From Burkholderiales bacterium (lineage in GTDB: Bacteria > Pseudomonadota > Gammaproteobacteria > Burkholderiales > WYBJ01): 64,000 nt of DNA. This document shows, in pieces, positions 1-64,000 of this stretch (its first letter is position 1; the number at the start of each line of letters is the position of its first letter). A program made the translations under genes and the position numbers. Below the pieces are notes generated by a model. That model was not told the DNA's origin and did no database searches. It saw only the letters and a program-made list of their open reading frames with translations. The DNA lies in NCBI GenBank assembly GCA_022841915.1, contig JALHQN010000007.1, positions 211,284 through 275,283 of the forward strand. The letters run 5' to 3'.

Positions 1-1223
1 CGCTGCGCGGCGACCCACGCGGTTTCCAGGCCGGCCGGACCAGCGCCCACCACCACGACCCGCTTGCGGACGAGCGCCGGTGCGGGACGAAAATCGACTT
101 CGTCATGGCGTCCGACCCGCGGGTTGTTGTCGCAAGCCAGCGGCAGACGCGCCAGCGAGATTCGCTCCCAGCAGGTGTTGCATGAAACGCAATAGCGGAT
201 GTCGTGTGCACGGCCTGCGGCGGCCTTGTTGAACCACGCGGGATCGGCGATCAAGGCTCGGCCGAGCGCAGCGAGATCGGCCGTTCCATCGGCGATCAGC
301 GCGTCGGCCTCGGCCGGATCGGTAATCCGACCCAGACCGATCACGGGCACATCGGGAATGGCGACGCGCAACTGTCGAATGAGCGCGCGGTAGGGAACTC
401 GCGCGCTGTGTCCGTCCGGCACATGGCGCTCGAGCGAGCGCGAGTGGCTGCCCCAGGCGAAGCACACGTAGTCGGCCTCGCGGCTTGCGGTCAGTCGCGC
501 AGCGATGGCCGCGGCGTAGCCGGGCTCGATGCTGCCGGGTATCCAATCGTTGCCGGGCAGCTTCAGTCCGATGATGAAGTCATGGCCGCAGGCTGAGCGC
601 AGCGCGCTGACCAGCTCGCGCAGCAGGCGCGTTCTGCCTTCCAGATCGACGCCGTATTCGTCGTCGCGGACGTTGGATCGCGGCGAGAGCATCTGATGGA
701 AGAAGTGGCCATGCCCGGCCGAGATCTCCAGGCCGCTGAAACCGCAGCGCGCCAATCGTCCGGCGGACTGCACGTACTCCGCGATCAAGGCGCGAATCTC
801 GGCAGTCGTGATCACGCGCGGCATCGACCAGCTCAGATCGTCCGGCAGCGCCGAGGCGCCGATGCCGTCATAGCTGCGGCCGGGCTGGTTGCGCGCGCGT
901 CCCCGCTCCAGCAATTGTCCGAGGATCCGGCAGTCTTGTTCCTCGACGGCGGCGGCCAGGCGCTTGAGTCCATCGAGATCGGTGTCGTTCCAGGCATCGA
1001 CGCGGTTCGCCAGATGGTGGTGGCGCGCCATGCTGAGGGGCTCCGTCACGAGCATGGCCGCCCCGCCACGCGCACGGTTGGCGAAGTACTGCACCATGGG
1101 TGCGCTGACTCGCGCGTGCTCGGCCATCAGCGTGGTCATCGAGGGGTGAACGAGCCGATTGCGCAGCCGTTTGCCGGCAAGTTCGAACGGCGCCATCAGC
1201 GCGGGGTAGGGCAGCGTGCTCAT
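1..1223 (-). CDS. NADH:flavin oxidoreductase / old yellow enzyme family (FadH/TMADH-like, start of C-terminal NAD(P)/FAD domain), truncated at left window edge
   Basis: Manual translation from ATG at 1223: MSTLPYPALMAPFELAGKRLRNRLVHPSMTTLMAEHARVSAPMVQYFANRARGGAAMLVTEP... through CVSCNTCWERI and VVVVGAGPAGLETAW. No stop before the edge, so missing from the ORF track. Confidence 0.85.
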   Translation of the reverse strand, partial: MSTLPYPALMAPFELAGKRLRNRLVHPSMTTLMAEHARVSAPMVQYFANRARGGAAMLVTEPLSMARHHHLANRVDAWNDTDLDGLKRLAAAVEEQDCRILGQLLERGRARNQPGRSYDGIGASALPDDLSWSMPRVITTAEIRALIAEYVQSAGRLARCGFSGLEISAGHGHFFHQMLSPRSNVRDDEYGVDLEGRTRLLRELVSALRSACGHDFIIGLKLPGNDWIPGSIEPGYAAAIAARLTASREADYVCFAWGSHSRSLERHVPDGHSARVPYRALIRQLRVAIPDVPVIGLGRITDPAEADALIADGTADLAALGRALIADPAWFNKAAAGRAHDIRYCVSCNTCWERISLARLPLACDNNPRVGRHDEVDFRPAPALVRKRVVVVGAGPAGLETAWVAAQ

Positions 1224-1347
1224 GCGGAGCATCGTCGATGGTTGGGAGATGCGTGGGGGAACGTGAGCGACCTGGAACCAAAACGCCCGATTGCTCGAGT
1301 TTGCGGCGATTCGGCCGCGAGATCGATCCACCTGGACTTGGCAGCAT

Positions 1348-1379
1348 GCCCTGATCCGTGCTTACGCACGGATCAGGGC
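1348..1379 (-). terminator. Hairpin downstream of katG, 14-bp perfect stem with 4-nt loop (GCCCTGATCCGTGC-TTAC-GCACGGATCAGGGC)
   Basis: Perfect inverted repeat starting 14 nt after the katG stop codon; no clear T-tract. Confidence 0.65.
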
Positions 1380-1392
1380 GACTTGGCGAGCG

Positions 1393-3729
<2,337 letters not shown>

Positions 3730-3998
3730 TTATCGCAGTCGCAATCGAACGACGCAACCGATGCAGCGAGCTGCGCGCGCCAAGGCGTCGACGATGCCAA
3801 GACGCCGTTGAAGAACGGCGCACGTGCTGGGTGCAGAGAGCGTTCGATAAGCGGGCACGGCCGCAGCCGCAGCCGCTGCCCGATTCGAGCAAGGTGTTCG
3901 GTGAAATGACGGGATGCAGCCGAGTCCTCGGCGATGCGAAATTTCAGCGCCGGAAGAGCAGCAGCGGGGGCAGGCCGATCCGCTTCTAGGTTTGCCCG

Positions 3999-5411
3999 TT
4001 AAAGCGCAGGGTGCCGACTATGCCACGGCGTAGCCTGCTCGTACGCATGGGCCACCCGATACAACAACCCCTCTTGCAGCGGACGTCCGTGCAGCATCAA
4101 GCCGATGGGGAAGGTATCGGCGAGACCGAAGCCGCAGGGCACCGAGAGTTCCGGATGTCCCGTTAGAGAGGCGATGGCGTTCCGATACACGGCGCGCGAT
4201 CGCGCTTGCGCCTGGCGGCCGCGAATGACGACCGTTTCGGCATCCCAACTGTCGCCGAAGGTGCTGCCTGTTGGCATGGCTATGACATCCACATGGCGCA
4301 GCGCTTCGGTCACTTCCTGGCAGATGCGCGCGCGCTCATGTTGCGCGTGCAGGTAATCGGCAAAGGACTGCGATCGTCCTTGCTCGAACCGCGGATGCCA
4401 CTCCGGCCAGGCAGCGATCTGCTCGGGGGTATAGTTGTCTTCGAGGTAGACTTGAGCCTCGGAGGCCGTCAGCGTGTGCAGTATGGCCCGTCCATGGGCG
4501 GACCGCGGCAGTTTGATTTCCGTTACCGAGGCGCCCAGCGCTTTCAGAACCTCGATGGCTTGCCGCACCACCGTTTCCTCTTCTTCGCTCAGCCATTCCT
4601 TCCAGATCCAGTCGTCGACCGGCACGCCTACGCGGATGCCGCGGATTCCGGCTCGCAGGCCGTCCCGGTAAGCCTCGCGAGGCACGTTCAGGCTCACGGG
4701 ATCCCGAGGATCGTAAGCGCCCAGGATTCCGAGCATGATCGCATTGTCCTCGACAGTCCGGGTCAGCGGGCCTGCCTGGTCGGAGGTCCAGGACGAGGCC
4801 CATACGCCGAAGCGGCTGATTCTGCCGAAGCTCGCTTTCATGCCCACCAGGCTGCTGTTGCTGGCCGGATGCCGGACCGAGCCTCCCGTGTCGGTGCCGA
4901 TCGAGGCGAATCCCAACGATGCGGCCACCGCGGAGGCAGAGCCGCTGCTCGACGTGCCGGGACTGCATCGGATATCCCAGGCGTTGCGGCATCCCACTGG
5001 TCCCGTGCCGCTCCTGCCGATCTCGGAGACCACTTTGCCGAGAAGAATCCCGCCGGCATCTTCGAGCAGGGTGTGCAGTGTCGCGCTTTCTTGGGGCCGA
5101 TAGTCGATGCCCTTGGGGTCTCCGAAGGTGGTCCGTATCCCTTGGGTGGCCACGACATCCTTGAGCGTATAGGGGATGCCGTGCAGCGGGCCGCGATACC
5201 TTCCGTGCGTGATCTCGTGCTCGGCCTCCCGTGCGCGCTGCAAAGCATACTCGGGTGTGATCGTGGTGAAGCACTGTAACCGCGGCTGGAGAGTCTCGAT
5301 ACGCGCCAGGGTGGCATTCGTCAGTTCGACAGGCGAGACTTTCCGTTCGCGTACGAGTTCGCTCATTCCGGCGATCGTGGCTGACACGATGTCCAACGCA
5401 TTGGCGCTCAT
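3999..5411 (-). CDS. Amidase (amidase signature family)
   Basis: TLKDVVATQGIRTTFG (catalytic Lys region) and SPGTSSSGSASAVAASLGFASIGTDTGGSVRHPAS (Ser-cisSer region). Confidence 0.9.
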   Translation of the reverse strand: MSANALDIVSATIAGMSELVRERKVSPVELTNATLARIETLQPRLQCFTTITPEYALQRAREAEHEITHGRYRGPLHGIPYTLKDVVATQGIRTTFGDPKGIDYRPQESATLHTLLEDAGGILLGKVVSEIGRSGTGPVGCRNAWDIRCSPGTSSSGSASAVAASLGFASIGTDTGGSVRHPASNSSLVGMKASFGRISRFGVWASSWTSDQAGPLTRTVEDNAIMLGILGAYDPRDPVSLNVPREAYRDGLRAGIRGIRVGVPVDDWIWKEWLSEEEETVVRQAIEVLKALGASVTEIKLPRSAHGRAILHTLTASEAQVYLEDNYTPEQIAAWPEWHPRFEQGRSQSFADYLHAQHERARICQEVTEALRHVDVIAMPTGSTFGDSWDAETVVIRGRQAQARSRAVYRNAIASLTGHPELSVPCGFGLADTFPIGLMLHGRPLQEGLLYRVAHAYEQATPWHSRHPAL

Positions 5412-5567
5412 GGTCTACTCCTGTGGCTTGCGGTTTGAGTATCGGTTTGCTTCGACATTCGAGCCGAGCCTAGGGGGCGACGCCGTGCGATCGAGAGGGA
5501 ACGCGCTTCATCCTCTTCGAGCGCTCGTCCCTTAGATGTCGATCCAGGGAGCAAGTCGGTCCTTCGG

Positions 5568-6548
5568 TCAGCGTTCGACCTTGATTTTCGCCGTCTTGAT
5601 GATTTCCGCAAACCTGGCTGAGTCCTGCCTGATCAGGGTCGCGAACTGATCAGGAGTGGAGACGAAGGGTTCCATGCCGAAGCTCAGGAGCTTGTCCCGA
5701 AAGTCGGGCAAGGCCAACACTCGGGTGATCTCGGTCGACAACGTGCTGACGATCGGCTTCTCGGTGCCCGCTGGCGCGACCATGCCGAACCACGAATTCG
5801 ACAAGAATCCCGGCATGCCAGATTCGGTGAACGTGGGTACGTTGGGCAGGGCTGAGAAGCGCGTGTCGCCGGTGATGGCGAGGGCCTTCAATCTGCCGCG
5901 ATTGACGTAAGGGAGGGCTGAGACGATGGGTTGCAGGGACAGCTCCACATGCCCGCCGATCAGATCGGTGAACGCCGGTCCGCCTCCCTTGTAGTTGACG
6001 ATCTGCATGTCGAACCCGCCCATGCTCTTGAGCAGTTCCCCGCCCAGATGCAGCGCAGAGCCGAAGTTCGTCGCGAAATTGAGCTGTCCCGGCCTGGCCT
6101 TCGCCAGCGCGATCAACTCTCGCAGATTGTTGGCCGGAATCGAAGGATGCGAGAGCAGTAGCCACTCCGAGCGAGCGATGGTCCCGATCGGAGTGAAGTC
6201 CTTGTGGATGTCGTAGGGGGCAGGGAACAGCAGGGACGAGATGACGAAGGTGCGGCTCATCACCATCACCGTGTAGCCATCGGGCTTGGATTTCGCTACC
6301 GCATCGGTTCCGATGATGGTATTGCCGCCGGCACGGTTGTCGACGATGAATCGCTGGGTCATCCGCTCGCTCATCTTTTCAGCCGTGAGGCGAGCCAACG
6401 GATCGACGCTGCCGCCCGGAGGAAACGGGACGATCATCCGGATCGGTCTGTTCGGATAAGGCTGCTGGGCCGCAGCGGGGAGTGCAGGAAGAATCGCCAG
6501 TGTCGATACCAGCAGCATCGGTGCCGCAGGAGCAAAAAAGCGCCTCAT
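5568..6548 (-). CDS. Tripartite tricarboxylate transporter substrate-binding protein (TctC/Bug family)
   Basis: MRRFFAPAAPMLLVSTLAILPALPAAAQQPYPNRPIRMIVPFPPGGSVDPLARL...VDNRAGGNTIIGTDAVAKSKPDGYT; signal peptide. Confidence 0.93.
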   Translation of the reverse strand: MRRFFAPAAPMLLVSTLAILPALPAAAQQPYPNRPIRMIVPFPPGGSVDPLARLTAEKMSERMTQRFIVDNRAGGNTIIGTDAVAKSKPDGYTVMVMSRTFVISSLLFPAPYDIHKDFTPIGTIARSEWLLLSHPSIPANNLRELIALAKARPGQLNFATNFGSALHLGGELLKSMGGFDMQIVNYKGGGPAFTDLIGGHVELSLQPIVSALPYVNRGRLKALAITGDTRFSALPNVPTFTESGMPGFLSNSWFGMVAPAGTEKPIVSTLSTEITRVLALPDFRDKLLSFGMEPFVSTPDQFATLIRQDSARFAEIIKTAKIKVER

Positions 6549-7235
6549 GGTTTCTCCTTTTTCAGACTGAATCATTGCTCCTGTACGAGCCCATCGCTGC
6601 TTTCGAACGCTTGTTCATGACGGCAGTCTTTTCCTTCAGGCTAGCATGATGAATGCCAGTCTTCCATGTTCGCAACTGCGCGGGAGCGATTGTCATTGAC
6701 TTTCATGCGCTTAAACCCTGGCATCGGCACGATCGCGGAAGCGGGAAGGGCAGAGGAGCGCACCGGGCCGAGGCGGCGCGGAACGTGATGCACCCGGATC
6801 GTTCGTCCATTGGCCGTGAAGCGAGGGGGCACGCTGATGGCGGATTCTGGTGTGGCTTCGGACGGAGGCGGCATCTTGGCATTGGACGCAGGGGCTCGGC
6901 GACTGCCCGAGGGGACGATCCGTGCATGGGGCGAGGCGCCTTTCGAGGTCCCGGATGCAGTCGATGAAGCCGAGAGTGTTTTACAGCCCAGGACGCAGTG
7001 CTCCAGTTCTCGCGCCTTTGGTTCAGGGAGGGTGCTCGGCGCCGGATCCTTTCCACGCAGCGGGTTCAGGCGATGGATCGCACTCGGTTCTGCGTTCTGC
7101 TCGAACAGCGAGCCCCTGCAGGGCGTCTTTGTCGATCCGACACCGCAAAATGAACGGCGTCCCTTGCCGCTGGCAGACTTACGGGGCAATATCGACCAAC
7201 CACTTCCAGACAATCCGAACCGAGAGAGCATTGAT

Positions 7236-7613
7236 ATGTCCCGTACCGAACCGGGGTTTGCCGAGCGCCTGCAGACAGCGACCAAGGCCAAGCAAGCCAA
7301 ACTCGAGAAATTGCGCGCAGCGGCACTGAACAGCGCACCACAGACGACCGAGCGGCAGGCGGCGCGCATGGAGGCGGAAAAGGCCCGCGCGATTCGCACG
7401 GCCGAGCGCAAACAAGCGAACCAGGCTGCCGCAAGACAACGGGCGGCGGACCGCGCGGCGGAGCAAGCCAGGAAGGCGCAAGCGATCGCAGACGAAAAGG
7501 CACGCAAGGAGGCCGAGCGTCTTGCCCAATTGGAGATGGAGGCGGCACGCAAGCAGGAGCAGAAGGCCGCGCGGGATGCCAAGTACGCCGCGCGCAAGGC
7601 CCGGCAGAGATAA
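7236..7613 (+). CDS. DUF6481-like Ala/Glu/Lys/Arg-rich coiled-coil protein
   Basis: MSRTEPGFAERLQTATKAKQAKLEKLRAAALN... low-complexity charged helix. Confidence 0.6.
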   Translation: MSRTEPGFAERLQTATKAKQAKLEKLRAAALNSAPQTTERQAARMEAEKARAIRTAERKQANQAAARQRAADRAAEQARKAQAIADEKARKEAERLAQLEMEAARKQEQKAARDAKYAARKARQR

Positions 7614-7624
7614 GGCTTCGGGCA

Positions 7625-9034
7625 TCAGGATTCGAGCAGATTCGTGCCACCCTCGGGTGCGCGCGACTCCCGAGCCTGTCGCTTGATTTCCTCCGCTTCG
7701 CTCGTCAGCGCGCCTTCCGTGGAGCTGGCAGCGCTTCCGCTTTCGATGGCGCTTGGAGGAGCATGCGGGTAGCGGCGGGCTGCTTCGGACGGGCCGGACG
7801 GGATGGTCTGTATCGGAACCCCTTGGGGGAAGATCACCTCCCGCGCCTCGTCCGGCATGGAGATCCCGCCTGAAGCAAAGGCGCGTTTGGTCAGCCGAAT
7901 CAGCGCAGAGCGCACCTTGAGATAGCTATATTGGCGGGTGTCGAGCCAGAAGTAGATGCGCAGATTCACCGTCGCCGCGCCCAGCGCTTCCACCAGCACG
8001 AGGGGTTCAGGGTCGTGCAGGACAGCCGGATGCTCGCTGAGCACGCGCATGGCTTCGGCCTGCGCCTTGGCGATCGGGTCATCGTAGCCGATGCCGACCG
8101 CGAAATCGTAACGGGATATGGGGTTCGCAGTGAAGTTCTGGATCGTGGCCTTGTAGATGGTTGCGTTCGGAATCTGCACGTGATTGCCTGCCTCCGTCAT
8201 CAACAGTGTCGATCGCGGATTGACGCTTTGAACGAAGCCTCGATGGCCCGCCACCTCGATCAAGTCGTTGGGTGCGAACGGGCGCTGCATGCTGATCAGT
8301 ACGCTTGCCAGGAAGTTCTCTGCGATGTCGCGAAACGCGAACCCGAGCACCAAGCCGGCGAGACCGGTACCGCCGACGACCGTGACGGCGAGCCCGGTCA
8401 GTCCGGAGACGGTCAGCACCACGTACAAGCCCAGCATGAATACCGGCACTGCGACAACCCGCGCCGCCACATCGCGCAAGAGCCTGTTGTCCAACGCACG
8501 CCCCAGAACAGACGCTGCCACCCGGACGGACCACTTGGCGATGTACCAGGTGGCGATCAGCAGCACGAGGGCGATCAGGATGACGGGCCCTCGACGGATC
8601 ATGCCCTGGCTCATTTCGCGCAGCTTCTCGGTCGCCGGCGAGAAATTCCAGACACCCGCCTCGGCGATCTCGATCTGATTGACGACCGCTACGACGTCGC
8701 GAGTGTTACGCGCCAACTGCTCCGCCCATGCCCCATGTGCCTCGTCGCCTGCACGGCCGCCTAGAAACACGACGCCTTGGTTGACGCGTACGTCGATGCC
8801 CTCGAACCAGCCGGTCGCTTCGAGAATTCGGGCCAGGCGAGCGGCGATCTGCGCGTCATTGGCGAGCGGAATCACTTCGATCCGCTGTGGTGAGTCCGCA
8901 TTCGGCGGCGACATGCCGTCGCCCTTTGCAGCGGACTGGGCGCAGGCCGCCGAGGCCGTCAGCATCGCGGCGGTCAGGGTCACTGCGGCAGCCCAGCGGA
9001 GCACCGTGCTGCAGCGGACCGCGGTCCGCGTCAT
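7625..9034 (-). CDS. MscS-family mechanosensitive ion channel with N-terminal BON-like domain
   Basis: Signal peptide MTRTAVRCSTVLRWAAAVTLTAAMLTASAACAQ, BON-like segment, three TM segments, VVGGTGLAGLVLGFAFRDIAENFLASVLISMQRPFAPNDLIEV. Confidence 0.88.
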   Translation of the reverse strand: MTRTAVRCSTVLRWAAAVTLTAAMLTASAACAQSAAKGDGMSPPNADSPQRIEVIPLANDAQIAARLARILEATGWFEGIDVRVNQGVVFLGGRAGDEAHGAWAEQLARNTRDVVAVVNQIEIAEAGVWNFSPATEKLREMSQGMIRRGPVILIALVLLIATWYIAKWSVRVAASVLGRALDNRLLRDVAARVVAVPVFMLGLYVVLTVSGLTGLAVTVVGGTGLAGLVLGFAFRDIAENFLASVLISMQRPFAPNDLIEVAGHRGFVQSVNPRSTLLMTEAGNHVQIPNATIYKATIQNFTANPISRYDFAVGIGYDDPIAKAQAEAMRVLSEHPAVLHDPEPLVLVEALGAATVNLRIYFWLDTRQYSYLKVRSALIRLTKRAFASGGISMPDEAREVIFPQGVPIQTIPSGPSEAARRYPHAPPSAIESGSAASSTEGALTSEAEEIKRQARESRAPEGGTNLLES

Positions 9035-9477
9035 GCATCGGCCGCGCGCGGCCGACCCGTGACGAGCAGCGGCATCCCTCCACGGCTGCTCCCGTAGGGG
9101 AAGATTGCGCATTTCAAATCTTGCACCGCTCATGCGCGTTCCCGTTGTGTGGCCGAAGCGAGCGACAGCATCTTTCGTGCCCCAGTCGGGAATGTGCTCG
9201 CGGGCGGTGGCGCTCCTTTCGGATGGATGGATGCCGAAGCGGCCCGGAAGATTCGGATGAACCGATCGGCGTTATGCCAAACGCGTGCCTCCAGGGAGAA
9301 GGCGACGCAACCCGCAAGACTGCGCTGTAAGGTGGTCGCATGGTGTGCCAGCGGCAAAACCCGCTCGACTCGGTCGCGTTCTGCGTAGAATCGGTCTGTC
9401 GGCGGGTTGCCTGTGTCGTCGCATAGGTCCGTTACGGCACAGGAGGAGGCACAACCCCTCATGCATGCCGGTCGAGC

Positions 9478-10164
9478 ATGGCTTGCGGCCATTTCGAACG
9501 CAAGTCGGTCGACGCGCTCGATGATGGGGTTTCGGTGAAAGCAGGGTCAAGCGCTCAGGTTGAGGGCAGGAGCCTGGATGGAGACGACGGAAAAACGCTT
9601 ATGTCTAAGAGACAGCCTTGGGGATCCCGCAATACGCTAGGCAGTGAAGACGATTCGGATTTGCACGAGCTGGTATTGGGCTTGCACTGGGATCCTCCCT
9701 GCGAAGACTCCGCCGGGCAGGTCGCAGACCTCGATGCGGTATGTGCGGTGGTCGGTCTCGGGGGAGAGATCGTGGAGGTGGTGCACCCGGGGCACCCGCG
9801 CAACGTCAACGGCAGCATCGTTCATACGGGGGATGCTCGCACGGGTGCGAGCGAGTGGGATGACGAGCGGATATTCATTTTTCTGGATGCACTGCCCGAG
9901 GCAGTATCCAAAGTCCTTTTCGTCGTCTCGAGTGCGAACGGCGTGCCGTTCGAGTCCATACCCGGCGCGCAGTGCCATGTCAGCGATCGGCTCAGCGAGA
10001 CGCCGCGAGTCCGCATCGACCTGACGGCGCTCGATGGGCTGACGCTGCACGTTGCGGCGATCGTCAGCCGCGGCGTCGACCGATGGCGTGTGGATGCGGG
10101 CGCTTGCATCGGGGAGCCTGCGATGCTCGCTGAACTGCGACTGCTGTTGCGTCGAACCAAGTAA
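9478..10164 (+). CDS. TerD-family (tellurium-resistance/stress) protein, start uncertain
   Basis: GLHWDPP...DLDAVCAVVGLGGEIVEVVHPGHPRNVNGSIVHTGDARTGASEWDDERIFIFLDALPEAVSKVLFVVSSANG matches the TerD fold pattern. Confidence 0.75.
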   Translation: MACGHFERKSVDALDDGVSVKAGSSAQVEGRSLDGDDGKTLMSKRQPWGSRNTLGSEDDSDLHELVLGLHWDPPCEDSAGQVADLDAVCAVVGLGGEIVEVVHPGHPRNVNGSIVHTGDARTGASEWDDERIFIFLDALPEAVSKVLFVVSSANGVPFESIPGAQCHVSDRLSETPRVRIDLTALDGLTLHVAAIVSRGVDRWRVDAGACIGEPAMLAELRLLLRRTK

Positions 10165-10256
10165 AGCGTGGCGGGTGCGCCTCGGGGCTGCGGATTCGTT
10201 CCTGGGTGATCCGACAGTCGTCGACGGCGCCATTGACTTATCGCAAACCGGGGTCT

Positions 10257-10276
10257 GCAGCTTGGCGCTAAGCTGC
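10257..10276. promoter_or_regulatory. Inverted repeat GCAGCTT-GGCGCT-AAGCTGC between terD-like gene and hydrogenase operon
   Basis: 7-bp perfect arms, 6-nt spacer, no T-tract; role unknown. Confidence 0.3.
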
Positions 10277-10517
10277 GTGCGATGATTTCTCGGTGCGGCG
10301 AGGGCGGCGATCCGCGATGGAGAGTTCTCGCCACGTCGACGGTTCTCGAACGATGTCTCGCGAGATCCAGCTTGGTACTTCGATCGGCGCGAGGCTTCCG
10401 ACTGCATGCGCTAAGCGGAGGATTCGGGCCTCGTGCTTCGCGCCACTGGCCGGTGATCGTGACCGCTAGGCATGGGGAAATCACAGGGCGCGGCCGGCAA
10501 TCGTAGACGGGAAGCTC

Positions 10518-11648
10518 ATGGGACCAAAGCGGGACGCATCAGCGTTCATCCTTCCAGTTGCGCGGCTGGACGAACTTTTCGCAGCGCTCCGCTCGCGAGG
10601 TTACGCTTGCGTCGGACCGACTGTGCGTGACGCAGCTATCGTGTACGGCGATATCGAGCACAGCGCCGACCTGCCGCGAGGCTGGACGGACGACCATGCG
10701 CCGGGCTCCTACCGAATCAAGCGGCGCAGCGACAACGCCTACTTCGGCTACGTCGTCGGCCCGCATGCCTGGAAGAAGTACCTGTTCACGCCCGAGCGCC
10801 GTCTTTGGCAGCTACAGCGAGCGGGTGCAAAGTGGGAGCGCACCGATCCGCCGGTGGAGGTCCAGAAATATGCGTTCATCGGCGTGCGCGCCTGTGAAAT
10901 CGCTGCGCTGCAGATCCAGGATCGCATTTTCACGGGCGGGCAGTTCGTGGAGCCGAACTATGCGGCCACGCGTCGAGAGGTTTTCGTCGTGTCGGTGAAC
11001 TGCACGCAGTCGGCCTCCACATGCTTTTGCGTTTCGATGGATACCGGGCCGGAGGTCCGGGGCGGAAGCGACCTCACCCTGACGGAGATCCTGCAACCCG
11101 AGCACTGCTTCGTCGTTCGGGCGGACAGCGAGCGCGGAGATGAAGTATTGGCGTCTCTGGATCTGGACTGCGCCAGGTCCGAGCACAGCCATGCCGCGGC
11201 TGTTGGCGTCGATCACGCAAGACGCCAGTCGCGCAGGCTAGAGACAGCGGGGCTGAAAGACCTGCTCCGAAGAAACAGCGAGAGTCCGCAGTGGCAGGAC
11301 ATCGCCAGTCGCTGCCTGTCTTGCGCCAATTGCACCCTGGCTTGTCCCACTTGCTTCTGCAGCAGCGTCGAGGACGTAAGCGACCTGTCCGGCGATCATG
11401 CCGAACGCTGGCAGCGCTGGGACTCCTGCTTCAATCCCGATTTCAGCTACATGCACGGTGGCGAAGTCCGCAGGACTACGGCCGCCCGCTATCGCCAGTG
11501 GATGACGCACAAGCTGAGCACTTGGTTCGACCAATTCGGCAGTTCGGGTTGCGTGGGGTGCGGCCGCTGCATTTCGTGGTGCCCCGTGGGCATCGACATC
11601 ACCGAGGAGGCGCGCAAGATGCGTGAAGCCGAAGGAGTGCAGTCGTGA
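10518..11648 (+). CDS. hydB: Group 3b [NiFe]-hydrogenase/sulfhydrogenase beta subunit (4Fe-4S dicluster, AsrA-like)
   Basis: CLSCANCTLACPTCFC and GCVGCGRCISWCPVGIDI ferredoxin motifs; first gene of the operon. Confidence 0.85.
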   Translation: MGPKRDASAFILPVARLDELFAALRSRGYACVGPTVRDAAIVYGDIEHSADLPRGWTDDHAPGSYRIKRRSDNAYFGYVVGPHAWKKYLFTPERRLWQLQRAGAKWERTDPPVEVQKYAFIGVRACEIAALQIQDRIFTGGQFVEPNYAATRREVFVVSVNCTQSASTCFCVSMDTGPEVRGGSDLTLTEILQPEHCFVVRADSERGDEVLASLDLDCARSEHSHAAAVGVDHARRQSRRLETAGLKDLLRRNSESPQWQDIASRCLSCANCTLACPTCFCSSVEDVSDLSGDHAERWQRWDSCFNPDFSYMHGGEVRRTTAARYRQWMTHKLSTWFDQFGSSGCVGCGRCISWCPVGIDITEEARKMREAEGVQS

Positions 11649-12109
11649 AGGACCTCGTGACGCTTGTCGCCGAGCACCCGTTTTTCGAGGATCTCGCGCC
11701 CGCGCATCTTGCGCTGGTAGTCGGCTGCGCTCAGATGGCTGTTTACAAGAAGAACGATTACCTGTTCAAGTACGGCGACGATGCCGCGTATTTCTTTTTG
11801 CTCCGATACGGGCGCGTCGCGCTCGAGCTGACGGGCCCCGGCGCGGACTCGTTCCGATTCCAGACCGTAGGTGCGGGTGAAGTATTGGGGTGGTCATGGC
11901 TGTTTCCGCCTCATCAGTCGCAATTCGATGCGCGTGTGATCGAGGACGCCCGCGTGATCCGGTTCGACGGCAAGTGCTTGCGCGCCAAATGCGACAGCGA
12001 TCCAGTCTTGGGCTACGATCTGATGAAGCGTTTTGCTCAGGTGATGGTGCGACGCTTCGCGGATACCCGCCTGCAGTTGATCGACGTGTATGGCAAGCAA
12101 GGCCGCTGA
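11645..12109 (+). CDS. Stand-alone cyclic-nucleotide-binding (CNB) domain protein, no DNA-binding HTH
   Basis: HPFFEDLAPAHLALVVGCAQMAVYKKNDYLFKYGDDAAYFFLLRYGRVALEL...GAGEVLGWSWLFPP; 154 aa; overlaps both neighbours. Confidence 0.85.
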   Translation: MKDLVTLVAEHPFFEDLAPAHLALVVGCAQMAVYKKNDYLFKYGDDAAYFFLLRYGRVALELTGPGADSFRFQTVGAGEVLGWSWLFPPHQSQFDARVIEDARVIRFDGKCLRAKCDSDPVLGYDLMKRFAQVMVRRFADTRLQLIDVYGKQGR

Positions 12110-12941
12110 CGTGATCGGGACGCAGCCGCTGCTGCCGCAGCCGTGGGTCGTGAGCGAGGTGACGCGTGAGACGGACGATGTGGTCACGCTGACGATGGAT
12201 CCCGGCAGCGGTGCCGCCCCCATGGTCTTCAGGCCCGGTCAGTTCAACATGCTCTACGCGTTCGGCGTGGGCGAAGTGCCCATTTCGATCAGCGGCGACC
12301 CGGCGCACGAGGCGCAGCTGATACATACCCTGCGCGCAGTCGGCTTCGTCACTCGCGCCTTGTGCGCGCTCCAGCCCGGTGACTTGATCGGTGTGCGAGG
12401 CCCCTACGGCAGCCATTGGCCCATCGAGCAGCATGCCGGCCGCGACATCGTACTGGTGGCGGGCGGCATCGGATTGGCTCCCTTGCGCCCGGCGATCTAT
12501 CACATCCTCAGCCACCGCGATCGGTACGGAGAAGTCGCCTTGCTGTACGGCGCGCGTAAACCCGACGAGTTGCTGTTTCCGGACGAGTTCGACGCTTGGC
12601 GCAAGGCGGGCATTCAGGTCGAGATCACGGTCGATAACGCGGACGCTTGCTGGGAGGGCCGGGTGGGGGTGGTCACGACACTGATTCGCCACGGCCGGTT
12701 CGAGCGCACCGCGGCCAGTGCGTTCATGTGCGGGCCCGAAGTCATGATGCGTTTCGCGGCGCAGGAACTCGAGAACCAGGGCGTGACGCCTGACAAGGTG
12801 TTCGTCTCCATGGAACGAAACATGAAGTGCGCGATCGGCTTGTGCGGGCATTGTCAGTTGGGGCCGGAGTTCATCTGCACGGATGGTGCGGTGTTCGCGC
12901 TGCCGCGCGTGCAGCGCTTGATGACGATTCGGGAGCTGTGA
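12090..12941 (+). CDS. hydG: Hydrogenase gamma subunit, FAD/NAD(P)-binding (AsrB-like)
   Basis: [71 protein letters not shown]. Confidence 0.88.
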
Positions 12942-13711
12942 TGGGCAAGCCGAGATTGGCGGTCTGGAAGTTCGCCTCCTGCGACGGTTGTCAGTTGAGC
13001 TTGCTCGATTGCGAGGACGAGTTGCTGGCTGTGGCAGGCGCGGTCGAGATCGCGTACTTTCCGGAGGCCAGCAGCGACATGCAGCCCGGTCCCTACGATG
13101 TCTCCCTGGTGGAAGGCAGCATCACGACGGCGCATGACGCCGAGCGCATCCGGGAAATTCGACGGCAGAGCGGCGCGGTCATCACCATCGGTGCCTGCGC
13201 CACAGCGGGCGGCATCCAGGCATTGCGAAACTTCGCGGACGTCGAGGAATTCACGCGTGCCGTGTACGCGACCCCTTCGTTCATCAGCACCCTCGACACA
13301 TCGACGCCGATTGCCGATCACATCCGCGTGGATTTCGAGCTGCGCGGCTGCCCGATCAACAAGCATCAGCTGCTCGAGACCATCAATGCGTTTATCAACC
13401 GGCGCCGGCCGAACATCCCCGCCCATAGCGTCTGCGTCGAATGCAAACGGCGGGGGACTGTCTGCGTAACGGTTGCGCGCGGTGCGGCCTGCCTCGGGCC
13501 GGTAACCCACGCAGGCTGCGGCGCTTTGTGCCCGAGCTACGACCGCGGCTGCTTCGGTTGCTACGGCCCCAAGGAACTGGCGAACACCGAATCACTGGCC
13601 GCTTGGGCTCGTGACAAGCTCGGGGTCGCTGATAAAGACATCCAGCGGCTCCACCACAACTTCAACGCCTGGAGTGAACCGTTTCGCAGCGAAGGCGATC
13701 GTCATGGCTGA
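12941..13711 (+). CDS. hydD: [NiFe]-hydrogenase small (delta) subunit, group 3b type
   Basis: [52 protein letters not shown], CxxC-rich C-terminus; ATG overlaps upstream TGA. Confidence 0.92.
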
Positions 13712-14996
13712 GCAGCGCACCATCAAGGTCGACTACATGGCTCGTGTCGAAGGCGAGAGCGCGCTCGACATCGTGATCGAAGGCGATGCGGTCAAGGATG
13801 TGAAGCTCAAGATCTTCGAGCCGCCGCGGTTCTTCGAAGCCTTGTTGCGCGGGCGCAGCTTTCTCGAAGCGCCGGATATCACGGCACGCATCTGCGGCAT
13901 CTGCCCCGTCGCCTACCAGATGAGCGCCGTCCATGCGATGGAGGACGCCTGCGGCGTCAAAGTGACCGGGCCCCTGCGCGCCTTGCGCCGACTGCTGTAC
14001 TGCGGCGAGTGGATCGAGAGCCATGTCCTGCACATCTACATGCTGCATGCACCGGATTTTCTGGGCAAGCACAGTGTCGTCGAACTGGCGGCCGAGCACC
14101 CTGAAATCATCCGGCGCGGCTTGCGGCTGAAGAAGACAGGCAACGAGATCGTCGGTCTGCTGGGGGGGCGCGAAATCCATCCGATCAACGTGCGCGTCGG
14201 GGGCTTCTACAAGATTCCGACGAAGTCCGATTTCGCGGCATTGGCCGAGAAGCTCAAGCTTGCCCGTGACGACGCGCTGGCCACGGTGTCCTGGGTCAGT
14301 GGCTTCCAGTTTCCCGACTTCGATCAAGACTACGAGTTCGTCTGTCTCAGTCACCCCGACGAATATCCTTACAACGAAGGCCGTATCGTCAGTAGCCGTG
14401 GCCTCGATATTCCCGTGCAGGCGTTCCACGAGCATTTCGTCGAGGATCACGTGGCGCATTCGACGGCATTGCATTGCCGGCTCAAGGCGCGCGGCCACTA
14501 CAAGGTCGGCCCGCTTGCGCGATACAGTCTGAATTACGACAAGCTCTCGCCGTTGGCGAAGCAGGCGGCGATGGATGCCGGACTCGGACGCACATGCAAC
14601 AACCCTTTCAAGAGCATACTCGTCCGGGCGGTCGAAGTCGTGTACGCGGTCGACGAGGCGCTGCGCATTCTCGACACTCTGGAGCGCCCGGACTCGCCTT
14701 GCGTCGAAGTGCTTCCTCGCGCCGGCACCGGCTTTGCGGCCACGGAGGCTCCGCGCGGGATGCTGCACCATACCTATCGGCTCGATGCCGAGGGAAACAT
14801 AGCGTTCGCACAGATCATCCCGCCCACCTCGCAGAATCAGGCGACCATCGAAGACGATCTGCGACACTTCATCGCGCCCCGTCTGAGCCTGCCCGACGAT
14901 CAGCTGCAATGGCAGTGCGAGCAGGCCGTGCGCAACTACGATCCGTGCATCTCGTGCAGCACCCATTTTCTCAAGCTGACGGTGGAGCGCCGGTGA
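13704..14996 (+). CDS. hydA: [NiFe]-hydrogenase large (alpha) subunit, group 3b type
   Basis: [24 protein letters not shown]1-type [12 protein letters not shown]-terminal [18 protein letters not shown] (DPCxxCxxH plus cleavable tail). Confidence 0.93.
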
Positions 14997-15457
14997 GCAC
15001 GATGGTGATCGGGATCGGCAACCGTGAGCGCGCGGACGATGCGCTGGGACTGATCGCCATCGATCGTCTGCAGCGCGAGCATCCCGCGGGCGTCGAGTTC
15101 GCGACCGCCCGGGGTGACGTGCTGAAGGTGCTGGATCTGTTCGAGGGCGCGCACAAGGTGATCATGATCGATGCCATGCGATCCGGCGGCACGCCCGGCC
15201 AGGTGGTGCGCCTCGATGTCTCGGACGTGGCGGTGAAAGTCGATCTGGCGAACTTCGCCTCGAGCCATACGGTGAATCTGGCGGAGGCCATCGAACTGGC
15301 CCGCACCTTGGGCAGGCTGCCGGCGCACCTGATCGTCTATGGCGTCGAAGCGCAGGATTTCACCCTGGGCAATGGACTCAGTCCGGCCGTGGCGGCGGCG
15401 CTCGAAGGTCTGTTGACTCGGGTCAGAAAGGAGTGGGCATGCACGAAGCATGGTTGA
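14993..15457 (+). CDS. Hydrogenase maturation protease
   Basis: [23 protein letters not shown]...[11 protein letters not shown]...; GTG at 14993 or ATG at 15002. Confidence 0.88.
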
Positions 15458-15699
15458 TGCGCGACCTCATGCGCAAGATCGTGGAGGTCGCGGCGCAGCA
15501 GGGTGCCTCGCGCGTCGTTTCGGTGACCGTGCGCCTGGGTGCGTTGTCGCACCTGGATGCCGCGCATTTCAAGGAACACTTCGATCAGGCGGCCGCGGGC
15601 ACGGTCGCTGACGGCGCGCTCGTCCACGCGAGCGTCGAGACAGATATCCAGTCCCCCACGGCGAACGGCGTGCTGCTCCAGAGCGTCGAGGTGGCATGA
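15439..15699 (+). CDS. hypA: HypA-like nickel metallochaperone lacking the zinc-ribbon domain
   Basis: [99 protein letters not shown]-terminus. Confidence 0.75.
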   Translation: MHEAWLMRDLMRKIVEVAAQQGASRVVSVTVRLGALSHLDAAHFKEHFDQAAAGTVADGALVHASVETDIQSPTANGVLLQSVEVA

Positions 15700-17840
15700 G
15701 CTCTGCGCGCTTGCGGTTCATCATCCGCGGCGCCGTCCAGGGCGTGGGTTTTCGTCCCTTTGTGTGGCGACTTGCGCATGAGCTCGGACTGGACGGTCAT
15801 GTACGCAACGAGGGCGGATGCGTCGTCATCGAGGCCGAGGGCGAGCGCGTAGACGAGTTTCGATCGCGGCTGCGCCGAGAGCCACCGTCCGGGGCTCGTG
15901 TCGAAGACATGGTCTGGGAAAGCATTCCCGCGCGCGGGGCGCCGGGCTTTGTCATCGAAGACAGTCAGGCCGGGTCGAGGCCTGCTGTCGTGCCCGACAT
16001 GGCGACCTGTGCCGACTGCCTGAGCGAGGTGTTCGATCCGACGAGCCGCTTCCACCGTTACGCCTTCACCAACTGTACACGGTGCGGTCCCCGGTACAGC
16101 ATCGTCGAGCGCACGCCCTACGACCGCGTCCGGACCACCATGGCAGCCTTCGAAATGTGTGTCGCTTGCAGGGCCGAGTACGAGAATCCCGCAGACCGCC
16201 GTTTTCACGCACAGCCTACGGCCTGCCCGGCGTGCGGTCCGCGTCTGAGCCTCTGTGATGCCACGGGTAGGACGATCGACGCCGACGACGTGATCGATCG
16301 CGCTGCGGTGGCACTCGCCGACGGTCGGATCGTGGCGCTCAAAGGCCTCGGCGGCTTCCAGTTGCTGGCCGATGCGACGAACGAGCGCGCCGTCATTCGG
16401 TTGCGCGAACGCAAGCACCGGCCGCACAAGCCACTGGCCGTGATGATGCCCGACGTCGCGGCTGCGGGCCGCTGGGCGAACGTCGACGACCGCGAGGCCG
16501 CGCTGCTGCAATCGCCGGCCGCGCCCATCGTGCTGCTGACATCGCGATCCGGCGTCGTGCCCGCCGCGATCGCCCCGGGTTTGGGCGAGGTCGGATTGAT
16601 GCTGCCCACCACTGCCTTGCACCACTTGCTGCTTCGCGCCGTGGGTTGCCCCGTCGTCTGCACGAGCGGCAATCTGAGCGGCGAACCCATCTGTACCGAC
16701 AACGAGGAGGCCCTCGCGCGCCTTGCCCGCATTGCCGATGTGTTCCTGATGCACGATCGTCCGATCCGTCGCGCTGTCGACGATTCCGTGGCTCGCGTGA
16801 TCGACGACGCTCCGCAGGTGCTTCGCCTTGCCCGCGGCTACGCGCCGTTGACCTTGCCGATGCTCGGGCTCCCGGCGATGGCCACGGGCGCGCACTTTAA
16901 GAACTCGCTGGCAGTGCGGGCGGATGGGCGGGTGGTCTTGAGTCAGCACATCGGCGACCTCGAAAGCACGCTGTCCATCGACGCGATGCGAAGTACGGCC
17001 CGCGATCTGCAGGCTTTCTTCGGCGTCGAGCCCGTAAGAGTGGCATGCGACCTGCATCCGGACTATGCCTCGACGCACTTCGCGCATGCCCTCCGCGCGC
17101 CGGTTGCGCCGGTACAGCACCACGTCGCCCACGCTCTGGCATGCATGGCCGAACACGGGCAGTCTCGGCTGCTGGCCGTCGTGTGGGACGGCATCGGGCT
17201 CGGGCCCGACGGAACCCTCTGGGGCGGCGAGTTCCTGCTCATCCACGGGTCGCGTTGGCGACGCGCGGCGCATCTGCGTCCTTTTCGGCTGCCCGGCGCG
17301 GATGGGGCCGCGCGGGACGCCCGACGAGCGCTGGCCGGGCTCAGAGGCGAAAGCGGGCCCACGGCGCCGGTGTGTACGAGCGCCGGTCGGTTGTTCGACG
17401 GCTTCGCGGCGATGTTGGGTTTGTGCGGCGCGCAGACCTACGAGGGCCAGGCCGCAATGCAGCTCGAAGCCGCGACGGCGCCGGGTGTCGACGCGGCTTA
17501 CGACCTGCCGTTGATCGATGGCGAATTGGACTGGCGGCCGATGCTAGAGGCCGCAAGCAACGAGAAAGTGGCCGGCGTGGCGGCTGCGAAGTTTCAGAAC
17601 GCGTTGGCGGAGGGCATCCTTGCCGTCGCGCGCGAAGTGGGGGAAGCCGTGGTGGCGCTGACGGGAGGATGCTTTCAGAATCGCTATCTGACCGAGCGCG
17701 TCATGCGCCGATTGCGCGAAGAAGGCTTCACGCCGGTGATTCCACGCCAGGTGCCGCCGAACGACGGCGGCATTGCGCTCGGCCAGCTTGCAGCAGTCAC
17801 AGGAGGGGGCGATGTGCCTCGCAGTGCCAGGCCGGGTTGA
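15696..17840 (+). CDS. hypF: Carbamoyltransferase HypF
   Basis: Acylphosphatase-like GAVQGVGFRPFVWRLA, CADC/CTRC/CVAC/CPAC zinc motifs, VALTGGCFQNRYLTERV. Confidence 0.95.
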   Translation: MSSARLRFIIRGAVQGVGFRPFVWRLAHELGLDGHVRNEGGCVVIEAEGERVDEFRSRLRREPPSGARVEDMVWESIPARGAPGFVIEDSQAGSRPAVVPDMATCADCLSEVFDPTSRFHRYAFTNCTRCGPRYSIVERTPYDRVRTTMAAFEMCVACRAEYENPADRRFHAQPTACPACGPRLSLCDATGRTIDADDVIDRAAVALADGRIVALKGLGGFQLLADATNERAVIRLRERKHRPHKPLAVMMPDVAAAGRWANVDDREAALLQSPAAPIVLLTSRSGVVPAAIAPGLGEVGLMLPTTALHHLLLRAVGCPVVCTSGNLSGEPICTDNEEALARLARIADVFLMHDRPIRRAVDDSVARVIDDAPQVLRLARGYAPLTLPMLGLPAMATGAHFKNSLAVRADGRVVLSQHIGDLESTLSIDAMRSTARDLQAFFGVEPVRVACDLHPDYASTHFAHALRAPVAPVQHHVAHALACMAEHGQSRLLAVVWDGIGLGPDGTLWGGEFLLIHGSRWRRAAHLRPFRLPGADGAARDARRALAGLRGESGPTAPVCTSAGRLFDGFAAMLGLCGAQTYEGQAAMQLEAATAPGVDAAYDLPLIDGELDWRPMLEAASNEKVAGVAAAKFQNALAEGILAVAREVGEAVVALTGGCFQNRYLTERVMRRLREEGFTPVIPRQVPPNDGGIALGQLAAVTGGGDVPRSARPG

Positions 17841-18036
17841 ATCCATCGACGATGCCACCCCAGAGACGCGCGCGGGTCGGGTGAACTTCGGCGGGGTCGT
17901 CAAGGTGATCAATCTTGCGTTCGTGCCGGAGGCCGTCGTCGGCGATTACGTGCTGACGCATGTCGGCTTTGCGATCTCTCGCATCGATGAGGCGCAAGCC
18001 CGCCGTACGCTAGCCTTCCTGGAAGGCCGGTCATGA
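17812..18036 (+). CDS. hypC: HypC/HybG/HupF family chaperone
   Basis: [14 protein letters not shown]...[21 protein letters not shown]. Confidence 0.95.
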
Positions 18037-19115
18037 AGCATGTGGACGAGTTTCGAGATCCGGCGAGCGTCCTGGAATGCGCCCGCGAGATCGGTGCGAT
18101 CGTGACGCGCCCGTGGACCCTCATGGAAGTGTGCGGCGGTCAGACGCACGCGATCGTCAAGCATGGATTGGACGAGTTGCTGCCGTCGCAAGTCACCCTC
18201 ATTCACGGTCCGGGTTGCCCGGTCTGCGTCACCGACGTGGCGATCCTCGACCAAGCCCATGCCATCGCGGCAAGGCCAGAGGTCGTATTCTGTACCTTCG
18301 GCGACATGCTGCGCGTGCCCGGCACGAGCACCGACCTTTATCAGGTCAAGGCGAGCGGGGGTGACGTGCGTGTCGTCTATTCGCCGCTCGATGCACTCGA
18401 CATCGCGGCGGCCGAGCCCGCGCGCGAGGTCGTCTTTTTCGCCATCGGGTTCGAGACCACGGCGCCCGCCAACGCCATGAGCGTCTACCTGGCCCGTCAG
18501 CGCGGATTGAAGAACTTCTCGATGCTCGTGTCCCAGGTGCTGGTGCCGCCCGCCATCGAGGCGATCATGGCGTCGCCGCGTAGCCGGGTGCAGGGCTTTC
18601 TGGCCGCGGGGCACGTTTGCGCGATCATGGGCACCCGGGAATACGAGCCCATCGCGGCGAAGCACCGGGTGCCCATCGTGGCCACGGGATTCGAGCCGCT
18701 CGACATCATGCAAGGGGTGTTGATGTGCGTTCGGCAACTCGAAGCCGGCAGCCATCGAGTCGAGAACCAGTATGCCCGCGTTGTGCGCGAAGAGGGCAAT
18801 GCCGGGGCGCAGGCGCTGATGCGGCAAGTGTTCGCGGTTCGCGATGCGAACTGGCGCGGCATCGGCATCATCGATGCCAGCGGTTTGGGACTGAGCGCCG
18901 AGTACCGGTGCTTCGATGCGCTCGATCGTTTCGGCACGACACTGGCGTCTCGCCAGGACGACGGCGTGTGCATCAGCGGACTGATCATGCAGGGGCTGGA
19001 GAAACCCGCAGCGTGTCCGGCATTCGGCAAGGCCTGCACGCCCGAGATGCCGCTGGGGGCCACCATGGTGAGCAGCGAGGGCGCTTGCGCCGCATACTAC
19101 AGGTACCGGAGATGA
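18033..19115 (+). CDS. hypD: Hydrogenase formation protein HypD
   Basis: [43 protein letters not shown]. Confidence 0.95.
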
Positions 19116-20155
19116 GCGAGCCGCGCGAGTTTCAACCGGTCTGCCCGGCACCGGCTCGATCGCAGCGCGTGAGCATGGCGCATGGCGGTGGCGGCCGGCT
19201 CATGCACGATCTCGTCAGGGACGTCTTTGCGGCCGCATTCGCCTGCAGCGCCGATCACGACGCGGCTGTCGTCGAAATTCCCGCGGGACGTATCGCGTCG
19301 ACGATCGACGGCTATGTCGTGCGTCCGATGTTCTTCCCGGGCGGCGATATCGGTTCGCTGGCAGTACACGGCACGTTGAACGACCTGGCCATGTGCGGCG
19401 CTCGCCCGGTCAGTCTTGCGGCCGCCTTCATCATCGAGGAAGGCACGTCGATCGACGTGCTTCACCGTATCGCTCGTTCAATGGCGATGGCGGCGCAGAG
19501 GGCCGGTGCGGTCATCAGCACTGGCGACACCAAGGTGGTCGAGCGCGGCCATGGCGACGGCGTCTACATCACGACCAGCGGCGTCGGTCGATGCGAGCAC
19601 GATCGCGATATCCATCCGCGCAGCATCCGCGAGGGCGACGTGCTGCTCGTGAGCGGCGACGTCGGTCGCCACGGCATCGCCGTGATGTCCGCGCGCGAGA
19701 ACCTGAGCTTCGAGAGCGCTATCGTGAGCGACAGCCAATGCCTGTGGCCGGCTGTGAGCTCGCTGCTCGAAGCAGGCGTGGATGTCCACTGCCTGCGGGA
19801 TCTCACGCGTGGCGGCTTGGCGACGGCACTGGTGGAATGGGCGCAGGCAACGGGGCTCGAAATCGAGCTGGACGAAGCGGCCGTGCGCGTCGATCCTGCC
19901 GTTCAGGGTGCTTGTGAACTGCTGGGTCTGGATCCTTTCTACGTGGCCAACGAGGGACGTATGGTCGTTGCGGTTCCCGCAGCGGCGGCCGATGCCGCAT
20001 TGGCGGCTTTGCGGCGGACGCCGGAGGCGTCAGGCAGCGTCGTTGCCGGACGCGTGTTGGCAGGCAGACCGGGACAGGTGAGCCTGCGAACCCGCATCGG
20101 CACGCTGCGCAACCTGCCGATGCTGAGCGGTGCTCAGTTGCCCCGCATTTGCTAA
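19112..20155 (+). CDS. hypE: Carbamoyl dehydratase HypE
   Basis: [14 protein letters not shown]...; C-terminal PRIC. Confidence 0.95.
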
Positions 20156-20262
20156 GAGAGACCGCTGCGCCCGCGCTTGCTGCTGCGTTCGACGTTGTGA
20201 TCGAAGTGCCGCTCGCTCGCATTCGGCTGCTGCCGCGCTGCGCTCGTGACAATGGGGCGCGC

Positions 20263-22152
20263 TCAGGTGGCCGTGGTGGGCGAGGTCGCGCCGAGGGCCT
20301 CGGTTTCGCAGACGTCGTCAAAGGATGCATAGTTCATCGCGTGCAGCCGGTGATAGAGCCCGCGCTGCTCGACCAGTTGGTGATGGGTGCCGGTTTCGAC
20401 GATGCGACCGTCCTGCAGCACGATGATGCGGTCGGCGTTTCGTACCGTCGCGAGCCGATGGGCGATGACCACGGCCGTGCGCCCGGTGAGCAGGCGCCGC
20501 ATCGCGAGCTGGATGGCCTGCTCGGTATAGCTGTCGATGCTGGCAGTGGCTTCGTCGAGGATGAGGATCCCCGTATCGGCGATCAGCGCACGTGCGAAGC
20601 TTATGAGTTGTCGCTGCCCCAGTGAGAGGTTCGCGCCACGCTGCTCGAGCGGTGTGTCGTATCCCAGCGGCAACTGCATGATGAAGTCGTGCGCCCCGAC
20701 CGCCTTGGCTGCATCGATCACCTGATCTTGCGTTGCGGCTCGGTTGCCGTAGCGAATGTTCTCGCAGATGGTGTCCGTGAACAGGAATGGCTCTTGCAAC
20801 ACCATGCCGACTTGGCGGCCGAGCGAATGTTGGGTGACTTCGCGCACGTCGTGACCGCCGATCAGAACCTGCCCGCTCCAGACATCGTAGAAGCGATGGA
20901 TGAGAGCGGCGGTGCTGGTCTTGCCCGATCCGGTCGGGCCCACCAGGGCGATGACTTCGCCCGGGGCGGCCTTGAAGCTGACGTCATGCAGCACCGGCCG
21001 CCCGGGGACGTAGCCGAAGCTCACGTGCCGGAACTCGATCGAGGGTTCGATCTCGCGCAAGTCGATCGCGCTGCTTTTGTCGACCACGTCCGCCGTCACG
21101 TCCAGCACCTCGAAGATCCGCTGTCCGGAGGCCATGGCCCGTTGCATCACGCTGTACTGTGCGGTGAGGGAGCGGATCGGATCGAAGAAACGCTGCACGT
21201 AGAACACGAACGCGACCATCACTCCGAGCTCCAGGGTGCCGTCGAGCACACGGGTGCCACCGGCGAAAATGACGATCGCCAAGGCGGTGCCGGTCAGCGT
21301 ATCGACGATCGGAATCATGATTTGCGAGAACTTGGCCGCTCTCAAGGTGGCCTTCAGATAATCACGGGCCTTGTGTTCGAAGCGCGCGAAATTGATCGCT
21401 TCGCGAGTCATCTCCTGCACCGTGCGCACGCCGTTGATGTTCTCGGCGAGCGCGCCGTTGACGATCGAACTGGCCTGACGCGCCCGGACGAACGCACGTC
21501 GCGCGGGCGGCAGCCAGACGATGCGCACGATCAGCAGCACGCCGACGACGGACAGCGTCAGGCCGGCCAGCTGCACATCGAGGTACAGCAGTACCGCGAC
21601 GATGCCGACCAGCAGCAGTATGTCGCCGATCGAGGTCACCAGCGTGTCGAGGAACTCTTGCAGGGCGCCGATATCGCCTTGCAACCGCGACATGAGCCGA
21701 CCGACCTCGGTCTTGTCCATGAAGGACATCGACAGTCGCTGCAGATGCGCGAACATGGCGCGGCGCAGATCGTACAGGACGCGCTCGCCGGTTTTGCCCA
21801 CGATGATGTCTTGCCCGAGGTTGGCAGCGGCGTTGACGGCGATGACCGCGGCGAAGGCGAGTGCCGTCATCAGCAGCAGTCGACTGTCCATGGCATCGGT
21901 CGCCAGCGCGCGGTCGATCGCGAGGCCGATCACGAGCGGGATGGCCAGTTGACTTGCGGTGAACAGCACCACGCATCCGATCGCCAGCCAAAGGCGCCGG
22001 CGATACGGGGCCACATAACCGATAAAACGACGCATGATCCCGCGGTCGAATACTTTGCCGAAGATCTGCTCGTCGGTATCCTCGATTGCAGCGCGCGGCG
22101 GCCGTGGCGCGGAGGTCCCTTGGTCGACGGCATCCCGGCTTTGCGGGCTCAT
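20263..22152 (-). CDS. ABC exporter, TMD-NBD half-transporter (heterodimer partner)
   Basis: Walker A LVGPTGSGKTS, signature LSLGQ, Walker B ILILDEATAS, H-loop VVIAHRL; overlaps the next gene by 4 nt. Confidence 0.92.
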   Translation of the reverse strand: MSPQSRDAVDQGTSAPRPPRAAIEDTDEQIFGKVFDRGIMRRFIGYVAPYRRRLWLAIGCVVLFTASQLAIPLVIGLAIDRALATDAMDSRLLLMTALAFAAVIAVNAAANLGQDIIVGKTGERVLYDLRRAMFAHLQRLSMSFMDKTEVGRLMSRLQGDIGALQEFLDTLVTSIGDILLLVGIVAVLLYLDVQLAGLTLSVVGVLLIVRIVWLPPARRAFVRARQASSIVNGALAENINGVRTVQEMTREAINFARFEHKARDYLKATLRAAKFSQIMIPIVDTLTGTALAIVIFAGGTRVLDGTLELGVMVAFVFYVQRFFDPIRSLTAQYSVMQRAMASGQRIFEVLDVTADVVDKSSAIDLREIEPSIEFRHVSFGYVPGRPVLHDVSFKAAPGEVIALVGPTGSGKTSTAALIHRFYDVWSGQVLIGGHDVREVTQHSLGRQVGMVLQEPFLFTDTICENIRYGNRAATQDQVIDAAKAVGAHDFIMQLPLGYDTPLEQRGANLSLGQRQLISFARALIADTGILILDEATASIDSYTEQAIQLAMRRLLTGRTAVVIAHRLATVRNADRIIVLQDGRIVETGTHHQLVEQRGLYHRLHAMNYASFDDVCETEALGATSPTTAT

Positions 22153-24035
22153 TGCGCGCGAGAACTTTCAGAAAGCGATGCGCCGGGCGGGCTCGCATCG
22201 GCACCGCGAACCTGCAGGTCGTACAGCCCGCGGTAGCGACCCCCGAGTGCGAGTAGCTCGGCATGTGTGCCGCGCTCGACGATACGGCCACCGTCGAGGA
22301 ACACGATCTCGTCGGCGTGCATCAGCGAGCCGAGCCGGTGCGAGATGATGAGGGTGGTGCGCGCCTTGCCCAGTTCGCGCAGCGCTGCGCGAATCTGGCG
22401 CTCTGTCCCCGCATCGACCGATGCGGTCGAATCGTCGAACACGATCACTTTCGGCCCCGGCAGCAAGCTGCGTGCGATCGACAGGCGCTGCCGCTGACCG
22501 CCGGAGAGCGTCAGCCCGCGTTCGCCCACGAGCGTTTCGTAGCGTGCGGGCAAGCGTTCGACGAAGCGATGGAGTTGGGCGGATTCGGCCGCCTCCGCGA
22601 TGCGTTCCTCCGCGACCTCAGGGTCGCCGTAGGCGATGTTGTTCTGGATCGAGGCCGAGAACAGAAACGTATCCTGCTGCATGACGCCCACGCACGCGCG
22701 CAGGGAGTCCAGCGTGACGTGTCGGATGTCCTGACCGTCGATGGTGATGCGACCGGCGCGCACGTCGTAGAACCGTGCGACCAGATGCGCGAGGGTGGAC
22801 TTGCCGCTGCCGGGCGGGCCGACGATGCCGAGCGTCCTGCCGGGCCCGACCTCGAACGTGACGTCGCGCAATACGAGCGGCACGCCGTCTGAGCGATAGC
22901 TGAAATCGACGTGTTCGAAGCGCAGCACGCCCTGGGTGATCGCCAGGGCTTGGGCGCCGGGCTGGTCGCGGATGGCCGGTTCCAGATCGAGCACTTCGAA
23001 CACGCGCGCGCCAGAGATCGAGCCACGCGCAGCGGAATTCACGATCATGCCGATCTGGCGCACAGGCTGCTGCAGTATCGCCATGAAGGTGAGGAACTCG
23101 GCCAGGGTGCCGACCGACAGGGCGCCCTCGATGACCTTCGACCCGCCCACCCACAGCACCAGGCCCATGGCCGTGTAGTAGGCGAGGCTCATCGCGGCGC
23201 CGTTGCGGTAGCGCAAGTCGATGCGCCGCAGCGACATGGCTAGCGCAGCGGACGAAGCGCGGTCGAACTTGGCAAGTTCGAAAGCCTGCGCGACGAAAGC
23301 TCGCACGACCTTGATGCCGCCGAGGTTCTCTTCCATGATGCGAGTGAGTTCCGACAAGCGTTCCTGCAGCGTTCGCCAGGTGCGGCGCAGCCAGAGCCGG
23401 GAAACGGCGGCTCTCCAGGCGACGAAGGGCACGAAGCTCAATGCGAGCGTGCCGAGTACCGGATCGATGCTCACCACGTGATAGCCGCCGTATCCGACCA
23501 GCACCGCCAGCGTGATGGTGCGAAAGACGGCGTTCTCGAGAAAGCGGCGCACGCCTTCGACATCGAGCATGCCGCGCGTGATGAGATCTCCCGAGTGCAC
23601 GCGGTCGTGGTAGCCGAAGCTCAGCCGCTGCAGCTTCTCGAAGTACGCCAGCCGCAACTCGTAGCCGATCCGGTGGCCGAGCGACTCGCCCAGATAGTTC
23701 TGGAGCATCGTGAACACGCCGCGCATCACGCCGGCGCCGAGCACAAGGAGCGCGGTCGTCCAGAGCGCCGCCTCGGCCACGTCGCGGCCGCTCGCGGTGC
23801 GCGCGAGCAGCCCTTGCGCGTGATCAACCGCATCGCCCAGATACCGAGGGATGAGCAATTGAAAGTTGGCGGCGACGACTGCGCACAGGATGCCGAGGGC
23901 CATGCCGACGCGGTGCCTGGCCGCCATGCGCAGGATGCGCAGGATCACATTTGCCGAGACCACGGGGGGCGACGCCGCAGTCTTGCCAGTTGCCTCCTCG
24001 CTGCCCGCGGCAGGTTCCGCAGCCGGAATGCTCAT
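22149..24035 (-). CDS. ABC exporter, TMD-NBD half-transporter (heterodimer partner)
   Basis: Walker A VGPPGSGKST, LSGGQ, degenerate Walker B VIVFDDSTAS, H-loop IISHRL. Confidence 0.92.
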   Translation of the reverse strand: MSIPAAEPAAGSEEATGKTAASPPVVSANVILRILRMAARHRVGMALGILCAVVAANFQLLIPRYLGDAVDHAQGLLARTASGRDVAEAALWTTALLVLGAGVMRGVFTMLQNYLGESLGHRIGYELRLAYFEKLQRLSFGYHDRVHSGDLITRGMLDVEGVRRFLENAVFRTITLAVLVGYGGYHVVSIDPVLGTLALSFVPFVAWRAAVSRLWLRRTWRTLQERLSELTRIMEENLGGIKVVRAFVAQAFELAKFDRASSAALAMSLRRIDLRYRNGAAMSLAYYTAMGLVLWVGGSKVIEGALSVGTLAEFLTFMAILQQPVRQIGMIVNSAARGSISGARVFEVLDLEPAIRDQPGAQALAITQGVLRFEHVDFSYRSDGVPLVLRDVTFEVGPGRTLGIVGPPGSGKSTLAHLVARFYDVRAGRITIDGQDIRHVTLDSLRACVGVMQQDTFLFSASIQNNIAYGDPEVAEERIAEAAESAQLHRFVERLPARYETLVGERGLTLSGGQRQRLSIARSLLPGPKVIVFDDSTASVDAGTERQIRAALRELGKARTTLIISHRLGSLMHADEIVFLDGGRIVERGTHAELLALGGRYRGLYDLQVRGADASPPGASLSESSRAQ

Positions 24036-24293
24036 GCGCGCATCGTTTGCGATTCCGGGCCCTGCAGGTTCGACACGGCGTGGATTTCCATGGCTAAGGC
24101 GCTCGCGTCTCCGTGCGCCTCGGCGAACTCGCTCCGGGCACAGGGCTGCAGTAAACGCTCTCGACCACGGCTGCGTCAAGCAAGAGCCTCAGCCGCTCGA
24201 AGGGACGCGAAAGCGAGTCGAGGTGTGTCTGAAGCGCTCTGCACATCGACGAGAGAGCGTCGCGGGCGACCGAGTCTCTCGCAGCGCACGAGT

Positions 24294-25820
24294 TCACAGC
24301 CGCCGGACCTTGATCGTTCGCCCCTTCACCTTGCCCAGGGTCAGTCCCTGCAGCGCGCGATCGGCGACGCTGCGCTGGACGGCGACGTAGGTCGAGAAGT
24401 CATTCACGTCGATCTTGCCTATGCGTTCAGCCTCCAGCCCGATGTCCTTCGTCAGCGCACCGAGGACGTCGCCGGGGCGGATCTTGTCCTTGCGCCCGCC
24501 CAGGATCTGCAGGGTGACCATCGGCGGGCGCAAAGGCTCGCGCGCCGGGCTTGCCCGCGTGGCTGCTTGGAGTTCCGCCAATGAATGCCAAGCGATTTCC
24601 TCGCCGTTCTGTTCGTGCAGGAGACGCACGCGGTTCATCTCCTTGGGGCTCACCAGGCTGAATACGAGACCGGACTCGCCGGCGCGACCGGTGCGGCCGA
24701 CGCGATGCGTGTGCACCTCCATCTGGTGCGGGATGTCGACGTTGATCACAGCCTCCAGTCGCGCGATGTCGAGCCCGCGCGCAGCGACATCGGTGGCCAC
24801 CAGCACGCTGCAACTGCGGTTGGCGAATTGCACCAGCACCTGGTCGCGATCACGCTGGTCGAGATCCCCGTGAAGTTCGAGCGTCACGAATCCCTGGGCT
24901 TGCAGCAGGCTCGCGAGCTCGCGGCACTGTTGCTTGGTATTGCAGAAGGCCAGGGTGCTTTCCGGCCGAAAATGCTCGAGCAGCAGTCCCACTGCTTGCA
25001 GCCGTTCGTTCTGCGCCACTTCGTAGCAGCGTTCCCGGATGCGGCTGGAGTCGTGCCGCTGCGTGAGCTTCACCTCGACGGGGCTGCGCAGATAACTGCC
25101 CGCGAGCTCGGCGACGTCGTCCGGATAGGTCGCGGAAAAAAGCAGGGTCTGGCGTCGCGAGCGAGGCGAACAGCGCTGCACGATGGCGGCAATGTCCGCG
25201 GCGAAGCCCATGTCCAGCATGCGGTCGGCTTCGTCGAGCACCAGGGTGTCGATGGTGTCCAGCGCCAGCGATTCGCGCTGCAAGTGATCCAGAATGCGGC
25301 CGGGCGTGCCGACCACCACATGCGCGCCGTGCGAGAGGCTGGACAGTTGCGGGCGCACCGTGGCGCCCCCGCAGAGCGTGAGCACCTTGATGTTGTCCTC
25401 GGCGCGGGCGAGGCGTCTGACCTCCTGCGAGACCTGTTCCGCAAGCTCCCGCGTGGGACAAAGCACGAGCGCCTGCACGGCGAAGCGGCGCGGATTCAGT
25501 TTCGCCAACAGCGGCAGGGCGAACGCGATCGTCTTGCCGCTCCCGGTCTTGGCCTGCGCGATTAGATCCTTGCCGGCGAGCGTCAAAGGCAGACTCGCGG
25601 CCTGAATCGGGGTCATGTGCTCGTAGCCCAGCCGCTGCAGGTTCGCGAGCATGGCGCCGGCAATCGGGAGCGTGGCAAAGGCGGGACCAGGCAGCTCCGC
25701 GCCGATGTCCGAGACGTTCGCGGGAGGATGTTCCTCGATCGGCCCGGTCTGCGTAGTCTCGGGCCCGGGCGCAGCGTCGGTGCGCTGCTTCAAACCCTCG
25801 TTCGTCTGCTCGTCGTTCAA
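24294..25820 (-). CDS. dbpA: ATP-dependent RNA helicase DbpA-like (start uncertain)
   Basis: AKTGSGKT, PTRELAEQV, VLDEADRMLD, SAT, HRVGRTGRAG; C-terminal DbpA-type RNA-binding domain. Confidence 0.88.
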   Translation of the reverse strand: MNDEQTNEGLKQRTDAAPGPETTQTGPIEEHPPANVSDIGAELPGPAFATLPIAGAMLANLQRLGYEHMTPIQAASLPLTLAGKDLIAQAKTGSGKTIAFALPLLAKLNPRRFAVQALVLCPTRELAEQVSQEVRRLARAEDNIKVLTLCGGATVRPQLSSLSHGAHVVVGTPGRILDHLQRESLALDTIDTLVLDEADRMLDMGFAADIAAIVQRCSPRSRRQTLLFSATYPDDVAELAGSYLRSPVEVKLTQRHDSSRIRERCYEVAQNERLQAVGLLLEHFRPESTLAFCNTKQQCRELASLLQAQGFVTLELHGDLDQRDRDQVLVQFANRSCSVLVATDVAARGLDIARLEAVINVDIPHQMEVHTHRVGRTGRAGESGLVFSLVSPKEMNRVRLLHEQNGEEIAWHSLAELQAATRASPAREPLRPPMVTLQILGGRKDKIRPGDVLGALTKDIGLEAERIGKIDVNDFSTYVAVQRSVADRALQGLTLGKVKGRTIKVRRL

Positions 25821-26118
25821 TGTGCTCGTTCCCGTCTGCGTCGCGTGTGCGAGTGGCCATCGTGGCGGCCTCGCCGGTCTGCATCTTACGGGAGCCGACG
25901 CCATCGGAGGTGAAATCGCCTTGCCCGCTGCCCTTTCGGGATCGACGGATCCCGCCTGCTTGCGCGTTGTGAATGCGGCGTGAGGACGCTGCGCCGAACT
26001 GCGGCCGGATCCTCCGGCCTCGATCGTCTCGCACACGCGAGCGCGCGCCCGTCGCTGACGTGACCTCGCATCCGCCGTTCCTGTGCTATATGTCGTCCAT
26101 CCTCGAATGGAGACGATC

Positions 26119-26550
26119 ATGAGCGCTGTGCCCCCCATGCCGCTGTTCCATCTTGCCTTTCCAGTGCGCGACCTTGCCGAGGCGCGAGCGTTCTACGGTC
26201 AGCTGATCGGTTGCAGCGAAGGGCGATCCGCCGACGACTGGTGCGATTTCAACTTCTACGGGCATCAGATCGTGGCCTATCGGGCGCCGCATCTGTGTGC
26301 GGTCAGCGACACGTCGCCGGTCGACGGCGACGATGTGCCGATTCGCCATTTCGGCGCGATCCTGGCGCTGCCGGACTGGGAAGCATTGCGCGACCGGCTG
26401 CGTGCGGCGGGTGTGAAGTTCATCATCGAACCTCAGGTGCGATTCGTCGGCGAGATCGGCGAGCAGCACTCGATGTTCTTTCTCGACCCATCGGGCAATG
26501 CCCTGGAGTTCAAGGCGTTCAACGACATCGGCTACCTGTTTCGCAAGTAG
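26119..26550 (+). CDS. VOC/glyoxalase family protein
   Basis: MPLFHLAFPVRDLAEARAFYGQLIGC...MFFLDPSGNALEFKAFND. Confidence 0.88.
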   Translation: MSAVPPMPLFHLAFPVRDLAEARAFYGQLIGCSEGRSADDWCDFNFYGHQIVAYRAPHLCAVSDTSPVDGDDVPIRHFGAILALPDWEALRDRLRAAGVKFIIEPQVRFVGEIGEQHSMFFLDPSGNALEFKAFNDIGYLFRK

Positions 26551-26750
26551 CGGCTGCGGGTTGGGAGATGTTTCGCCCGGCGCGTGCACAGACGGGACAT
26601 CGGATCCGTTCGCGACGCAGGCGCGATGCCAGCGCCCTTCTCAGTGTACCGTTGGGTGCTCCGTTCAGGTGCGGCGACACGCATCGGGTTCATTCGGCGA
26701 GCGGGCTCGCTCGCAGGACGAAAAGGGGCGCCGTCGCAACCGCGTTTCGC

Positions 26751-27728
26751 CTACTCGAACTTCGCCCCCGATGCCTTCGCGGCTTTGGCCCATACTGCCA
26801 CTTCGTTGCGCACGAAGGCCGTCGTCTGCTCGGGCGAGGTGCCCAGAGGTTCGGCGCCTAGCTTGACCAGGCTTTCGGCCAATTCGGGCGACTTGACCGC
26901 CTTGACCACGATGGCGTTCAGGCGGTTCACGATTTCTTTCGCGGTGCCCCCAGGGGCGAGGATGGCGTACCAGCTGGTCACGTTGTAGCCAGCCAACCCG
27001 GATTCGCTGACGGTGGGAACTGCCGGAAGCAAGGGCGACCGCCGATCGGCCGTCACCGCGAGTGCGCGCATCTTGCCGGCCTTGATGTGGGGCAGCAGGC
27101 CAGGCAAGGCGCCGATGTAGTAGTGAACCTCCCCGGTCAGCAGTGCAGTGACCGCCGGCGTGCCGCCTTTGTAGGGGACTTGCACGGTCTTGACGCCCGC
27201 CATGCTGCTGATCATCTCGGTCATCAGATGCGAGGTGCTGCCCACGCCGACGGAGGCGTAGTTGAGCTTGCCCGGGTGCTTGCGGGCCAGGTCGAGCAGT
27301 TCCTTCAATGTTCGCGCCGGCATGCTCGGGTGCACACCGAGCACGTTCTGGACCGATGCGATGACGCTCACATGCGCGAAGTCCTTGATCGCATCGTAGC
27401 CGAGCTTCGGATAGATCGCGGGTGCGATTCCGTGGGTCGAGAGACCGCCGATCAAAAGCGTGTGGCCGTCCGGTGCGGACTTGGCGACGAGTTCAGCGCC
27501 GATCGTCCCGCCTGCGCCGCCGCGATTGTCGACGACGACCGGCTGACCCAACGCATCTTCCAGCGCGCGGGCGACCGGCCGTCCGACCATGTCGGTGGGG
27601 CCGCTCGGCGGCCAGGGAATGACCATGCGCAGCGGCTTGGTGGGATAGGCCGGTGTCGCTTGCGCAAGCACGCCGGTGGCGAGGCTGCTCAAGGCGCCCA
27701 GGACGAACGAGCGAGTGATGCCCTTCAT
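26751..27728 (-). CDS. TctC/Bug family substrate-binding protein
   Basis: MKGITRSFVLGALSSLATGVLAQATPAYPTKPLRMVIPWPPSGPTD...VDNRGGAGGTIGAELVAKSAPDGHT. Confidence 0.93.
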   Translation of the reverse strand: MKGITRSFVLGALSSLATGVLAQATPAYPTKPLRMVIPWPPSGPTDMVGRPVARALEDALGQPVVVDNRGGAGGTIGAELVAKSAPDGHTLLIGGLSTHGIAPAIYPKLGYDAIKDFAHVSVIASVQNVLGVHPSMPARTLKELLDLARKHPGKLNYASVGVGSTSHLMTEMISSMAGVKTVQVPYKGGTPAVTALLTGEVHYYIGALPGLLPHIKAGKMRALAVTADRRSPLLPAVPTVSESGLAGYNVTSWYAILAPGGTAKEIVNRLNAIVVKAVKSPELAESLVKLGAEPLGTSPEQTTAFVRNEVAVWAKAAKASGAKFE

Positions 27729-28161
27729 GTTTTCATCTCCTTTGAATTCGTCGCGGGATGGCGCGAGCAGCAAGGCGCTCGCGATGCGAAGCCAGGGACC
27801 GGAGCGCGAGCACTCCTGAGTCAGCGATTCGTTGACGGATGGCCGAACGGCATCGACGATGCCGACCGGACAAACGGGTCGAAATGGGCATCAGACGCGA
27901 AGGAAACTGCAATCAGATGGGGCAGCTGGCGAGGATTTTCGCCCAAGCATGGCGTCGATTCTCGGCGCTTCTGTTCAGCGAATTCCTGACTCAGGACAGT
28001 CGGGTTCATCACGCTCCTCCTGGGGGATCCGACCGTTCGAGCCGGTCGTGCCCCGTTGCTGCTGTCGTTGTTCGAGTTGCAAGTTTGCCGATGGTAAACT
28101 CATCGAATCCCGCGGCACAACGTGAATCCACTGCGCACTGCGGCCCCCATCCTACCGGAGC

Positions 28162-28947
28162 ATGGCCATGGATCTTGGCATCAAGGGACGCACCGCACTG
28201 GTCTGCGCGGCGAGCAAAGGCCTGGGGCGTGCATGCGCCATGTCGCTCGCGCGCGAAGGCGTCGACGTGACGATCGTTGCGCGTGGACGCGAGGCGTTGG
28301 ACAAAACGGCGGAGGAGATTCGCAGTCTCCGTGGGGGAAAGGTGCTGGCGATCTCGGCCGACATCACCACGGCCGAGGGGCGATCCGCCGCGCTTGCGGC
28401 TTGCCCGCAGCCCGACATCCTCGTCAACAATGCCGGCGGTCCGCCGCCCGGTGATTTTCGCAACTGGTCCCGCGACGACTGGATCAAGGCAGTCGATGCC
28501 AACATGCTGACCCCGATCGAACTCATCAAGGCCACGATCGACGGCATGATGGCGCGCAAGTTCGGACGCGTCGTGAACATCACGTCCAATTCCGTGAAGG
28601 CGCCGATCGAAGAGCTGGGGCTCTCCAACGCAGCGCGTTCCGGCCTCACAGGCTTCGTCGCCGGGCTCGCGCGCAAGACCGTGAAGCACAACGTCACCAT
28701 CAACAACCTTCTCCCCGGCCAGTTCATGACCGACCGGCTCAAGAGTCGCTCGGTCTTGAATGCCGAGGCCGCCGGTGTGTCGCTCGAGCAATACCTCGAG
28801 ACGCGCAGCAAGGTCATTCCTGCCGGCCGCTTCGGCGATCCTTACGAGTTCGGAGAGTTCTGCGCCTACGTGTGCAGCGCGCAGGCAGCCTTCATCACCG
28901 GGCAGAATTTTCTGATCGACGGCGGTACTTACCCGGGCACGTATTGA
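28162..28947 (+). CDS. SDR family oxidoreductase
   Basis: GRTALVCAASKGLGRACAMSLAREG, NNAGGPPPGD, C-terminal GQNFLIDGGTYPGTY. Confidence 0.92.
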   Translation: MAMDLGIKGRTALVCAASKGLGRACAMSLAREGVDVTIVARGREALDKTAEEIRSLRGGKVLAISADITTAEGRSAALAACPQPDILVNNAGGPPPGDFRNWSRDDWIKAVDANMLTPIELIKATIDGMMARKFGRVVNITSNSVKAPIEELGLSNAARSGLTGFVAGLARKTVKHNVTINNLLPGQFMTDRLKSRSVLNAEAAGVSLEQYLETRSKVIPAGRFGDPYEFGEFCAYVCSAQAAFITGQNFLIDGGTYPGTY

Positions 28948-29052
28948 TGCGGCGGGCGAGTAGCCGATTCGCATATTCCACGGGGTCTCTTGACGAGATG
29001 TCAGCCGGCCGGCGCGGGCATGCAGTGCATCGTTACGAGAGGCAGTCGACAC

Positions 29053-30387
29053 ATGGATGACATCACCCGCAAGCTCGCACGCATGATCGTCGAGACCCGG
29101 CCGGCGGACATTCCGGCAACGGCATTGCATGCCGCGCGGCGCTCGATCGTGAACTGGTTCGGCTGCGTGCTGGGCGGCTGTCGCGATGACTCGGTGCAGG
29201 CGTTGTTGGCGGCGCTGGGTCCGTTCAGCGGCCCGGCGCAAGCAAGCGTTCTGGGGACGGGACAGCGCGTCGATCCCATGCTTGCTGCGCTGGCGAACGC
29301 GCTGAGCGGCAACATCCTGGATTTCGACGACACGCACGCAGACATGGTGCTGCACCCGGCCGGGCCGGTTGCGGCGGCCCTGGTGGCCATCGCGGAGTCG
29401 CGCAAACTGCACGGCCGCGATCTGCTGCACGCGTTCGTGCTCGGTGTCGAGGTCGAAGCGCGCATTCTGGATCCGAGGGTGGCGGACTACAAATTCGCCT
29501 GGTCGCCCACGACGACGGTGGGAGCCTTCGGCGCGGCGGCCGCGGTAGGCACTGTGCTGGGGCTGAATGCGGCGCAGATGAGTTGGGCGCTGGGCATCGC
29601 GGCCTCGCAGGCGTGTGGCTTGCGCGAGACGGGCGGTTCGATGGCGAAGGCCTACAATGCCGGGCACGCCTCTCGCTGCGGCCTGGTGGCGGCGATGTTG
29701 GCGGCGCATGAATTCACCGGTCCCGAGCGCGCGCTCGAAGGGCCGAACGGCTTTCTTGCGGCGTTCGGCTCGCCGCTGGATCCCGGCATGATCGTGCGCG
29801 ACTGGTCCAGGGACTGGCATGTCACCCGCAACACCTTCAAGGCTTTCCCCTGCGGCATCGTGACGCACCCGGCGGTCGACGCCGCGCTGCAGCTCAAGCG
29901 CACGCATCGCTTCGATGCAGAGGCTATCGATACGGTGGCGTTGAAGGTCCACCCGGTCGCGCTGCGACTCACGGGGCGTCGGTCGCCGAGTTCACCGCTC
30001 GAAGCGAAACTCAGCGTCTTCCATTGTGTTGCCGCGGCCCTGGTATACGGCCGGCTCGGCGTGCCTGAGTTTTCGCTGACCTGCATCCAGGATCCTCGCG
30101 TGCTCTCGTTGCGCGACGGCATGCGCGGTGAACAGGTCGACACCATGCCGATCGATGCGGCGTGCGTCGAGGTCCGCTTGCGGGACGGTACCGCGTTGCG
30201 CCTGGATCTGGATCACGCCATCGGGAGTGCTTCCCGGCCCATGAGCGACGCGGACCTCAGCGAGAAGGTGTCCAGCCTCGCGCATGGGGTCTTGACTCAG
30301 CAGCGTTGCGAGGCCTTGCTCGAACGCTTGTGGGCGATGGAGACGTTGGAAGACTCGGGCGACTTGGCGAAGTTGGCGATTCCCTGA
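29053..30387 (+). CDS. MmgE/PrpD family protein
   Basis: ARRSIVNWFGCVLGG..., NILDFDDTHADMVLHPAG, KAFPCGIVTHPAVDAAL. Confidence 0.92.
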   Translation: MDDITRKLARMIVETRPADIPATALHAARRSIVNWFGCVLGGCRDDSVQALLAALGPFSGPAQASVLGTGQRVDPMLAALANALSGNILDFDDTHADMVLHPAGPVAAALVAIAESRKLHGRDLLHAFVLGVEVEARILDPRVADYKFAWSPTTTVGAFGAAAAVGTVLGLNAAQMSWALGIAASQACGLRETGGSMAKAYNAGHASRCGLVAAMLAAHEFTGPERALEGPNGFLAAFGSPLDPGMIVRDWSRDWHVTRNTFKAFPCGIVTHPAVDAALQLKRTHRFDAEAIDTVALKVHPVALRLTGRRSPSSPLEAKLSVFHCVAAALVYGRLGVPEFSLTCIQDPRVLSLRDGMRGEQVDTMPIDAACVEVRLRDGTALRLDLDHAIGSASRPMSDADLSEKVSSLAHGVLTQQRCEALLERLWAMETLEDSGDLAKLAIP

Positions 30388-30418
30388 TTCTTTCCCGGGG
30401 GACACCATCGCCGGCGCG

Positions 30419-31393
30419 CTAGTTCGGCTTGATGCGGGCGTCCTGCACGATTCGACGATGACGTTCGATATCGTCGCGTATCACGGCCGCGAATGCCTCC
30501 GGGGTGCTGCCCACGGGTTCGCTGCCGTCGGCCAGCAGGCGAGTACGCACCTCCTTGACTTCGACCGCACGCCGGATCTCGGAGGCGAGTCTTTCCCTGA
30601 CGACATCCGGTGTCGCTCCCGGCGCCAGTACGCCGTACCAAGCGGTGAATGCGTAGCCGGGCAGGCCGGATTCGGCGATGGTTGGTAGTTCGGGCGCCGC
30701 CGGCGAGCGGGCCGCGCCGGTGACTGCCAGTGCGCGCAACTTGCCGGCGCGTGCTTGAGGAAGCGAGGCCGGCATGCTGCCCAGGTACATCATCACATGG
30801 CCGCCGATGAGTTCGGTCAATGCAGGCGCGCTGCCCTTGTAGGGCACATGGATCATCGATACTCGAGCCATGGAGGTGAACATCTCGGTGGCAAGATGCG
30901 TCGAACTGCCATTGCCCACCGAGGCATAAGACACTTGACCCGGTTTTACGCGTGCCAAGGCGATGAGTTCCTTGACGCTGCGGATCGGCAGGGACGGGTG
31001 CACGACCAGCACGTAAGGCGTCGATGCGACCTGGCTGACGGGCGCCAGGTCTCGCAGCGTGTCGTAGGGCAGGCTGGCGTGCAGGCTCGGGTTGATGGTC
31101 AAGGTCGAGGTGACAAGCAGCAGCGTGTGTCCGTCGGGAGCGGCTTTGGCCACCAACTCGGTGCCGATGATCGTGCTGGCGCCGGGACGATTGTCGATGA
31201 TCACCGGCTGCCCCAAGCGCTCGGCAAGCAGCGGGCTGATGGTTCGAGCCGTGATGTCGGCGCCGCCGCCGGGAGCGAAGGGAATGACGATCCGGACGGC
31301 TCGATTCGGGTAGGCAGGCTTGCCGGATTGGGCGACGGCGTTGAGCGGCAGCAGGCAGATCAGCCCGAGCGATGCGGCGAGTGATGGGTGCAT
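30419..31393 (-). CDS. TctC/Bug family substrate-binding protein
   Basis: MHPSLAASLGLICLLPLNAVAQSGKPAYPNRAVRIVIPFAPGGGADITAR... Confidence 0.93.
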   Translation of the reverse strand: MHPSLAASLGLICLLPLNAVAQSGKPAYPNRAVRIVIPFAPGGGADITARTISPLLAERLGQPVIIDNRPGASTIIGTELVAKAAPDGHTLLLVTSTLTINPSLHASLPYDTLRDLAPVSQVASTPYVLVVHPSLPIRSVKELIALARVKPGQVSYASVGNGSSTHLATEMFTSMARVSMIHVPYKGSAPALTELIGGHVMMYLGSMPASLPQARAGKLRALAVTGAARSPAAPELPTIAESGLPGYAFTAWYGVLAPGATPDVVRERLASEIRRAVEVKEVRTRLLADGSEPVGSTPEAFAAVIRDDIERHRRIVQDARIKPN

Positions 31394-31584
31394 GACGAAG
31401 GAATCCAGTGAGTTGTTGCGCAGGATGCCATCGCAGGCCTTGGAGGCGTACACGGATGGCGAGAAGCGATGACGGCCTCGGCCATCATCGCGCAGCCCAT
31501 ACCACCACGCAAGCGCAGCGGAGGCCACTTGCGGTTTGGTTGCATCGAGGCACTCGTGTTGTAATCCGAATTTTGCTTCCCACC

Positions 31585-32406
31585 ATGCCATCACTGCACC
31601 TGCCCGACTGCGAGCTGTTCTATCGAGTCGATGATTTCACCGACCCGTGGACCGCTCCCGACACCGTGCTGATGCTTCACGGCAATGCCGAGAGCAGCCT
31701 GGCGTGGTACGCCTGGGTGCCGGTGCTGGCTCGCCGCTTCCGGGTGGTGCGTCCCGACATGCGAGGCTACGGCCAATCGACGGCCATGCCTCGCGAGTAT
31801 GCGTGGACCTTCGACAAGCTTGCCGATGATTATTGTCGGCTGATGGATCACCTCGGCTTGGAGAGATGTCATCTCGTCGCGGCCAAGATCGGTGGGACGG
31901 TCGCGCGCGCGTTCGCGGCCCGCCGACCAGAGCGCATCCTATCGCTGACGCTCGTCGGCACGCCGCAGGCCCTGCGGCCGGGCGCGGAGCACATTCCGGC
32001 ACTGATCGAGGAGTTCGAGACCAAGGGCGCGGAACACTGGGCGCGGCGCACGATGGACGGTCGGCTCGGCGAGCATTTCCCCGACGCGGGTGTCGCCTGG
32101 TGGACGCGCTTCATGGGGCGTGCGCCGGTCTCGTCGCTGGTCGGATTCAACCGGGATGTCAATTACGCGGATATCCGCGCAGACCTGCCCAAGATCGCCT
32201 GTCCGACGCTGGTCATCACGACGGAAGAAAGCGGTCTGGGCACGGTCGAGCGCACGCGCGAATGGCAACAAGCGATCCCCGATTCCCGACTATTGGTTTT
32301 GCCGGGCAAGTCGTATCACGTGGCGGCAAGCGATGCCGAAGCTTGCGCACGCGAAACCCTGGGCTTCATTCTGCAGACCGAGCCAAAAAAAGGCAATGCG
32401 GGCTGA
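31585..32406 (+). CDS. Alpha/beta-fold hydrolase with Lys at the nucleophile-elbow position
   Basis: VLMLHGNAESSLAWYAWVPVLARRFRVVRPDMRGYGQS...HLVAAKIGGTVARAFAARRPERI...GKSYHVAASD. Confidence 0.88.
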   Translation: MPSLHLPDCELFYRVDDFTDPWTAPDTVLMLHGNAESSLAWYAWVPVLARRFRVVRPDMRGYGQSTAMPREYAWTFDKLADDYCRLMDHLGLERCHLVAAKIGGTVARAFAARRPERILSLTLVGTPQALRPGAEHIPALIEEFETKGAEHWARRTMDGRLGEHFPDAGVAWWTRFMGRAPVSSLVGFNRDVNYADIRADLPKIACPTLVITTEESGLGTVERTREWQQAIPDSRLLVLPGKSYHVAASDAEACARETLGFILQTEPKKGNAG

Positions 32407-32577
32407 GAGAAGGGCCGGCACACTGTGCGTGAAGCGCAAGGCCGCGATGGATCTTCGCGGCACGACGGGGTTGGACGCAGCGGTTGTTGCGGCTGGCCGT
32501 TAAGCATCTGGAGTGGATGATTCGAGATCGTGGCGCCGAGGCGCGCCGCATCCGACAAACCGGGGAGGAGCCCTGAC

Positions 32578-33558
32578 GTGAGAAATGCACTGACGACCCA
32601 TCGATGTCTGGCGCTGCTTGCGGCGCTGCTGGCGATACCTGCCGGCAGCGCCAACGCGCAGAGCTATCCGAACAAGACGATCCGGATGGTCGTGCCCATC
32701 GGCGCAGGGGGTGGCACCGACACCATGGCGCGCCTGATCTCGCAGCGCCTGAGCGAGCAGATGAGTGTCGCGATCATCGTCGACAACAAGCCCGGCGCGG
32801 GCACGGTGATCGGCACCGAGTACGTTTCGAAAGCGCCCGCGGATGGCTATACGCTGATGACGGTGGCGCCCGAGTTCTCGATTCAGCCCAATCTGCGCAA
32901 GGTGCCGTACCATCCGATCAAGGACTTCAGCTTCATCACCCAATTGACCTCCGGTCAGTATTTCCTGACGACGCATCCTACGGTGCCCGTGAAGACGCCC
33001 CAGCAGTTTCTCGCGTTGGCCAAGGCCCGGCCTGGGCAGATCACCTTCGGTTCGTCGGGGCCAGGCAGCGCGAACCATCTCGCTGGCGTGCTGTTCCAGC
33101 ACATGACCGGAACCAAGATGCTTCACGTGCCCTACAAGAGCGCGGGTGCGGCGGGCACTGCGTTGATGGGGGGTGAAATCGATTTCATGTTCAGCAATGT
33201 CGCCTCGGCCATCACCCATGTCCGGTCCGGCCGCCTGCGGGCCATCGCCACCACGGGAGAGAAGCGTTCCCCGGCCGCCCCGGAAGTGCCGACCATCACC
33301 GAGACGGCCGTGAAGGGCTTCGTGGTCACGGGCTTTTACATCATGATGGCCCCTGCCGGCACACCGCGCGACATCGTCAACAAGCTCAGCACGGAATCGG
33401 TCAAGGCGCTGCAGTCGCAGCAATTGAGGGAGCGCCTCGCCGCGTTGGGGTTGGAGCCGGTCGGCAGTTCGCCCGAGGCGGCGACGGCCTTCATCCAGGC
33501 CGAGATCGCCAAGTGGGCGCCAGTCGTCAAGGCGGCGGGCGCCACCTCGGATCGATGA
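32578..33558 (+). CDS. TctC/Bug family substrate-binding protein
   Basis: GTG start; ALLAALLAIPAGSANAQSYPNKTIRMVVPIGAGGGTDTMARL... Confidence 0.92.
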   Translation: MRNALTTHRCLALLAALLAIPAGSANAQSYPNKTIRMVVPIGAGGGTDTMARLISQRLSEQMSVAIIVDNKPGAGTVIGTEYVSKAPADGYTLMTVAPEFSIQPNLRKVPYHPIKDFSFITQLTSGQYFLTTHPTVPVKTPQQFLALAKARPGQITFGSSGPGSANHLAGVLFQHMTGTKMLHVPYKSAGAAGTALMGGEIDFMFSNVASAITHVRSGRLRAIATTGEKRSPAAPEVPTITETAVKGFVVTGFYIMMAPAGTPRDIVNKLSTESVKALQSQQLRERLAALGLEPVGSSPEAATAFIQAEIAKWAPVVKAAGATSDR

Positions 33559-34931
33559 ATTGCATGGGCGCTCCTGATGCCGTCACGTTGCGGCTGGCGC
33601 GGTTCGTCTCGGATTTGCACGCGGAGTCGATTTCGGCAGCCCCGCTGCACCAAGGCAAGCGCTGCATCATCAACATGCTGGCGGTGGCATTGCATGCGAC
33701 GCAGGATCCGGCACTGGGAATGGTCCTGAAAGTGTTCAAGGAAGAGGGCGCGGCCAAGCGCGCGACCGTCATCGGCACCACCGTGCGTACCAGTTTGCAG
33801 AATGCGGCATTCACGAACGGGTTGCTGGCGCATCTCGACGATTACGACGACACCTTCTTTCCGACGGTATTGCATCCCTCCGCGCCGACGATTCCGGTGG
33901 CGCTGGCGCTGGCTGAGCAAGGTCATCGCAGCGGACGGGATTTCCTGGTCGCGAGCATGCTGGGTATCGAGGCGGCATGCAGGGTGGCACTCTCGATCCA
34001 GAACATGCGCCATGGCGCCGTTTGGCACATGACCGGGACCGCCGGCGTCTTTGGCGCTGCCGCGGCGGCGGGGCGTCTGCTGGGCATGGATGCCGACCGG
34101 ATGGCGTGCACCTTCGGGCTGGCGGGCACGCAAGCCTCGGGGCTGCGCGAAACGTTCGGCACCATGACGAAGGCCTTTCATCCGGCCCGCGCCGCGCAAT
34201 CGGGGCTGCTCGCCGCCTTGCTGGTGCAGGAGGGCTTCACCAGCGCGCGTACCATCCTGGAGGGGCGGCACGGCTTCTCGGCGGCGTTCGCTCCCGACGA
34301 TACGGATTTTTCGGCGATCACCGAGGGGCTGGGGGAGCGCTGGCAACTCATGGACAATGCACCCAAGCCCTACGCATCGGCCATACTGAGCCATCCATTG
34401 ATCGACGCGATGCTCGCCTTGCGTCGAGAACCCGGTGTGGCCCCCGATCGAATCGTCGCAATACGCGCGCGCGTCAATCCGCTTACCATCAAGCTCGAGA
34501 GCCGGCCAGCGCCTGCGACCGGCCTGGAGGCGCGCCTTTCGTTTCAGCACGCCATGACCGTCGCGCTGATCGACGGCGCCTGTCTTCCCGTTCAGTTCAC
34601 CGATGAGCGTGTTCATGATCCGGTCGTCCGTGACCTGAGGGGCAAGATCGAGACCCACAGCGATGCCGCCATTGCCCAGGATCAGTGCGAAGTCACGCTG
34701 ACCTTGGACGACGGCACCACCTACACGCAGTTCATCGAGCACGCCACCGGCAGCCCCGCTCGGCCTGTCACGGATGCGCAGTTGGAGACGAAGTTCTTCG
34801 TGCTCGCGGGCAGTGTCTTGCCTAAGGCAAGGACACAGCGGTTGCTCGACGCGCTCTGGGCGCTCGAACAGGCGGAGGATGTCGCCGCGGTGATCGCCCT
34901 GTGCCGCCCTGTCGGTCGCCGAGGCGCATGA
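33555..34931 (+). CDS. MmgE/PrpD family protein
   Basis: MNCMGAPDAVTLRLARFVSD...HLDDYDDTFFPTVLHPSAPT...; ATGA overlap with upstream SBP. Confidence 0.9.
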   Translation: MNCMGAPDAVTLRLARFVSDLHAESISAAPLHQGKRCIINMLAVALHATQDPALGMVLKVFKEEGAAKRATVIGTTVRTSLQNAAFTNGLLAHLDDYDDTFFPTVLHPSAPTIPVALALAEQGHRSGRDFLVASMLGIEAACRVALSIQNMRHGAVWHMTGTAGVFGAAAAAGRLLGMDADRMACTFGLAGTQASGLRETFGTMTKAFHPARAAQSGLLAALLVQEGFTSARTILEGRHGFSAAFAPDDTDFSAITEGLGERWQLMDNAPKPYASAILSHPLIDAMLALRREPGVAPDRIVAIRARVNPLTIKLESRPAPATGLEARLSFQHAMTVALIDGACLPVQFTDERVHDPVVRDLRGKIETHSDAAIAQDQCEVTLTLDDGTTYTQFIEHATGSPARPVTDAQLETKFFVLAGSVLPKARTQRLLDALWALEQAEDVAAVIALCRPVGRRGA

Positions 34932-34986
34932 TTGCCGGCCTGCATGGCAGTCGGCGAGTCGGGCTCTGCGCTAAGCCATCGCGAGG

Positions 34987-36333
34987 CTAATCGCCCGCGA
35001 GCTTGCGCATGATCGGGCCGATGTCGGTGAGCGATTCGAAGTCGTCGAGTGCGCCGAACAATTCCTGGGCGTACGCCCGCGAGAACACCTGCTCGGCGCA
35101 GTCGATGAACTTGGGCGCGAGATAGCGCACGAACTCGTCCGAGCTGCGTCCCTCGGCATCGTCGCGCGTCACGCAATGGCGATCGCCGTTCTTGAGCTCG
35201 ACGGTCAACTGGCATTGCTGTGAGAGGGACTCCAAGCCGGGAATGCCGACCGCATGCGTGCACGCAACCAACCGTTGAAGCTCCGGGCGGCCCACGTTTT
35301 CGTCATTGAAGTGGCGCAGGCTGATCGTGCCGTCGGCGAGCGCCGCCGCCAGCGTGTACTGAATGCTGAACTTGCCTTCCAGACCGTTCGTGACCTGGGG
35401 GCGATTCACGTGCGTGATGCGTCGCTGGTTCAGCGCGATCGTGATCGATTCGATCTCCTCCAGGCGCAGCGGGTGTTGGCGGATCAGGTCCAGGGCCGCA
35501 TCGATGGGCGCGTGGGTCGATCCGCAAGAGGGATACTTCTTGAATTTCAAGCCCGAGCGCATGATCTCGAACTCTTCGCTGAACGCCGAAGCGGCTTCTG
35601 CGCGATAGTGGCCGGGGCCGTTGTAGACATCGAAGAAGCCTTGCTTGCCTTCCAGGGCTGCTGGGTTGGCGGTGAGTCCCGCAGCGGCGAACTGCGCGCA
35701 AAGCACGCCCTTCTGACTCGCTTGCCCGACTTGCAATGGCTTGGCCATCGAGCCGAAATTGGCCTTGATGCCTGAGGCCATCGACGCCGCGAGTGCCAGT
35801 GCGTTGAGCGCCTGGTCGCTGTCCAAGCGCAGCAGACGCGCCACGGCGGCCGCGGCGCCGAACACGCCCAAGGTCGCGGTCGGGTGCCAGCCCTTCTCGT
35901 AATGCTCGAAGTGGACCGCGTGAGCGAGCCGCGTGGCGATCTCGAAGCCCACCACATAGGCTTCCAGAATCTCGCGGCCCGTGCTGGCTCGCTCCTCGGC
36001 GACGGCGAGCAGGGCAGGGACGAGCACGACACTGGGGTGCCCGCCAAGAACGAAGTTCGAGTCGTCGAAGTCGAGCGCGTGGCCCGAGGTGGCGTTGGCC
36101 AGAGCCGCATCGGACGCGCTGACGCGGATGCTGCCCGGGAGCACCGTCGAGCTGCCGCGTGAAGTGGCCGCTACCTGACGGGAGACGATCTTCGCAACGG
36201 GCTCGATGCTGCCCGCGATGGTTACACCCAGCACATCGATCAGCGCATGTCTCGCCCGCGTGAGCGCGGCTGATGGAATGCGGTCGGCGGGAGTTTGAGC
36301 GATGAACTGCGCGAGGGTGGCCAGATGGGTCAT
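34987..36333 (-). CDS. MmgE/PrpD family protein
   Basis: MTHLATLAQFIAQTPADRIP...HALDFDDSNFVLGGHPSVVLVPALLA...KKYPSCGSTHAPIDAALDL. Confidence 0.92.
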   Translation of the reverse strand: MTHLATLAQFIAQTPADRIPSAALTRARHALIDVLGVTIAGSIEPVAKIVSRQVAATSRGSSTVLPGSIRVSASDAALANATSGHALDFDDSNFVLGGHPSVVLVPALLAVAEERASTGREILEAYVVGFEIATRLAHAVHFEHYEKGWHPTATLGVFGAAAAVARLLRLDSDQALNALALAASMASGIKANFGSMAKPLQVGQASQKGVLCAQFAAAGLTANPAALEGKQGFFDVYNGPGHYRAEAASAFSEEFEIMRSGLKFKKYPSCGSTHAPIDAALDLIRQHPLRLEEIESITIALNQRRITHVNRPQVTNGLEGKFSIQYTLAAALADGTISLRHFNDENVGRPELQRLVACTHAVGIPGLESLSQQCQLTVELKNGDRHCVTRDDAEGRSSDEFVRYLAPKFIDCAEQVFSRAYAQELFGALDDFESLTDIGPIMRKLAGD

Positions 36334-37006
36334 GGGAGGGGCTCCTGATGACGGAACCCGGCGCCTTGCCGGCGCCGGATCGGGCGGGCGAGGGTTGGGT
36401 TCTCGGACAACGAGCATGAAGAGTCGCTGCTCGAAAGTCAATTGCCAGGCCGCGACATTGCCAGGCCGCCGCGTCTCGAGTCGATCGTGCTTGGGCAGTG
36501 ATGCATGGCATTGAGTGGCTGGTCGGGGCATCGTGCCACGCCGGCTTGGCTCTGCAATACAGGTTGCTGCTTGCTTCTCCATGCAACGTACGTAGTGATG
36601 CCGCTCTGCGCAAGCAGGACGAATCGACGCGCCGCATGCGCTTCGGCGCGAACGCGTGGGTACAAAAACGCTGGCGAATCTCGCCTCACGGAGAAAAAGG
36701 CACTAGGAAGGTGCCGGGCGTGGTCAGACTGCACCGGCGTCGTGCCCGTGAAGCCTCGCGCGATCCACAAAGAGGCACGCATGCAATGCGATAGGCGCTA
36801 TTCCCAGGATGGCACGCGTTCTGCTTTAGGTTGCCGCGGAGCATGGGGGCAAAAGGCCAACCGCGCCTCATATTCTCAGCGCGTACGCAACACGCTGAGC
36901 GACGGCAAGGGTGCGGCAGCCCGCTCGGGAAAGTCATTCGATATGCGACCGACTGGGCTGAGGCAGCCTCCTCGCAGTTATGCATCGGGGTCGATAGGAA
37001 GCTAAC

Positions 37007-37219
37007 GTGAAAAGAAAAGCCGTTACCGGCGATTTGATACTTGCCCAGGCGAGACAACTGCACGGCATGCCGCTTTCGATGAAGCGCGCCAACGAACTCG
37101 CGTCCGAGGTACAGAAGCTCAACGACGCTGTCAAAAACGCAGAGCATCTGCTCGATTTCAATGACGACCCGGCGCGGTTCGCCGCGACACTCGTCCGTCT
37201 CAAAGGCAAGACGCGATGA
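37007..37219 (+). CDS. AtzG-like (DUF4089-type) amidase small subunit
   Basis: 70 aa; GTG start; LSMKRANELASEVQKLNDAVKNAEHLLDFNDDPARFAATL; overlaps the amidase start by 4 nt. Confidence 0.6.
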   Translation: MKRKAVTGDLILAQARQLHGMPLSMKRANELASEVQKLNDAVKNAEHLLDFNDDPARFAATLVRLKGKTR

Positions 37220-38628
37220 AGGGTGAACTCGTCGACTTGAGCCTGACTGCGGTGGCCGAGGCCATTCGTAAGCGCAAGGTGTCCTCGGTGGAAGTGGCTC
37301 GTGCCTGTCTCGAGCGGATCGACCGAATACAGCCGAGCGTGAACTGCTATATCGGCATCGAGCGTGCCGGGGTGCTGCGCGCCGCACGCAAGGCCGATGA
37401 GGCAATCGCGAAGCGTCGAGCGCTAGGTCCACTGCATGGCGTGCCGCTTGCACACAAGGACATGTACTACCGCGCGGGCAAGATCAGCACCGGTGGGGCG
37501 CATATCCTGCGCGACTACAAGCCGAACATCGACTCGACAGCGGGTGCAAGGCTGGATGCCGCGGGGGCGCTCTGGCTCGGCACGCTCAACATGGCCGAGT
37601 TCGCGGCCAATCCGACGGGGCACAATGTGCACTTCGGCCACTGTCGCAATCCTTGGAACACCGAGCACATCACCGGTGGATCATCGAGTGGTTCGGGGGC
37701 CGCAGTGGCTGCCCGCACCTGCTTCGGATCGCTCGGGTCGGACACCGGAGGCTCCGTCCGTTTGCCCGCAGCCGCCAACGGTGTCGTCGGCCTGAAACCG
37801 ACTTACGGACTGATCAGTCGCTACGGGATCGTTCCCCGCTCGTGGTCCCACGACACCGTCGGACCGCTTACCCGCACGGTGCGGGATTGTGCACGCATGA
37901 CGCGAGTCGTGGCGGGCAGCGATCCGAACGATCCCACATCGACGAGCGAGCTCATTCCGAATTACGAAGAGGGCATCGATGCCGGCATCAAGGGGCTGCG
38001 CATCGGCGTGCCGCGTCGGTACTATTGCGATGACATCACGGACGACGTCCGCAGCGCCATGGACGCCAGCCTCGCCGCGTTGCGCTCGCTGGGCGCCCGC
38101 ATCGTGCCTGTGGACGCGCCGGATCCGAAGCGCCTGTTCTTGGTTTCCAATCTGATCACCAAGTGCGAGGCGGCCGCGATCCACGCACGCTGGATGCGCG
38201 AGCGTCCCGAGGACTATTCCATGGTGGTACGCGCTCGCGTCGAGGACGGCTTTCATGTTCCGGCCGTGGCCTATATCGAGGCACTCAATCTGCGCCCGCA
38301 CTTTCTCGAGGAATTCGTAAGCACCGTGTTCTCGAAGTGCGACGTGCTGCATTGCCCGGTCATGACGCTGCCCGTCCCCACGATCGCCGAGACCGACCCT
38401 GCGGCACCGGGCGATGTGCCGCGCATCATCGAGCGGTTGACGCGCAACACCCGGCCGTTCAATCACCTGGGTACGCCGGCGCTGTCCGTGCCGGCGGGCT
38501 TCTCCAACAACGGTCTGCCGGTGGCGTTCCAACTCGTCGGGCGCCCTTACTCCGAGGCTTTGCTTTTTCGCGCCGGACACGCCTATCAGTCGGTAACGGA
38601 CTGGCACGCGCGGGCGCCGGCGCTCTGA
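37216..38628 (+). CDS. Amidase (GatA/AtzE-like)
   Basis: [60 protein letters not shown]. Confidence 0.92.
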
Positions 38629-38636
38629 ACACCATC

Positions 38637-39668
38637 ATGTCGCAAGCATCCTCCGCACCGCTGGTCGAGGTCGACGATCTGTGTGTTCGCTTCGTCGGCC
38701 CCGACGCCACCGTGAGCGCCGTGAACGGGGTGAGCTTCGCGCTCGCGCCGGGGGAGGTCCTCGGCATCCTGGGCGAATCCGGCAGCGGCAAAAGCGTGAC
38801 GCTGCGAGCCTTGATGCGTCTGCTGCCTCACCGCAAGACACGCATGGACGGGCGGATCACCATCGCAGGCCACGATATTCTGCGGCTCGATGCGCAGGCG
38901 TTGGCGCGGGTACGCGGTCCGGTCGTCGCCATGGTGTTTCAAGAGCCGATGACCGCACTCGACCCGGTGTTCACCATCGGCCAGCAGATCGCTGAGGCCA
39001 TTCGTACCCACGAGTCGATCGATGGAGTCGCTGCGCGACGGCGCGCTCTGGAACTGCTCGAACTGGTGCAGATTCCATCGGCGGCACGCCGGCTGGATGC
39101 TTACCCGCATCAACTGTCTGGCGGGCTGCGCCAGCGGGCGATGATCGCGATCGCGCTTGCCTGTCGTCCGTCTGTCCTGCTCGCCGACGAGCCGACCACG
39201 GCGCTGGATGCCACCGTGCAGATCCAGATCCTGCTGCTGTTGCGCACCTTGCAGCGCGAACTCGGCATGGCGATGATTTTCGTCACCCATGACCTCGGCG
39301 TTGCGGCCGAGGTGTCGCACCGCGTCGCTGTGATGTACGCCGGTCGCTTCGTGGAGACCGGACACGTCAACGACGTCGTCAAGCGGCCCAGCCATCCCTA
39401 TACCCAAGGTCTGCTCGGCTCCACGGTGCATGGTGTCGCCAAGGGAACCAAGCTGTCCACCATCCCGGGTGCGCCCCCCAATCTTGCGCGCCTGCCCGAA
39501 GGCTGCAGTTTCGCACCGCGATGCGGCTATGCGCAGCAGGCGTGCCGAGTGGCAGTTCCGGCGCAAGTCGAGGAGGGCGGGACATCCGGGGTTCCGCATC
39601 TCACGCGCTGTGTGCGTGTGCAGGCGAGTTCGGCAGCCTGCGGCACCACCGTGCCGACGACCGCATGA
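38637..39668 (+). CDS. Peptide/opine-type ABC transporter ATP-binding protein (DppD-like)
   Basis: [47 protein letters not shown]-terminal oligopeptide [10 protein letters not shown]. Confidence 0.93.
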
Positions 39669-39822
39669 CGGGCGATCAAGTCATGCGCGCCGACGATGGC
39701 AAGACGAAGATCGCGGCCAGGCAGGGGGTGGATGCACGGTCTGCAACATCTTGACGGCGCGAGCCCGATCCAGAACGAAGCACGACGTCCCACAATCGAG
39801 TTGACCCACAGGAGGCACGTAT

Positions 39823-41433
39823 ATGGTTTCGCATCGATGGAAGCACCCGCTGGTTCTCGCGCTATGCATGGCGCTGGCGGCGCCGGGCGCCGCGCTGGCC
39901 CAATCGAAGCCGCTGCGCGTCGGCATGACGCTCAGCGACATTCCGACGACGAGCGGTCAGCCCAATGGTGGCTTCGAGGGCTATCGCATGACCGGATATA
40001 CCCTCTACGACGCCCTGATCAACTGGAAGCTCGACGACGCCAAGGTGTCACCGACCCTCATGCCGGGCCTGGCCACCGAGTGGAAGGTCGACGAGAAGGA
40101 CCAGACCAAGTGGGTGTTCAAGTTGCGCAAGGGCGTGAAGTTCCACGACGGTTCGGAGTTCAATGCCGACGCCGTCGTCTGGAACTTCGACAAGCTCTTC
40201 ACCAAAGAGGCCCCGCAGTTCGATGCCAACCAGCGCGCGCAGGTCGCGGGCCGGATCCTTTCCATCAAGGGCTGGCGCAAGGTCGACGACTACACCGTGG
40301 AACTGACGACGAAGACGCCGGACTCCACCTTTCCGTACCAGGTGAGCTACGTGCTCTATTCGAGCCCGGCGCAATGGGAGAAGCTCGGTCGCGACTGGAA
40401 GAGATTCGCGGCCCAGCCTTCGGGCACCGGCCCGTTCAAGCTCGAGAAGCTCGTCCCGCGTGAGCGTGCTGAACTGGTCCGCAACCCGGCCTACTGGGAT
40501 CCCAAGCGCATGGCCAAGTCCGAGCGATTGGTCCTGCTACCGATCCCCGAAGCCACGACGCGCGCCTCGGCGCTGCTCTCCGGCCAGGTCGATTTCATCG
40601 AAGCGCCGCCGCCGGACTTCGTGCCGCGGTTGAAGAGTTCGAAGATGCAGATCACGGCCAATGTCTATCCGCACTTCTGGCCGTACTTCATGAGCTTCCG
40701 CGAAGGGTCTCCCTGGCGCGATATCCGTGTCCGCAAAGCGGTGAACCTCGCCATCGATCGGGCCGGTGTCATCAAGATCATCGGCGGATACGCAGAGCCG
40801 GCGAAGGGCATCGTCGATCCCGGGCACATCTGGTTCGGCAAGCCCAGTTTCGACATCAAGTACGACCCGAACGCGGCGAAGAAACTGCTCGCCGAAGCGG
40901 GCTATGGACCGGGCAAGCCGCTCGCCCTCAAGGTCATGGTCGCTCCTTCAGGCTCCGGCCAGATGCTGCCCAAGCCGATGAACGAGTTCATCCAGCAAAA
41001 CCTGAAGGCGGTCGGCATCAACCTCGAACTGATCACGGTCGACTGGGAGACGGTGCGCAATTGTCGGCGGGCAGGGGCGGGCTCTCCGGTGTGTCAGGGT
41101 GCTCACGGCATCAATAACTCCTCCGGGACAGTGGATCCGTTTAGTGCGTTCTCGCGCGTCTATCACACGGGCAGCATTCCGCCGAACGGCTTCAACTTCA
41201 TGCACTACAGCGATCCCAAGGCCGACGAGTTGATGGACCGTGCCGGACGCACGTTCGACGACGCAAAGCGCGATGCGCTGCTCGCCGAGCTGCACGCCTA
41301 CCTGGTGGATCAGGCCGTCGACGTGTGGGTCGTTCACGACGTCGGGCCGCGCGCGATGTCGTCGAAGGTCAAGGGCTTCGTGCAGGTGAAGCACTGGTTC
41401 CAGGATCTTGCTCCGGTCTACGTAGAGAACTGA
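39823..41433 (+). CDS. ABC transporter substrate-binding protein (SBP family 5)
   Basis: Signal peptide; KWVFKLRKGVKFHDGSEFNADAVVWNFDKLF; PSGTGPFKLEKLVPRERAELVRNPAYWD. Confidence 0.93.
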   Translation: MVSHRWKHPLVLALCMALAAPGAALAQSKPLRVGMTLSDIPTTSGQPNGGFEGYRMTGYTLYDALINWKLDDAKVSPTLMPGLATEWKVDEKDQTKWVFKLRKGVKFHDGSEFNADAVVWNFDKLFTKEAPQFDANQRAQVAGRILSIKGWRKVDDYTVELTTKTPDSTFPYQVSYVLYSSPAQWEKLGRDWKRFAAQPSGTGPFKLEKLVPRERAELVRNPAYWDPKRMAKSERLVLLPIPEATTRASALLSGQVDFIEAPPPDFVPRLKSSKMQITANVYPHFWPYFMSFREGSPWRDIRVRKAVNLAIDRAGVIKIIGGYAEPAKGIVDPGHIWFGKPSFDIKYDPNAAKKLLAEAGYGPGKPLALKVMVAPSGSGQMLPKPMNEFIQQNLKAVGINLELITVDWETVRNCRRAGAGSPVCQGAHGINNSSGTVDPFSAFSRVYHTGSIPPNGFNFMHYSDPKADELMDRAGRTFDDAKRDALLAELHAYLVDQAVDVWVVHDVGPRAMSSKVKGFVQVKHWFQDLAPVYVEN

Positions 41434-41515
41434 TCGTTCTCGGAGCGGGGCGGGCGATGTCCGCTCCGCGATCGGGCTTCCGATTGTAGTCATTGAACTT
41501 CAGGTCACCGCCAGC

Positions 41516-42457
41516 GTGTTTCAGTATATTTTGAGCAGACTGCTCTACACCTTTCCGATCGCGATCGGCGTTTCGCTGATCGTCTTCGCCCTGGTGCACC
41601 TCGCGCCCGGCGATCCGCTGTCGGCGGTCATGGGCGAAGTCGATCAGACGATGATCGCGGAGATGCGCGCATCGTTCGGCTATGACAAACCGCTGCCCCT
41701 GCAGTACATGACCTGGTTGGGCAGTGTGGCCAGCGGGGAACTCGGGTACTCGTTGCGTTCCGGGCAGGCCGTGCTCGAGATTCTGCTGTCGGCTGCTGCC
41801 AACACGATAGCGCTGGGAGTGCTCGCCTCGCTTCTCGGCTTCTCCGTCGGCATCGCGGCCGGCATGTTCGCCGGTTACCGCAACGGCACTTGGCTCGACA
41901 AGGTCGTGTCGGCCTCGGCGATCGCCGGCGTGTCAATGCCGCATTACTGGCTTGCCATCGTGCTGGTCATCGTCTTTTCGGTCGAGTGGGGTCTGCTGCC
42001 GGCGGTCGGTGCCGGTTCGGCCTCCTCCATGTTCAGCTGGGAATCCTTTCAGCACATGATTCTTCCGACCATCGCGCTTTCCGCCATTCCCTGCGCGATC
42101 GTGGCGCGGACGACGCGAGCCTGCGTCATGGAGATACTGAGCATGGAATTCGTCGAGGCGCTGCGTGCGCGGGGCCTGTCTGAATCGCGCATTACCTTGC
42201 ATGTGACCCGTAACGCGTTGCCGACCGTGCTGGCCGTGATGGGACTGCAGTTCGCCAACTTGCTCGGCGGCTCGATCCTCGTCGAGACCGTCTTCGCCTG
42301 GCCGGGCACCGGATCCGTACTCAATCAGGCCATTTTCGATCGCGACATCCCGGTGCTGCAGGGCACGATCCTGCTGCTGGCGATGTTTTTCGTCGTGACC
42401 AACCTGGTGATCGACATTCTCCAGACCTGGGCCGATCCCAGGGTCAGCCGTCATTGA
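41516..42457 (+). CDS. ABC transporter permease (DppB-like)
   Basis: FQYILSRLLYTFPIAIGVSLIVFALVHLAPGDP; GLSESRITLHVTRNALPTVLAVMGLQFANLLGGSILVETVFAWPG. Confidence 0.93.
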   Translation: MFQYILSRLLYTFPIAIGVSLIVFALVHLAPGDPLSAVMGEVDQTMIAEMRASFGYDKPLPLQYMTWLGSVASGELGYSLRSGQAVLEILLSAAANTIALGVLASLLGFSVGIAAGMFAGYRNGTWLDKVVSASAIAGVSMPHYWLAIVLVIVFSVEWGLLPAVGAGSASSMFSWESFQHMILPTIALSAIPCAIVARTTRACVMEILSMEFVEALRARGLSESRITLHVTRNALPTVLAVMGLQFANLLGGSILVETVFAWPGTGSVLNQAIFDRDIPVLQGTILLLAMFFVVTNLVIDILQTWADPRVSRH

Positions 42458-43404
42458 GCACCCGTATGAGCAACTCCGAACAGTCCACAGTGCGCGTCAG
42501 TCTCGATACACCCGGAGCAGTCGGTTCGGCGCCGGGCATGGATGTCCCGGTCGGCTACGCGCAGGCGCGTTCTTACTGGCGCGGTGTGTTTCACCGGGTA
42601 TTGCGCGACCGAGTCACCATCGGATGCACTCTGGTGCTCGGGCTGCTCGTGTTCCTGGCGATCGCGGCGCCGGTGTTGCCGCTCATCGATCCGGATGTCG
42701 CGAACTCGGGCGACCGGCTGCTACCCATCGGTTCGCCGGGCCACCTGCTCGGCACCGACGAATTGGGCCGCGACATGCTGTCCCGACTGATACACGGCGC
42801 GCGGCTCTCGCTGCTGATGGGCGTCGGGCCGGTGGCGGTTGCACTGCTCGTGGGCGGGGTCCTGGGCCTGACGGCCGGTTATCTCGGCGGGCGCACCAAC
42901 ATGATCATCATGCGGATCACGGATGTGTTTTACGCGTTTCCGTCGATTCTTCTCGCCGTGGCCATTGCCGGAGCGCTGGGGGCCGGCATCACCAACGCGC
43001 TGGTGGCGATCACGATCGTCTTCATTCCGCCCATCACGCGGGTCGTCGAAAGCGTGACGACGCAGTTGCGGTCGATGGATTTCATCGATGCAGCGCGCGC
43101 CAGTGGGGCCAGCACGTTCTCCATCATACGCACCCATATCCTGGGCAACGTGCTCGGTCCGGTGCTGGTCTATGCCACCGTACTGGTTAGCGTGGCGATC
43201 GTTATCGCAGCGGGTCTTTCCTTCATCGGGCTGGGGGCGAGTCCCCCGGAAGCCGAGTGGGGGTTGATGCTGAACACGCTGCGCCAGTCGATCTTCCTCG
43301 CGCCCTGGATCTCCTTGCTGCCCGGACTGATGATCTTCATCACCTCCATGTGCTTCAATCTGATCAGCGACGGGTTGCGGTCGGCCATGGACGTGAGGTA
43401 CTGA
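42454..43404 (+). CDS. ABC transporter permease (DppC-like)
   Basis: GSPGHLLGTDELGRDMLSRLIHGARLSLLMG; FIGLGASPPEAEWGLMLNTLRQ. Confidence 0.93.
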   Translation: MSTRMSNSEQSTVRVSLDTPGAVGSAPGMDVPVGYAQARSYWRGVFHRVLRDRVTIGCTLVLGLLVFLAIAAPVLPLIDPDVANSGDRLLPIGSPGHLLGTDELGRDMLSRLIHGARLSLLMGVGPVAVALLVGGVLGLTAGYLGGRTNMIIMRITDVFYAFPSILLAVAIAGALGAGITNALVAITIVFIPPITRVVESVTTQLRSMDFIDAARASGASTFSIIRTHILGNVLGPVLVYATVLVSVAIVIAAGLSFIGLGASPPEAEWGLMLNTLRQSIFLAPWISLLPGLMIFITSMCFNLISDGLRSAMDVRY

Positions 43405-43405
43405 G

Positions 43406-44446
43406 ATGACCGCCGCCGCTCCCCATATTCTTTCGGTCCAAAGGCTGCAGAAGTATTTCCCGGTGCGCTCGGGCCTGCTCGGGCGCGCCAGCGCCTGGGT
43501 GCAGGCGGTGGACGACGTGAGCTTCGAAATCGCCGCCGGTGAGACGCTCGGCGTGGTCGGAGAATCGGGCTGCGGGAAGTCGACCACGGGACGCCTGCTG
43601 ATGCGCTTGATCGAGCCCGATGCCGGACAGATCCGGTTCGAAGGCAAGCTCGTCGGGCGTGATCTCAAGGTGAGCGATCTGCGTCGTTCCATGCAGATGG
43701 TGTTCCAGGACTCCTACGCTTCGCTCAACCCGCGCCTCGCCGTTGCCGACTCGATCGCGTTCGGGCCGCAAACGCACGGCATGCCTCGGGAAAGGGCGAT
43801 CGGCCGGGCGCGCGAACTGCTCGGCATGGTGGGGCTCGAACCGAGCCAATTCGAGCGTCGCTATCCGCACGAGCTTTCGGGAGGCCAGCGTCAACGCGTC
43901 AACTTCGCACGCGCGCTGGCGCTCGATCCGAAGCTGATCATTCTCGACGAAGCGGTGTCTGCGCTCGACAAGTCGGTCGAGGCGCAGGTGCTCAATCTGC
44001 TGGTCGAACTCAAAAAGAATCTCGGACTGACCTACCTGTTCATATCGCACGATCTCAACGTGGTTCAGTACGTCTCCGACCGCGTGCTGGTCATGTACTT
44101 GGGCAAAGTGGCCGAAGTCGGCCCGGTGGACGCGATCTACGGCGCACCACAGCATCCATACACGCGTGCCCTGCTCGATTCGCGTCCGTCGATGGATCCG
44201 GAGATCCGCGTCGAACATCCCCCGCTGACGGGCGATCCACCGAACCCGATCAATCCTCCCTCCGGGTGTCGTTTCCGCACACGCTGCCCGCATGCCGAGG
44301 CCGTCTGCCAAACTCAGGAGCCCGATCTGCGTCCGGCGCACGGGGCGCCCGGCCACCTGGTGGCGTGCCACATGCGGCGCGCGGGCAGTGGTCACAGCCA
44401 AGCTGCACCGTTGGTTCGATTCGGCGATAGAGAGCCGTCCCGGTAG
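43406..44446 (+). CDS. ABC transporter ATP-binding protein (DppF-like)
   Basis: GESGCGKSTTGRLLMRLIEPD, ELSGGQRQRVNFARAL, LIILDEAVSALDKSVEAQVLNLL. Confidence 0.93.
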   Translation: MTAAAPHILSVQRLQKYFPVRSGLLGRASAWVQAVDDVSFEIAAGETLGVVGESGCGKSTTGRLLMRLIEPDAGQIRFEGKLVGRDLKVSDLRRSMQMVFQDSYASLNPRLAVADSIAFGPQTHGMPRERAIGRARELLGMVGLEPSQFERRYPHELSGGQRQRVNFARALALDPKLIILDEAVSALDKSVEAQVLNLLVELKKNLGLTYLFISHDLNVVQYVSDRVLVMYLGKVAEVGPVDAIYGAPQHPYTRALLDSRPSMDPEIRVEHPPLTGDPPNPINPPSGCRFRTRCPHAEAVCQTQEPDLRPAHGAPGHLVACHMRRAGSGHSQAAPLVRFGDREPSR

Positions 44447-44493
44447 GGAGGGGGCGTCGGGCAGGTGCAAGCAATCGAACGGGCAAAGAGAAC

Positions 44494-44499
44494 TATAAT
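44494..44499 (+). promoter_or_regulatory. Consensus -10-like TATAAT upstream of MmgE/PrpD gene
   Basis: Perfect TATAAT in a GC-rich intergenic region about 30 nt before the GTG start; no good -35. Confidence 0.3.
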
Positions 44500-44528
44500 G
44501 GGGCCACGTTCCCAATGAGGTGTCGATA

Positions 44529-45902
44529 GTGTCAACGTCCCTGCGTACGCCGCCGCCCTATCTCGTGACCCTCAGCCGTTTCCTGTGCCGGACCACCTTG
44601 GCCGATGTTTCTCCTGAGGCGAAGGCGCGCGCGCGCTGGATCATCGCTGATTGCATTCCGGTCATTGCTGCCGGCATGCAGCAGACGCAGATGAAGGCGT
44701 ACGCGGCCCGTCATCTGTCGGCTGCGGCGCCAGGCAATGCCTGGGTCATCGGTACCGGTCGTCGTGCGAGCCCACTCGATGCCGCGCTCCTCAATGGCAC
44801 GGCCGGCACGTGGCTCGAACTCGACGAAGGCAATCTTTTCGCCAAGGGGCACCCGGGTATACAGGTCGTGCCCGCCGCGGTGGCGCTGGCGCAGGAGCGC
44901 CGTGCGTCGGGCGCCGATCTGCTGCTCGCCGTGGCGCTGGGTTACGAGGCGTCGGCTCGCATCAGTCGTGCATCACAGGTGCGCCTGAGCGTTCATCCGC
45001 ACGGCACTTACGGCGTGATCGGTGCGGCCATCGCTGCGGCGCGCCTGATCGGGTTCGATGAGGCGCAGATGCTCGAGCTTTTGAATGTCGCCGCCACCAT
45101 GGGCATGGCAACGAGCCGGCAGACACTGCTCGATGGCGCGACGGTGCGCAACATCTTCACCGGGCATTCGGGTTTCATGGGGCTCACGGCCACGCGCCTG
45201 GTGGAGTGCGGGTTCACCGGCGAGATCGACGGGGTGGGCAACGTTTACGGTCGCGTCCTTTCGGATACGTTCGATCGGGAGCGCGTGGTCGCGGGGCTGG
45301 GGTCCGAATGGCTGATCGCGCAGAACTACTTCAAGCTGCATCCGACTGGCCGCTACGTGCATTCGGCGATCGATGCGCTCGATGATCTGCTCAGCCGCGT
45401 GCCTGGCGGGCGGCTCGACATCGATCGCATCAAGTCGATCAAGGTGCGTGCCTACATGCTTGCGGCGATGCTCGCCGAGCGGCGCGTGGTCTCCAGCTTC
45501 GGTGCGCGCTTTTCGGTGCCCTTCGCGCTGGCGAGCATTCTCTATCATGGTCGTTCCGGGCTGGCGAGTTTCGACGACCAGGCAGTGGCCAATCCGAAGA
45601 TCCAGGCGCTCGCAGCCATCGTCGATCTGAGCGAAGACGAGCAGCATACCGCGCGCTTTCCGAGCGAGCAGCCCTGCGATCTGGCGATCACGCTCGATGA
45701 CGGCACCCGCCTGGAGGGCCATTGCATCGTGACGAAAGGCGAGCCCGCCAATCCGCACGGGCCCGAAGAACTGGAAGGAAAGTTCTTCGATCTGGGCGTC
45801 CCGGTATGGGGCCGGGAGACGGCGCAGGCGATCTTCGACGGATTGTCGAAGCTCGAGCAGATTCCGGACTTCGCCGCATTCACCGACCGATTTTCAATCT
45901 AG
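44529..45902 (+). CDS. MmgE/PrpD family protein
   Basis: RARWIIADCIPVIAAGMQQTQMK...TWLELDEGNLFAKGHPGIQVVPAAVALAQ; GAGGTG SD before GTG at 44529. Confidence 0.9.
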   Translation: MSTSLRTPPPYLVTLSRFLCRTTLADVSPEAKARARWIIADCIPVIAAGMQQTQMKAYAARHLSAAAPGNAWVIGTGRRASPLDAALLNGTAGTWLELDEGNLFAKGHPGIQVVPAAVALAQERRASGADLLLAVALGYEASARISRASQVRLSVHPHGTYGVIGAAIAAARLIGFDEAQMLELLNVAATMGMATSRQTLLDGATVRNIFTGHSGFMGLTATRLVECGFTGEIDGVGNVYGRVLSDTFDRERVVAGLGSEWLIAQNYFKLHPTGRYVHSAIDALDDLLSRVPGGRLDIDRIKSIKVRAYMLAAMLAERRVVSSFGARFSVPFALASILYHGRSGLASFDDQAVANPKIQALAAIVDLSEDEQHTARFPSEQPCDLAITLDDGTRLEGHCIVTKGEPANPHGPEELEGKFFDLGVPVWGRETAQAIFDGLSKLEQIPDFAAFTDRFSI

Positions 45903-45919
45903 AGATTGCGAACACGACC

Positions 45920-46810
45920 ATGCTCAAAAGCCACGGCCGCTACGACTATTCGCCGATCGTCAGTCGGCCCGATTACAGCTGGCCCGAGGGGAAGCGCCTC
46001 GCCGTGCATTTTTCGCTCAACGTGGAGCATTTCGAGTTCGGTCAAGGCATAGGCAACGACTATGGCGTGCCGCAGGCCCAGCCGAACACGCGCAGTTATG
46101 CCTGGCGCGACTTCGGCAACCGCGTGGGTGCCTGGCGGCTGATCGAGTTGGCCGATCGATACGACATTCCGTATGCGGTGCTCACGAATACCGAGCTCTA
46201 CGACTATTGCCCCGAGTTGATGGCGGCATTCCGCAAGCGGGGCGACGAGATCGTCGGCCATGGCCGGACGAACTCGGAGCGCCAGATCGACATGAACGTC
46301 GAGCAAGAGCGCGCCTGCATTTTCGAAGCGACATCGACGATCGAGCGGCACGAGGGCCGCAAGCCTGCGGGATGGCTCGCCCCCTATATCTGCCAGACGC
46401 ACGATTCGCCCGACCTGCTCAAGGAAGCGGGCTATCGATACATGATGGATTGGCCGCTCGACGACCAGCCCGTGTGGTTCAGGACCAAGCACGGTCCGAT
46501 TCTGTCCATTCCCTATGCTCACGATCTCAACGATTCGCTCGAGTGCGTCACCCGCCGCACGCCGCCGCAGTCCTATTGCGAGAGCTTGATCGATCAGTTC
46601 GATGCTTTGCTCGAAGAGTCCGAGCGGCGTCCGCTGGTGATGCCGATCGTCTTGCACAGCTTTGTCCTGGGTCAAGCCTACCGTGCCCGGCAGTTCAGCC
46701 GTGTCGTGGAGCACATCCTGCGCCATCGTGACCGGATCTGGATGACGCGGCCAGGCGCGATCTGCTCCCATATCGAGTCGCTGCCAAAAGGGATCGTGCC
46801 CGGCAGTTGA
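45920..46810 (+). CDS. Polysaccharide deacetylase family protein (PuuE/allantoinase-like)
   Basis: MLKSHGRYDYSPIVSRPDYSWPEGKRLAVHFSLNVEHFEFG...EIVGHGRTNSERQIDMNVEQE. Confidence 0.88.
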   Translation: MLKSHGRYDYSPIVSRPDYSWPEGKRLAVHFSLNVEHFEFGQGIGNDYGVPQAQPNTRSYAWRDFGNRVGAWRLIELADRYDIPYAVLTNTELYDYCPELMAAFRKRGDEIVGHGRTNSERQIDMNVEQERACIFEATSTIERHEGRKPAGWLAPYICQTHDSPDLLKEAGYRYMMDWPLDDQPVWFRTKHGPILSIPYAHDLNDSLECVTRRTPPQSYCESLIDQFDALLEESERRPLVMPIVLHSFVLGQAYRARQFSRVVEHILRHRDRIWMTRPGAICSHIESLPKGIVPGS

Positions 46811-46846
46811 GGCGGCACGGCCGGTCCTCATACCACGAGAAATGAG

Positions 46847-47869
46847 ATGCCCATGATTCCCCGTCGTTTCGTTCGGTGCAACACGCTCCCCGCAATCGCA
46901 TGCAGCCGTGTGCTGTCCGCGACAGCGATCGCTTTGTCGTTTGTCGCCGGCCCTGTCGCGGCCGCCGATGCATATCCTTCGAAGCCGATCCGCGTCATCG
47001 TCGGCTTCGCGCCCGGCGGTTCGGCAGACTTCACCGCCAGAACGGTCGGGCAGGCGCTCACCGAGATGTTCGGTCAGCAGGTCGTGGTGGATAACCGCGC
47101 CGGAGCCTCCGGCATGATCGGGTTGAATCTTGCAGCGAACGCGGCCCCCGATGGTTACACGCTGGCCGAGGCGACGATGACGACCCACGGCATCGGGCCC
47201 AACCTGTACAAGAAGATGCCCTACGATCCGGTGAAGAGCTTCGAGCCGATCGCGTTGATGGTGCGTGTGCCTCTCGCCATGTTTGCACACGCCTCGGTGG
47301 GAGGTACGACGCTCAAGGACGTCGTCGCCTTGATCAAGGCCAACCCTCAGAAGTATCGCTACGCGAGCGCGGGCAATGGCAGTCCGCCGCATCTGGTCGC
47401 GGAACTCTTCAAGTTGAAGGCGGGTGTGGATTTGCTGCACGTGCCTTACAAGGGCACCGGCGCGGCCGTGCCCGACGTGGTATCCGGACAAATCAACTTC
47501 ATGATCGATGGTCCGCCGCCATTCCTCGGGCATGTGAAGGCAGGCCGGCTGCGAGCGTTGGCGACGGCGAACGCGAAGCGCCTGGATTCATTGCCGGAGG
47601 TGCCTACCTTTACCGAGCAGGGCTACAGCGGCATGGAGGCGGGGTTGTGGTACGGCATGCTCGCGCCCAAGGGGACGCCGCGCGCGGTCGTCGATCGGCT
47701 CAACGGCGCGATCAACCAGGCGCTCAAGCAACCGGACGTGCGCCAGCGCTTCACGGCGGCCTCGATCGAAGTCATCGGGGGATCGCCGCAGGAATTCGCC
47801 GACTACATCCAGGCCGAACTCAAGCGCTGGGGCGAGGTCGCACGCGCCGCCAACATCCGCATCGAGTGA
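46847..47869 (+). CDS. TctC/Bug family substrate-binding protein
   Basis: AYPSKPIRVIVGFAPGGSADFTARTVGQALTEMFGQQVVVDNRAGASGMIGLNLAANAAPDGYT. Confidence 0.93.
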   Translation: MPMIPRRFVRCNTLPAIACSRVLSATAIALSFVAGPVAAADAYPSKPIRVIVGFAPGGSADFTARTVGQALTEMFGQQVVVDNRAGASGMIGLNLAANAAPDGYTLAEATMTTHGIGPNLYKKMPYDPVKSFEPIALMVRVPLAMFAHASVGGTTLKDVVALIKANPQKYRYASAGNGSPPHLVAELFKLKAGVDLLHVPYKGTGAAVPDVVSGQINFMIDGPPPFLGHVKAGRLRALATANAKRLDSLPEVPTFTEQGYSGMEAGLWYGMLAPKGTPRAVVDRLNGAINQALKQPDVRQRFTAASIEVIGGSPQEFADYIQAELKRWGEVARAANIRIE

Positions 47870-47986
47870 GGCCGCGCCAAACGCAAGTCCGCACGACGTG
47901 AAGCCGCGCGGGGGTGGGCGGGTGGATGTTCGCAGCAAATGGCATGAGTCAGGACACTCGCTGCGCGAGCGGGCGCGTGCCTCGCT

Positions 47987-48964
47987 CTATTCCGGCTGGA
48001 TCTTGGCCGCAGTTGCCACCTGTGCCCACTTTTCTTTCTCCGCCAGGACGAACTTCTTGAACTGCTCCGGAGGTTCGCCTCCGGCCGTACCGCCCAAGTC
48101 GGCGAATCGCGACTTGATCTCCGGGGTCGACAGGATTTTGCTCGCCGCGCGGTAGAGGCGGTCGATGACTGCGGGCGGGGTCTTCGCCGGTGCGAAGAGG
48201 CCGAACCAGCCGGTCACTTCGAAATCGGGATAGCCGGATTCACGCATCGTCGGCACGTTGGGCAATTCGGCGGCTCGCTGCCTGCTGGTCACCGCGAGCG
48301 GGCGCATCCTGCCGTCGCGGATGAAACCCATGGTGCTGGGCAGACTGCTGAAGATCATGTTGACTTGCCCTCCGAGCACATCGCGCAGCGCCGGTCCCGT
48401 GCCCTTGTACGGCACGTGCACGAGATCGAGATTGGCTTTGAGCTTGAACAATTCCCCTGACATGTGTACCGATTGGCCTCGCCCAGAGGAGGCGAAGGAA
48501 ACCTTGCCTGGATTGGCTTTCGCGTGGGCGACCAACTCGGCGACGGTCTTCGCCGGCACGTTCGGATGGACCACCAGGACGTTGGGATTCGAGATCACCG
48601 ACGTGATGGGGATCATGTCCTCGGGCTTGTAGCCGGGGTTCTTGTAGAGGGCGTAGTTGATCGCGTTGGGGCCGATGTTGCCCATCATGATCGTGTAGCC
48701 GTCGGCATTGGAGGACAGCAAGGTTCTCACGCCGATGATGCCGGCGCCGCCTGCGCGGTTGTCGACGACGATGGGCTGGCCCAGTTCGATGGCCATCTTC
48801 TCGCCCAGGGCGCGCGCGGCGATGTCGGTGGTGCCGCCCGGCGCAGCGGGCACGATGATGCGGACCGGCTTGGAAGGAAAGGCTTCGGCTGCGTGCGCGT
48901 GCATCGCGTTGGCTGCGACGAGGGCAACGAAGAACGGGGCAATGGCAAAACGGGGTTCCATCAT
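47987..48964 (-). CDS. TctC/Bug family substrate-binding protein
   Basis: MMEPRFAIAPFFVALVAANAMHAHAAEAFPSKPVRIIVPAAPGGTTDIAARALGEKMAIELGQPIVVDNRAGGAG. Confidence 0.93.
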   Translation of the reverse strand: MMEPRFAIAPFFVALVAANAMHAHAAEAFPSKPVRIIVPAAPGGTTDIAARALGEKMAIELGQPIVVDNRAGGAGIIGVRTLLSSNADGYTIMMGNIGPNAINYALYKNPGYKPEDMIPITSVISNPNVLVVHPNVPAKTVAELVAHAKANPGKVSFASSGRGQSVHMSGELFKLKANLDLVHVPYKGTGPALRDVLGGQVNMIFSSLPSTMGFIRDGRMRPLAVTSRQRAAELPNVPTMRESGYPDFEVTGWFGLFAPAKTPPAVIDRLYRAASKILSTPEIKSRFADLGGTAGGEPPEQFKKFVLAEKEKWAQVATAAKIQPE

Positions 48965-49129
48965 GATCTCCTCCTGTTCGGGTGTGCGGACTTCCTGAAT
49001 GGCCGCAGCGCGACGCGCCGGGCACGCAGCGCAAGAGCTATGCGCTGACCATCCGTGCGCTGCCACCGTTCGGCCGCAGCGTGGAGCGGTTTATCGTGGG
49101 TACGATCGCGTCGTGGCGCAGCGCGAAGG

Positions 49130-49960
49130 TCAGCAGGGCTTGGTTCCGGCGACAGTGACTCGGTGCCCGTAGCGCTTCTGCGGATAGTAGTCCCACATGG
49201 CCAGATGCATCGTGCAGCGATTGTCCCAGAAGGCGATCGAGTTGGGCTGCCACTTGAATCTGCACTTGAACTCGTCCTGCTCCGAATGTCGGTACAGCAT
49301 GTCGAGCAGCGCGTCGCTTTCCAGGCGCGACATGCCCGCGATGTGGGAGGTGAAGTTGCGGTTGACGAAGAGCGCCTTGCGTCCGGTCACCGGATGGGTG
49401 CGCACCACGGGGTGTTCGGCGCGGGGCGCGGGGGTCGTCAAGGTCTTGCCCTGACGGATTCGGTAGACCTGGTCGCCATCGTGCACGGCCGTGAGTCCGT
49501 CGATGAGGCGGCGCACCGGATCGGATAGCGTTTCGTAGGCGCGGTACATGTTGATGAACAGGGTATCGCCACCGCCGTTATCCGGGATCTTGTGCAAATA
49601 GAGAATGGAGCCCATGGGCGGGACAGGATTGCAGGTGACGTCGGAGTGCCAGACTTCGCCTGCGACGTACTTCGAATGTTCGTCCGCCTTGATCTCGATG
49701 ATCTCCGGATGCCCGGCCATCTGCGTGGTGGGATGGATGTCCAGTTCCCCGAAGCGGCGGCCGAAAGCCTTGTGCTGCTCGATCGTCAGGTGCTGGTCGC
49801 GGAAGAAAATTACCAGATGACGCATGAGCGCTGCGTGGATCTCGTCGAACTGCTGCCCGGTGAGCGGTTGGCCGAGATCGACGCCGAAGATCTCGGCGCC
49901 TATCGTCGGGGTGAGGGGCTTGACCTCGATCGTTCGGCATTCCATGCGGTCGTCCGGCAT
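49130..49960 (-). CDS. TauD/TfdA family Fe(II)/2-oxoglutarate dioxygenase
   Basis: EVWHSDVTCNPVPPMGSILY (HxD), WDNRCTMHLAMWDYYPQKRYGHRVTVAG (distal His/Arg). Confidence 0.92.
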   Translation of the reverse strand: MPDDRMECRTIEVKPLTPTIGAEIFGVDLGQPLTGQQFDEIHAALMRHLVIFFRDQHLTIEQHKAFGRRFGELDIHPTTQMAGHPEIIEIKADEHSKYVAGEVWHSDVTCNPVPPMGSILYLHKIPDNGGGDTLFINMYRAYETLSDPVRRLIDGLTAVHDGDQVYRIRQGKTLTTPAPRAEHPVVRTHPVTGRKALFVNRNFTSHIAGMSRLESDALLDMLYRHSEQDEFKCRFKWQPNSIAFWDNRCTMHLAMWDYYPQKRYGHRVTVAGTKPC

Positions 49961-50301
49961 CGCCTACGTCTCCTCGATCTGCGGGCCTCGACATTCGCGC
50001 CATCCGATGGCGATGCGAGGCTGCGCTGGGTTGTGTGGCCTGCCTCGGGCCAGCGACGACACGATTGTAGCCAGAAACAAGGCGGTCAAGCTCAAGGTGC
50101 CCGGCCAGGTTCGCTGTTTGTCGGCCGCTCGACCTCCTGCCGATGGGGCCGCAGTTCGGCGCTGAATCCAACGGCGGAACAGCGACCGCCTTGTCTGAAG
50201 GCCTATAGTAGAATCGACGGCGGTGCCGACGCGGGCCCGAGGGCGGATCAGCGGATCAGCTCTCGCGTCGTCGACTCAGGTGCACCGAGCCATCCAACAG
50301 A

Positions 50302-51594
50302 GTGTCCTCCATCATGGGTATGACCGCAGTCGAGAAAGTCCTCGCGCGCACCTCGGGGCGTGCTTCGGTGCGTCCGGGCGAGGTCGTTCATCCTGTGCCC
50401 GATTTCATCATGATTCACGACGGTCTCGTGCGCGCCGCTAAGCGCGAACTCGATGCGCTCGGCATCGATCGACTGGCCTCGCCCGAGAAGGTGATCATGG
50501 TGACGGACCACGAAGTGCTCTACGGCAGCGCGCGAGCCGCCGAGTTCGGCGCCATCAACCGCAATGCCGCGAAATCCTGGGGCGTCGGTCGCTTCTTCGA
50601 CGTGGGTCGCGGGGGGCACGGTCATCTGTTCCCGATGGAGTCGGGGATGCTGCTGCCCGGCATGTTCTATTTCGACAACGATCGGCACTCGACCAATGCG
50701 GGGGCGATCGGCGCGTTCGGTTTTCGCATGGGCGCGGAAATCAGCCGCGTGCTCGCGACCGGGACCAACTGGGTGAGCGTGCCCAAGAGCGTTCGGATCA
50801 GCCTGCGCGGCAAGCTCAAGCCGCACGTCTATGCGCGCGATATCGGGTTCTATCTTGCCCGTCTCATCAAGGCGGGTGAGCTCGATCTCGATCTCGACTA
50901 CCGGGTGGTCGAATTCGCGGGGGATATCGATCAGTTCGGCCTGAGCGAGCGCACGGCGCTGTGCAATTCTCCGACCGAACTCGGGGCTTACGGGGTGTTC
51001 TTTGCGCCCTCGCAAGCCTTGCTCGCCTTTGCCGCCGAGCGCGCCCAGCAATCGTTCACACCGATCTATGCCGATCCGGACGCGCAGTACGAGCGGGAAG
51101 TCGCCGTGGACATCGAGGACCTCGAGCCCCAAGTCGTCCGGCCGGGCGGCATCCAGACTTCGGTCGACGTGAGCGAGGCCGTGGGGCCGCAAATCGGGCA
51201 CGCATTCCTGGGTGCCTGCGGCTCGGGCATGTACGAAGATTTCGTGACTGCGGCCGCCTTTCTCAAGGGACGGCGCGTGCCCGATCACGTTCGTCTCTTC
51301 ATCGCGCCAGGCACCGAGTCGAGCACGCGGCGCATGTCCGCCGAAGGATTGCTCGATGTCTTCATGCAGGCGGGGGCAATCCTGCTTCCTGCCGGATGCG
51401 GCCCATGCAACGACGCCGTGGTCGGTCCGTTGCACGACGGTGAAGTTTCGATTTCGACTGCGTCGAACTCCAACGCCGGACGTTTCGGATCGAAGAAGGC
51501 GCAACTCTACCTCGGCAGTCCGGCCACGGTTGCCGCATCCGCAGTGGCGGGCGCTATCGTCGATCCGCGCACGGCCGTTCGGGAGAGCGCATGA
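50302..51594 (+). CDS. Aconitase-superfamily large subunit (3-isopropylmalate dehydratase large-subunit-like, divergent)
   Basis: PDFIMIHDGLVRAAKREL...NDRHSTNAGAIGAFGFRMGAEISRVLATG...GACGSGMYEDF...LPAGCGPCNDAVVGPL. Confidence 0.88.
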   Translation: MSSIMGMTAVEKVLARTSGRASVRPGEVVHPVPDFIMIHDGLVRAAKRELDALGIDRLASPEKVIMVTDHEVLYGSARAAEFGAINRNAAKSWGVGRFFDVGRGGHGHLFPMESGMLLPGMFYFDNDRHSTNAGAIGAFGFRMGAEISRVLATGTNWVSVPKSVRISLRGKLKPHVYARDIGFYLARLIKAGELDLDLDYRVVEFAGDIDQFGLSERTALCNSPTELGAYGVFFAPSQALLAFAAERAQQSFTPIYADPDAQYEREVAVDIEDLEPQVVRPGGIQTSVDVSEAVGPQIGHAFLGACGSGMYEDFVTAAAFLKGRRVPDHVRLFIAPGTESSTRRMSAEGLLDVFMQAGAILLPAGCGPCNDAVVGPLHDGEVSISTASNSNAGRFGSKKAQLYLGSPATVAASAVAGAIVDPRTAVRESA

Positions 51595-51665
51595 ATCTTT
51601 TCGTGATCGAGCGGGGCGGCGCCGGCGGTTCCTGCTACCGGCCGGGCAGGGCATGTCATGAGTGA
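51591..51665 (+). CDS. Candidate 24-codon ORF bridging the aconitase-like subunits (MNLFVIERGGAGGSCYRPGRACHE)
   Basis: ATG overlaps the upstream TGA; its TGA lies inside the start of the downstream gene. Confidence 0.2.
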   Translation: MNLFVIERGGAGGSCYRPGRACHE

Positions 51666-52200
51666 TTTTTCCTGGATTCTTCAAGGCCGCTGCTATCGTC
51701 TCGGCCACAATGTGCCGCACGCCGGCGGGGTGATTCCCGATAGTCTCATCACCAGCCGCGAGATCGATCCGCAAAAGCTCGTGCCTCGGCTGTTCGAGGA
51801 AACAGACCCCGGCTTTCACGAGCGCGCTCGACCCGGCGACATCATCGTCGCGGGGCGCAAGTTCGGGATGGGGCCGAAGATGAACGGCTATATCGCGATG
51901 CAGGCGCTCGGGCTCGGGCTCGTGTGCGAATCGATGCCGTATCTCGCCTATCGCGCGGCTATCGGCTGCGGATTGCGGGTACTGACCGATTGTGAGGGCG
52001 TGACGGAGGCCTGCGAAACGGGCGATCTGCTCGAGGTCGACTTCGCCAGCGGGCGCTTCGTCAATCGCACTCGGGGCGTCGAACTGCGCTTCCCGCTGCT
52101 GCCGCCCGCTCTGCAGGAAATCGTTTCGGTCGGCGGCAATGTCGGTTGGCTCGAGACGTGGTGGCGGTCCCAGTCGAGTGCCGGGCGGTCGCCTTCCTAG
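51658..52200 (+). CDS. Aconitase-superfamily small (swivel) subunit (3-isopropylmalate dehydratase small-subunit-like, divergent)
   Basis: GRCYRLGHNVPHAGGVIPDSLITSREIDPQKLVPRLFE...GDIIVAGRKFGMGPKMNGYIAMQALG. Confidence 0.88.
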   Translation: MSDFSWILQGRCYRLGHNVPHAGGVIPDSLITSREIDPQKLVPRLFEETDPGFHERARPGDIIVAGRKFGMGPKMNGYIAMQALGLGLVCESMPYLAYRAAIGCGLRVLTDCEGVTEACETGDLLEVDFASGRFVNRTRGVELRFPLLPPALQEIVSVGGNVGWLETWWRSQSSAGRSPS

Positions 52201-52218
52201 GGCTCGAGTTCGGCAGGA

Positions 52219-53175
52219 TCACTCTGCGCGTATCTGGGCGGCCACCACGAGTTTCCCCCACTTGCTCGCTTCGGTCGTAAGGTAGCGGGCAAATTCTGCG
52301 GGTGTGTCCCCGATCGGTTCGAGACCGGCGGCGTTCATGCGCTCGGCGATCGCACTTTCCTTCAGCACCGCGGCCACTTCGCGTTGCAGGCGCTCGATGA
52401 CGGCGCGCGACGTGCGAGCGGGGACGACGATGCCATTCCAGTTGGTAGCCTCGTAGCCCGGAACGCCCGATTCGGCGATCGTCGGCAACTCGGGAAACAG
52501 TGGCGAGCGTTTTCCCGTGCCGACCGCGAGGCCGCGCAAGCGGCCCGCGCGAACGTGCGGTTGCGCCGTCGTCAGATTGGCCATCATGAACGAAAGGCGT
52601 CCAGCCACGAGGTCGGCCACAGCAGGCGCGCCGCCCTTGTAGGGCACGTGCGTGGCCTCGACGCCGGCCATGTGAGTGAACAGTGCCGCAGCGAGATGCG
52701 TGGCCCCGCCCACGCCACTGGAGCCGTAAGTCAGTTTGCCGGGATGCGCCTTCAGTAATGCGATCAGTTCCTTCGTCGAAGTCGCCGCGACGGTGGGGTG
52801 CGCGGCGAGCATGTTGCTCGAGCGGGCGACGTTGGTGACTGCCGCGAAGTCCCGCTGCAGAGCGTAGGGCACCTTTGCGTGCAGGGAAGGGTTCACCACC
52901 AAGGGGGGCGTGGCCATCAGCAGCGTATGGCCGTCGGCACTCGCGCGCGCGGCGATCTCGGTGCCGATGATCGTCCCAGCGCCGGTGCGATTGTCCACCA
53001 CGAACTGCTGGCCGAGACGCTCGCTCAGTCGGACGCCCAGCAGTCGGGCGACCAGATCCGTGGAGCCGCCGGCGGAGTAGGGCACGATGAGGCGGACAGG
53101 CCGCTCGGGCCAGTCGGCTGCCGCGGGCGAAAGGTTCAGCAAGGCAAGTGGAAGTGCGAAGACGAGCTTGAGCAT
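52219..53175 (-). CDS. TctC/Bug family substrate-binding protein
   Basis: MLKLVFALPLALLNLSPAAADWPERPVRLIVPYSAGGSTDLVARLLGVRLSERLGQQFVVDNRTGAGTIIGTEIAARASADGHT. Confidence 0.93.
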   Translation of the reverse strand: MLKLVFALPLALLNLSPAAADWPERPVRLIVPYSAGGSTDLVARLLGVRLSERLGQQFVVDNRTGAGTIIGTEIAARASADGHTLLMATPPLVVNPSLHAKVPYALQRDFAAVTNVARSSNMLAAHPTVAATSTKELIALLKAHPGKLTYGSSGVGGATHLAAALFTHMAGVEATHVPYKGGAPAVADLVAGRLSFMMANLTTAQPHVRAGRLRGLAVGTGKRSPLFPELPTIAESGVPGYEATNWNGIVVPARTSRAVIERLQREVAAVLKESAIAERMNAAGLEPIGDTPAEFARYLTTEASKWGKLVVAAQIRAE

Positions 53176-53485
53176 GGATCCGCCAAGTATGAGTCAGTCG
53201 TTTGGGAGAGCGAGAGCTATCGTTTAGCAAGATGCAAGCCATGTGGACCATCACGCGATGCCGCCCGATCCGCGTGTGCCGCTTCGCAAATGCACTGTGC
53301 GCTCGGTGTATAGCAAGGGCGCTGACTGCCTTCGGAACGCAGAGCGAATTTCCGAGTTGGAATGCCGAGCGAGGCGGCGGCCGGCTGCGCTACGCTCCGG
53401 CGCGAGCGCGTGCTGATATCCTCGCTCCCTATCGATTCGAACTTTTTGTCGGCGGCCTCTAGCCTCGCAGATCCGTGCACTTTGC

Positions 53486-54139
53486 ATGCAGGCACTTCGT
53501 CGTCGATGGGTTGAGAATGCTGCAGCGCCGGAACGAGACATGAACGTTGCCAAGACCACGACCCTGATGCCGTACAGCGATGGGAAGGCTGCCGATGAGA
53601 TCCTTGCCCAAGTGCGCCACTGGTTGGAGCGTGCGGTCATCGGGCTCAACCTGTGCCCGTTCGCCAAGGCGGTCCACAGCAAGAAGCAGATACGTTACGC
53701 GCTCACCTCAGCTCGGACTGCGGATGAGTTGTTGGCGGAACTGGCGCATGAGCTGACGTTGCTGGACGGTATCGATCCGAGCGAAGTCGACACCGTGCTG
53801 CTCATACACCCGCAGGTGCTGACCGAATTCCTCGACTATCACTTCTTCCTCGGCGAGGCCAACGCCGCCTTGCGCAACCTCGGGTTCTCGGGCGTATTCC
53901 AGATCGCCAGCTTTCATCCAGGATACGAGTTCGCCGGTAGCAGTCCCGACGACATAGAAAACTATACCAACCGCTCTCCCTATCCGATGTTGCATCTGCT
54001 GCGCGAGGCGAGCCTCGACCGTGCGACAGCCGCTTATCCGGACGCTGCCGCCATATTCGAGCGGAACATCGAGACCCTGCGCAGCCTCGGTCATGCGGGC
54101 TGGCAGCAGCTGTGGACTGAAGGGCAGGTCAAGAAGTAG
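53486..54139 (+). CDS. DUF1415-like protein
   Basis: HWLERAVIGLNLCPFAKAVHSKKQIRYALTSA...HPQVLTEFLDYHFFLGEANAALRNLGFSGVFQIASFHPGYEFAGSSPDDIENYTNRSPYPMLHLLREASL. Confidence 0.85.
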   Translation: MQALRRRWVENAAAPERDMNVAKTTTLMPYSDGKAADEILAQVRHWLERAVIGLNLCPFAKAVHSKKQIRYALTSARTADELLAELAHELTLLDGIDPSEVDTVLLIHPQVLTEFLDYHFFLGEANAALRNLGFSGVFQIASFHPGYEFAGSSPDDIENYTNRSPYPMLHLLREASLDRATAAYPDAAAIFERNIETLRSLGHAGWQQLWTEGQVKK

Positions 54140-54484
54140 GGCAGCGGGTTCTTGCACGATCGTCCGCAGCCCTTGCGCCCGGCCGACGGGGAGTCCCGCC
54201 AGAAGCAATGTGTGATCCAAGGCTCGGCATCTTGCGGGTCCGTCGATGGATGGAGCACTCGCCGCGTCGATGATGCGCTCACGGCCAGCGGCGTCACGTA
54301 AGCCAAGTCACGAGTGCGCTAACGGGCGGCGACCGGAATGCATTCGATTGCCTGGGGAGGTCTGATATCTTGTCGTGATCAGGCGAAGGCACCAGCCATT
54401 GCAGCAAGTTGTCCGTGTCCAATCTTCATCGGTGAGGGGCATAGGGCCAACGAAGCGCGGACAAGCATTCAGGAGGGGTTCACG

Positions 54485-55645
54485 ATGCATTCATTGTTTC
54501 CATCGGTACCTGTGGAACCGACCGCCGAGAAATTCGCTCTGCAGCCCGTGTCCACGGAGCAGGCGTGGTATGGACCGGCGCTGGCACAGCGCCCCGCAGT
54601 CTGGACTCACGTGTTGTCCGAGGCGGACTGCGCAGAACTGCGCGACGCCATCGCCGCCGTGGAAAGCAGAGGGCTCGACGTGGTCGAGATCCGTGCCGAG
54701 GATTTCCGATTGCCTCGTCTGGGGGGTGTGCTGCAGGCGATGCGCAAGGATCTGCTGCAAGGGCGCGGTTTCAGCTTGGTGCGTGGATTTCCCTCGGAGG
54801 GCTTGACCGCATTGCAGCGCGCCATCGGCTTTTTTGGCATCGGTGCGCACTTGGGGAAGGCCGTGTCGCAGAACGCCAAGGGCCACGCGCTGGGCCACGT
54901 CGCCGATCTCGGATTCGATTACAGTCAGCCCACGTCCCGAGGCTATCAGACCAATGTCCGGCTGCCGTATCACACCGACGCGGCCGACGTCGTTGGGCTG
55001 TTGTGCGTGTGCACCGCCAAATCCGGGGGCATGAGCAGTCTGGTCAGTTCGGTCACGCTCTACAACGAGATGCTGAAACGGCGCCCGGATCTGGTGCGGG
55101 TGTTGATGGGGCCGACTTACCGCGATCGCAGGGGAGAAATCCCGCCCGGCAAGGGCCCGTGGTACGTGCTGCCGGTCTTCAATCCGCATCACGGCCTGAT
55201 GATCACTTCCTATGTGCGCAGCGCTATCCGCAAGGCGCAGCGGTTTCCGGAAGTGCCGCGGATATCGCCGGCACTGAACGAGGCGATGGATCTGCTGGAT
55301 GCGCTGGCGGAGAGCCCGGAACTTCACCTGGACATGAATCTGGAGCCGGGCGACCTGCAGTTCGCCAGCAACCATTTCATTCTGCATTCGCGCACGACCT
55401 ACGAAGATCATCCGGAGCCCGAGCGCCGTCGTCATCTGTTGCGTCTGTGGCTATCCTGCGAAGGCGGGCCTGCGCTACCGCGAGTATTCGACAACTACAC
55501 GGGGCTGGACGGGAGCGGGCGTCCGATGGGGTTGCTGCTCGACGGTGTGCGGCTGAACGCGCCGCTGGAGCTGGAAGACGGCGGGCCGGGCGCCTCGGAC
55601 TTGCGGGTGGCCGCTGTGGCGAGCCCTGCGCACTCGCCTTCCTAG
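54485..55645 (+). CDS. TauD/TfdA family dioxygenase
   Basis: RLPYHTDAADVVGLLCV (HxD), NHFILHSRTTYEDHPEPERRRHLLRLWLS (distal His/Arg); AGGAGG RBS. Confidence 0.9.
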   Translation: MHSLFPSVPVEPTAEKFALQPVSTEQAWYGPALAQRPAVWTHVLSEADCAELRDAIAAVESRGLDVVEIRAEDFRLPRLGGVLQAMRKDLLQGRGFSLVRGFPSEGLTALQRAIGFFGIGAHLGKAVSQNAKGHALGHVADLGFDYSQPTSRGYQTNVRLPYHTDAADVVGLLCVCTAKSGGMSSLVSSVTLYNEMLKRRPDLVRVLMGPTYRDRRGEIPPGKGPWYVLPVFNPHHGLMITSYVRSAIRKAQRFPEVPRISPALNEAMDLLDALAESPELHLDMNLEPGDLQFASNHFILHSRTTYEDHPEPERRRHLLRLWLSCEGGPALPRVFDNYTGLDGSGRPMGLLLDGVRLNAPLELEDGGPGASDLRVAAVASPAHSPS

Positions 55646-55809
55646 CCGGTTCCCAGACCGTATTCCCGCGGGTTCGCTTCGGAACTCGGTGTGCTTGTGG
55701 TTGGGTAGCAGGGCGCTCGGCAGTGGCCCCGGGCGCCTGCGGCAGCGTCGGGTTCTTCACGGACAACCCGTCGCGGCCTTCGTCCGATGCGGCGACGGGA
55801 TCGCCCCCG

Positions 55810-56805
55810 CTATTCGGTCTTGATGCCCGCCGTTTCGACCACCCGTTTCCAGCGTTCCACTTCGGTCGCGATCATCTTGCGGAACTGTGCCGGGGTGTTG
55901 GGGGCAGGTTCGAGTCCTGCTCCGATCAACCGTTCGCGCATGTCGGGCGAGGCGATGGCGCGATGCAGTTCCTTGTGCAGCCGCTGGAGCACGGGCTCTG
56001 GGGTTCCCCCTGTGCTGACCACGCTGTACCAATTGGTGACGACGACGTCCGAGAGGCCGATCTCGGTGAACGTCGGGGTGTCCGGTAGCAGCGATACGCG
56101 TTTCGCACCGGCGGAACCCAGCACCTTGAGCCGTCCGGCGTTCACGAGCGGCAGGGCGGGCGCGAGTGATGTCATGGTCGCCTGGATCTGACCGGAAGCA
56201 ACGTCGGCAATCGCAGGGCCCACACTCTTGTAGGGCACGTGCACCATATTGATGCTTGCACGCAAGCGAAAGAGTTCACCCGACAGATGGGTGCCGCTTC
56301 CGGTTCCGGCGGAGCCCATGCTGAGTTTGCCAGGCTGTGCTTTGGCTGCGGCGATGAATTCCTTCAGGCCGCTGGCGTAGGGCAGGCTGGGATTCACCAC
56401 GAGCAGATAGGGTGTTTCCGCGACGACCGAGATCGGATCGAAGTCCTTCAGCGGATCGTATTTCGCTTTCTTGTAGACCGCCGGATTGATCGTGAAGCCC
56501 GAGTCTGCAAGCAGGAGCGTGTATCCGTCACGCGCGGCACGGGCCGCGATTTCGGTGCCCACGAGCGAAGCTGCCCCGGCCCGGTTGTCGACGACGACCG
56601 TTTGGCCCATCTGCTCGGTGAGCTTGTTTCCGACAAGTCGACCGACGAAGTCGGAGCCGCCGCCCGCGCCGAACGGCACGATGAGTCGGATGGGGCGTGT
56701 CGGATAGGATTGTGCGGCGGTCGAAGCGGCGACGAACAACCAGGCCGCCGAGGCGGCGGTGAAGATGCGCAATGCTGCGGCACGGCCGCTTTTCCGATTT
56801 GTCAT
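55810..56805 (-). CDS. TctC/Bug family substrate-binding protein
   Basis: MTNRKSGRAAALRIFTAASAAWLFVAASTAAQSYPTRPIRLIVPFGAGGGSDFVGRLVGNKLTEQMGQTVVVDNRAGAAS. Confidence 0.93.
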   Translation of the reverse strand: MTNRKSGRAAALRIFTAASAAWLFVAASTAAQSYPTRPIRLIVPFGAGGGSDFVGRLVGNKLTEQMGQTVVVDNRAGAASLVGTEIAARAARDGYTLLLADSGFTINPAVYKKAKYDPLKDFDPISVVAETPYLLVVNPSLPYASGLKEFIAAAKAQPGKLSMGSAGTGSGTHLSGELFRLRASINMVHVPYKSVGPAIADVASGQIQATMTSLAPALPLVNAGRLKVLGSAGAKRVSLLPDTPTFTEIGLSDVVVTNWYSVVSTGGTPEPVLQRLHKELHRAIASPDMRERLIGAGLEPAPNTPAQFRKMIATEVERWKRVVETAGIKTE

Positions 56806-57048
56806 GGGTTCTCCCTGATGAACGCAGTGAATCTGCCTGCGTGCGGCGCAGGATTGCTGCATTGCAGTGCAAGAAGCGGGCCATCGGGGCTGGATGGATG
56901 ATTTCGCCAGCGTGAAACTACGGGCGAAGGCGATATGGCTGGCAGCGTTCAATACCCACACGGGCGAGCGCTTTGAAAGCGGCGGAGCGAGGCGCCCGCG
57001 GTGCTCTGGCCGGGAAAACCGGCGCCAGAACTTATCAGTCGGCCAGCA

Positions 57049-57486
57049 TCAGGCGTCCAGATCGATGAGCATGAGTCCGGATGCAGGGTCGTACTTCTTG
57101 CGCAAATGGCGCGGCGCTTCTTCGAGCATCACCTCCAGCGTCGGACGCACCCGCGCCGCCGTCAAATGCCCACCGCGGGCCGTGCCATCCCGCGTGCCGA
57201 GGACGACGTGAGCGTGGACTTTAGGCTGCGATCCATCCAACGCGATATCGCCCAGGAGCGCGAGGACCTCGACCTGTTCTTGCACGTGGATCGGTACGTA
57301 GGCCTTCGTCTCCCAGTCGAAATAGGCGAGCGTCGCCTCGCTGAAGGCGCCGATGGCCGTGAAGCGCGATGCCGTCAAGGCCTCGTTCTCGGCGAACTGT
57401 GTCAGGAGTTCGATTGGGTTGTCTCCGGTCTCGAAGATCAGCGCATAAGTTCGTTCGATGGATTGGTTCAATCGTTTCGCGCGCAA
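57049..57486 (-). CDS. PPC/DUF296 domain protein
   Basis: YALIFETGDNPIELLTQFAENEALTASRFTAIGAFSEATLAYFD...KVHAHVVLGTRDGTARGGHLTAARVRPTLEVMLEE. Confidence 0.9.
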   Translation of the reverse strand: MRAKRLNQSIERTYALIFETGDNPIELLTQFAENEALTASRFTAIGAFSEATLAYFDWETKAYVPIHVQEQVEVLALLGDIALDGSQPKVHAHVVLGTRDGTARGGHLTAARVRPTLEVMLEEAPRHLRKKYDPASGLMLIDLDA

Positions 57487-57882
57487 GGTTGGGGCCTCCT
57501 TAGGGCTGACGAGGAGTCTTCAGCGCAAAGGCCATGCGCCGCGTATATCGCCTGCGATCGGGGTGGCGATGTCCTGCTCGATTCAGTTCACGCACGTCCT
57601 GTTCCTCGGCTAGGGGAGCGCGGATGCGGCGACCGAAGAAACCCGCGGAAGCGGGTAAGGAGGCGGTCGATTAGAGGAGGTGAGGAGGGCAGCCCGAGGT
57701 CCTCTCCGTCAGCGGCTCAGGCGTGCGTTGGCGAGTTCACATCGCCGTTCAGACGCAGCTAGGGAAGGCTTCTAGCCGCAATGCTCGTCAGTCGAGAAAG
57801 CTGAGAGGAGCTAAACTATTCGCGCAGAGCGAGAGAGCACGGCTACGGCCCGGGTTGCATATCTCATGCCCGTGAAATACCC

Positions 57883-57899
57883 TTCCGAAGTAATCGGAA
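57883..57899. promoter_or_regulatory. Inverted repeat TTCCGA-AGTAA-TCGGAA upstream of the giant LEPR-XLL ORF
   Basis: 6-bp perfect arms, 5-nt spacer, in noncoding DNA about 110-180 nt upstream of candidate starts. Confidence 0.3.
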
Positions 57900-58007
57900 A
57901 GATGTGCGCGGCTTTGCTGCGTGCTAGTTCACGGGGTCGTTCCAACCGCCCTGCGTCATAGCGTTCCTGCCTAGCATTCGCTCAGACGACTCACGGGTCG
58001 TGTGCCG

Positions 58008-61000
58008 ATGGGGTGTGTGACCGCAGGCGCTGCATGGCGCGCGGGAAGCCCTCTAGGGTCGAGAAGACAAACGATCGTGCTTCGCTGGCTACTTAAACAT
58101 GTGCGCACGCAGCCGCCCGACAGGCCGGCGAGCGGAGCCGCGCATGGTGCCCGCCGAGAGCCCGATGCACCGGATTTCAAGCTCGAGCAACTCGAGCCCC
58201 GTGTGCTGTTGTCGGCCGACAACCCTCTTCTTGCAGAGCTGTCTCGCCTGGCTGTCGATGCGGAAAACGCGGATACCAGGCGGTATGCCGAAGCCCATAT
58301 ACAGCAGTTGGACGTTGCCACCGGTGCGGAATTGAACGATGCAGCCCAGCCCGATCGCGGCGGCGCAGCATCCGATTCCGTCAGTGTCTCGTGGGGCGAT
58401 GGTTGGCGAACCGGGGAGTCCCATGCTGCGGTCGAAACTGCACCCGACCTCGTCGACGACGAACTGCAGGTCGCGCTCGCGCCGGAGATCGGCCAGGGCA
58501 CGGAGGGGCTGGTTGTTTCAGCCCAGATGGCCGCATCGGCAACTTCTTTCAAATCTACCTTCGATGAACTGAAGACGGACCCAAGTCTTATTGAGTCCAT
58601 CGAGTCAGCAATCCCTGCCAGTGCCATTTCGGCCTTCGAATTGCCGCGGGGTCCTCCGGCGGACGACGCGCCGGGGGCCACGGACGAAACGGCCGATGTA
58701 CGATATTTCAATGGTTTAACTCATTACGATTCGCCCCAGGGAGACGAAGGGGGGCGGCTTCATCTTTTGTATCGGTCCGATGCGAGATTCCTTGAGGCCG
58801 ATCGCTCTCGCGCAATCGAATTTTCTTCCTACGATGCCCTGGATACAGGTGTCGTCGAAGCCCTCCTCAGCGAAGCCGTGGCACTCTGGCGCAGTGCCGG
58901 TGTCGACGACGCGTTAACGGCCCGGCTCGCAAACCTCTCGATCGATATCGCTGACCTCCCTGGCGGCCAACTCGCCTTTGTCGAGGGTGCGCGCATCACT
59001 CTGGACGTGAATGCGGCCGGGCGCGGTTGGTTCATCGACCTGACACCTTCGGACCATGGCGAGTTCGGGCTGGTGCGCGATCAATGGCGCCTTGCAGCAG
59101 AGTTCGGGTCTCCCGCCCAGCCCCACGTAGACCTGCTGACCGTGCTCGTGCACGAGGTGGGTCACGTTCTCGGCTTCGAGCATGATTCCGGCATTGCGGT
59201 CATGGATGCGCTGCTCTCTCATGGCGAGCGGATATTGCCCGGAGGCGTTGCTCCGGAACTTCTCGATCCGGCTCGGCCGAGCGTGTCTGCTGCGGCGACG
59301 ATACCGCCCGTGCTGGACCTTTCCGATACGTTGAACGATGCGGCGGCCATCGTCATCCGGCTGAATGCCGATGGGACACTGGACGTCTCGGGTACGTTGT
59401 CGGGCGACAACGCATCTGGTCTCGCGGGCATCACCCAGATCGTCGGGAACCCGCTTGCCAGCATCGAACTCGTGGGGCCGGACCTTGCCGCAGTTTGGAC
59501 GCTCAGCGGCGCGACCGGCGGTACGCTGACGGCTAACGGGCTCGACAGCATTGCATTCTCTTTCGTCGATACGCTCGCGGGCGGCGCGCTTTCGGATGAG
59601 TTTTACTTAACCGCCGCCTACACCCTCGCCGTCGCCATCCAGGGCAATGGCGGTGACGACCGACTGACGATTTCCAGCGGCAGTACCGCCGCCGTGGATT
59701 TCCACGGCGGCGCCGGCAACGCAGACACCGTGCTCAATCGCAAAGGCACATCGGGTGCCGTGACAACCAGCGCAGTCGAAACTTTCATCGATCGTCCGCT
59801 GTTGTTCATTCCCGGATTTGCCGGCACCACCTTCAATAGTTCACACCCGACCGATCCTGGGCTGGAAGGGGATTCGGCGCTGGAGGAGTGGCTGCTCAAT
59901 CGCGGCGTCCACCCTGATCGCCTGGTCCTGGAGGCGCTTGCCGAGGCGTACTCCGACATCGTCGAGACCTTCGATAACATCGGCTACGTCGACGTTCGCG
60001 ACGGCGGTTTGGGAACGCTGTTTCCCGCCTTGTGGGATTGGCGGGTGCCGGTTGCCGCAACTGATGGGGTAGACGACGGCCTGCTGAGCAATGTCGATGC
60101 GGCATCGTTGCTGGACGCCACCTTCGACACGAGCCTGGATTATCTGGCCTACTGGATGGACCGAGCCGTCACCGATTGGGTGGCGCTCACCGGGACAGCG
60201 CCGGACTCTGTCGACATGGTGACCCACAGCACGGGCGGCTTGGTGGCACGCAGCTACATTCAGAGTGCGGCTTACACCGAAAGCGATGTGGACAGTTTGC
60301 TGCCGGTGCACATGCTGATCCAGACCGGCGTGCCCAACCAGGGCACCGGATCGCCGTTCGTGATGTTGAACAACGATTTCAGCGTCAAGTCGTCGACGAG
60401 AGGCTTGGCGATGGTCCTGGGCGACGCCTGGGCGTTGATGCAAGGCGGAGCGACGATTCGCAATCCCGACGGCACGCCGCTGACCGCGGCGACCGAAGCC
60501 GAGTTCGTGCAGAAGTACGTGCAGACATTCAGTGATCTGCTGGCGATCTATCCTTTGCTGGACGATCTCGACGATGGTGTCTTCGAGTTGCGCCCGCTAC
60601 TGCCGTCGGATGTCGTCTACAACCATCTGCTGGCCGATTTGAATGCCCATGCGCTCGATGCCTTCGTGGCTCGGGGCGTTCTCGAGGTCGTAGCAGACAA
60701 CTTGCCTGCCGATCTTGTCGCGGCCGATCTCGATTCGAATGGTGTCGTCGAGTTCAGCGAATTGCTGGCGCACTACGAGCAAGGCACCCCCGATGGTCTG
60801 CTGAGTGTCGTGGCCGATGCACTTCCGAATGCGCTCGCAATCGCGGATGTCGGTGACGACCTTGGCGGTTCCGCCGACGGCATCGTGAGCTACGCGGAAC
60901 TGCTTAGATACTACGATCGCCAGACCTACATCGTTTACAGCAGTAGCGTCGACACCCCGGATCTGCTTACCCGGCATATGGGCCTCGAGCTTTCGGCCGG

Positions 61001-64000
61001 GCTGCAGAACGAGATCCTGAACCTCAGCGAGACCCTCCTGGGCCACTTCCCGAGCAGCGCCGAGGTCTGGTACCAACTCACCGATCACCCGAGTGGCGGT
61101 GATGGCACCGTTTCCACGATTTCAGCGCGCGACGGTTTCAGCGCCGGACGCCTCATCGACGTGGATGCCCTCGTCGTCGGCGAGGTCGATCACGGCGACA
61201 TCGTCTACAACGAGACCTCGCAGCGCAAGATCGTCGAGTTGCTCGGGGTGACGGACGCCGCGGTGGCGCAGATTTCCACCGGGCTGTTGTTGAGCAAGGC
61301 ACAAACCGCAAAGCGTCTGATCGATCTCGGCCTGCTCGACCCGGTCGAATTGGCGCGCGACGCCTACGATGGTGCGATGCACAAAATCGCCGGGTTGAAG
61401 GCGCTTGTCGACACCGACAGTACGCTGAACACGCGTATCCCCATCGTCGACAAAAGTCTTGCTCAGCTCATGAACGAGGCTGCAACAGGCATTGGCCTCG
61501 ATACCTTCTTCGCCAAGTTCCCCGCATCGGTGGGCGCGGGTGTGTCGGCCATCGATTTCGCCTCTCTGGAGACGGCGATCGAGGGGGCGTTGGGTTTGTC
61601 TTCCTCCGAGTTCTCGATCGTCGATGATCTCAATGCGACCGGCAAGCTGAGCCTGGTCTTCGACCTCACACGCTCCAATACGTATACCCGCAACGTGAGC
61701 TTTGGCGAGGCGGGCAGCCCTCTAGACGGCTCGGTGGATCTGAGCGTGTCGCTGAACATGGCTCTCGACTTCAGCATCGTGCTGGATCTGGGGACTGCAC
61801 TGACACCGAGCGGGGAAGGGGATGGCACGGCGGGCCTGGAGCTTATTCTGCGGACATTCGATTTCGGCGCGACCTTGAGTTCGTCCGATATCGACATCGC
61901 GCTTGGGTACGAGGGCCTAGGCGGCGTCACTGTCCAGAATGGCACGGCAAATATCGGCGCAAACGTCCGCGTGGCGTTCCAGGATGTCGACGGGACCCCC
62001 GATTCATTGCGGCTGGTGCAGTTATTCGTGCCGTCCACGTACCGCAGTCTGGTCGATTTCGACATCTCCGCGTCCGCGCTGGATTTCAACCTGCCGGTGA
62101 CCGCGGCGATCAACACCAGTGCGCTGCAGCTGAGTGGCTCGGGAACGTTGTCCATCGACGCTGCCAGCGTATTCGCGGCTCAGGCGCCCACGGTGCTGTT
62201 CCAACTTAACGGTGCGACGCTCGCTATCGCAGATTTCGTCGATCTGAGCGGCAATCTGGAGATCACTACGGATGCCGGCGGTCGGCTGCTGATCGCGGGG
62301 TCGGTCACCAATGGATCTAGCGGCACGCTCGTCCGCGCGGGTCCGGTAACCATCAGCGGCTCCGGCGAGTTTGCGCTCAGCCGTCAGACCGTCGATGTCG
62401 ACACCGACGGGAACGGCGCCCCGGATTTGCTCGCAGCAACCCTCGATACGGTTGCCTTGTCGCTTACTAGCGGCACCGTAGCGGTGGATCAAGTTGCAAG
62501 CCTGTCTGTTTCGGGCCAACTGGCGCTGGTCAGGGTCACGCCTGCCGGGCAGACAACAGCCCGTTACACCGCACTCAAGATGGGTAGTGTCACGGTTACC
62601 GCATCGACAGCCGACGCGGCGGACTTCGGCTTGTCGGGTACGCTGAGCCTCACGAGCCTCGACTACAACGCGGCTGCTCTCGGGCATGAGCGCATCGATT
62701 GGACCACCGCCTTCGATCTCGATGCAGATTCCGCGCCTGAGGTACTCGATCCCGGTGCCGACCTGCCCACGCCTGCGATCCTTGCGATCGATTTGCCGGC
62801 CACGCTCCAATACAGAGTGGCCGGTACCGTCAGTGGCGACACCAACAATGGCAACCGGCTGTTGACCGCAGGCCCGGTGAGCCTCAGCGGCACGGCCGAT
62901 TTCGCGTCGACTCGTCATACGGTAGACGTCGATACCGATGGTGACGGAACAGCGGATCTCATCGGCGCCACCCTGGAAATGTTCGGCCTCTCGATGACGA
63001 ACGCGAACGTCGTGGTCGATCAGCTTGCCACCTTGACGCTGACGGGGCAGCTCGGGTTGGTACGGGTGATGGCGTCTGGCCAGACCAACAGTCGCTACAG
63101 CGCGCTTCGGATGGGTAACGTCACGGTGAGCGCTTCGACCGCCAATGCGGGCGATTTCGGCCTGTCGGGTACCGTCAGCATCTCCCGGCTTGATCAAAAC
63201 AGCGCGGCCGCCGGTTTCGAGCGGTTGGACTGGGCAACGGCTTTCAACCTGGATGCCGACCCTGCACCGGAGTTACTCGACCCGGGGGCCGGCCTGCCTA
63301 CGCCAGTCGACCTGAGCGTCGATTTCGGATCGGGATTGCATTACCGGGTCAGCGGTTCGGTGACCGGCGATGCGGGCAACAACGACATCCTGCTGACGGC
63401 CGGCCCGATCACGGTGGCGGGCACGGCGGAGTTCGCGTTGAGCCGGCAGACGGTGGACGTGGATACGGATGGCAACGGTACGGCCGATCTGCTGGGGGCG
63501 CGGCTCGACACGATCGCGTTGGCGATTCCGGGCGGGCAGCCGGTCGAGGTGGTGGTGGCCGGGGTTGCGGACCTGACGGTCTCGGGCGAACTGGGGATCG
63601 CGCGAGTGACGGCCGCGGGCGAGACGACCGCACGTTACACGGCGCTGACGATGGGCAACGTCAGCGTGACGACCAATGCAGTGACGGGCGACTTCGGCCT
63701 GACGGGCACGGTGACGATCGCCACGCTGGATTACAACAGTGCCGCGCCGACCTTCACGCGTTTGGACTGGACCAAGGCGTTCGACCTCGACGCCGACGGC
63801 ACGCCGGACGTGCTCGACCCGGGCGCCGCCTTGCCGACGCCAGCCAACCTGAGCATCGACTTCACCCAGAGCTTGGCCTTGCGTGTGAGCGGCTCGGTGA
63901 CGGGCGATGCGGGCAACAACGACATCCTGCTGACGGCCGGCCCGATCACGGTGGCGGGCACGGCGGAGTTCGCGTTGAGCCGGCAGACGGTCGATGTGGA
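58008..64000 (+). CDS. Giant LEPR-XLL repeat protein with matrixin-like metalloprotease, lipase-like and EF-hand-like regions; truncated at right window edge
   Basis: Stop-free frame from 57975 to the window end; FKLEQLEPRVLLSADNPLL; HEVGHVLGFEH at 59151-59183; MVTHSTGGLVARSYIQ around 60222; ADLDSNGVVEFSELL; tandem repeats from about 62.28 kb. Start ATG 58008 or GTG 58077. Not in the ORF track. Confidence 0.9.
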   Translation, partial: MGCVTAGAAWRAGSPLGSRRQTIVLRWLLKHVRTQPPDRPASGAAHGARREPDAPDFKLEQLEPRVLLSADNPLLAELSRLAVDAENADTRRYAEAHIQQLDVATGAELNDAAQPDRGGAASDSVSVSWGDGWRTGESHAAVETAPDLVDDELQVALAPEIGQGTEGLVVSAQMAASATSFKSTFDELKTDPSLIESIESAIPASAISAFELPRGPPADDAPGATDETADVRYFNGLTHYDSPQGDEGGRLHLLYRSDARFLEADRSRAIEFSSYDALDTGVVEALLSEAVALWRSAGVDDALTARLANLSIDIADLPGGQLAFVEGARITLDVNAAGRGWFIDLTPSDHGEFGLVRDQWRLAAEFGSPAQPHVDLLTVLVHEVGHVLGFEHDSGIAVMDALLSHGERILPGGVAPELLDPARPSVSAAATIPPVLDLSDTLNDAAAIVIRLNADGTLDVSGTLSGDNASGLAGITQIVGNPLASIELVGPDLAAVWTLSGATGGTLTANGLDSIAFSFVDTLAGGALSDEFYLTAAYTLAVAIQGNGGDDRLTISSGSTAAVDFHGGAGNADTVLNRKGTSGAVTTSAVETFIDRPLLFIPGFAGTTFNSSHPTDPGLEGDSALEEWLLNRGVHPDRLVLEALAEAYSDIVETFDNIGYVDVRDGGLGTLFPALWDWRVPVAATDGVDDGLLSNVDAASLLDATFDTSLDYLAYWMDRAVTDWVALTGTAPDSVDMVTHSTGGLVARSYIQSAAYTESDVDSLLPVHMLIQTGVPNQGTGSPFVMLNNDFSVKSSTRGLAMVLGDAWALMQGGATIRNPDGTPLTAATEAEFVQKYVQTFSDLLAIYPLLDDLDDGVFELRPLLPSDVVYNHLLADLNAHALDAFVARGVLEVVADNLPADLVAADLDSNGVVEFSELLAHYEQGTPDGLLSVVADALPNALAIADVGDDLGGSADGIVSYAELLRYYDRQTYIVYSSSVDTPDLLTRHMGLELSAGLQNEILNLSETLLGHFPSSAEVWYQLTDHPSGGDGTVSTISARDGFSAGRLIDVDALVVGEVDHGDIVYNETSQRKIVELLGVTDAAVAQISTGLLLSKAQTAKRLIDLGLLDPVELARDAYDGAMHKIAGLKALVDTDSTLNTRIPIVDKSLAQLMNEAATGIGLDTFFAKFPASVGAGVSAIDFASLETAIEGALGLSSSEFSIVDDLNATGKLSLVFDLTRSNTYTRNVSFGEAGSPLDGSVDLSVSLNMALDFSIVLDLGTALTPSGEGDGTAGLELILRTFDFGATLSSSDIDIALGYEGLGGVTVQNGTANIGANVRVAFQDVDGTPDSLRLVQLFVPSTYRSLVDFDISASALDFNLPVTAAINTSALQLSGSGTLSIDAASVFAAQAPTVLFQLNGATLAIADFVDLSGNLEITTDAGGRLLIAGSVTNGSSGTLVRAGPVTISGSGEFALSRQTVDVDTDGNGAPDLLAATLDTVALSLTSGTVAVDQVASLSVSGQLALVRVTPAGQTTARYTALKMGSVTVTASTADAADFGLSGTLSLTSLDYNAAALGHERIDWTTAFDLDADSAPEVLDPGADLPTPAILAIDLPATLQYRVAGTVSGDTNNGNRLLTAGPVSLSGTADFASTRHTVDVDTDGDGTADLIGATLEMFGLSMTNANVVVDQLATLTLTGQLGLVRVMASGQTNSRYSALRMGNVTVSASTANAGDFGLSGTVSISRLDQNSAAAGFERLDWATAFNLDADPAPELLDPGAGLPTPVDLSVDFGSGLHYRVSGSVTGDAGNNDILLTAGPITVAGTAEFALSRQTVDVDTDGNGTADLLGARLDTIALAIPGGQPVEVVVAGVADLTVSGELGIARVTAAGETTARYTALTMGNVSVTTNAVTGDFGLTGTVTIATLDYNSAAPTFTRLDWTKAFDLDADGTPDVLDPGAALPTPANLSIDFTQSLALRVSGSVTGDAGNNDILLTAGPITVAGTAEFALSRQTVDV
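62278..64000 (+). repeat. Intragenic tandem repeats, 531/531/537-nt spacing (177-179 aa), truncated at window edge
   Basis: Anchor (V)DVDTDGxG at 62391, 62922, 63453 and 63990 in one frame; recurring RYTALKMGSVTV, FDLDADxxPEVLDPGA, SGSVTGD. Confidence 0.92.

Follow-up and report, generated by a model that had tools for sequence, protein, structure and literature searches.

The window analysed here is a stretch of 64,000 nucleotides from contig C7 of a draft genome in 66 contigs. The genes upstream (window positions 40045-57486) were ordinary-looking and included transporter-like genes and ORFs resembling Bug-type receptors; also upstream of the giant ORF lie a TauD-family dioxygenase (54338-55645) and a protein with a PCC domain (57049-57486). 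The window has a + strand frame without stop at 58002-63998, which confirmed the initial annotation of a stop-free frame running off the window. On the contig this frame (G000:C7:269285-280692) stays open for 3,802 codons until the contig ends; a scaffold gap of 102 N lies inside it, beginning where the window ends. We consider the frame to be coding, because four homologues share its two-enzyme region at 46-55% identity. The frame had previously been placed with its start at 58008; the GTG at 58077 is the more likely translation start, since it is preceded by GAGAAG and matches the LLRW leader of the homologues in the alignment. The window probably contains the 5' half of a giant surface protein of the LEPR-XLL class, of which about 3,800 codons are known. 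The features are collected in Table 1.

Table 1. Features of the giant ORF (window coordinates) and two loci of the export-related cassette (contig coordinates).
Feature	Position	Strand	Basis
RBS, GAGAAG, putative	58061-58066	+	sequence read, inference
Giant ORF, window part (start GTG 58077 probable; open at window end)	58077-64000	+	ORF read, homologues
LEPR-XLL motif LEQLEPRVLLSAD, residues 61-73	58182-58220	+	NF012209, 22.9 bits
Matrixin-like metzincin domain, residues ~258-424	58773-59273	+	PF00413, profile comparison
Zinc site HEVGHVLGFEH (His384, Glu385, His388, His394)	59151-59183	+	sequence read
Candidate Met-turn, Met401 (DSGIAVM)	59202-59204	+	Met in 4/5 homologues
Predicted beta-solenoid linker, residues 437-603	59310-59810	+	AlphaFold, pLDDT mostly 75-90 (model residues 180-346)
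LCAT-like alpha/beta-hydrolase (lipase) domain, residues 590-1088	59769-61265	+	PGAP1 score, hhalign
Oxyanion segment PGFAGTT	59811-59831	+	P and two G invariant in 10 aligned enzymes
WDWR motif (DWR of LCAT-like enzymes)	60033-60044	+	alignment, sequence read
HSTGG	60225-60239	+	
Nucleophile Ser743 (THSTGG)	60228-60230	+	invariant in 10 aligned enzymes
Paired EF-hand-like insert, ~85 residues, inside lipase domain	60666-60923	+	alignment, motif read
EF-hand-like loop 1, DLDSNGVVEFSE	60726-60761	+	
EF-hand-like loop 2	60855-60899	+	
GGDGTV	61095-61112	+	
Catalytic Asp1034 (GGDGTV)	61101-61103	+	invariant
EVDHGD	61182-61199	+	
Catalytic His1064 (VDHGD)	61191-61193	+	invariant; 30 residues past Asp
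Tandem repeats of 176-179 residues with DxDxDG-type calcium loops, running past the window	62334-64000	+	repeat analysis
Cassette locus L081 (G000:C10)	7266-13582		
Cassette locus L082 (G000:C31)	11584-19968		

LEPR-XLL giants rank among the longest bacterial proteins, and they were nearly absent from the literature that we searched, in which the name appears in two papers. The LEPR-XLL N-terminus proposed from the sequence was verified with the NCBIfam model NF012209 (LEPR-8K), which scored 22.9 bits at residues 59-73, above its curated threshold of 17. The window protein resembles the giants of this family in its LExLEPRxLLSAD leader, its length of thousands of residues and its repetitive modules. 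It differs from the two other LEPR giants of its own genome, as it has both a lipase and a metzincin and they have neither. A giant LEPR-XLL protein of Vibrio carries RTX and serralysin domains at its C-terminus (PMC10868602). Likewise, leader and metzincin-type protease are combined there in one giant protein, but the protease is C-terminal and accompanied by RTX, whereas in the window protein it is N-terminal and the lipase comes after it.

The metzincin-like domain scored 26.3 with PF00413 (M10) when scanned in isolation, against a cut-off of 24, and 21.8, just below the cut-off, in the scan of the longer protein. In the isolated-domain scan M10 was matched by five of five homologues, and the nearest solved proteins by profile were karilysin and MMPs. 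The initial annotation had pointed to a HExxHxxGxxH zinc site followed by a Met, and both were found. A six-frame scan of the 64-kb window found this pattern a single time, and 20,000 shuffled versions of the first 1,000 residues did not contain it at all. With matrixins (M10A, e.g. karilysin) the domain has the HExxHxxGxxH, the nearby Met and the profile match in common; it differs in that the third His and the Met vary among the homologues of the window protein. In serralysins (M10B), too, the metzincin is followed by a beta-roll or solenoid, and they were the best Foldseek matches to our two-domain model, at non-significant scores. In contrast to serralysins the window protein has no RTX array in its known residues, and a lipase comes next. 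The segment separating the two enzyme domains is predicted to form a beta-solenoid; this linker was the sole confident part of the 833-residue two-domain AlphaFold model, which had an average pLDDT of 47.

Judged by profile comparison, the domain behind the linker is an alpha/beta-hydrolase of the LCAT type. Our alignment comprised ten enzymes, the six giants plus four that stand alone; PF02450 was run on three of the latter, and all three pass it. The PGxxG segment, the Trp of DWR, HSxGG, GDGxV and one later His were invariant in all ten. The oxyanion segment, the nucleophile and the His that had been proposed earlier were all present, but the catalytic Asp had been missed. With it the triad Ser743-Asp1034-His1064 is complete, and it is invariant in six of six giants; the lipase domains of the five homologues are 42-63% identical to that of the window. 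The order PGxxG, DWR, HSxGG, GDGTV, His is the same as in LCAT and PLA2G15-type lipases (PF02450), with a spacing of 30 between Asp and His in the window domain. Unlike these lipases, the window domain scored below the Pfam cut-off, has an EF-hand-like pair between Ser and Asp and is part of a giant protein.

The window domain passed the PGAP1 alpha/beta-hydrolase family (25.3 against a cut-off of 24.3) and was not among the matches of PF02450 (LCAT) at the curated score, a family that matched three of the six homologues weakly (best E 0.022). An hhalign comparison with stand-alone enzymes of the PF02450 type gave a probability of 98.9% and an E-value of 1.2e-17 over the first ~200 columns, i.e. 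the N-terminal half. In a low-confidence AlphaFold model of the L045 core, made with the ten sequences, strands alternate with helices and the Ser sits at an elbow between strand and helix (pLDDT 47, pTM 0.49). The top Foldseek matches of this model were mostly serine hydrolases, none below E 0.001. Neither of the two AlphaFold models, both with an average pLDDT of 47, had a PDB match at E 0.001, and the PDB sequence search with the lipase returned weak matches only.

Two EF-hand-like loops had been described as a region of their own; they are present at those sites but lie inside the lipase domain, in an insert between the catalytic Ser and Asp. Only two of the six homologous proteins have this insert, the window protein and L044. 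By eye, loop 1 fits the canonical EF-hand loop of 12 residues and loop 2 is longer. The EF-hand_1 family scored 12.0 bits on the insert (E 0.16), below its curated score of 25.4.

The repeats already noticed in the initial annotation begin at residue 1445 and amount to at least 12 full tandem copies; up to the contig end we counted 12 full and two partial ones. Many of them contain one or two calcium loops of the DxDxDG type. At the DNA level the last copies share 95-100% identity, a sign of recent expansion that also explains the break in the assembly. Not a single Cys is encoded between the GTG at 58077 and the end of the contig, the sole Cys of the frame preceding that start, and the net charge of this part of the chain is about -290. 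Chains that are free of Cys and strongly negative are typical of proteins exported unfolded, such as RTX adhesins.

In principle, misassembly could have joined an unrelated protease gene and lipase gene, since the genome is a draft of 66 contigs and the giant gene contains an N gap. However, leader, metzincin and lipase occur in the same order in four relatives from separate assemblies (L044, L045, G137 and G174), with 46-55% identity across the junction, and the N gap lies downstream of both enzymes. Such a chimera is barely conceivable and was refuted by these four homologues. L045 is a Burkholderiales MAG, and G137 and G174 belong to one genus in the same order as the window genome. A fifth relative, G253, has the leader and the lipase and no metzincin. 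L044 (CALFSW010000248.1) comes from a MAG labelled Verrucomicrobiales and is a 13-kb contig taken up nearly entirely by one giant frame. Its frame shares 55% identity with the window protein across the two enzymes, and its presence under that label may reflect either gene transfer or mis-binning. In G253 (L049-L050) the LEPR giant is complete, with 7,867 codons; its C-terminus is cohesin-like, as is the product of a separate gene downstream.

The full-length lipase family was found in four of 399 genomes of the order, own genome counted, and was absent from the three other genomes of the same genus. In further samples, 369 genomes from the class and 399 from the phylum, it was seen in the own genome only, the other matches being short ones around the nucleophile elbow. 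As few genomes carry the lipase family and four relatives share the module order, the combination is rare yet recurrent. The architecture had been called unusual, and rare it is, but not unique. We regard the window protein as a rare variant of the barely studied class of LEPR-XLL giants rather than as wholly new. An origin from phages or plasmids was also considered and rejected: no relative was found in IMG/VR with lipase patterns, and none in PLSDB by tblastn.

The relatives also bear on what the metzincin does. The initial annotation had suggested self-processing, and an active protease might cut the giant chain and release the lipase or an adhesin stalk. The intact HExxHxxGxxH and Met of the window protein and the M10 score of the isolated domain are in favour of this. 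However, two of the five metzincin-bearing proteins have a changed zinc site (third His to Asn in L045, Met to Ile in L044), whereas the lipase triad does not vary, and G253 has the lipase without any metzincin. Other giants of the order, in which the metzincin-like module alone is frequent, often have a changed third ligand as well. Self-processing is thus not supported, and we consider it distinctly unlikely. The same variation of the zinc ligands beside an invariant triad would fit a degenerate, non-catalytic module with a structural or binding role, leaving the lipase as sole enzyme. But the window protein, G174, G137 and L044 have every zinc ligand in place, and the active-site Glu is invariant across the homologues, which makes this explanation somewhat doubtful. 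Since the triad is invariant in all six proteins and the zinc site is not, the lipase is the better supported of the two enzymes, and we consider activity much more probable for the lipase than for the protease. Metzincin-like modules were also seen in open frames of 14,056 codons (G031:C2) and 12,249 codons (G051:C1).

Contig C10 probably carries the 3' half of the protein. In the own genome there are exactly three LEPR N-termini, on C7, C8 and C9, and three C-terminal modules, on C8, C9 and C10; the C-termini of the latter three giants align together. The C-terminal module is cohesin-like by Pfam in the copies of C9 and G253. Because the giants of C8 and C9 are each complete, open from end to end, the 5' end on C7 and the 3' end on C10 were paired by elimination. 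C10 starts inside a giant frame of 2,382 codons that includes the C-terminal module. A search of the own genome for the C-terminal part of L044, meant to point to the 3' end, found no match; it had no positive control. The complete LEPR giants are a frame of 4,129 codons on C8 (L054) and one of 8,661 codons on C9 (L051-L053). Behind the C9 giant lies a gene for a small secreted protein that is cohesin-like and ends in a PEP-CTERM-like tail; each of these two matches falls just short of its Pfam cut-off.

Directly after the C10 giant we found genes for GAF-HlyD (632 aa), PqqD-M50-HlyD (714 aa) and a short SecA (672 aa). This set is a recurrent cassette, consisting of GAF-HlyD, PqqD-M50-HlyD and a SecA of ~665 aa, often joined by HlyD and TolC and frequently located beside genes for giant repetitive proteins. 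In addition to the two loci in Table 1, of which the copy on C31 of the own genome is accompanied by TolC and another HlyD, it was found at L084, L086, L087, L088, L092, L094 and L095. Giant frames adjoin it in G174:C46 (LEPLEPRILYAAD), G174:C59 (LEARVLHSAD) and G137:C224, and in G051 it is one gene (SapC) away from a giant frame of 10,327 codons. In G253:C35 and G003:C16 the cassette has no adjacent giant, and the giants of C8, C9 and G253 are located away from any such cassette. The linkage was seen while following leads, with no background count, and is for that reason suggestive only. G003, a genome of the same genus, holds an orthologous cassette with 76-78% DNA identity; as neither a giant nor the window genes adjoin it, synteny gives no support to the join of C7 and C10.

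The short SecA (~665 aa) scored below all SecA and SecA2 cut-offs. The accessory SecA (SecA2) systems resemble the cassette in that a second SecA is coded beside genes for repetitive surface proteins; they differ from it, since here HlyD, M50 and TolC are the partners and the SecA is of ~665 aa. Our literature search, with subscription papers mostly outside its coverage, yielded nothing relevant on a SecA-HlyD-M50 system or on SecA3/4/5, which is a weak absence. The presumed export of the protein is indirectly supported by the absent Cys and the linkage to the cassette. Tentatively, LEPR-XLL might be the address label of a separate export pathway, with the lipase-protease giant as one cargo. 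In that reading, the short SecA would work with the GAF-HlyD and PqqD-M50-HlyD adaptors, an extra HlyD and TolC, and would bring Cys-free proteins of roughly 4,000-14,000 residues from the cytoplasm to the cell surface. Alternatively, an ordinary RTX type I system (ABC-HlyD-TolC) could export the chain, which resembles RTX adhesins in being acidic, free of Cys and equipped with calcium-type loops; one strong type I HlyD is present in the genome (C6:36914-38173). We consider this route unlikely, as the window protein lacks an RTX nonapeptide array as far as its frame can be followed on the contig, the giants of C8, C9 and C10 have C-termini that are cohesin-like rather than RTX, and no ABC exporter was noticed beside the LEPR giants examined, whose neighbours are only partly annotated.

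Taken together, we propose that the protein is a lipase tethered to the cell surface and dependent on calcium, which carries an accessory protease or binding domain and leaves the cell through the SecA cassette; we give this explanation an even chance. The head would be the LCAT-like lipase or phospholipase, positioned after the metzincin-like domain and the beta-solenoid linker on a long, repetitive, calcium-binding stalk; in favour of this, the lipase is kept in G253, where the metzincin is absent. The Cys-free chain would be exported unfolded, its LEPR-XLL leader being recognised by the short SecA with the HlyD/M50 adaptors and TolC, and would fold outside the cell on calcium. The C-terminal cohesin-like part may keep the protein attached to the cell, where the tethered lipase could act on lipids of other cells or of detritus; both the attachment and the substrate are guesses. 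The metzincin would serve as an accessory protease or as a binding module.

The complete lipase triad gives the LEPR-XLL class a function that can be tested, and the linked SecA/HlyD/M50 cassette provides a testable hypothesis for how such giants exit the cell. Of larger interest is a possible dedicated SecA-HlyD-M50 export route.
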